From positions 1-31,416 of the IMG/VR virus record IMGVR_UViG_3300036770_004036: 31,416 nucleotides of DNA. One strand, 5' to 3'. The notes beneath the pieces are model-generated. The model was not told the DNA's origin, searched no databases, and saw only the letters and a list, made by a program, of their open reading frames with translations. Below, piece by piece: positions 1 through 31,416 of this stretch. The DNA comes from a virus. Numbering within the stretch: the first letter of the stretch is position 1; the number at the start of each line of letters is the position of its first letter. Position numbers and translations under genes: made by a program.

Positions 1-2
1 CA

Positions 3-1457
3 GATAACTTCACTATTACCGTTACCACAGCAGCAACTTCTACAGCCACTGGTGGTGGCACGGCTATCGACATTGAGTGCCAGATACATCCAGGCTATCC
101 CCTTACTACGGCAGGTTACGGCTGGGGCGCTTCTGTTTGGAACGGTTCTTATGGATGGGGCCTTTCCGGTGATACGCCAGTTGACTTGATGCAGCGGGAT
201 TGGTTTTTAGATAATTTTGACAATGATCTTGTTGCTAACATCCGAAAAGGTGCCATTTATTATTGGGAGCGAGGAGCGCTAGCAACCCCTTCAACCGCTT
301 TAGGCACTCGGGCTATACTGCTTTCAAATTTAACAGGGGCTAATTCTGTGCCTAATGTGGCGATGCAGACCCTTGTTTCTCAGAATGATAAGCACCTTTT
401 GGCCTTTGGATGCCAACCCTATGCAGGTGGTGCAACCGACTACGACCCCCTTTTAATTCGTTGGGCCAGTCAAGACGAACCTCAGTATTGGAATCCCACA
501 GGTGTAACGCCGGGTGGTTCTGCTAGCAGTGCTGGATTTTTACGAGTTTCACGAGGTTCAGAAATTGTCCGTGCGTTACCGACTCGGCAAGAGATTATGG
601 TCTGGACGGATACAACTCTTTATTCTCTGCAATACCTTGGAACAACCGACGTTTTTGCATTGCAGCAGCTTGCTGACAACATCTCTATTATTAGCCCACG
701 GGCAGTAGCCTCAGCAAACAACATTACGTACTGGATGGGGACAGATAAGTTTTACGCCTATACCGGACAAGTTCAAACACTGCCAACAACCGTCAGAGAG
801 TACGTTTACAAAGATATTAATTACGCCCAAACCGATCAAATTGTTGCGGGTACTAACGAAGGGTTTAATGAAATCTGGTGGTTCTACCCAAGCGCTAACT
901 CCAACTGGAATAACAGATATGTGGTATTTAATCATCTGGATCAGGTCTGGTTCTTCGGAAATCTGGGCCGTACAGCATGGCTAGATACACCACTAAGGGA
1001 TTTCCCCACTGCCCTATTTACAGAGCCATACACCTATAGCGACACGGTTGCGGGTAGTCCAAACGATGGATATTTATATCAACACGAGGTCGGTGTAGAC
1101 GACGATGGTTTGCCTATGGAGTCCTACATTCAGTCTAACGATTTTGATTTGGCTGAAGGCGATCAATTTATGTTGACCCGACGTATGCTTCCTGACATCA
1201 ATTACAACCAGTCTACGGCAGCAACACCGACAGTGACTTTAGCCGTGCGCCCACGCAACTTCCCAGGCTCTCAGTATCAAGGTGACCCATCGGACACACA
1301 AAATGTTATTGAGACAACGACAGATATTTACACAAACCAGGTCTTTGTTCGTGCTCGTGCCCGCCAGATGGCGCTAAAAGTTGCCTCCGACCAGCTTGGA
1401 GTGCAGTGGCAGTTGGGTTCGGTAAGGCTTGATGTACGACCGGATGGACGACGCTAA
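3..1457 (+). CDS. Virion structural protein, DNA-stabilisation/tail-hub-like (5' end cut by window edge)
   Basis: The reading frame is open from base 3 to the TAA at 1455-1457 (484 visible codons), so the gene starts left of the window. The TTG at 186 and ATG at 189 are internal, because the frame upstream of them is open and in the same style (Thr/Ala-rich, then aromatic Tyr-Gly-Trp repeats near bases 117-160). The body alternates short beta-like strands with Trp/Tyr-rich turns (for example DEPQYWNPTG and NRYVVFNHLDQVWFFG). This recalls the propeller-like packaged-DNA stabilisation or tail-hub proteins of podoviruses such as P22 gp10. I infer a head-tail junction or tail role from that resemblance and from its position ahead of other virion genes. 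No enzyme motif is visible. The exact family is uncertain; the virion role is likely. Confidence 0.72.
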   Translation, partial: DNFTITVTTAATSTATGGGTAIDIECQIHPGYPLTTAGYGWGASVWNGSYGWGLSGDTPVDLMQRDWFLDNFDNDLVANIRKGAIYYWERGALATPSTALGTRAILLSNLTGANSVPNVAMQTLVSQNDKHLLAFGCQPYAGGATDYDPLLIRWASQDEPQYWNPTGVTPGGSASSAGFLRVSRGSEIVRALPTRQEIMVWTDTTLYSLQYLGTTDVFALQQLADNISIISPRAVASANNITYWMGTDKFYAYTGQVQTLPTTVREYVYKDINYAQTDQIVAGTNEGFNEIWWFYPSANSNWNNRYVVFNHLDQVWFFGNLGRTAWLDTPLRDFPTALFTEPYTYSDTVAGSPNDGYLYQHEVGVDDDGLPMESYIQSNDFDLAEGDQFMLTRRMLPDINYNQSTAATPTVTLAVRPRNFPGSQYQGDPSDTQNVIETTTDIYTNQVFVRARARQMALKVASDQLGVQWQLGSVRLDVRPDGRR

Positions 1458-2287
1458 TGGCGCTGGTTGGTTTTAGGGCACCTGCCTTACCCCTGCCTCC
1501 TCCTACTTACAGCTCTCAACAACAAGCCGAACTTCTCCGTGCGCTAAGACTTTACTTTAACCTGCTTGACTCTTTAGCCCCTCAACAGGCTATTTCGTAT
1601 ACGGCGGATCAGTTCATTGGTGGAGAGATTTCTGGGTCAAGTATTACAGGCGGTATTCTTGCAGGATTTAACCGTGGGATTGAAGCGCCGTATGTCATGC
1701 TTATGTCGGACCAAGACCAGGCAAATGCTGGCGCTACATCGGAAAATATTGTAACCTTTAACCAAATTGTACTAAACAACGGCATCACGGTTCAGGACAG
1801 CACAAAGATAAGGTTTGATTACTCTGGGCAGTATCTGGTCAACTTTAGACTTCAGGTTGTTAATAAGAGCAACGCCGTTAAAGAATTTGAAGTCTGGGCT
1901 AAAAATTCAGGCACAAACTACCCCTTGAGTAATACTCGGTTTGATGTTGCAGCACGGAAAAGTGCGTCAATTTATGGGCATACTGTTGCAAATGTAGCCG
2001 GTATTTTTACTGTTGATGCTAACGAGTACCTAGAGCTTGCGTGGTGGGGCGAGGATACGGATGTTGAACTAGAACACTATGCGGCTGGAACAAGCCCGGT
2101 TCGCCCCGAGGTACCTTCGGTTATTTTAACGGCAGCATTTTTATCCGCTAGACCGAAGAAGTTTATACCGACACTGACGGGGGGTTTGAGTTTATCTGGC
2201 ACTGCACCATCAATTAACATCGGTATAGTTCCTGGAGCAAACAACTTAACAATTGCAGGCGTAGCGCCTACAATAACCATAGCGTAA
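1457..2287 (+). CDS. Minor virion protein with beta-sandwich (C1q/TNF-like) core
   Basis: This 276-residue protein begins at an ATG that shares its A with the upstream stop (TAATG), which implies translational coupling. A Pro/Leu-rich N-terminus and short helical segment (1-50) lead into a Gly/Ser linker. Residues about 75-235 alternate strand-like segments, with a pattern such as FDYSGQYLVNFRLQVVN and IFTVDANEYLELAWWG. That is the look of C1q/TNF-type jelly rolls, which many phages use as trimeric decoration or fibre parts. The last 40 residues contain two related units ending in GTAPSI and GVAPTI, resembling short tail repeats in other phage structural proteins. The fold call rests on pattern only. 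The virion role also follows from position. Confidence 0.65.
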   Translation: MALVGFRAPALPLPPPTYSSQQQAELLRALRLYFNLLDSLAPQQAISYTADQFIGGEISGSSITGGILAGFNRGIEAPYVMLMSDQDQANAGATSENIVTFNQIVLNNGITVQDSTKIRFDYSGQYLVNFRLQVVNKSNAVKEFEVWAKNSGTNYPLSNTRFDVAARKSASIYGHTVANVAGIFTVDANEYLELAWWGEDTDVELEHYAAGTSPVRPEVPSVILTAAFLSARPKKFIPTLTGGLSLSGTAPSINIGIVPGANNLTIAGVAPTITIA

Positions 2288-2300
2288 CTAGGATTAAATT

Positions 2301-5297
2301 ATGGCTACACAAGCAGAATTAGCGCAAGGTTATAACGACTTTATAAACGCAATAACTTCTGGGAACTTTGGCGAAGCTGCGAACGTAGCTGCTGGCCTTG
2401 GGTTTTCTCCTGCCGAAACAGAAGCGTTTATAGAGGCAAATGCTCCAGGTCTTGGGTTTGACCCCGGCATAGACATTCCTTCAGACGTTATTGCTAGTTA
2501 CTTTGATGCTCCCCCTGTTAGTTATGGCCCACCTTCTCCTGCCGTTTCTCCAGCGGTATCAAACTCAATTTCGTTAACACCAGCGGGTATTGCCGCTCTT
2601 GCTCCTTCCGCTAATGTGTCTTCGCCTGCTAATGTTTTTTCGCCGGCTGATTATGGGCCTCCATCTCCTATTTTGGATTCTCCCGCCACAACACCGACGA
2701 TGACACGGCCCGAACAAGAAGAAGCTCTAATGCAGGCTTATGCAAAAGGTCAAGTCGATGAATTTATAGATTCCGTTTTGCGCGGCGCTTCAACAGGCGA
2801 TTTTAGCGAAGCTGCTGACATCCTTTCTAGGAATGCTGCCAATCCATTAATGGGTGAAGACGTATATGGCGTTGCCTCTAATTTATTAAATACCGATCCT
2901 CGTTTTGCTGGGTTGCGTGAACAAGTGGGTGGCGTGGCCTACACTCCGTCAAACCTTAAATCGTTTGTCGAATCTCAGCTTGTTACTCAAGCAGCACCAG
3001 TAACTCCAGTAATCCCAGTAACCCCTGAAGGCGCGGCTGCGCCACCTACTGCTCAGACAACTCCTGGGCCAGGACAAATCTACGGCATTCCAAGGTTTGC
3101 TCGTCAGACTCAAAGTAACGTACCATTTGCCCCCCTGCGTCGGGGTCTAGCTCAGCTTCGTCCTGCTATGTATATGCCTGGGCTAACGTCCGGTCAAGCT
3201 CCTTTGGGTGGGTCAGGGTTTACTCCAGAATCTTTACGAAATGCGATTCAATCTATGACTGCTGCTGGGCAGACCCCAGCCGATGTTGCTTATCAAATGG
3301 ACGTTGGCGGTGTTTCTCCTGCTGAGTTATCGGCTGCTATTGGAACGCCCGTTGGACAAATTCAAGCCCAATACAATCAATCACGCCCAGGCGGTTTGTT
3401 TAGCACGGGGGCGCCTGCTCCTAGGGGTTTACCTGAAGATTTTGTTCTTCAAACCGGTGCTTATGGAGCGCCAACACCTACGTTTTTTACACCAACCCCG
3501 GCAAAAACAACATTCCCATCTGGGTCAAGTAGTGCAAACGCAAATCAATCTTTAGTGGGTGCAAATTCGGTTTCTTACGACCCTGGTGGTGGAGATGGCA
3601 CCGAAAATGACCCTGGTGGTTTTTCTCCTAGTACTGATGATGGTCCTGCTGGTGTGTCAACTAGAGCCGGTGGCCTAATAAAAATGGCTGAGGGTGGTGG
3701 ACCGCCTAAAATGGCTGAGCTGTCTGCTAAGGAGGCGGGTTCGACGTTTGACATCTCTAAATATATTGACGACCAAGGGCGCTTGGTTGGTGGTTACTCA
3801 AAGCCTATATACGACGACAATCGAGTTATTACAGGGTACGACTATAGACCTTACGAACGCGACGTAGTGTTTGGTGAAGAGCTTCGTGAAAAAGAAGCTG
3901 CGATGCGGCTTACAGATGCAGAGCGCGAGCAGATGATGGTAGAGATGGCGATGCGCCAAGGCCGAACCGGAATTTCGCCGACTACAGGCGGTCTTGCTGG
4001 CATTGAAATTGGCGACCCCATGATGCGCAGGCGTCCTCAGTATTACTCAACTGTTGAGCAGTTTCGCCCTCGTTATGCCGAAGGTGGGCTTGCCAATGTA
4101 GCCCAGAACTTAGCTGAGAGAGGCCGTAAGGGCGACTCGATGCTGGTCCACATGGCGCCTGAAGAAGTTGCAGGGCTGCGAGCGTTAGCCCGTGCCCAAG
4201 GCACAGACATGACGATTAACCCACGTACGGGTTTACCCGAAGCCTTTAGCCTGAAGAAGCTGTTTAAGGCAGCGTCGTTTATTTTGCCGTTCGTACCTAT
4301 CCCCGGCCTTTTTGGTATGTCCTCGCTTCTTACAAAATCAATTCTTTCCGGCGTTGCAGCAGGCGCATCTGCCAAGGGCGGCTTCGACCTTAAACAAGCC
4401 TTGGGTGGTGGCCTCAGAGCGTACGCCATGGGTAGCCTGGGTGAGAAAATGAGCGGGGCACCAACTCCAGACGGGGCACCAACAGCCCCAACAACCACGA
4501 GTGTTCCTAATGCAGCGGCTGTTGATGTTATGGGGTCAGGTGCACCAACGGTGACGACACCAAGTGGTGACGTTTCTTTAGCCGGTTCTTATACCGGCCC
4601 AGCCACCCCAGCTTCACTTCCTGGCGCACCACAATACAAATTTAGCGTACAAGGGCCAGACGTAGGCAGCGCAGGTGTTTCCGTGCCAAGTTTAGACGCA
4701 CCGTTTTTCCCTGGCGATCCGACTGTCCCACGCCCAGAAGGCACACCAAGTTTTGTTACCCCCGAAGGGCAAGGTTTTGGTAAGCCGATCACTAAAGGCT
4801 TCGATATTGCTGCGGCGGGTATTGGTGGCCTAAGTCTTGAAAAAGCGGCTGAAGAACAGCGTAGTTATGAGATTGAAGCCGCTGCATCAAAACGAGAAGA
4901 TGAAGAGCGCAAGCGTAGATTTGATGAGCTATTTGCTAGAACACTGGGCAGTGTTCGTACCGCTAAGGCCGGGGGAACAATTAACCTTGCTAAAGGCGGC
5001 ATGACCTATATGGAAGCCGGTGGAACGACTGGGCCGACTGGGGAACCGAGGATGGTCCAGGGCACGGGTGATGGCATGAGCGACAGTGTCCCGGCTACAA
5101 TTGAGGGTGTGCAGGAAGCTCGGTTAGCAAATGATGAATTTGTAATACCTGCTGATGTTGTTGCTGACATTGGCAACGGTTCAAGTAACGCTGGAGCTAA
5201 GAAGCTCTATAGCATGATGGACCACATACGTAAAGCTCGACACGGCACAACAAAACAACCCCCTGAAATTCGGGCTGAACGCCTGATGCCAGCGTAA
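2301..5297 (+). CDS. Large Pro/Gly-rich virion protein with conserved C-terminal motif
   Basis: The protein has 998 residues and follows an AGGA ribosome-binding site in a 13-base gap. The N-terminus carries two similar helical units (FINAITSGNFGEAANVA near 15 and FIDSVLRGASTGDFSEAADI near 155). A long low-complexity region rich in Pro, Ser, Thr and Ala follows, with repeated GPPSP, VTP and GAPTP units. Gly-rich AEGG/AKGG elements recur at about residues 455-470, 590 and 890-910. A hydrophobic stretch lies near 655-690 (FILPFVPIPGLFGMSS). The C-terminus holds a motif I recall from many aquatic phage proteins: GTGDGMSDSVPATIEG, then EFVIPADVVADIGNGSS and AGAKKLYSMM. The function is unknown; I infer a structural or ejected internal protein from context. 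No catalytic motif is visible. Confidence 0.7.
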   Translation: MATQAELAQGYNDFINAITSGNFGEAANVAAGLGFSPAETEAFIEANAPGLGFDPGIDIPSDVIASYFDAPPVSYGPPSPAVSPAVSNSISLTPAGIAALAPSANVSSPANVFSPADYGPPSPILDSPATTPTMTRPEQEEALMQAYAKGQVDEFIDSVLRGASTGDFSEAADILSRNAANPLMGEDVYGVASNLLNTDPRFAGLREQVGGVAYTPSNLKSFVESQLVTQAAPVTPVIPVTPEGAAAPPTAQTTPGPGQIYGIPRFARQTQSNVPFAPLRRGLAQLRPAMYMPGLTSGQAPLGGSGFTPESLRNAIQSMTAAGQTPADVAYQMDVGGVSPAELSAAIGTPVGQIQAQYNQSRPGGLFSTGAPAPRGLPEDFVLQTGAYGAPTPTFFTPTPAKTTFPSGSSSANANQSLVGANSVSYDPGGGDGTENDPGGFSPSTDDGPAGVSTRAGGLIKMAEGGGPPKMAELSAKEAGSTFDISKYIDDQGRLVGGYSKPIYDDNRVITGYDYRPYERDVVFGEELREKEAAMRLTDAEREQMMVEMAMRQGRTGISPTTGGLAGIEIGDPMMRRRPQYYSTVEQFRPRYAEGGLANVAQNLAERGRKGDSMLVHMAPEEVAGLRALARAQGTDMTINPRTGLPEAFSLKKLFKAASFILPFVPIPGLFGMSSLLTKSILSGVAAGASAKGGFDLKQALGGGLRAYAMGSLGEKMSGAPTPDGAPTAPTTTSVPNAAAVDVMGSGAPTVTTPSGDVSLAGSYTGPATPASLPGAPQYKFSVQGPDVGSAGVSVPSLDAPFFPGDPTVPRPEGTPSFVTPEGQGFGKPITKGFDIAAAGIGGLSLEKAAEEQRSYEIEAAASKREDEERKRRFDELFARTLGSVRTAKAGGTINLAKGGMTYMEAGGTTGPTGEPRMVQGTGDGMSDSVPATIEGVQEARLANDEFVIPADVVADIGNGSSNAGAKKLYSMMDHIRKARHGTTKQPPEIRAERLMPA

Positions 5298-5307
5298 AGG
5301 AAAGAAC

Positions 5308-6282
5308 ATGGCAACGCAAACGATTACCACATCTGGCGATATTCCCAAGGTCCTAGAATCATTTTATCTGGGTAAAGAGGGACAACCCGGTCTTATTGAG
5401 CGGGGCTTTAGTGCAATTTATCCAAAAGGTCTAACCGGTGCAGAAGCCTACGCTCAGCAGTTCCAGCCGTTAATTGAACAAGGGCTTGTTGGTGCGGGTA
5501 CTGTTGCCCCGATGTCACAGTTTCAGCAGGCGTTGGGTACTCAGCTTGCCGGGATGACGCTTCCGGGCCAGTATCAGTTAGCCGAACAAGCAGGTCAGGC
5601 AGGTGCGGCAGGGCTTCAATCTTTGTTAGGTGTGCAAGCCCCCGAGTTTGGTTCGGCGCAAGCCCAGCAGTACATGTCGCCCTACATGCAGAATGTGGTG
5701 GACATGCAACAAAGAGGGGCGATTGATGCAGCACGACAGGCCCAGCTTGGTGGTAACTTAGCCGCAGCCCGACAGGGCACATACGGCGGTGCAAGACAGG
5801 CGATTCTTCAAGGCCAGCGTGAGTCAGGGCTTCGTACCCAGTTGGGCGACATCCAGGCGCAAGGACTGCAGCGTTCTTATGAACAGGCGCAGCAACAGTT
5901 TGAACGTGACCGCGCAGCCGGTCTTCAGGCTGGGCAAACTCGGCTTGCTGCAGCGCAAGGTCTTGGTGGGTTGGCTTCTACGTTTGGAGGCCTTGGTACT
6001 CAGCAGCTTGCTGGTGAGCTTGATGTGCTTAAAACTCAGGGTGCGTTTGGTGACCTCCAGCGCTCGATTGCACAACAACAGTTAGACGCACAACGCGGTG
6101 CACTCCAAGATCAGGCTCAGTACGGCATGACTCAGGTGGGCCAGCTCTCCAACCTCTTGCGCGGTGTGCCACTCTCAGATACAACGCAGCAAAATACAAC
6201 CCCACCGCCATCGTTCGCCAGCCAGTTAACAGGTCTTGGGCTTACCGGCTTGAGTCTGTACAACCTCTTGGGGAATAAATAA
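5308..6282 (+). CDS. Gln/Ala-rich virion protein
   Basis: The gene encodes 324 residues and starts at the ATG preceded by GGAAAG, 10 bases after the previous stop. The centre (about 115-250) is a Gln/Ala/Arg-rich probable helical region containing QYMSPYMQNVVD and then ARQGTYGGARQAI. I recall this arrangement from proteins next to internal virion proteins in marine and freshwater phages. The C-terminus ends with a short hydrophobic segment (LTGLGLTGLSLYNLL). The composition is compatible with a protein that is extruded or assembles into a helical structure, but that is inference. There is no enzymatic motif. It lies between two other probable internal virion proteins and shares one base with the next gene. 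Confidence 0.68.
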   Translation: MATQTITTSGDIPKVLESFYLGKEGQPGLIERGFSAIYPKGLTGAEAYAQQFQPLIEQGLVGAGTVAPMSQFQQALGTQLAGMTLPGQYQLAEQAGQAGAAGLQSLLGVQAPEFGSAQAQQYMSPYMQNVVDMQQRGAIDAARQAQLGGNLAAARQGTYGGARQAILQGQRESGLRTQLGDIQAQGLQRSYEQAQQQFERDRAAGLQAGQTRLAAAQGLGGLASTFGGLGTQQLAGELDVLKTQGAFGDLQRSIAQQQLDAQRGALQDQAQYGMTQVGQLSNLLRGVPLSDTTQQNTTPPPSFASQLTGLGLTGLSLYNLLGNK

Positions 6283-7901
6283 TGCGTAATCCAGTCCAAG
6301 AATACAACATAGCTCGGTCGATGCCGATTCAGGCCCTTGCAGCCGTGCTGCGGGGCGTTAGCGATATGGTCAGCCTTGGGGTCGCTCATGCTGCCTTAAA
6401 AGAAAAGATGGAGGCGGAAGTCGCTAAGAAAGGCGCGTCTGCCATGCAGATGGCCCAGGCTCCCAAAGTACTGGACAAAGACCTCGCTATGGCGCAAGGA
6501 CTCGGCGCTTCTCCCGCTGATGTTGATGTGCCCATGGGAGGCATAGTAGGCGGGGAGGGTACGTTTGGTACAGGCGCTGCAGGTGGTGGTAGCGTGGTGG
6601 CGTTTCAAGCAGGTGGGCAGCCGTCTCTTCAGGCTGTTTTAAATCAGATGTCTTTGCAAGAGCGCACGGATTACCAGCGCAGTGGTCGTTTACCTGAGCG
6701 TTTTCGGCAGATGTTGGCTGGAGAAACCCAAATGCCGGAAGCTGCCCCGCGCGGACCCGGTCGCGGTACTACCTTTACAGAAGCTGTGCAAGCGCAAGGA
6801 TTAGGGGCAACGCCGCTTTCTACCGACACAATGGCGTACTACCCAGGTATGGGCCCTTTAATTCAAAGGCAAGCTACACAAGCTCAAACTGCAGCAACGC
6901 AGCCTAGCCCTCCGGTTGATTATTCTAAGGCTGACATGGGGCTTGTTATGGGTTCTGCTACGGACCCAGGCGTGGCTACAGAAAGCATAGCCGACTTTGA
7001 AAAACGTATGGCTGCAAAAGAAACACCCGGTGGCGGCATAGCCGACCTTCCTGATGCCTTAACCCCATCACCACTTAACTACATAAAAATGATGGAGCAG
7101 GCTGGCAAAGTAGCTGAACGTGACTCGGGTCGAGGCGAGATTAAAACTGCTAAAGAACAGATGCAAGCTTACGACGACCTTCTTAAAGGCGCCGGGTTTG
7201 ACTTTAATGTTGTTAAAAACCAAATGGCAGAGCTTGCCAAAGAAAAAGAAGAGATTAAGGGCGGTAAGAAAGAAGCCGTTAACCTTCGTTTGCTTGAGGC
7301 AGGACTTGGCATTTTAGGTGGCGAGTCACCCTACGCGTTTGTCAATATTGGTAAAGGCGCTACTCCTGCGCTTCAAGGGTTGGCTAAAGACATCAAGGAC
7401 ATTCAGAAAGAAACCAGACTTCTTGATAAAGAAAGCCGCCAGTTAGCTATGATGCAGAACCAAATGGCAGAAGGCCGCGCTAAGTTTGCGCAGGCTGCGG
7501 TTAACCGTCAAGAAGATAAAGTTGAGCGTGTTGAAGACAGGATTGCTGCGGATAAACGAGCTATTTTCCAGACAGTAACAAGCGCTGAAGTACAAAGAGA
7601 ACTTGGCAGAATGCAACAATCAACTTCTCGTATGAATCTTCAAGCTACAAATCTTGAAAGAGAGGCGGCTCGTGATGATAGGCTTATACAGGCAGCGCTG
7701 AAGCAAGCGTCGGACGAAGTACGAGACAGCCTCCAGTCAGCGAACATGTCTCCCGCACAAAAAGAAGCTGAGATTAGCAGGCTGGCTAAAATTTACTATG
7801 CTAAGATGATTGGATTAAGAAAAGGTGATAGTGCTGCCCAAACATCCACTGATCCTGTTGCTGCCGCCCAAGCTGAAATGGCGCGAAGAGGCCTTAAATA
7901 A
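6282..7901 (+). CDS. Probable internal virion protein with coiled coil
   Basis: The protein has 539 residues. Its ATG overlaps the upstream TAA by one base (TAATG), and its own TAA overlaps the next ATG in the same way, so three genes in a row are coupled. The N-terminal 50 residues are amphipathic helix. A Gly-rich stretch follows (near 85-112, ending VVAFQAGGQ), then a Pro/Thr-rich linker. Residues about 275-500 are charged and helical, probably coiled coil, around a Gly-rich segment (LLEAGLGILGG, about 340). I do not recognise a named family. Position directly before the giant ejection-type protein suggests a partner packaged in the virion. Enzyme activity is not indicated. Confidence 0.66.
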   Translation: MRNPVQEYNIARSMPIQALAAVLRGVSDMVSLGVAHAALKEKMEAEVAKKGASAMQMAQAPKVLDKDLAMAQGLGASPADVDVPMGGIVGGEGTFGTGAAGGGSVVAFQAGGQPSLQAVLNQMSLQERTDYQRSGRLPERFRQMLAGETQMPEAAPRGPGRGTTFTEAVQAQGLGATPLSTDTMAYYPGMGPLIQRQATQAQTAATQPSPPVDYSKADMGLVMGSATDPGVATESIADFEKRMAAKETPGGGIADLPDALTPSPLNYIKMMEQAGKVAERDSGRGEIKTAKEQMQAYDDLLKGAGFDFNVVKNQMAELAKEKEEIKGGKKEAVNLRLLEAGLGILGGESPYAFVNIGKGATPALQGLAKDIKDIQKETRLLDKESRQLAMMQNQMAEGRAKFAQAAVNRQEDKVERVEDRIAADKRAIFQTVTSAEVQRELGRMQQSTSRMNLQATNLEREAARDDRLIQAALKQASDEVRDSLQSANMSPAQKEAEISRLAKIYYAKMIGLRKGDSAAQTSTDPVAAAQAEMARRGLK

Positions 7902-10900
7902 TGGACCTTACAAAACTTTCTGATGAAGACTTAAAAGCGCTTGCCAACAACGATTTTGCTTCTATATCAGATAAAGGTTTACGAATTATTGCAGGCGAGC
8001 CAGAGCCTGAACCAAAAAAAGGCGTTGGAGCTGCGTTTCGTGGTGGTTTAGAAGGTTTACTTTCTCGTTTTCAAACAGCGGGAGAGGCCGTATTTTTATC
8101 GCCTGAAGAAGCAGCCCGTCGTGGCGTTGAGCGTAGCGAAGAGATTGGGCAGCGTTTTGCACCTGGCGCTAGTCTTGAAGCCGTAAAGCAAGCCTATGCT
8201 GAACGCGGCCTGCTTGGCGGTGCTGGGGAAGTTATTAGCCAAATTCCTGGCGCCTTCGTAGAACAAATTCCAAATATTGCTGCCACACTTGCTAGTGCTA
8301 AAGCAGGTGCTTTGGCAGGTTCTTTTGCTGGCCCAGGCGGCGCTCTTATTGGTGGTGGCGTAGGTGCGATTGCACCGTCCATAGCACAGCTTTTTGGTTC
8401 AGGTCTTGAGCGTCAAGCGGCTGAAGGCGTTGAAGATATTTCTGCTGGTAAGGCTCTTGCCGCAGCCGTACCTGGCGCTGCACTAGAAGCAGCCGCTACT
8501 TTTATTCCCCTTGGTCGTTCCATTGTTGGTAAAATTCTTGGCCCCAGCGCTGAGCAAGCGCTTGCTCGTGGTACTACAGAAGCCAGTGAAGCTTTAGCCA
8601 AAGAAAGTCTGGGCGCTGTTTTAGCCAAGGGTACAACCGTTGGTGTCGGGGTTGAAGGTGGTACAGAAGTTATCCAACAGATGCTTGAGCGCTATCAAGC
8701 GGGTCTCCCCATAACGTCTGACGACGCACTGGCTGAATATGGTCAAGCTGCGTATGGCGGCGCCCTGGTTGGTGGACCGTTTGGTGCGCTGGGTCGTGCG
8801 GGTCAACGCTCGGTTGCCCGTGGGGAAGTTGAGGAAAGACGTTTGACTGAGCAGGCTGCAGAAGAAGCCAAAGCCGCAGAAGAAGCTCGACTTGCTAAAG
8901 AAGCAGAGCAGGCTAAAAAAGCAACTCCTGAGTATGAAGCTGAAGTTAGCCAAAAATTAGAAGCCGCTAATACTGAGATCAACGAGCTTAAAGAAATACG
9001 TAAGCAGAAAGACCTTGACCCTGATGTAAAGAAAGAAGCAGAAGCAAGGTTAAACGAGCTTAATAGGGAACGTAAAAAATTAGAAGCCCAGCTACAGGAG
9101 AGCAAGCGCCTCCAGGGTAAAGTGCCCACGCTTGCCGAAGTGCAGGCCCAACGCAGGGCAGAAGCGCAAGCTAAAGCCGAAACAGAAGCCGCAGAAAAAG
9201 ACCAAGCCGAAGCCGCACGTTTGGGTATGCCTTTGTTTACTGCCGACGAAGCAAGCCGCGATTTATTTTTGGATAAACAAGGACAGCTTCAAGCGTCTCT
9301 ACTACCCGAAGCGGATGCGGCTGAAAGGCAGGCTCAAGAAGACGCTGAAGTACAAGAAATAGAAGAAGCTTTTTACGCTCAAAAACGTCGCATTGAAGAC
9401 AGTCTTGAGCAGCTTTCTGCTCAAATTGCCAAAGACCCTACATCGCCTGAAGCGCTTGAAGCTAAAAAAGAATCTGAAAAACTCCAAAAACTACAAAAGC
9501 AGTTTGTATCGCAGATTAATCAACAAAATAAAATTAGGGTCGAAGAGGGTAAAAAGCCAATAGACCTTAAAAAAGCTCTCAGAGAAGAGACTGCGGCTGA
9601 GTACGACGCAAGGAAAAAGCAAAAAACAACACTGGCAGAGCCTTTTGTTGAGCCTGAAGTTGCAGAGTTAAACGCAGCACGAGAGCAACGGGCCAAACTG
9701 CTTGGGCAAATTAAAAAAGCAAACGAGCAAAACGACAGCGCCAAAGTTACCAAGCTGCAAACACAGCTTCAAGAAACAATAAACACCATCGGCGAGCTTG
9801 AAAAACAGCCTTACACCATGGACCTGTTTGGCGTACAAAATGTTCAACGCCAGTCTCGAAAGCGCATGAAGGATGCGTACGCAGGGCTTGTAGCTGAGCA
9901 AGAAAAAGGTGCTCAACGGGCTACACAAAAAGACGAAGATCGAGTAAACGCAGAAGCAGACCGATTAAGCCAAGTTGGCGGATACATTGAGCGCCTTCAA
10001 GAAGAAAAAGGCATCGAGCTGCTTGGAGTAAAGCCTGAAAACAGGGCGCGTGTCGAGGCTATGCTGGAGAAAGGTAGCCTGCCACCAGAACTTTCACAAC
10101 AGATTTTTGGAATATCCAACTTAAGCTTACCCAATGTACGGGAGGCGACTCAGAATTTAGAAGCCAAACTTAACCAAACTCACCAGGACTTTCTTGCGCG
10201 GCTCCTGACTACTGAAAAGGCTGAGAACCCCCTGCTCAATGACAACGGCATGCCCACAAAGCTTGGCCTACAAGTCATGCGGGATGAAATCCGCCTCCAA
10301 GAACTTCAAAAGCTGTTGGCGAGGCAGCAAAAACTTGCACAAGAACGGGCAGATAAATTAGACCGTGAGTTGGTAAGCCCCGAAGACTTTGCGGGTTCAG
10401 AAAGACTGGGTACTTCGGTAGAACAAACCCAAGGACCTGTTGTAGACCTTGAACCCGAAACGCAAGAAACAACCAATATGCGGGACCGAAACGTCTTGAT
10501 GGCGGCGTTTCAAGATGTAATTTACGGGCTTCAAAAGGGTATGTTTTCTGGCCTTCGGGGTGGTGTGTCTGACCCTTACGAAATAGATCGTAATGAAAAA
10601 CTTCAACGGCGCATAGAAGACGTAGACGTTGAGCTTGCTATTTTACGCGCACAAATCCAAGCAGCCCCTCAAGACTCGGACAAACTTCAATCCCGTATCG
10701 GAGTGCTTGAAGGGCGTAAAAAAATACTTAGCGCAGGGTTGAGTATTAGAAAAGACCTTCTTCGTGACGAAACAGTTAAAAATTACGATGAACTTTTACG
10801 GCAAGCCCAGCAGCTTAGGGATGCTTTTATTGAACGCGCACTTATTGAAGTAAACGCAGCTCGTGTTGCTAGAGGCTTACCCGAAGTTAAAACCCTGACG

Positions 10901-13900
10901 GACGACCAAGGTAAGTTAATTGCCGATCAGTTTAATTCGTTCATCAGTAAAGCAGCCAATGCTAAGCGCACGCTCGGGGAAAAAACAACCAAGTTGGTTG
11001 ATGAGTTTGGTCAGCCTGTTACAGACGCAGAAGGACGGCAGCTTGAGATCCGGCAGAAAAAGGGTGATCCTTCGTTGCGTCCGTTTGCTAAAGTCGGCAT
11101 GGCGCTTGACACGCTACAAGAACAGATTGAAGAAGACATCCGCCGAGCCAAGGGTGAAAAGACTTTAAAGGACCAGCTTAACGAAGCTGTTGAGGTTGAG
11201 TTTGCCAAACCAGAAGCTAAAAAAGAACGGGAAGACCGTTCTAAGATGTCGCAGTTGGTTAAAGAAATTAAAGCGCTTGAAGAGCAGCTTAACCAAGCAA
11301 TTCAACAGGTAATGCCGGGGACCCCAGAGTTAGACCTAGTTAGTCCTGCAAAACGTTCTGAAATTTTAGAGGGTTTGCAAGTACGTTTACAGCAAGTTAA
11401 AGAAGGTCCAGAAGGACAGAGCGGTTTATTTATAGAGAGTGTTTTAAAAAAACAAATTGCGTTGATGGAAGATGTAAAAAACCTTCCTGACTATCTTCTT
11501 TTTGAATACGCTGACGAGTCCTTGCTTCTAACTGCACCGGGTAATATTGAACAAACAAAAGAGATATTGCGTCGTGTTCAAAGAGCAAAAGCTGGTCCTG
11601 CTGAGCTTCGTAGAAAAATTAGAAAGAAAAAAACAGAACTAGAAGACACCAAAAAAGAAAGTAAAAAGTTTACTTTTTACTCTGAAGAAGAACTTACTAC
11701 CAAGCTTCGTAGAGATTTGCAAGATGAATATAACGCACTAGCAAAAGAGCTTTACGGCGAACGAGATGAGGATGAAACGGGAAGCCAGATAAATATTGGC
11801 CTCATAAAAGAGCTTGAAAGACTAAAAAACTCAGGCAATGTAGATCCTGAAAAAATTAAATTGCTTGAAAAACAAATTGAAGATATTAAAAAACAAGCAC
11901 AAACTATTCTTGAAAATTTTAAAAAGCTTGTTGCTGAACAAGACAGAGTAATTACATACCCTAAAACTGCCAAGTTTGGTAAGTACATAGACGCTTTAGC
12001 TAAGTTTGAAAATCTGGAAGACGTAACGTCTGAAGGCGTTGCCAAAGTTAAAAGCGATATAAGAGATGTAAAGAAAGCAACCGCACGTTTAACCGCCATT
12101 GACAATCAGTTGTATGCGTTGTCGTTGCAGCCAAAAACTGAAGCTCGTACTGAAAAAGCCAAGGAGCTGCGTGCAGAGCGTTCAAAAATTATTAAGGAAA
12201 TGTCAAAGCGTTTTGACAACCTAAGAGAAAAAACGGCGCTCCCTGATGAAGAAGCAAACACAATTGGTGTAGCCAAAGTTAAGTTGTTGGATGACATAAA
12301 AGCGTTTGAAAAAAAGTACGATGACCTTGCTGAAAACGTTATCAAACCTTTAGTAAAAAAAGAAACCGAACTCAAAAAGAAAATAGACGCACTACGTAAA
12401 AAACGTGGCGAAATTCAATTGAGTGTGCTAAACAAATATTTAAAAAAAGTTTACGACGAAACAGCGGATACCCAAAAAGAAATTAGTGAGACAGTTAAGG
12501 AACTTCGCCAAATCCGCAAGGAGCTTTTTGATAAGCGCAACAGTTACGAAAAAGAAGCTATTTCTGAATGGGCTGAAATCAAAGCTCGGGAAGCAGAGCT
12601 TCTGTACCCTTACGCTTCAAAACTTAACAAACAAACTATTACCAACGCAGTAAACGAAGAGCTTAAAGACATTGACGCCGAACTTGGTGACCTTAAAGCC
12701 AGGATGGAGCAGCTTAAGACAGATAAGCGCGAAGCCGAAGCTCGGTTAAAAACAGCTAACAGCACAGCACGTTCTGGCGCAACCCCAGAAGAGCGCTCTC
12801 AAGCACGCGCCGAAGCAAAAGACATTAAGCTTGAAATTGACAGTCTTGTTGATGCTTTAAACACCACCAACCAAACCATCATTGACCGCGCTGCACTTAG
12901 AGACGCAGAGGCTAACAAACTAGCCGCTAAGTTTGCTCGGGAGCCAGCAGGGCGCTACAACAAGTCTATGGGGCGCCTTTTAGCAAAACTAGAAGACGAA
13001 CTGGCTGAAATAACTCCCAGAGCACAGCGTGTTGCCAGAGTACGCCGTGGCGTAGAAAACCGTGTTATGAACATGGAGCGTATGCGTGCTGACCGTACTG
13101 ACCAACTAGCTGAAAACATACAGCGAAGTCTTGTAGGGTTTAAAAAACGAATTAAAAACAGCCAAGAACGTATCAAGCGTCTTGAAAGCGAGCGACTTGC
13201 TGCCAACACAGTAGGGCGTATGACCACGCCCAGCGGGAAGTTACTGTCAGGTGTAAGTGTCAGAAACATTGTTACAGGTCGCAAAGTTTCTGAAGAATTT
13301 GAAATGAGCAAAGACACGCTCAATGCCCTTAACGATGAAATTATTGACTTTCGAGAGCAGCTTAAAGCTAACTCTGAAAAACCAGCGGACGCAAAAGACA
13401 AGCTTACGGTAAAAGAACGTAAGAGCCTTGAGGGTAAATTAGGCAACCGTATTAAACGGAGGGACAACCTTTTAATTGCGCTTGATCCGGGTTCCCTGTC
13501 CGTTGAAATTGATCGCCTTCGCGCAAAACTAGCAAAAGAAACGGGCGATAAAAAAGAACAGAAAGAAATACGCGAAGCCATTGCAAAGTTAATTCGTAAG
13601 CTTCGTAACGAAAACCAAATATACGAAATTACTAAAAAAGTAACTCTGTTTGGCGACCGAAGTTTAGACACGTTTACGGAGTACGAATCTGCCGTAGGTT
13701 GGGTACGTGAGAACCACGTACAAGGCACGCCCAGTGAAATGGAGACAGAGGCAAAAACAAAACGCCTTCTTGATGCCAAAATAATTGAAGCAGAACAAAA
13801 CTTAGCCATTGAAATGGCTGGCGGCGTTAAAGAGTCTATTAGCAAAGCAAAAGCTGTATTAAAAGGTTTACGCGACCAGAGAGCGCAGCTTGTTGTTTAT

Positions 13901-16900
13901 CGTAGCCGCAAAGCGCTTAGTAAAAAAGAAGTTGAAGCAGGCATAAAAGAAATTGAGTCTGCTGAAAAAGATTACGAATTTAAAAAAGATTTGGGTAAAC
14001 CAGGCATCATTGAAGCCCTTGACATTGACGATATTACAGACCTAGACATTGACACATCTGGTGGCCCAATAGAGTTTAGGCTTGGTAATCCAACCATAGA
14101 CGCTATTGACACCAAAGATGCGTTAAAGCGTCTTGCCGATATTAAAAAGCTCACTGAAAAGATGGGCATTAAGTTTGAGTACTACGAGAACATGTCTCAG
14201 GTGCCGGTACGAATTCTTAAACAGATGGCACTGCAAGGCATTGAAACAATGGTTACCCGCGTCAAGGGCGGCGTTATGCCTGACGGGACAGTGTTTGTTA
14301 TTGCCGAGCACCACAACGGCATGCTGGATCTGGAAAAGACTCTGGCACACGAGCTAATAGGCCACTATAGTTTTGACTCGCTGCTCGGCAAAGACGGCAT
14401 GCTTAAACTCATGCTCAAGCTGGACAAAGACCTTGCCACTAAAGCCAACGAAAACGGTATTGAAAACTTGGCGGAACGCTTGGGTTTACTGGACCAGTAC
14501 AATGCGGCTGTTGCTGAGACCTACGCCTTTTACAGAAAGCGCTTAGAGTCTGGAAAAATGACGGAAAAAGAAGTGCGCCGCCAAGCAAAGATACAGGGCT
14601 TAAAAGAACTCGTCGCGTATACGATGGAGAAGCGCGTCGATAAAAGCTGGTTAGCCAAAGCCTCTGAGTTTATTAAAGAGCTGGTCCGCGCCTTCCGTAT
14701 GTGGCTCAAAGGCAACGGCATGTCAAGCCTTGCAAAACAAACTACCAATGAGTTGTTTGAGTTAATGCAGTTGGCAGAGCGCAACTTCACCGAAGGTAAG
14801 CCGATGGCTTACTACGACAGCAACGGCATGGTTTCGCTTAGCCAGACAGCAGCGCCTGCAGCGGCAAACCCCTTATCTAACATGGTTGCTAAACCAAGTT
14901 CATCGTTGGGCTTCTTAAAAGCCAACTTATTTGGTATGAACGGCATGAACTTCCGGGTGCAGTTTGTTGACCGTCTGGCTGCGCTTGATGCCTTGGTTAA
15001 AAAGGGTGTGGAAAAAAGCATTATCCCCGCACTTAAAGCCATGGACGTGCTGTACTTCAGCCGATTTGCAGGTCAGCGAAACAACTTTGCAGCCGAGTAC
15101 CTGACTAATGGTGTTGGGCGCATAGAAAAAGTCAAGGGCGAGTTCATGTACGTAGGCGGCAAGGGGCCTAGTATGAAGGACGTATCCGCAGCGCTACGTG
15201 GCTCAGGGATACCCGCTAAAGATGTAGAAGCTGCATTTACATCGTTTTTAATTGCGCGTCGTGCGGAAGTTGTGGGGGTTGACAAACTTGACTACAGCGA
15301 AAAAGTTACAGAAGCCCAGGTAAAAGCGACGCTGGCTCTTTACGGAAACAACACCGCATTTCAAAAAGCTGCAGATTTATACGACCAGTACAACAACAAT
15401 CTGATTGACCTGATGGTGCAGGCCGAAGCCCTGGACCCAGCAAAAGCCGCACGCCTAAAGAACTCTAAATACGTACCTTACTATCGTGAACGCAATAACG
15501 GCATCGAGCTTGTAATCGGTACAGAAAAACCTGTTCGTATTGGTAGCTTCAACGATCAGCCCGAGCTTAAAGAACTGCGAGGGGGTATTGAAAAAGTTCT
15601 TCCAGTCTTTACCGGCGCTGTTCAAAACACACAAATGATTGTTGACATTGTGTTGCGTAACATGGCGGCTAAGACTACAGCTTTCGTGCTGCATGAAATG
15701 CAGCTTATGGACATACGCACAGGCAGCGGCCCAGCCACACCAAAAGCCAACGTTGTGCGGTTTACCATTCTTGAAGACAGAGGCGGCGAGAAAAAGCTTG
15801 TTGAGAAGTATGCGGTTATGAAGCCTGAAGTAGGTGAAGCTATTTTTGGCAACATCCCTACAGAGCTTGTTATACGCGGCATGGAAGGAATTAAAACTAC
15901 AATCCCTGGCATCGTCCGTTTAATGGGGCTTCCTGCTAACTGGCTGCGTAGTTTTGTAACAAAGAACCCCCGGTATGCGGTCAATCAGGTGTTCCGTGAC
16001 TCGATGGCAGCAGTGCTCACAACAGGCGCTAACTTCACGCCCGTCGTACAGACACTGAAAGACATGGCTACCATGAACCGCAGTGGCGTTTTAGGGGAGT
16101 TACGTGGGCGTGGTGTAGTTGGTGGGCAAGTTATTGTTGGTGCTTCGGATGACGCCGATAAAATCCTGCGTCAGGTTACAACGGGTAAGCCGGGTTGGGA
16201 AATGGCAATGGCAAAGCTGGATGAGTTTGCCATGATGGGGGATGCGGCGACCCGTGTCTCCATGTACAACTCGTTCCTTAAACAAGGTTTGTCTGAGCGT
16301 GAAGCCACATTTGCTACGCTTGAGGCAATGAACTTTAGCCGTCGAGGACTTTCCCCCAGCGCCATATACGCAAGTATTTTGATCCCGTTCTTTAACGCTC
16401 AGGTGCAGGGCTTAGACGTGTTGTATCGTGCCTACAAAGGGGACATGCCTGCTTCTCAAAAGCTGCGGGTGCAGCAGAAACTAAAAGCCAGGCTGCTCAT
16501 GATGGGCATTTTTACCGTCGCCTACGCTGCCATGATGGAGGAGGACGAGGCTTACAAGAACGCTAACATGGACGAGCGCTACGCCAACTGGTTTGTGCCC
16601 ACACCGTTGGGAACTTTCCGCGTACCCATTCCATTTGAGCTTGGATTCTTTGGTAAGGCAATACCTGAAGGCGTGTATCGTTTAGCAGCGACAGATGACA
16701 AACTATCGGATGTTCTCCCCGCGCTACGTAAGCAGCTTTTCATGGCGATACCGGGAGACTTGCCGACTTCAATGAAGGCGCCTTTGGAAGTACTTCTCAA
16801 TAAGTCTTTCTTTACTGACCGCCCCATCATTGACGCACGCCTTGAAGGATTGGTTAAGTCTGAGCAGTTCGGAGAAAAAACGCCCGAGCTTATTAAGATG

Positions 16901-17443
16901 CTTGGCATTGACTCCCCGGAAATTGTCAAGAAAGTCTTTGGAATAGAAGGCGTATCCCCTGCGCAAGTTGAGTACCTAATTAAAGGCTACACAGGTACGC
17001 TGCCTGTGGCGCTGCTGCGGTTGCTTGACCCTGTGTTTGCAAGCGGAGAGGTTGTGAAGGCCGACATGAAGCTGTCGGATGTCCCTGTTGTCGGGTCTTT
17101 CTTCCAACCTACGGACGCTGGAGGCATTATCAACGCAGCGTACGCATCGGTGCAGCAGGCTCAGCGGGTAAGTAACACCTACAAGAAGCTGGTGTCCGAA
17201 GGTCGGACAGAAGAAGCACGTAAGTTTTTTGAAGAAAATACAGCCAACCTGTCTTTGGCGTCTGCTGCCGGAACTTTCAGACAACAAATGGGAGAGTTTA
17301 CAAAAGCAGAACGCGCAGTTAAGGCTTCCAACTTGTCGGCAGAAGAAAAGCGCGAACGCTTGGACGAGCTTCGTAAAATTAAAATCAAATACTCAGAGCA
17401 GTTTAGGAACCTTGTAGAACAAATAAAACGCCAAGCCGATTAG
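7901..17443 (+). CDS. Giant polyvalent-type internal virion protein with HExxGH zincin-like domain
   Basis: The 3180-residue protein fills 9.5 kb with no internal stop. In order: a short N-terminal motif (LSDEDLKALANNDFASISDK); a hydrophobic Gly/Ala-zipper region at about 112-165 (GALAGSFAGPGGALIGGGVG) that could insert in a membrane; very long Lys/Glu/Ala-rich coiled coil from about 309 to 2020; a metallopeptidase-like domain at about 2060-2290 with H2150-E-L-I-G-H2155 and a candidate third ligand E2236 in KELVAY; then two further globular regions from about 2346 to 3180. The last region (PFFNAQVQGLDVLYRA, about 2826) resembles what I recall as large polyvalent protein-associated domain 38. 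Such giants are thought to be packaged and injected with phage DNA to protect or process it. I infer that role. The HExxGH spacing differs from classical HExxH. Catalysis is unproven. Confidence 0.8.
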   Translation: MDLTKLSDEDLKALANNDFASISDKGLRIIAGEPEPEPKKGVGAAFRGGLEGLLSRFQTAGEAVFLSPEEAARRGVERSEEIGQRFAPGASLEAVKQAYAERGLLGGAGEVISQIPGAFVEQIPNIAATLASAKAGALAGSFAGPGGALIGGGVGAIAPSIAQLFGSGLERQAAEGVEDISAGKALAAAVPGAALEAAATFIPLGRSIVGKILGPSAEQALARGTTEASEALAKESLGAVLAKGTTVGVGVEGGTEVIQQMLERYQAGLPITSDDALAEYGQAAYGGALVGGPFGALGRAGQRSVARGEVEERRLTEQAAEEAKAAEEARLAKEAEQAKKATPEYEAEVSQKLEAANTEINELKEIRKQKDLDPDVKKEAEARLNELNRERKKLEAQLQESKRLQGKVPTLAEVQAQRRAEAQAKAETEAAEKDQAEAARLGMPLFTADEASRDLFLDKQGQLQASLLPEADAAERQAQEDAEVQEIEEAFYAQKRRIEDSLEQLSAQIAKDPTSPEALEAKKESEKLQKLQKQFVSQINQQNKIRVEEGKKPIDLKKALREETAAEYDARKKQKTTLAEPFVEPEVAELNAAREQRAKLLGQIKKANEQNDSAKVTKLQTQLQETINTIGELEKQPYTMDLFGVQNVQRQSRKRMKDAYAGLVAEQEKGAQRATQKDEDRVNAEADRLSQVGGYIERLQEEKGIELLGVKPENRARVEAMLEKGSLPPELSQQIFGISNLSLPNVREATQNLEAKLNQTHQDFLARLLTTEKAENPLLNDNGMPTKLGLQVMRDEIRLQELQKLLARQQKLAQERADKLDRELVSPEDFAGSERLGTSVEQTQGPVVDLEPETQETTNMRDRNVLMAAFQDVIYGLQKGMFSGLRGGVSDPYEIDRNEKLQRRIEDVDVELAILRAQIQAAPQDSDKLQSRIGVLEGRKKILSAGLSIRKDLLRDETVKNYDELLRQAQQLRDAFIERALIEVNAARVARGLPEVKTLTDDQGKLIADQFNSFISKAANAKRTLGEKTTKLVDEFGQPVTDAEGRQLEIRQKKGDPSLRPFAKVGMALDTLQEQIEEDIRRAKGEKTLKDQLNEAVEVEFAKPEAKKEREDRSKMSQLVKEIKALEEQLNQAIQQVMPGTPELDLVSPAKRSEILEGLQVRLQQVKEGPEGQSGLFIESVLKKQIALMEDVKNLPDYLLFEYADESLLLTAPGNIEQTKEILRRVQRAKAGPAELRRKIRKKKTELEDTKKESKKFTFYSEEELTTKLRRDLQDEYNALAKELYGERDEDETGSQINIGLIKELERLKNSGNVDPEKIKLLEKQIEDIKKQAQTILENFKKLVAEQDRVITYPKTAKFGKYIDALAKFENLEDVTSEGVAKVKSDIRDVKKATARLTAIDNQLYALSLQPKTEARTEKAKELRAERSKIIKEMSKRFDNLREKTALPDEEANTIGVAKVKLLDDIKAFEKKYDDLAENVIKPLVKKETELKKKIDALRKKRGEIQLSVLNKYLKKVYDETADTQKEISETVKELRQIRKELFDKRNSYEKEAISEWAEIKAREAELLYPYASKLNKQTITNAVNEELKDIDAELGDLKARMEQLKTDKREAEARLKTANSTARSGATPEERSQARAEAKDIKLEIDSLVDALNTTNQTIIDRAALRDAEANKLAAKFAREPAGRYNKSMGRLLAKLEDELAEITPRAQRVARVRRGVENRVMNMERMRADRTDQLAENIQRSLVGFKKRIKNSQERIKRLESERLAANTVGRMTTPSGKLLSGVSVRNIVTGRKVSEEFEMSKDTLNALNDEIIDFREQLKANSEKPADAKDKLTVKERKSLEGKLGNRIKRRDNLLIALDPGSLSVEIDRLRAKLAKETGDKKEQKEIREAIAKLIRKLRNENQIYEITKKVTLFGDRSLDTFTEYESAVGWVRENHVQGTPSEMETEAKTKRLLDAKIIEAEQNLAIEMAGGVKESISKAKAVLKGLRDQRAQLVVYRSRKALSKKEVEAGIKEIESAEKDYEFKKDLGKPGIIEALDIDDITDLDIDTSGGPIEFRLGNPTIDAIDTKDALKRLADIKKLTEKMGIKFEYYENMSQVPVRILKQMALQGIETMVTRVKGGVMPDGTVFVIAEHHNGMLDLEKTLAHELIGHYSFDSLLGKDGMLKLMLKLDKDLATKANENGIENLAERLGLLDQYNAAVAETYAFYRKRLESGKMTEKEVRRQAKIQGLKELVAYTMEKRVDKSWLAKASEFIKELVRAFRMWLKGNGMSSLAKQTTNELFELMQLAERNFTEGKPMAYYDSNGMVSLSQTAAPAAANPLSNMVAKPSSSLGFLKANLFGMNGMNFRVQFVDRLAALDALVKKGVEKSIIPALKAMDVLYFSRFAGQRNNFAAEYLTNGVGRIEKVKGEFMYVGGKGPSMKDVSAALRGSGIPAKDVEAAFTSFLIARRAEVVGVDKLDYSEKVTEAQVKATLALYGNNTAFQKAADLYDQYNNNLIDLMVQAEALDPAKAARLKNSKYVPYYRERNNGIELVIGTEKPVRIGSFNDQPELKELRGGIEKVLPVFTGAVQNTQMIVDIVLRNMAAKTTAFVLHEMQLMDIRTGSGPATPKANVVRFTILEDRGGEKKLVEKYAVMKPEVGEAIFGNIPTELVIRGMEGIKTTIPGIVRLMGLPANWLRSFVTKNPRYAVNQVFRDSMAAVLTTGANFTPVVQTLKDMATMNRSGVLGELRGRGVVGGQVIVGASDDADKILRQVTTGKPGWEMAMAKLDEFAMMGDAATRVSMYNSFLKQGLSEREATFATLEAMNFSRRGLSPSAIYASILIPFFNAQVQGLDVLYRAYKGDMPASQKLRVQQKLKARLLMMGIFTVAYAAMMEEDEAYKNANMDERYANWFVPTPLGTFRVPIPFELGFFGKAIPEGVYRLAATDDKLSDVLPALRKQLFMAIPGDLPTSMKAPLEVLLNKSFFTDRPIIDARLEGLVKSEQFGEKTPELIKMLGIDSPEIVKKVFGIEGVSPAQVEYLIKGYTGTLPVALLRLLDPVFASGEVVKADMKLSDVPVVGSFFQPTDAGGIINAAYASVQQAQRVSNTYKKLVSEGRTEEARKFFEENTANLSLASAAGTFRQQMGEFTKAERAVKASNLSAEEKRERLDELRKIKIKYSEQFRNLVEQIKRQAD

Positions 17444-17591
17444 CAAAAATACCGACGTAGGCTTTACCCTTGACTCTGGCGGTAACCGCCGCCTTGAGTC
17501 CTTCTTCATAAACTTTGTCCGTGTCGAGGCAGGGTACGAAAAACCCCTGCCCCTGCTTAAGCTGCTTCCACGGATATATGTTCTTCATCAT
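17403..17591 (-). CDS. Small protein at the convergent junction
   Basis: This 62-residue protein overlaps the 3' end of the primase-helicase gene by about 35 bases and the end of the giant + strand gene by 41 bases. The sequence has ordinary protein character (KNIYPWKQLKQGQGFFVPCL, then EEGLKAAVTARVKGKA) and matches a small phage protein pattern I remember: YPW, GQGFFVP, then a basic C-terminal half. Starts are possible at ATG 17591 or 17588. I reject the TTG at 17594. No strong ribosome-binding site is visible, so translation may depend on ribosomes finishing the upstream gene. The function is unknown. It could be a shadow frame, but the composition argues against that. Confidence 0.58.
   Translation of the reverse strand: MMKNIYPWKQLKQGQGFFVPCLDTDKVYEEGLKAAVTARVKGKAYVGIFANRLGVLFVLQGS
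17472..17551. other. Two inverted repeats between the convergent gene blocks
   Basis: GACTC at 17472-17476 pairs with GAGTC at 17496-17500 around an inner GGCGG/CCGCC pair (17478-17490). A second perfect 7-bp stem, GGCAGGG (17528-17534) with CCCTGCC (17545-17551), has a 10-base loop. Neither has a T-run after it on either strand, so they are not classical intrinsic terminators. They lie where transcripts from both blocks meet and might slow or process RNA. They also fall inside the small - strand gene, so codon constraint may explain them. Confidence 0.3.
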
Positions 17592-20427
17592 CAATCTTGC
17601 GGGAAATCTTCATGGCGTTAACCCGCATCTGTGGCCCCTTGGTCTTGGACATCAGGTCTTTCTTCATGTAGGTTACGTGGCTAATCACCCCCATCTGCGT
17701 CTTGAAGTCCGCATACCCGAAGCTCATACTGGAGCAGTACTGTTTGAGCAACGACTCCTCAATAAAGAAGTCAACATAGCCTGGGGTCACGTTGTGCTCG
17801 ACCCGACCGAAGATTTCACTGCGGGTAATGGACTGGTCAATGACGCCACTATCGCCAAAGGATGCGGCTAGCGAGTTGTCGATGGACTTCACAACGATGA
17901 ACTTACCGTAGTACTCCCTGATGTAGGCGTTGAGTACGTCTTCTGCGCTTCTGAAGTTGCTCTTGATGACCTTACGGATTTTCTCAACCATGCCCTTGAG
18001 CACGCCCATAATGCCTTCAATCGGCAGGTCAACGATGCCAGCGTACTTCGAGCCAACCAGAATTGCTGACGCTACCTTCGCTGAGCACCCAGCCAGCCAG
18101 TAACGCTCGTCGTCTGTAAATTTAAATTCTTTCTTTAGTTGGGTGCGGGTCTCCTCCAGCACTTGCTGGCAAAGCTCCATGTTGTCCACCAGAAACTGCG
18201 CCCACTTCTCACCAGCCACGCCATAATTGTTACGTAGCAAAGAGATGGTTTCCGTCTCGCCGTCTTCCCACTTAATAACCTTGTTGAGCGTAAGCTCCAA
18301 AAGCCTACGAAGTTCCCCTTCCGAGGAATGCCGTCGAGCGCCTGTCAGGTAGTCAATGACGTGGGTGTTGGAGGAAAGAAGCGCAATGGATTTCCAGTAG
18401 GTCGTATTCTCCCGCTCTTTGTTGGCGCCTGACTCCATCCGCTCTTTACCCTGGCCCTCAGCTACGTCGAAGATAAAACCAGCAACCCACTCGAAGTCCT
18501 TGCGGTTTTTGCTGGTGATCTCATCTGAAATCAACGGCATGCTGTTGAGTAACCCCAGGCGCTGTTGCATGGCAACGTCAGACGTATTCTTACTGACCCT
18601 GTACTTAACGGGGTGCCCCCATACGCTGGCTGCAAGCTCCAAGGTCAAGCTCTTACCTGTACCCGACTCGGTAGACCCAAGGTGGAAGGTTATGCCGTCG
18701 TAGCCCGTGAACCGCATAAGCGGTGCAGCAAACCCAGTCAAGCTCATGGCAAGGGCTTCGTACATCTGCTTCTTGGTCAGAAGGTTGACGATTTTGCACC
18801 AGTTATCCAGCGATCCGGTGGGCTTGGTTGCCTTGTTGACGTTGATAAGCCCCCGCATTGGGATGTGTTGTGGGGGTAAACCCTTAGAAAATACTCGCTC
18901 ATTGAACACAAAAGTGTTGTTGGGTTGCCAGCCGTAGCTACTAGGCACATCAATAGCGGCTCGTGAGAAGGACGCATCCTCAACGCAAGCCCGTACATAA
19001 TCAAACAGATTCTTGTCATTACCCTTTCCAAAAGAGGCAATGATGTTTTGTTGGGCCAGCGCCTTGACTGTTTCATCCTGAGACACCACCGCCCGTTGGG
19101 GGAGCGTAATTTCTTGTGGGCCTTGGGGTTTGAGCGCCAGCAGATGGACGATGTGCTCGCCTTCGCTCTTCAGGATATTAACTACGAACAGGTCGTAAGG
19201 GATGATAGGCACTTGAATTGTAGTGCTGTTGCCCTGCCCATCCTGCTCAGTCTTGTCCCTGTAAACACCGTTCTTTGCGCCGTAGGAGAACCCTCTGGGG
19301 GGTGGGGGCCTCGTAATTGTGGCGGGTTGGGGTGTAATTGGAGCTGTTTCTGGTTCAAGAACAATCGTTTTCTCGGTGTTATCCACCTTAACTTCCCGCC
19401 CCAGTATGAGGGCGTTCGTGATCTTGCCGTAGTGTGGGCAGCTCGGGCAGATGCCAGGGTTAACGCTATCAAGTTTTAAACATCCATAGGGGCCTTTAAT
19501 ATCCCGAAGCTTCTGCTCCATGCGCTCGGTGTCGTAGGGGTGCTGTTTGGTCAGCCACACACAGGCTTTATCTGCGTCGTCTGAGTGCTTGGCCCATGAC
19601 AAAAGCCCCCTCCAAAGCGGCTCCATGCCGTCTTCCTGCGCATGCTCCACATAGTGGGCGAGTTGACCGCACCCGGTACCCGCCTGAGTCTTAGATATGA
19701 TGTTTTTAAACAACGTTCGGTTGTTTTGCATTAACGCTATGGAACTTGCGGTTCGGGTCGGGCGTTGTCCGGGTAGCTCAAAAACAGGAGCCAGTACAGG
19801 CTTGACCTTAAGCTTGCTCTCGATGAACTCAGCCAGTGCCGCAAGGCTAAACGGCCCTGAACCTTCCTTCAGAATCTTTACAAACTTGGGTGGGTCGAAC
19901 TTCTGGTTGTAGGTACCCGGCACACGCAAGACACGCGCAGCGTCAGCCGTACAGTTCCAGTCAATCTCAAACCCTTCTTGCTTGCACAGGCGCTTAAAGT
20001 TCTCGGCTACAGGTTTCCATTGGGCGATCTCGACCTCTTCAGTAAAGGGCCAGTACACATGAAACCCCCCGCCTGAGGACACCACAATGGGCTCACCCAG
20101 CGTGTCCATGCCAGTCGCCCCCATAAACTCAAGGTAAGCGTCCCGGCCTTCTAAGCGGGTTTTATACTTCTTCTCGTCGCCAATATCAATGTCGATAAAA
20201 AGCGAACGTACTACGCGAGCGTTATCCGCTGTCCGTTTTCCTACTTCTTTAAAGGCAGCAAGAGCAAAGTAAACATCCCGATTCTGCGCTGCAAACGAAT
20301 CCGCTGCAGTCACAAGTCCATCGAGACTGTCTACAAAAACATGCTCTTTCTTTTTAGTATTAAACTCAGCCGCACAGTAAACACCGGAAGACGGGAGGAC
20401 CGCCGCTAGAAAATCAAGCGGTTGCAT
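17557..20427 (-). CDS. Primase-helicase: archaeo-eukaryotic-type primase fused to DUF927-like ATPase
   Basis: The 956-residue protein probably makes primers and unwinds DNA at the phage fork. The N-terminal domain has the three primase landmarks: FIDIDIGD with D79 and D81, SSGGGFHVYW with H123, and ARVLRVPGTYN (R165, R168, N174). A zinc-binding candidate follows (C316, C327, C330, H332). After a Pro-rich linker (about 356-378), the C-terminal ATPase has Walker A at 584-593 (GSTESGTGKS) and a Walker B-like LISDE at 633-636. Its layout (SVWG after Walker A) recalls DUF927 helicase-like proteins and the D5/VapE-type primase-helicases. The start is the ATG preceded by AGGGGG. It is the largest and nearly last gene of the - strand operon. 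No DnaB- or DnaG-like gene is present, which supports this being the replicative primase-helicase. Confidence 0.85.
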   Translation of the reverse strand: MQPLDFLAAVLPSSGVYCAAEFNTKKKEHVFVDSLDGLVTAADSFAAQNRDVYFALAAFKEVGKRTADNARVVRSLFIDIDIGDEKKYKTRLEGRDAYLEFMGATGMDTLGEPIVVSSGGGFHVYWPFTEEVEIAQWKPVAENFKRLCKQEGFEIDWNCTADAARVLRVPGTYNQKFDPPKFVKILKEGSGPFSLAALAEFIESKLKVKPVLAPVFELPGQRPTRTASSIALMQNNRTLFKNIISKTQAGTGCGQLAHYVEHAQEDGMEPLWRGLLSWAKHSDDADKACVWLTKQHPYDTERMEQKLRDIKGPYGCLKLDSVNPGICPSCPHYGKITNALILGREVKVDNTEKTIVLEPETAPITPQPATITRPPPPRGFSYGAKNGVYRDKTEQDGQGNSTTIQVPIIPYDLFVVNILKSEGEHIVHLLALKPQGPQEITLPQRAVVSQDETVKALAQQNIIASFGKGNDKNLFDYVRACVEDASFSRAAIDVPSSYGWQPNNTFVFNERVFSKGLPPQHIPMRGLINVNKATKPTGSLDNWCKIVNLLTKKQMYEALAMSLTGFAAPLMRFTGYDGITFHLGSTESGTGKSLTLELAASVWGHPVKYRVSKNTSDVAMQQRLGLLNSMPLISDEITSKNRKDFEWVAGFIFDVAEGQGKERMESGANKERENTTYWKSIALLSSNTHVIDYLTGARRHSSEGELRRLLELTLNKVIKWEDGETETISLLRNNYGVAGEKWAQFLVDNMELCQQVLEETRTQLKKEFKFTDDERYWLAGCSAKVASAILVGSKYAGIVDLPIEGIMGVLKGMVEKIRKVIKSNFRSAEDVLNAYIREYYGKFIVVKSIDNSLAASFGDSGVIDQSITRSEIFGRVEHNVTPGYVDFFIEESLLKQYCSSMSFGYADFKTQMGVISHVTYMKKDLMSKTKGPQMRVNAMKISRKIDDEEHISVEAA

Positions 20428-20442
20428 TTAATCCCCCTTCAG

Positions 20443-20595
20443 TTATTGTTTTTCGGCTACGGCATCGAGCAATTTTTCAAAGCGCTTAAGCAGTTCTTCT
20501 TGGTAATTTTTGGGTAGCTCATCCATGATTAGGATTTGAAGGCAGGTCCTGAACAGCTCTTCGTCGGTCAGGCTCGTAGGTTGAATGTATTGCAT
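20443..20595 (-). CDS. Small conserved-looking phage protein (50 residues)
   Basis: This short gene starts at the ATG at 20595, preceded by a good GGAGG site 5 bases upstream, and overlaps the end of the Xre-like gene by 28 bases. It encodes 50 residues beginning MQYIQPTSLTDEELFRTC and ending in a charged helix (EELLKRFEKLLDAV). I recall small phage proteins with this opening and a C-terminal ELLKR helix in similar replication operons. It has no cysteines beyond one, no membrane segment and no named domain. The function is unknown. Its site between a regulator and the primase-helicase suggests an early role. Confidence 0.68.
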   Translation of the reverse strand: MQYIQPTSLTDEELFRTCLQILIMDELPKNYQEELLKRFEKLLDAVAEKQ

Positions 20596-20849
20596 AGTTT
20601 CCTCCAAGCATCTTCTGTCTGCGTCGTGTTTTTAAGCACGTCGATAATTGCGTTCACACGGTCTTGGTAAGACGCCGTAACTTCGGTGGTGCCTGTAAAC
20701 CAGTTGTAAACCGTCTGTCGAGTGGCCCCAGTGGCTAGCGCAATTCTCTGCACGGATATGTCCCGCAACATGGCCCAACGGGCCAGATCATTGCCAAGCG
20801 ACTGAGGGGCGTCGTTGATAAGTTGTTTTGTTTTTTCTGAGTAAGGCAT
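20568..20849 (-). CDS. Xre-like helix-turn-helix regulator
   Basis: The 93-residue protein begins MPYSEKTKQL and contains a helix-turn-helix at about 31-53: ISVQRIALATGATRQTVYNW, followed by FTG. This is the Cro/C1/Xre pattern, so it probably binds DNA as a dimer and controls phage transcription. I chose ATG 20849 over the upstream TTG at 20915 because remembered homologues begin at this residue. However, the nearest strong Shine-Dalgarno (GGAGGGGG) is about 25 bases further upstream, so the start is not fully settled. It sits between the probable ssDNA-binding protein and a 50-residue gene. Its operator is not identifiable. Confidence 0.75.
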   Translation of the reverse strand: MPYSEKTKQLINDAPQSLGNDLARWAMLRDISVQRIALATGATRQTVYNWFTGTTEVTASYQDRVNAIIDVLKNTTQTEDAWRKLCNTFNLRA

Positions 20850-20889
20850 GTGATTAAGGGGTACTTGCTTTCGCTTTCCCCCTCCTTTT

Positions 20890-21786
20890 TTAGTCGTCGG
20901 TGTCCCAGTCAGCAACTACAGATGCTAGGTTGTTTCGCTTGTTGGGGGCGGGCGCTGCTTTTTCTTGCCGTACTTCTGGCTCATCGACATCGTCCTCAAC
21001 AGGCTCTTTCGCCGCCTTGGGTTTCTTAGGAGCCTCCAGTACAGGAACGTCAGGCGCCTTATCTGTCTTAGCCACCGTCATCGTGACAGCTTTCTTAGCC
21101 TCTTCAGAATTACCCTTCTCAACGACAATGTCGTGCTCGTCGTCATCCAACCAGCGAACAGGACGGAAGAAAAGCTTGGGGGATTGCGCCTTAGTATCAA
21201 ACTTCATGCGGGTCACAACCTCGTCAGGGCTGATGTTCTGCGCACCGAGCCAGTTGGCGTAGGCTTTCAAGGGCATGTTCTCGCCTTCGGCTTGACCAAA
21301 CAACGAGGCAGCAGGTACCTGAAGCTGTAGCACATCCCCACTTATGTCGCTCTCAAGCACAACCGCAAGGCGCTGGGAGAACTTACAGGCACGGCTTTCG
21401 CCAGCACCAGAACCCTTCATGTTTTGAGGGCAGGTTGCACAAGTTTTCGACTGGGGGTTCTTTGCTTCAACCGAAGGTGTGTTGCCGTCAGCCGACCAGC
21501 AGTCAGGGGCGGCAGACTTCTCGGGGTCATAAGCGCCTGCGTAGAAGGTGCGCCCAATGTCTGGGGCAGCATTAGCAATCACCACATCCAGATGACGGTC
21601 TTCAATCGAAGCGATCTCTTTACCATCGGCGAGCAAACGAAACACACCGCCCTTGATTGAAACGCGCTTACCACCGCCACCACCTCCGCCTCCACCCATC
21701 AGGGCCTTGGCGACATTAGATAATTCCCCACGCTTCTTGGCAAAGGCAGGGGCTTTGTTGGGATTAAATTGAACGACGTTACTCAT
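20890..21786 (-). CDS. Probable single-stranded DNA-binding protein
   Basis: The gene encodes 298 residues after a clear AAGGAGA site. The N-terminal 30 residues are followed by nine glycines (31-39) and a folded core (about 40-235) containing C96, C116, C119 and C134, a possible zinc site (CATCP arrangement). The C-terminal 60 residues are Ala/Pro/Lys/Glu-rich and end in an acidic tail, DWDTDD. An acidic tip with an aromatic residue is typical of phage and bacterial ssDNA-binding proteins that recruit replication partners. The neighbours (helicase, polymerase, primase) fit. I recall related proteins next to the same coiled-coil gene in other phages, mostly unnamed. The function is inferred, not motif-proven. 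Confidence 0.6.
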   Translation of the reverse strand: MSNVVQFNPNKAPAFAKKRGELSNVAKALMGGGGGGGGGKRVSIKGGVFRLLADGKEIASIEDRHLDVVIANAAPDIGRTFYAGAYDPEKSAAPDCWSADGNTPSVEAKNPQSKTCATCPQNMKGSGAGESRACKFSQRLAVVLESDISGDVLQLQVPAASLFGQAEGENMPLKAYANWLGAQNISPDEVVTRMKFDTKAQSPKLFFRPVRWLDDDEHDIVVEKGNSEEAKKAVTMTVAKTDKAPDVPVLEAPKKPKAAKEPVEDDVDEPEVRQEKAAPAPNKRNNLASVVADWDTDD

Positions 21787-21798
21787 AGTTACTTCTCC

Positions 21799-22203
21799 TT
21801 ATCGAGTAGGTTTGCGAACAGTGATGGTGTACTCACTGTCGGAGTTGAGGCCCGGAGGAACCACACCAGGGTTTTCTTCTAAGAACTGCGCCATGTTGCT
21901 CTGCGCAATCCGTTTCTCAAACAAGTCCAGCACTTCGTGCTCAAGCACAAACTTCTTGAACGAGTCCCAGTCGTTGGTTGTGTACCGGGTTTTGTGTCCG
22001 AGCATGATTGTGCCTTCGTCGGTGCGAACGCTTTTAACACCAGCCGCCATCATGTGGTCCTTCATGGCGTTGCTGATTTCCTGTTGTTGAGTCTTTAGTG
22101 CTTCGACTTCTGTCTCGTACTCCGTGGTCAGCTCTTGAATCTTTGTGCGGATGCGCCGGTAAATTTTAGCCAGCTTATCCAATGGGATGGTTTCTTCTGT
22201 CAT
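21799..22203 (-). CDS. Coiled-coil replication-cluster protein
   Basis: The 134-residue protein has a helical N-terminal half (about 8-60, with LTTEYETEVEALKTQQQEI) likely to form a coiled coil. A compact C-terminal half has SVRTDEGTIMLGHKTRY and NPGVVPPGLNSDSEYTITVR. The layout, a coil followed by a small beta-rich domain with an SVRT turn, faintly recalls Gp157-like and Mu Gam-like phage proteins, but I do not claim membership. The start is ATG 22203, with AAAGGAGC 5 bases upstream. The longer frame to 22269 would overlap the helicase and has no such site. It probably works with the ssDNA-binding protein directly downstream, separated by 12 bases. Confidence 0.7.
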   Translation of the reverse strand: MTEETIPLDKLAKIYRRIRTKIQELTTEYETEVEALKTQQQEISNAMKDHMMAAGVKSVRTDEGTIMLGHKTRYTTNDWDSFKKFVLEHEVLDLFEKRIAQSNMAQFLEENPGVVPPGLNSDSEYTITVRKPTR

Positions 22204-22208
22204 GTAAA

Positions 22209-22216
22209 GCTCCTTT
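22209..22216 (-). promoter_or_regulatory. Ribosome-binding site that fixes the 22203 start
   Basis: AAAGGAGC on the - strand lies 5 bases before the ATG at 22203-22201. It supports this start over an in-frame codon 66 bases upstream. Confidence 0.75.
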
Positions 22217-22243
22217 CTGTTTTTTCCTATTTTGTCAAACATT

Positions 22244-23806
22244 TTACTTGTTGTCAACAACCTCTTCATACAGCTTCACCAGCAGGTTGTTGTCTTCCAC
22301 ACGTTCAGCCAGACGCTTAAACATCTTGCGTTCTATTTCGCTTCCCTGTATGTGGATGACCGTCACCTTATCGCTATCCTGGCCTTTCCTGTCGGATCGG
22401 GCACAACATTGAATATAGGTTTCGGTCGATAAAACGGGACCCCAAAAGACCACCGTATCGGCGGCAGTTAGGGTTACCCCGTGGGCGGCAGACTGGGGCT
22501 GAATAACTAACACCCTTGGGTCTGCTTCTTCTTGAAATTGCTTGAATATTTTTGTACGTTTGGACGGCGACACATCCCCATGAATCAGGTCACATGACAC
22601 ATTGTTTTTAGTCAGATAGCTGTAGATCGTGTCGATGCTGTGGCGATAGGGAGCGAATATTAACACCTTGCGCTGGGTCTCTTCCAGCGCCTCCATCAAG
22701 ACCGCCAGTCTTGGTGAGCAATCAAACTCAACAACCTCTCCATTGTCTGTGTAGGCTGCACCAGCACTAATTTGAAGGAGCTTGTTAACTTCGGCGGCGG
22801 CGTTAATCGCCGAGATAGTCTCACCTGCCGCCTTGACAAGCATCTGTTCCTTAAGGATCTGGTAGTACTTTCGTTGCTGGGGTGTGAGGGGTACATCGCG
22901 TGTCTCCGTAATAACAGGTGGTAGGTCAAGGCACTGGGCTTTTGTAAACCGTATGGCTGGCTGCAGCGCCGCATGGACTTGTTCTTGGGCGGTGGGTTTT
23001 GGTATCCACTTGAACTGGGTTGCCTTGAGCATTGTGGCGTCGCGCCACGCTGTCATAAACTTCGGCACCCCTGCGGGGTTTACCAGCCTAGCCAAGCCGT
23101 ACGCGTCGAGAGGGGACTGAGACGCCGGGGTTCCGGTCATCATCCACAAGCGTGTGCCTAAATGGATAATTTGATTTAGCGATTTCCAGCGTTTGGTGGA
23201 TACGTTTTTATAAGCGTTAGCCTCGTCAGCAATCACCAAGTCAAACCGACCGTCTGCGTTAATCTCGTTGGCAATTAGGTTTAGCCCTTCGTAGTTCGTA
23301 ATTACAAACTCGTAGTCGCCCTGCACCATCTCAATACGTCGAGAGGCTTGTTGATGGTGGGCTACGATGGCGCTTCTGTGGATAATGCTGTTGCTTATGT
23401 CGCCTATCCACGCCGAGTGCATGATTGACACAGGGCACAAAACCAAGCAACGGCGCACGTGCCCAGCCTTCATCAGGTAGTCTGCAGCCCACAGGGCTGA
23501 GAGCGTTTTACCTGTACCCGGTTCCGAGAATACAAACGCACGTCGATGCGTTGTTAGGAATGAAGCCGTTTCAATCTGGTGCTCCATTGGCTTATACCGA
23601 CCGGGCCAGTTGTATCGGGCAATGATGGGGGATGGTACATCCCGAACGCCTAGGTTTCTAAGAACCGCGACTTCGTCCAACCCCCACTTAACTGCTACTT
23701 CGTATATGCCTTCGCTTTCTCCAACTACTGCCATCCTCGGTATTACTTTGTATTTGTCTGGGTTGCGTGTCCGCAGCACCAAAGCTTTATTGTCCACAAT
23801 CTGCAT
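22244..23806 (-). CDS. SNF2-type superfamily 2 helicase
   Basis: This 520-residue ATPase has all the main superfamily 2 motifs: Walker A at 94-101 (SEPGTGKT), motif II DEAN at 194-197 (a DEAH-box variant), motif III TGTPASQS (224-231), a C-terminal IHGDVSPSKR segment, and motif VI QCCARSDRKGQ with its arginine finger. The CARSDRKGQ form is typical of SNF2/Rad54-like remodelling helicases. In phages such proteins are thought to remodel forks or recombination intermediates, which I infer here. It is complete in both RecA-like lobes, with a short N-terminal lead of about 70 residues and no extra DNA-binding domain. It starts 3 bases after the HNH-like gene and is followed by the coiled-coil gene. 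Confidence 0.88.
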   Translation of the reverse strand: MQIVDNKALVLRTRNPDKYKVIPRMAVVGESEGIYEVAVKWGLDEVAVLRNLGVRDVPSPIIARYNWPGRYKPMEHQIETASFLTTHRRAFVFSEPGTGKTLSALWAADYLMKAGHVRRCLVLCPVSIMHSAWIGDISNSIIHRSAIVAHHQQASRRIEMVQGDYEFVITNYEGLNLIANEINADGRFDLVIADEANAYKNVSTKRWKSLNQIIHLGTRLWMMTGTPASQSPLDAYGLARLVNPAGVPKFMTAWRDATMLKATQFKWIPKPTAQEQVHAALQPAIRFTKAQCLDLPPVITETRDVPLTPQQRKYYQILKEQMLVKAAGETISAINAAAEVNKLLQISAGAAYTDNGEVVEFDCSPRLAVLMEALEETQRKVLIFAPYRHSIDTIYSYLTKNNVSCDLIHGDVSPSKRTKIFKQFQEEADPRVLVIQPQSAAHGVTLTAADTVVFWGPVLSTETYIQCCARSDRKGQDSDKVTVIHIQGSEIERKMFKRLAERVEDNNLLVKLYEEVVDNK

Positions 23807-23809
23807 GGG

Positions 23810-24070
23810 CTACTTCCCGTTGTCAGATTGGTTTGCTCGTTTTGAGCGTAGTCGAATGTTACTCATGGTTGACTTCCCTCCTTGCCGTATTGGCTTCTTG
23901 TGGTCAATGTCTTTACCCTCTCGGGCGTCTGCCTTTCCGTTTTTGTTTTTGTCAACGCCCTTCTTATCGAGCATGCGGCGTCCACGTTGGCGTTCATGTT
24001 GCGCACTGCTTGGCCCGGACTTCCCGGTTTCTAAGTCACGCTTGTATTCTTTTTTGTAATCTCTGGTCAT
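23810..24070 (-). CDS. Small HNH-like protein
   Basis: The 86-residue, very basic protein follows an ideal AGGAGG site. After a charged helical N-terminus it carries DIDHKKPIRQGGKSTMSNIR and then a final NQSDN. The DHKKP...GG...N spacing matches the beta-beta-alpha metal finger of small phage HNH proteins, with H57 as the likely general base and the later Asn as support. There are no zinc-binding cysteines, and the size is minimal. It could nick DNA during replication or packaging, or be an inactive DNA-binding derivative. It lies between the PD-(D/E)XK nuclease and the SNF2 helicase, with gaps of 9 and 3 bases. Confidence 0.66.
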   Translation of the reverse strand: MTRDYKKEYKRDLETGKSGPSSAQHERQRGRRMLDKKGVDKNKNGKADAREGKDIDHKKPIRQGGKSTMSNIRLRSKRANQSDNGK

Positions 24071-24079
24071 GGCGACCTC

Positions 24080-24745
24080 CTAATGTTTGGGATTAAACTC
24101 GCACCCTTTGACCGGGCACCATCCGCACAGCGGCGTTTGCGTGGGGTTCCACACGTTGTGCTCAAAAGCAGAAGAAATCTTTGACACCCGTTGCCTGTAT
24201 TCCCACCACTCCTTCTCTGTTTCCTCGAAGGTCATCCGATGTTTAACGATGGTGTCCTTCACAACAAAAAGAAGGGCCGACTTTATTTCACGGATATGGG
24301 GGAAGTGAGCAAAGGTCATCAGCGACATAAGCTTTAATTGGTCGGTGTCAGGGTATCGGTTGTTGCCTGTCTTGTAGTCCACAATCCAAGCGGTCAGTCC
24401 ATCATCGTCTACGATCAGCAGGTCGGCAATCCCCCGCACCCATACGTTCTCGTCCTTGAATCCGCAGGGCAGCAGATCAATCGTCAGCCCCATCTCGTGC
24501 TCGGGGAGTTTGCGTCCTGGCTTAGCCAGTAGCGCGTCGATTGTCGGCTTAACAAACTCAAACTGTTTTGGTATCGGGGTGCCGTCTTTCACATAGTCTT
24601 CGGCAGCTTTATGAAGGTCTTTGCCGTAACGGGTCTGCTCAGTTTCTTGGAACGGGTAGTTCTTTAAAACCTTGACCTCGTGATACCTTCGAGCGCAACC
24701 CTCAAAATCTTTCAGGCTGCTGTGGGACCATGTGATTTTCTGCAT
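24080..24745 (-). CDS. PD-(D/E)XK nuclease of the RecB/Cas4 type with probable Fe-S cysteines
   Basis: The 221-residue protein shows the RecB-family nuclease core: H45 (KDLHKAAE), D108 (RGIADLLIV), D123 and K125 (WIVDYKTG), and Q136 (QLKLM). Four cysteines are placed as in Cas4 and AddB: C17 near the N-terminus (FEGCARRY) and C207, C210 and C215 at the C-terminus (LCGWCPVKGC). Together these can hold a 4Fe-4S cluster. Family members are DNA exonucleases that process ends. Here, without cas genes, I infer a role in phage recombination or end resection with the SNF2 helicase. Its ATG overlaps the preceding gene's TGA by one base (TGATG), which implies coupling. Confidence 0.85.
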   Translation of the reverse strand: MQKITWSHSSLKDFEGCARRYHEVKVLKNYPFQETEQTRYGKDLHKAAEDYVKDGTPIPKQFEFVKPTIDALLAKPGRKLPEHEMGLTIDLLPCGFKDENVWVRGIADLLIVDDDGLTAWIVDYKTGNNRYPDTDQLKLMSLMTFAHFPHIREIKSALLFVVKDTIVKHRMTFEETEKEWWEYRQRVSKISSAFEHNVWNPTQTPLCGWCPVKGCEFNPKH

Positions 24746-25041
24746 CAGAACCTCGCGCTTTGAATCGCCTTGTTCAGGCGGCTGGAAAACTCAAGTACAA
24801 ACTTCTCGTTCGACTCGTAGGGGTGGTTCATGTCTTTGAGAATGGCGTGCGTCAACTCATGCCAGAACGTGTCCATTACTTCTTCGCGCTTGAACCTGCG
24901 TCCACTTAGACTGCTGTGCGTTGCAACTGCAATTTCTTTTGTGTCGTAATCCACTTCACCCATCAGGCCATCGGCAATCTGTTTGACTTGATGAATCCTG
25001 TAGAGCCTGCGTCCGACCCTTATTTTTTTAGGTAACTTCAT
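24745..25041 (-). CDS. Small zincin metallopeptidase-like protein (SprT-like)
   Basis: The 98-residue protein carries a classical HExxH helix (DTFWHELTHAIL) and a downstream acidic helix (NEKFVLEFSSRL) whose glutamate is a plausible third zinc ligand. Small phage zincins with this layout are often annotated as SprT-like or ImmA-like, and I cannot separate these. The start is ATG 25041, with AAGGAGA 3 bases upstream. The longer frame to 25101 would run into the polymerase gene and is rejected. It starts 13 bases after the polymerase stop. The substrate is unknown. A peptidase acting on a host protein or on DNA-protein crosslinks would fit the neighbours, but that is inference. Confidence 0.75.
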   Translation of the reverse strand: MKLPKKIRVGRRLYRIHQVKQIADGLMGEVDYDTKEIAVATHSSLSGRRFKREEVMDTFWHELTHAILKDMNHPYESNEKFVLEFSSRLNKAIQSARF

Positions 25042-25044
25042 ACT

Positions 25045-25051
25045 TCTCCTT
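25045..25051 (-). promoter_or_regulatory. Ribosome-binding site that fixes the 25041 start
   Basis: AAGGAGA on the - strand lies 3 bases upstream of the ATG at 25041, directly after the polymerase stop. It excludes the 60-base longer frame. Confidence 0.75.
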
Positions 25052-25054
25052 TCA

Positions 25055-27025
25055 CTATTTAGCATCGCCGTAGCGATGTGCCACGTCAGCTTCAGCATCA
25101 AGCGGGATCCCCGGCATGTACGTCGGCTCCATGACCATTTGCGCTAAAACCCAAGTTTTAGCGTCCTCTGCTTCTGCCTCTGGTACAAGGCAGACAACCT
25201 CATCATGAACAGTCAATACGCACGGATACCTCTCTTGTATCCGCAACATACCGTCAGTCATGACGCACCTAGCCACCGCTTGCACGATGTTTTCGGTAAG
25301 CTTTCCACCGTATAGCTTTTTACTGCTGGGGCCATACACCCATTGCACCCGACCTTTGTCGTCCGGGTTGCCTTTCAGGTCATTATATCGCAGGGATAAT
25401 CCGCTTGGCAAGACGACCTCTCCCTTCCTAAAGGTCACGCATTTGTAGGGCACCTCCTCTCCATTCATCAGGCTTCTGTGGATTAGGTTCTGGCAGATGC
25501 CCCAGAACTGCACAACAGGATCAGCGGCATCCCGGTACTTGTCGATGATTTTCTTGGTAGCTATTGCATGAACAAACAATTCCTGATCGGTACAGTTGTG
25601 GGGTATGTCTGCCAGCTTCTCAAGGTTAACTTCCCAATCGGTAAACTTCTGCACATACTCAGCGTCGGCCCCTAGCTGCTTGGCAAAGGCTTTGTCGTAC
25701 CGAGTCGGTGGCGCACCAAGAAACCCCGTCAACAACTGCGCAGCAAACGCTGCCCATCCAAGGCCGTAGCCTGCGCCCAACAAAGCAGACTTAGCAGACT
25801 GCCGTAGGTCAGGGTGGCTGTCTTTACTAAGCCCCGGTACACCAAACATCTGCGCACCAAAGGCAGCATACGGATCGCCTCCAGCTCGGAAAATGTCGAG
25901 CATCACATCGTATCCAGCTAGCCACGCCAACACACGCGGTTCAATCTGTGCAAGGTCACACACCACCAGCATGTATCCCTCAGGGGCCATGATGGCCTTA
26001 CGCAGAAACGAACCACGCTTTAGGTTTTGTAGGTTAAGACCAGAACCTTTACTTGCCGACCATCGACCGGTGTGCGCGCCATAATAGTTAAGCGGGACTG
26101 GGAGCCTTCCTCTACTAGAAATATCGAGGAACCTTTGCGCCCGTGTTCGCTCCAGCGTTGACTTAACGGCAAGCCTCGCTTCACATAAGAGCGCCACATC
26201 TTCATTGTCGGAGTTGAGTAGTGCTTGGAAAAGAGCGTCATTCTTTGCGAGAGCAAGCGCTTCGCGGCCTGTAGTTTTGCTGGTTTTGGTGGGGGGAGTG
26301 ACGCCCATTGAAAGTAGGACATCAGCAAACTGCTGATTACTGGCAAGGGCTGTTTCCTCGACGCCAAGTTTAGTAAGTAAAGCAGTGCGGCGTGTTTTTT
26401 CTTCCGTAATCGCGGCATTAAGCATCTCCTTATCAAGTTCTAGCACAGGGTTAATAAACATCTTCAAGGTCAGGTCAATAAGCCGAAGCTCACTAACCGG
26501 GTAGCCTTTGATAAGACGTTTGAAAATCTCTTCGCACAAGAAGGTATCGTGCTGACAGTAGGCGGCTAGCTCGGCTTCAATCTCAGGCGTAAGCTCCTCC
26601 AGGCCGTCCGTGCTGTGCACGGCACGCCCCTTCTCAGGCAACCCAAACTCTTCAGCCAGCTTCGCCAAGCTGTTGCCCACCTCGATGCCGCGCAGCGCTC
26701 GGGCCATGGACAGGGAGTCAAAAACAAAACAAGGCTTGACCCCGTAGACCCACGACAAAATGGCTACGTCAAACTGCGCATTGTGCGCAAGCACGGCGGT
26801 GTTGTTCCAGTTGTACGTTTTAAGTACGTCTGGAATCTTGGCATGAGGCACCCATTCAGCAGGCTCCTCGTCGTTTAAAAACTTCATGCACACCCCAAAC
26901 GCTTTGAACTTCTCGTCTCGGATGTACTGCTCGGTGGTCAGCTTTGATAGCGTGTAATCTTTACGATCCCAGCGTGTCTCAAAGTCAATGACCAGTATGC
27001 GCTTGTAAAGCGGCTTTGACAGCAT
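25055..27025 (-). CDS. polA: Family A DNA polymerase with 3'-5' exonuclease
   Basis: The 656-residue replicative polymerase has a proofreading domain with D14 and E16 (VIDFET), N82/D86 (AHNAQFDVAIL) and Y156/D160 (YCQHD), so all four metal ligands are present. The polymerase domain has motif A at 357-364 (DLAQIEPR), motif B from R408 with K412 and Y420 (RQSAKSALLGAGYG), and motif C at 607-609 (HDE). The residue equivalent to E. coli Phe762 is Leu416. The 5'-3' exonuclease domain of bacterial Pol I is absent, as usual in phages. I chose ATG 27025, behind GAGGAG, over the TTG at 27028. The gene overlaps the VRR-NUC gene by 41 bases. It copies the phage genome together with the primase-helicase encoded downstream. 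Confidence 0.96.
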   Translation of the reverse strand: MLSKPLYKRILVIDFETRWDRKDYTLSKLTTEQYIRDEKFKAFGVCMKFLNDEEPAEWVPHAKIPDVLKTYNWNNTAVLAHNAQFDVAILSWVYGVKPCFVFDSLSMARALRGIEVGNSLAKLAEEFGLPEKGRAVHSTDGLEELTPEIEAELAAYCQHDTFLCEEIFKRLIKGYPVSELRLIDLTLKMFINPVLELDKEMLNAAITEEKTRRTALLTKLGVEETALASNQQFADVLLSMGVTPPTKTSKTTGREALALAKNDALFQALLNSDNEDVALLCEARLAVKSTLERTRAQRFLDISSRGRLPVPLNYYGAHTGRWSASKGSGLNLQNLKRGSFLRKAIMAPEGYMLVVCDLAQIEPRVLAWLAGYDVMLDIFRAGGDPYAAFGAQMFGVPGLSKDSHPDLRQSAKSALLGAGYGLGWAAFAAQLLTGFLGAPPTRYDKAFAKQLGADAEYVQKFTDWEVNLEKLADIPHNCTDQELFVHAIATKKIIDKYRDAADPVVQFWGICQNLIHRSLMNGEEVPYKCVTFRKGEVVLPSGLSLRYNDLKGNPDDKGRVQWVYGPSSKKLYGGKLTENIVQAVARCVMTDGMLRIQERYPCVLTVHDEVVCLVPEAEAEDAKTWVLAQMVMEPTYMPGIPLDAEADVAHRYGDAK

Positions 27026-27278
27026 CAATATTCTCCTCGTTAACTACTAAGGCGATGCCTCCCGCATCGCGTATTTTTTGTAACTCCCTGTCTTGCAGGG
27101 CTGTTGTGGTGTTTTTTCCTGCCTTACACTCAATGGCAAAGAAACACCCTCTATAACAACCAATCACATCAGGTATCCCTGAGCGACCGTAGCCGCCCAT
27201 GACTGGGAAGAAGTTATAAGCGCCCAACTCGTCGAGCTGGGCAACTACTTTCTTTTTTACCTTGGCCTCAGGTGTCAT
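26985..27278 (-). CDS. VRR-NUC domain nuclease
   Basis: The 97-residue protein is a minimal VRR-NUC (PD-(D/E)XK superfamily) nuclease. It contains GYGRSGIPDVIG, with catalytic D37, then FFAIECKAG with E50 and K52, and Q62 in the following helix. Phage members act on branched or structured DNA, possibly resolving junctions. I infer that role here. The start is ATG 27278, which overlaps the TGA of the upstream 62-residue gene (ATGA). An in-frame codon at 27296 is rejected because the coupled start is stronger. The 3' end lies inside the polymerase gene start, so the two are tightly linked. Confidence 0.88.
   Translation of the reverse strand: MTPEAKVKKKVVAQLDELGAYNFFPVMGGYGRSGIPDVIGCYRGCFFAIECKAGKNTTTALQDRELQKIRDAGGIALVVNEENIDAVKAALQAHTGH
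27033..27038 (-). promoter_or_regulatory. Ribosome-binding site of the DNA polymerase
   Basis: GAGGAG on the - strand lies 7 bases before ATG 27025 and inside the end of the VRR-NUC gene. It decides against the adjacent TTG at 27028. Confidence 0.65.
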
Positions 27279-27463
27279 CGAAACTGATCTGCCCACACCA
27301 CGATAGCGCTGGAGTCACGCACAATCTTGCAACTAATCCGTTCAATCTCGTCAATGTCGGCGGCGTTTAACTGCCCCTGAGCACAGAGTTCTTGTAGCCG
27401 GTTTGCACTGCGCTTGATATTGACAACGGGAAGGCCGGGGTCATTGAGTTTAGTTTCGGTCAT
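27275..27463 (-). CDS. Small unknown protein (62 residues)
   Basis: The gene starts at ATG 27463 behind TGGAGAT and overlaps the DUF3310 gene by 14 bases and the VRR-NUC gene by the ATGA junction. The protein has a helical, charged centre (ANRLQELCAQGQLNAADIDE) and ends AIVVWADQFR. No domain is recognised. The ribosome-binding site and coupled overlaps on both sides support it as a real gene. It may be an accessory factor for the nuclease that follows it. Confidence 0.62.
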   Translation of the reverse strand: MTETKLNDPGLPVVNIKRSANRLQELCAQGQLNAADIDEIERISCKIVRDSSAIVVWADQFR

Positions 27464-27743
27464 TTGCTATCTCCAGAAGTTTGTCTAAATAGTGCTTCGC
27501 TTTAAGCAGGTCTTGCACACCGTTTTCATGCTTTGTCTGCCAGCGAGTTACGTATTTAACTACATTACCTTCCAGATAGCCAAGGTTATTGGATACAATA
27601 TAGTCCCAGGGTTGGATTACTAATTGCTTATAGTGAGTGCCCCCTTCTTGTCGGGCATTTGCGTCTGCTTGGGGTAGCTCTGTCTTATTCTCGTCAAGAG
27701 TTCCGTTAATAATATCGTTAAGCGTATGCGCTCTTACAATCAT
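27450..27743 (-). CDS. DUF3310 (SaV-like) protein
   Basis: The 97-residue protein has the DUF3310 signature: EGGTHYKQLVIQPWDYI, then GYLEGNVVKYVTRW and KAKHYLDKLLE. The family is common in phage early regions. As I recall, T7 gp1.7, a nucleotide kinase, is assigned to it, so a role in nucleotide metabolism is possible, but the catalytic residues are not ones I can verify. Translation starts at ATG 27743 behind GAGGAG. Its start lies only 17 bases from the divergent acetyltransferase start, marking the left border of the opposite-strand island. Confidence 0.85.
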   Translation of the reverse strand: MIVRAHTLNDIINGTLDENKTELPQADANARQEGGTHYKQLVIQPWDYIVSNNLGYLEGNVVKYVTRWQTKHENGVQDLLKAKHYLDKLLEIANDRN

Positions 27744-27760
27744 GTGAATCTCCTCATAAA

Positions 27761-28183
27761 ATGGTCAAGTTTAAAAAACTTGTCAAGCTCACACCAACAA
27801 CACGTGCAGAGCTTGAACGGATGCAGAAAGTATGCCTGCCATACGACGACCCCGTATTCCCTTCTGATGGCGTCTGGTGGGTCGGGTACGACGGTAAACA
27901 GCCTGTGGCCTTCTGCGTTCTAACACCGTCTTCTCGCTGGGCTGATACGGCTTACCTAGCTCGGAGCGGCGTTCTTTACTACTGGCGCGGTAAAGGTCTC
28001 CAAAAGCGCATGATTCGTATAAGGGAAAACCATGCCCGGCGAAACGGTTTTGTTTGGGTGATTTCCGATACGACAGAAAACCCGCCAAGTGCTAACAGCC
28101 TCGCTCGGCTCGGCTACCAGATGTTTGAACCCACAAAACCTTGGGCTGCTGCCACCACCTTGTACTGGAGGAAAAAACTCTAG
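27761..28183 (+). CDS. GNAT-family N-acetyltransferase
   Basis: The 140-residue protein has the GNAT layout: a strand pair at 38-55 (VWWVGYDGKQPVAFCVL), a YLARSGVLYYWRGKGLQKRM segment at about 65-84 containing the RGKG acetyl-CoA pyrophosphate loop, and ENPPSANSLARLGYQMFEP at 106-124, where the acceptor side and the Asn/Tyr positions usually lie. The acetylated substrate is unknown; in phages such enzymes may modify host proteins or small molecules. It is on the + strand inside a long - strand operon. The divergent start codon is 17 bases away and no Shine-Dalgarno precedes its ATG, so its transcript may be leaderless or start inside the DUF3310 gene. Its TAG overlaps the next gene's GTG. Confidence 0.8.
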   Translation: MVKFKKLVKLTPTTRAELERMQKVCLPYDDPVFPSDGVWWVGYDGKQPVAFCVLTPSSRWADTAYLARSGVLYYWRGKGLQKRMIRIRENHARRNGFVWVISDTTENPPSANSLARLGYQMFEPTKPWAAATTLYWRKKL

Positions 28184-28581
28184 TGCCATACAAAGACCCC
28201 CTTAAGCGTAAAGAAAAACAGAAGGAATACAAAAAAAAATACTACGAAAGAAATAAAGAAGCTCATGTTCAACGCTCCCGTATAAACAAAGCGCGACAGA
28301 AAAAAATATGGGATGCGTTTAAAGCGTCTCAGAAATGCACCCACTGTGGTCTGCAGCACCCTGCGGTTATTGACTTTCATCACGTCATCCGAGGCCCTGA
28401 TAAAAAAAGCGTCAACAAATTGGTAGCTGACGGACGGTTTACCGCCGCCATGACAGAAGTCGAGAAGTGTATCCCTCTGTGCTCTAACTGCCACCGCATG
28501 CTGCACTGGAAAGAGGCCCAAGAAGGCAAAAAGAAACGCCGTAAGAAACGCAAGAAAGCTAAAGGTCTAGCCCCTCCGTAG
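28183..28581 (+). CDS. HNH endonuclease
   Basis: The 132-residue basic protein has a Lys/Arg-rich N-terminus (1-45) and a Cys-type HNH domain: C52xxC55 (CTHC), DFHH at 64-67 with the catalytic histidine, and C100-SN-C103-H104 followed by H108. The two CxxC pairs hold the structural zinc. A Lys/Arg tail (116-128) should bind DNA. I chose GTG 28183, which overlaps the acetyltransferase stop (TAGTG) and has GGAGG 11 bases upstream, over the longer frame. Free-standing phage HNH genes may be homing endonucleases or host-DNA nucleases. This one travels with a GNAT gene on the opposite strand. It overlaps the convergent 70-residue gene by 23 bases. Confidence 0.87.
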   Translation: MPYKDPLKRKEKQKEYKKKYYERNKEAHVQRSRINKARQKKIWDAFKASQKCTHCGLQHPAVIDFHHVIRGPDKKSVNKLVADGRFTAAMTEVEKCIPLCSNCHRMLHWKEAQEGKKKRRKKRKKAKGLAPP

Positions 28582-28771
28582 CGTCAAACAGCGCCCTCTG
28601 TACCGCCTCGTATGCGTGGGTCTGTGCTGGGTTCAGCTCCGAGTACTTCAGCTTCTGTCGGATAAACTCTCTAACGTCCGTCAGCGCCGCACGATACTGC
28701 CACCCACGGTAGGCCACCTCAAAAGCCTCACGCTCTTCTTCTGTAAATTCAAGGATAAGTTTCACGGTCAC
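28559..28771 (-). CDS. Small phage protein (70 residues)
   Basis: The protein begins with a GTG whose bases overlap the upstream TGA (GTGA), with GGAGG just before. A second GTG at 28765 is possible. It is mostly helical and charged, with LEFTEEEREAFEVAYRGWQY and FIRQKLKYSELNPAQ. I recall a family of small early phage proteins with this TEEER...GWQYR...LKY pattern and no known function. It is the last gene before the opposite-strand island and overlaps the end of the HNH gene tail to tail. Confidence 0.72.
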   Translation of the reverse strand: MTVKLILEFTEEEREAFEVAYRGWQYRAALTDVREFIRQKLKYSELNPAQTHAYEAVQRALFDATEGLDL

Positions 28772-29007
28772 GCAGCCTCCATTAGTGGGTTATGTATGAG
28801 CACTTCCGCCTCGGTTTCTATCCAGACTTTAGCGCCGCAAGACAGCGGTTTGTCAGGGCTGTAGACCACCTTGGACGGCCCCAGTATGTCGACCTCATGC
28901 GCGTAGGTGTTGCTTTTGTAAGTCTTTACTGTGAGCACGGGGTCGGTGCTGCCTGTTTTGGCGTTGGCTTTTATAACGTGTTGGTTAACGTGAATGATTG
29001 TTTTCAT
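28768..29007 (-). CDS. Small conserved-looking phage protein (79 residues)
   Basis: The protein opens with MKTIIHVNQHVIKANAKTG and continues PVLTVKTYKSNTYAHEV, then VVYSPDKPLSCGAKVWIETE. I remember this sequence type from many tailed phages, always unnamed. It looks like a small all-beta fold with one cysteine. Its ATG overlaps the previous stop by 4 bases (ATGA), and its own TGA overlaps the next GTG. The function is unknown. Confidence 0.76.
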   Translation of the reverse strand: MKTIIHVNQHVIKANAKTGSTDPVLTVKTYKSNTYAHEVDILGPSKVVYSPDKPLSCGAKVWIETEAEVLIHNPLMEAA

Positions 29008-29234
29008 TTGGCCTCCACAATTTGTTTGTTAGCCCAGACAGACAGGCAAGTTTCCTCAAGCTCGAAGCTCACGGGCTGGGTGCTGAGTGCGTCAGCACGT
29101 CCACGGTTATATGCCTCAATAATGTCGATGGCCTGAATCTCATCCACCTCAACCATCAATGGTTCGTCCATTACTTTTTGGGCGGCTAACACAGTTAAAA
29201 CTCCCATCGTAAATCCTACAAACCAATTACTCAT
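29004..29234 (-). CDS. Small membrane-anchored protein (76 residues)
   Basis: Residues 3-20 (NWFVGFTMGVLTVLAAQ) form a likely single membrane segment, followed by a charged soluble domain with IIEAYNRGRADAL and SVWANKQ. Translation starts at ATG 29234, because AGGAGGT lies 4 bases upstream; the GTG at 29240 falls inside that site. Small inner-membrane proteins of this sort are frequent in phage early operons. The role here is unknown. It is linked to the next gene by an ATGA overlap. Confidence 0.7.
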   Translation of the reverse strand: MSNWFVGFTMGVLTVLAAQKVMDEPLMVEVDEIQAIDIIEAYNRGRADALSTQPVSFELEETCLSVWANKQIVEAK

Positions 29235-29238
29235 ATTC

Positions 29239-29245
29239 ACCTCCT
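29239..29245 (-). promoter_or_regulatory. Ribosome-binding site that fixes the 29234 start
   Basis: AGGAGGT on the - strand lies 4 bases before ATG 29234. The in-frame GTG at 29240 overlaps this site and so is not the start. Confidence 0.7.
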
Positions 29246-29525
29246 AAATTCTCGGGTCGTAACAAGTGCCCGTTATGTTGGCGCCAAACATCCAAGCGTT
29301 GATGTCATCCAGCCGTGGCGCTTTCGGTCTGGTCTTTAGGTTAAAAGGATCGTGCACGCGGATTAACGGGATCAGTATGCGGTACATGTTTGGGGCGTTA
29401 GCAGTTTTTATTTTCTTAGCCTGCCCGTTTTCTACCATCTCTTCTAGCCGGCTGCGTGCTGTTCCTTCAGTTACGCCTTTAAATACAGCGTAGTCCCGTA
29501 TGCTAAATAAAAACTCTTCATTCAT
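29244..29525 (-). CDS. Possible winged-helix DNA-binding protein
   Basis: The 93-residue protein follows a good AAGGAGA site. Residues about 7-40 (FSIRDYAVFKGVTEGTARSR, then LEEMVENGQAKKI) have helix-turn-helix spacing like a small winged helix with a basic turn. The C-terminal half (PRLDDINAWMFGANITG) is unrecognised. I infer DNA binding with low certainty. It could modulate early transcription. It overlaps the coiled-coil gene by 8 bases. Confidence 0.62.
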   Translation of the reverse strand: MNEEFLFSIRDYAVFKGVTEGTARSRLEEMVENGQAKKIKTANAPNMYRILIPLIRVHDPFNLKTRPKAPRLDDINAWMFGANITGTCYDPRI

Positions 29526-29703
29526 TTACATCTCCTTTTCGTGTGTATCCTTGCTCTGCCCAGGCAACTTCAGCCTTAAGCAGCTTGACGTAGTCTCGCT
29601 CGCTGGCGAGCATTTCTTTTAACTGCAAGTTCTCCTTTCTCAAATGTGTAAGTTCATCTTGCAACAACTGCAATTCAACAGCGTTAATCATTGTTTGGTT
29701 CAT
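29518..29703 (-). CDS. Small leucine-zipper-like protein (61 residues)
   Basis: Residues 6-50 form a continuous heptad pattern (ELQLLQDELTHLRKENLQLK and onward), the look of a dimeric coiled coil. No other domain is present. An AAAGGTGG site precedes the ATG, and the start overlaps the previous stop (ATGA). It may be a dimerisation partner or anti-factor for another early protein; no direct evidence names it. Confidence 0.6.
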   Translation of the reverse strand: MNQTMINAVELQLLQDELTHLRKENLQLKEMLASERDYVKLLKAEVAWAEQGYTRKGDVNE

Positions 29704-29897
29704 AGAACCACCTTTAGGACAGCGTCATAAACAAAGTCCCCATCGTCATTGAGTTCATCTAGCTCAGCAACGCTAAGCTCCTCGCCCGTATCCTCCCAAC
29801 GCGCATTGGCAACGTACGCATCACAAAAATCGGGGTAGTCCCTCGTATCAATATCCTCAACTTCAATGTCCGTAATACTTCGGTTTTTAAATTTCAT
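29700..29897 (-). CDS. Small acidic phage protein (65 residues)
   Basis: The protein is acidic and contains DYPDFCDAYVANARWEDTGE and LDELNDDGDFVYDAVLKVV. I recall several small phage proteins with the DFCDAY...A.W...L...ELD.LND pattern, all unnamed. A strong AAGGAGA site precedes ATG 29897. It shares ATGA overlaps with the genes on both sides. The function is unknown; acidic charge could fit DNA mimicry, which is speculation. Confidence 0.7.
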   Translation of the reverse strand: MKFKNRSITDIEVEDIDTRDYPDFCDAYVANARWEDTGEELSVAELDELNDDGDFVYDAVLKVVL

Positions 29898-30322
29898 GTG
29901 TTCTTCTCCTTTAGTTTGGCTTCGATGTATCCAGCAATAACAGCAAACGTGAATTTGTTAAATGGCATATCTTCCATCTCAGGTGTGTACGTCTGAAATA
30001 CTTCTTCTTCCGTCAGCCCAACCCATTCCTTATGCAAAACTCCTGCTGTTGTGTCAAGTTTTGTATATGCATTATCGACAGGCTCCCACCCCTCGCACTC
30101 GCATACGTAACAGTCAGCACTATGCGAAGCGTTACGGTCAAACCCATGCGGGGCATCTGGGTGTGTCTTGCAAGGTACTTCTGGGGTCACTTCTGGGGTT
30201 AGTGCTTGGCGTAGTGCATTGATTGCACCAACATCTTTCTTCTCTTTGCCAAAAATGTCTTCCAAGGCCTCCAACGCCATCTCTGCCGCTTTTCGTAGAT
30301 CGTTCTCTTCTAGGTCTCTCAT
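29894..30322 (-). CDS. Unknown early phage protein with Cys/His cluster (142 residues)
   Basis: The N-terminal 40 residues are helical and charged (AAEMALEALEDIFGKEKKD, then AINALRQAL), an opening common in phage early proteins. The middle contains CKTHPDAPHG and DCYVCECEGW, which could bind zinc. The C-terminal part has EWVGLTEEEVFQTY and KFTFAVIAGYIEAKLKEKN, a pattern I recall from other unnamed phage genes. Translation starts at ATG 30322 behind GGAGGAG, overlapping the previous TGA (ATGA). The function is unknown. Confidence 0.72.
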   Translation of the reverse strand: MRDLEENDLRKAAEMALEALEDIFGKEKKDVGAINALRQALTPEVTPEVPCKTHPDAPHGFDRNASHSADCYVCECEGWEPVDNAYTKLDTTAGVLHKEWVGLTEEEVFQTYTPEMEDMPFNKFTFAVIAGYIEAKLKEKNT

Positions 30323-30498
30323 CTGTTCTCCTCCATAAAAGCTGCTTGAATGGCGTCTGCAAACTTAAGGATCTCGGTCTTGTCGTCGCCAAGCTCAAAG
30401 CGTTCAGCAATCTCCAGCACCTTCTTGTCTGTCAGGGTGTACTCCTCTGAGAAGGTGTCGTCAAACTGTTGGTTAAAAAAATTATCAAGACTCATCAT
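30319..30498 (-). CDS. Small acidic protein (59 residues)
   Basis: This gene begins at ATG 30498 (a second ATG follows at 30495) behind a clear AAGGAGA site, and ends in a TGA that overlaps the next ATG. The protein starts MMSLDNFFNQQFDDTFSEEY and continues with a helical, charged part (DKKVLEIAERFELGDDKTEI, ending FADAIQAAFMEENR). No domain is recognised. The clear ribosome-binding site and coupling to the next gene argue that it is real. Confidence 0.66.
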   Translation of the reverse strand: MMSLDNFFNQQFDDTFSEEYTLTDKKVLEIAERFELGDDKTEILKFADAIQAAFMEENR

Positions 30499-30532
30499 AA
30501 AGTTCTCCTTTCTGTAACTTTCTGTAGAGTGG

Positions 30533-30548
30533 GGGGGCCGAAGCCCCC
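30533..30548 (-). other. cUUCGg-type RNA hairpin between genes
   Basis: On the - strand the sequence is GGGGGC-TTCG-GCCCCC: a perfect 6-bp G-C stem closed by a UUCG tetraloop with a C-G closing pair, among the most stable RNA loops known. It sits 5 bases after the stop of the 206-residue gene and before the ribosome-binding site of the next. No T-run follows, so it is more likely a partial terminator, pause or mRNA-stabilising element than a complete intrinsic terminator. Confidence 0.65.
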
Positions 30549-30553
30549 GTTAA

Positions 30554-31174
30554 TTAAATGCCAGCTTCGCTTAGCGCTTTAGCAAGTTCTTCGCGCTTGC
30601 TTTTAACGGTTGGGTCGTAGTCAAGCGCTGCGCTGTCTTCCCATATGCGCACCAGGGTTTCAAAGTCACGGGCCACCTCTAAAGCTCGGCGCTCAGCGCA
30701 ATACTTGTCGTTCTTTTCTTTGGTGAATCGCACCCCATTGATTACCGCCTGGCAGAAAAAAGCCTCGAACAACTGCTTCATGGATTTTTTACTGCCGCTC
30801 ACTTGAAAGGTCGCTGACCCATCCTCATGCTCTTCAACGAGGTCTACACTAAAGCTGGGGCGATCTTCAAAATCTTCTCCCTCGTCTGCTTCTTCGTCTC
30901 CCTCTTCAGCGGCTTCTTGTTCGTAGTACTGCTCATCGGCTGCGCGTTGGGAAAATAGGTCGTCCAGTTCTGCTTTAAATTCTGCATCGTTGTAGGGACT
31001 CGTTTCATTTTTTAATCCTCCTTCGTAAGCTTTCATAGCCTGCCCAAGCAGGCCGTCTGCTGCCCACAATGCGGCAGTCATGTGTTCATGCCTTGGGTCT
31101 TCGTGCGCATCCATCACGTTATTCAGGATGCCTCGGGCCTTACAGATTGCGTCTTCAATTTCAATATTCCACAT
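30554..31174 (-). CDS. Unknown acidic early phage protein (206 residues)
   Basis: The protein has three parts: a helical N-terminus (1-60, with AICKARGILNNVMDAHEDPR), a very acidic Glu/Asp linker (about 80-108, including EEGDEEADEGEDFEDRP), and a folded C-terminal domain with ATFQVSGSKKSMKQLFEAFF and a final helical tail. I recall the ATFQVSGS...L.EAFF segment from unnamed phage proteins. An AGGAGA site precedes ATG 31174, and the gene overlaps the zinc-ribbon gene by 14 bases. The function is unknown; the acidic linker suggests a flexible tether between two domains. Confidence 0.7.
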   Translation of the reverse strand: MWNIEIEDAICKARGILNNVMDAHEDPRHEHMTAALWAADGLLGQAMKAYEGGLKNETSPYNDAEFKAELDDLFSQRAADEQYYEQEAAEEGDEEADEGEDFEDRPSFSVDLVEEHEDGSATFQVSGSKKSMKQLFEAFFCQAVINGVRFTKEKNDKYCAERRALEVARDFETLVRIWEDSAALDYDPTVKSKREELAKALSEAGI

Positions 31175-31355
31175 GAACTTCTCCTTTTAAAGTTTGCTCC
31201 CAGTTGGCTGTCGGAAGCTCTACAGTCCAGAAAATGTGCTGGCAGTCGTAACACCGATGTCGACGTAGGGTGTAGTGAAAGTCTCCATCGGGGTCACGGT
31301 GCGAGCGTGTGTCAAGGGTTTTGGTTTTACTGCGGCGGCACGCCTCGCATATCAT
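31161..31355 (-). CDS. NrdR-like zinc ribbon protein
   Basis: The 64-residue protein has two CxxC pairs (C3/C6 and C35/C38) in the arrangement of the NrdR N-terminal zinc ribbon: CEAC, LDTRS, then LRRHRCYDCQHIFWTVE. NrdR represses ribonucleotide reductase genes, but this protein lacks the ATP-cone domain, so it is only a zinc ribbon. It probably binds nucleic acid; the regulatory target is unknown. I chose ATG 31355, preceded by GGGAGGG, over an in-frame GTG at 31370. The ATG overlaps the upstream gene's TGA (ATGA). Confidence 0.72.
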   Translation of the reverse strand: MICEACRRSKTKTLDTRSHRDPDGDFHYTLRRHRCYDCQHIFWTVELPTANWEQTLKGEVHVEY

Positions 31356-31416
31356 TCGCCACCCTCCCACGACTGTAAGTACCCAAGCCCCAGTTTTGTC
31401 AGGACAATGTAGGACT
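31352..31416 (-). CDS. C-terminal end of an unknown protein (partial)
   Basis: A frame open from the right edge ends in TGA at 31354-31352. The visible C-terminus reads YIVLTKLGLGYLQSWEGGE. The stop overlaps the zinc-ribbon start as ATGA, the junction type seen throughout this operon, so the frame is probably coding. Too little is visible to name it. Confidence 0.5.
   Translation of the reverse strand, partial: SYIVLTKLGLGYLQSWEGGE
31362..31368 (-). promoter_or_regulatory. Ribosome-binding site that fixes the 31355 start
   Basis: GGGAGGG on the - strand lies 6 bases before ATG 31355. It would be coding sequence if the GTG at 31370 were the start. Confidence 0.6.

Follow-up and report, generated by a model that had tools for sequence, protein, structure and literature searches.

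A giant cysteine-free viral protein related in its C-terminal region to the N4 virion RNA polymerase is a probable polymerase-free ejection protein

We describe a protein of 3180 residues encoded by a complete, linear IMG/VR record of 31,416 bp (IMGVR_UViG_3300036770_004036, here called the window). With a probability of about three in four, it is the largest ejection (internal virion) protein of a podovirus DNA-ejectosome and a polymerase-free cousin of gp50, the virion RNA polymerase (vRNAP) of phage N4. From one end to the other, it would consist of a membrane-active N-terminal module, a long helical spacer, a C1 metallopeptidase-like domain, and a C2-like module with LPD38. The initial annotation of this DNA gave the same sequence of parts, which proved correct, while its account of the middle part and of the function needed revision.

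Results

Gene order

The giant gene is, as first annotated, one intact open frame with an ATG start, and this start overlaps the stop of the 539-aa gene before it by one base (TAATG). It closes a block of three genes encoding 324, 539, and 3180 aa, the order of which resembles T7 gp14-15-16 and N4 gp52-51-50:

5308..6282, + strand: 324-aa partner gene, in the place of T7 gp14 / N4 gp52 (matches phrog_4287, DNA ejection protein, E 5.5e-11; 0 Cys)
6282..7901, + strand: 539-aa partner gene, in the place of T7 gp15 / N4 gp51 (adjacent, one-base overlaps)
7901..17443, + strand: giant-protein gene (open reading frame; LPD38 and PHROG matches)

To the left of the giant gene, the + strand carries virion genes of 484, 276, 998, 324, and 539 aa, the first of which matches phrog_3287 (virion structural). 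To the right lies a convergent replication module (DUF927, SNF2 helicase, PD-(D/E)XK nuclease, and DNA polymerase A). In 45 of the 54 loci long enough to look, a relative of the 324-aa gene precedes the giant gene, and most relatives have a similarly sized Cys-free gene at the place of the 539-aa partner. The window is probably a piece of a larger podovirus genome, longer related records being mostly 60-67 kb.

Three loci (L042:2303-4873, L063:870-3440, and L078:1977-4223) have equivalents of the 324- and 539-aa genes that are apparently joined in a single ORF of 750-860 aa, which immediately precedes the giant gene. Two small proteins without a Pfam match were also seen in the window. One, of 298 aa in the replication module (20890-21786, - strand), has a run of nine Gly near its N-terminus that is kept in L003 and shorter in L002; the other, of 118 aa (24745-25101, - strand), has a separate, stand-alone HExxH motif (WHELTHA).

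Relatives and the C-terminal module

Relatives were found with the C-terminal module, from the best 80 of 589 viral-contig loci, and 79 IMG/VR relatives were analyzed, among which the complete ones have 1861-3223 aa. They are retrievable through this module only, as tblastn with the zincin region alone gave no matches in phages or in the viral-contig scan. The HExxGH motif is present in 54 of the 79 and absent from 16 complete relatives, 14 of which have an HExTH motif in its stead. The named phages found through the C-terminal module are Pondi (an isolated Escherichia coli phage, homolog UVD31718.1), PTXU04, Pag-Yong1, phiARM81mr, several 37-kb Vibrio phages, Thalassomonas BA3, and Pelagibacter HTVC204P. 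The HTVC204P homolog occupies the place of T7 gp16: tail tubular A, tail tubular B, and an internal virion protein precede it, and the tail fiber follows. Public annotations of the homologs are inconsistent (RelA/SpoT, N-6 adenine-specific DNA methylase, type I restriction enzyme methylase, and putative portal), which makes the family hard to find by name. The ends of one 63,210-bp record (IMGVR_UViG_3300037502_001755) fall inside the giant gene at the metallopeptidase motif, with HEVAGH at one end and FGLREMLGG at the other, as expected for a circular assembly opened in this gene.

The C-terminal module contains the following features:

14978..16480, + strand: C2-like module, residues 2360-2860 (family alignments; hhalign)
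16151..16465, + strand: match to the end of N4 gp50 C2, residues 2751-2855 (hhalign E 0.0019, shuffle control)
16544..17092, + strand: LPD38 domain (PF18857), residues 2882-3064 (Pfam match)

The polyvalent-type C-terminus that had been predicted was borne out by LPD38, with an E-value of 4.8e-25 and 89.2 bits against a curated cut-off of 27 in Pfam (94.5 bits in the genome search); phrog_9854 and phrog_18222 match over about residues 2470-3160.

N4 gp50 is made of a membrane-active NTD, an RNAP, C1 (HExxH), and a helical C2 (PMC12633501), the last described in a 2025 preprint on the N4 vRNAP structure as having no known structural relative (PMC12633501). When 19 LPD38-family sequences were compared with 11 N4-like C-terminal sequences by hhalign, residues 2751-2855 matched the end of N4 C2 with a score of 41.1 (E 0.0019), a moderate match over a short stretch of about 100 residues. 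Controls gave at most 21.2 (60 column shuffles), 18.1 (reversed), and 22.1 or less (ten other phage proteins). Earlier comparisons with fewer sequences had yielded E-values of 0.03-0.15, and more diverse sequences brought this to 0.0019. Foldseek with a model of the C-terminal module found no significant match in the PDB, a library that does not necessarily hold the N4 C2 structure. This match to the end of C2, the C1 match described below, and the N4 order gp52-gp51-gp50 together support, at the level of sequence and gene order, a common origin of the C-terminal region, or some part of it, with N4 gp50.

The HExxGH domain

14066..14800, + strand: C1-like metallopeptidase domain, residues 2056-2300 (family alignment; AlphaFold2 model; N4 C1 profile match, E 1.9e-6)
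14348..14365, + strand: HELIGH, residues 2150-2155, predicted zinc ligands and general base (invariant in the family)
14606..14629, + strand: E2236..A2239..E2243, predicted third ligand helix (invariant in the family; in the following helix of the model)

The HExxGH motif reported by the initial annotation was confirmed as HELIGH, and HExxGH occurs throughout 53 aligned sequences. This set was chosen for having the motif, and the remaining invariant residues were not part of the selection; G2123, T2147, H2150, E2151, G2154, H2155, G2163, E2236, A2239, and E2243 are invariant in it and likewise in a 55-sequence comparison. The motif sits 982-1031 residues from the C-terminus in complete relatives and is of the HExxxH type, not the canonical HExxH. 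As Pondi has HEIVVH and phiARM81mr has HEVLAH at the aligned place, HExxxH is the general form.

The AlphaFold2 model of the domain has a pLDDT of 80.7 overall and above 90 across much of the core, with the topology H42-58, E63-66, E92-96, E102-105, H112-148 (holding the motif), and H193-214 (holding both Glu). Iyer et al. (2017) defined the metallopeptidase core of polyvalent proteins as an N-terminal helix, three strands, and two C-terminal helices, and described a set with HEXXXH, one residue longer (PMC5512222). The modeled domain has this core, and HExxxH and the downstream Glu are kept in the 53 sequences. As in that HEXXXH clade, the Glu lies in the following helix, and a helix and three strands precede the catalytic helix; unlike the clade, the domain has no Pfam match at E 1 and holds a fixed place before the LPD38 module.

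In profile comparisons (hhalign), the HExxGH domain matched N4 C1 with an E-value of 1.9e-6 and a score of 50.8, against 23.7 for the best of 50 column shuffles, and the corresponding domain of the HExxH sister clade matched it at 4.8e-8. The two domains each match N4 C1, and their direct comparison was non-significant. Foldseek with the domain model gave seven BFVD proteins at E <0.001, among them phage giants named large polyvalent proteins, and nothing in the PDB that reached E 0.001. Sequence searches with the domain in Pfam, PADLOC, and the PDB returned nothing significant, and no Pfam model reached E 1. Membership of peptidase family M49 (dipeptidyl peptidase III, HEXXGH) was considered and rejected, the motif alone being in common and no M49 family appearing in the Pfam table at E 1.

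The term zincin-like, used in the initial annotation, is thus supported by the motif, the predicted topology, and the profile match to N4 C1. The structural match to a solved zincin on which the same annotation had staked it did not appear in the PDB, so the identity rests on homology and not on a fold match. Judged by these profiles, the HExxGH domain is homologous to N4 C1, and it is probably a zinc peptidase by predicted activity.

Absence of an RNA polymerase

No single-subunit RNA polymerase domain was found in the giant protein. With T7 and N4 as positive controls, 15 related records (61-99 kb) and the window itself likewise yielded no such polymerase. The giant protein is thus no vRNAP, but it is built on a vRNAP-like chassis. 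A hidden polymerase was considered in two relatives with a PF21867 match and rejected, since the match is below the cut-off (17-18 bits against 27) and lies in the C-terminal module, not in the middle.

The middle region

8801..13990, + strand: charged, mostly amphipathic-helical middle, residues 301-2030, a spacer of variable length in the place of the N4 polymerase (periodicity; length range; no sequence conservation)

Residues 301-2000 contain 37% DEKR with balanced charges, 47 Pro, and 73 Gly. A strong 3.6-residue periodicity is found around residues 1001-1200, 1301-1550, and 1651-1750, and the 3.5-residue periodicity of heptads, in 100-aa windows, is clearly above shuffles near 1251-1350 only and weakly so at 301-400 and 1501-1600. 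The proposal of about 1700 residues of coiled coil was overstated, the stretch being highly charged and largely amphipathic-helical, with patchy heptads and the 47 prolines; a canonical long coiled coil, with continuous heptad periodicity, was rejected on this periodicity. Its length had been called striking. At 1729 aa, it is the second longest in a range of 434-1782 aa across 44 family members, high in that range and not unique. BLASTP similarity in the middle was detectable in 1 of 79 relatives, and no internal repeats were found. With such variation in length and so little similarity, the region behaves, as far as sequence can tell, as a spacer or structural element rather than as a conserved enzyme.

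Pfam, PADLOC, and PDB sequence searches detected no effector domain between residues 300 and 2040, and the suggestion of a multi-purpose protein acting on host targets found no support in a middle that evolves like a spacer. The same result bears on an injected polyvalent effector, in which the protein would be the payload, its protease would attack host proteins, and the helical region would be a delivery linker only. The fully conserved catalytic residues of the zincin-like domain would fit such a role, Iyer et al. name host proteins among the possible targets (PMC5512222), and the giants of Pag-Yong1 and Vibrio 1.232.O have extra enzyme-like domains or annotations. However, the giant protein has no further effector domain, and its metallopeptidase-like domain stands at a fixed distance from the C-terminus and matches N4 C1, which belongs to an encapsidation region; we regard an effector as improbable.

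The N-terminal module

8198..8800, + strand: conserved N-terminal module, residues 100-300 (family alignment of 46 sequences from both clades; hydropathy)
8270..8515, + strand: Gly/Ala-rich hydrophobic segment, residues about 124-205 (hydropathy)

The module is alignable across both the HExxGH and HExxH clades. Its glycine-rich hydrophobic segment, noted at the outset, holds up: the 19-residue Kyte-Doolittle maximum is 1.55, ten GxxxG lie within residues 81-320, and 54 of 60 full-length family members have a hydropathy window of at least 1.3 in this region. The label pore-like, from the initial annotation, is a reading of this hydropathy and may describe the segment. Compared with the N4 NTD, the module has a similar hydrophobic segment and a non-significant profile match (E 0.061 over 13 residues); a match to the P22 gp16 N-terminus (E 0.028 over 26 residues, hhalign) was taken as noise. 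By hhalign, neither this module nor the two partner proteins had detectable homology to T7, P22, or N4 ejection proteins, and no direct homology of the giant protein to T7 gp16, P22 gp16/20/7, or N4 gp51 was detected (no E-value below 0.17 for the C-terminal module).

Cysteine exclusion

The giant protein has no Cys in its 3180 residues. The 276-, 998-, 324-, and 539-aa genes (window 1457-7901, + strand) also lack Cys, and the exclusion spans 5317 consecutive operon residues. Earlier noted for N4-like vRNAPs, it is near absolute in this family, with 0 Cys in 123,291 residues of the 54 HExxGH relatives. Those without HExxGH have 24 Cys in 56,926 residues, 22 of them in (C)AGTPWCTG or close variants. 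This motif marks an extra domain after the zincin in the HExxH clade (L046, L049, L052, L053, L055, L059, L061, L069, and others), which seems to be a conserved departure from the exclusion and may be catalytic. In the same loci, the remaining ORFs of 250 aa or more have on average 9.92 Cys per 1000 residues, an upper figure because mechanical ORFs were included.

Zero Cys is also found in T7 gp15 and gp16, in P22 gp7, gp20, and gp16, and in N4 gp50, gp51, and gp52; T7 gp14 has one, and most portal, tail, and terminase proteins have some. The scaffold proteins T7 gp9 and P22 gp8 are without Cys as well, and some capsid proteins also blur the rule. As these scaffolds and the 276- and 998-aa virion genes are depleted too, the absence of Cys is not exclusive to ejection proteins. 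It has been published for N4-like vRNAPs, with the idea of easier passage through tail and periplasm (PMC3715699, PMC3915230), and we take it here as support rather than as a new principle. A non-ejected head or tail protein with a structural or scaffolding role, such as one that measures length or forms a core, could share this feature with gp9 and gp8, and a long helical region of variable length would suit it. We consider it very improbable, since the gene order groups the giant protein with ejection proteins, its C1 homology and its match to the end of C2 are to an ejected protein, and its N-terminal module is hydrophobic.

Discussion

The proposal of the initial annotation that the protein is injected gains indirect support from the gene position, the lack of Cys, the C-terminal homology to the N4 vRNAP, and the LPD38 protein gp69 of Burkholderia phage JC1, which has 4515 aa and was found in virions by mass spectrometry (PMC9144972). 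Several copies of the giant protein would be packaged in the head via the C1-C2/LPD38 module and leave through the tail ahead of the DNA, threaded with little folded structure; the lack of Cys would follow from this nearly unfolded passage. The N-terminal hydrophobic segment would then insert into the inner membrane (the N4 gp50 NTD enters nanodiscs; PMC12633501), and the amphipathic helices would extend along or line an envelope channel built with the 324- and 539-aa partners. The C-terminal module would refold once in the cytoplasm, and the Zn-peptidase may there set this module free or trim the channel. The N4 vRNAP is packaged unprocessed, and the region holding its protease domain is needed for encapsidation (Iyer et al., PMC5512222). 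This speaks for a role of C1-C2 in packaging and, should the protease act at all, for its acting once ejection has taken place.

It is also conceivable, if rather unlikely, that the peptidase cuts the giant protein in the head during maturation and that the fragments act separately. Autoprocessing has been proposed for such domains by Iyer et al., P1 DdrB is processed before packaging (PMC5512222), and the domain position is fixed between two conserved ends; the N4 vRNAP, with its related C1, nevertheless enters the head uncut. Self-processing is in part compatible with an ejection protein, the difference being one of timing.

The ejection protein proposed here resembles N4 gp50 (Schitoviridae; about 3500 aa) in its size, its third place in a three-gene block, its hydrophobic N-terminus, its lack of Cys, and a metallopeptidase-like C1 followed by a helical C-terminal module. 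It differs in having a free-length helical spacer instead of the RNA polymerase domain, HExxxH instead of HExxH, an N-terminal module without detectable homology, and LPD38, which is absent from N4. With the LPD38 large polyvalent proteins (Iyer et al. 2017; Bcep22/JC1 gp69, Pag-Yong1, and Xuquatrovirus Pondi/PTXU04), it shares the C-terminal module, giant size, and the last position in the virion gene block. However, several of those giants have mid-protein enzymes (methylase, helicase, and transglycosylase in JC1), and none is detectable in the protein of the window. T7 gp16 and P22 gp16 are alike in gene-order position, as largest ejection protein, in the lack of Cys, and in a hydrophobic segment, but have no detectable sequence homology to it; T7 gp16 is also less than half as large and contains a transglycosylase domain.

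The giant gene is real and coherent, and an informative variant on the N4-like chassis. It is quite possible, although we propose it tentatively, that the N4 vRNAP is one version of a widespread ejection chassis (membrane N-terminus, exchangeable middle, C1, and C2) present in many non-N4 podoviruses. The middles would be enzymes in some podoviruses and a free-length helical spacer in the giant-protein family, and the polymerase would be a cargo that an older ejectosome component gained or lost. The domain of unknown function LPD38 probably marks the third protein of the ejectosome in many uncultured podoviruses. The family provides many natural variants that keep the N4-related C-terminal domains without the polymerase, and our results suggest that C1-C2 serves packaging, ejection, or refolding, not transcription alone. 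As Pondi carries a homolog, this idea is open to bench testing.
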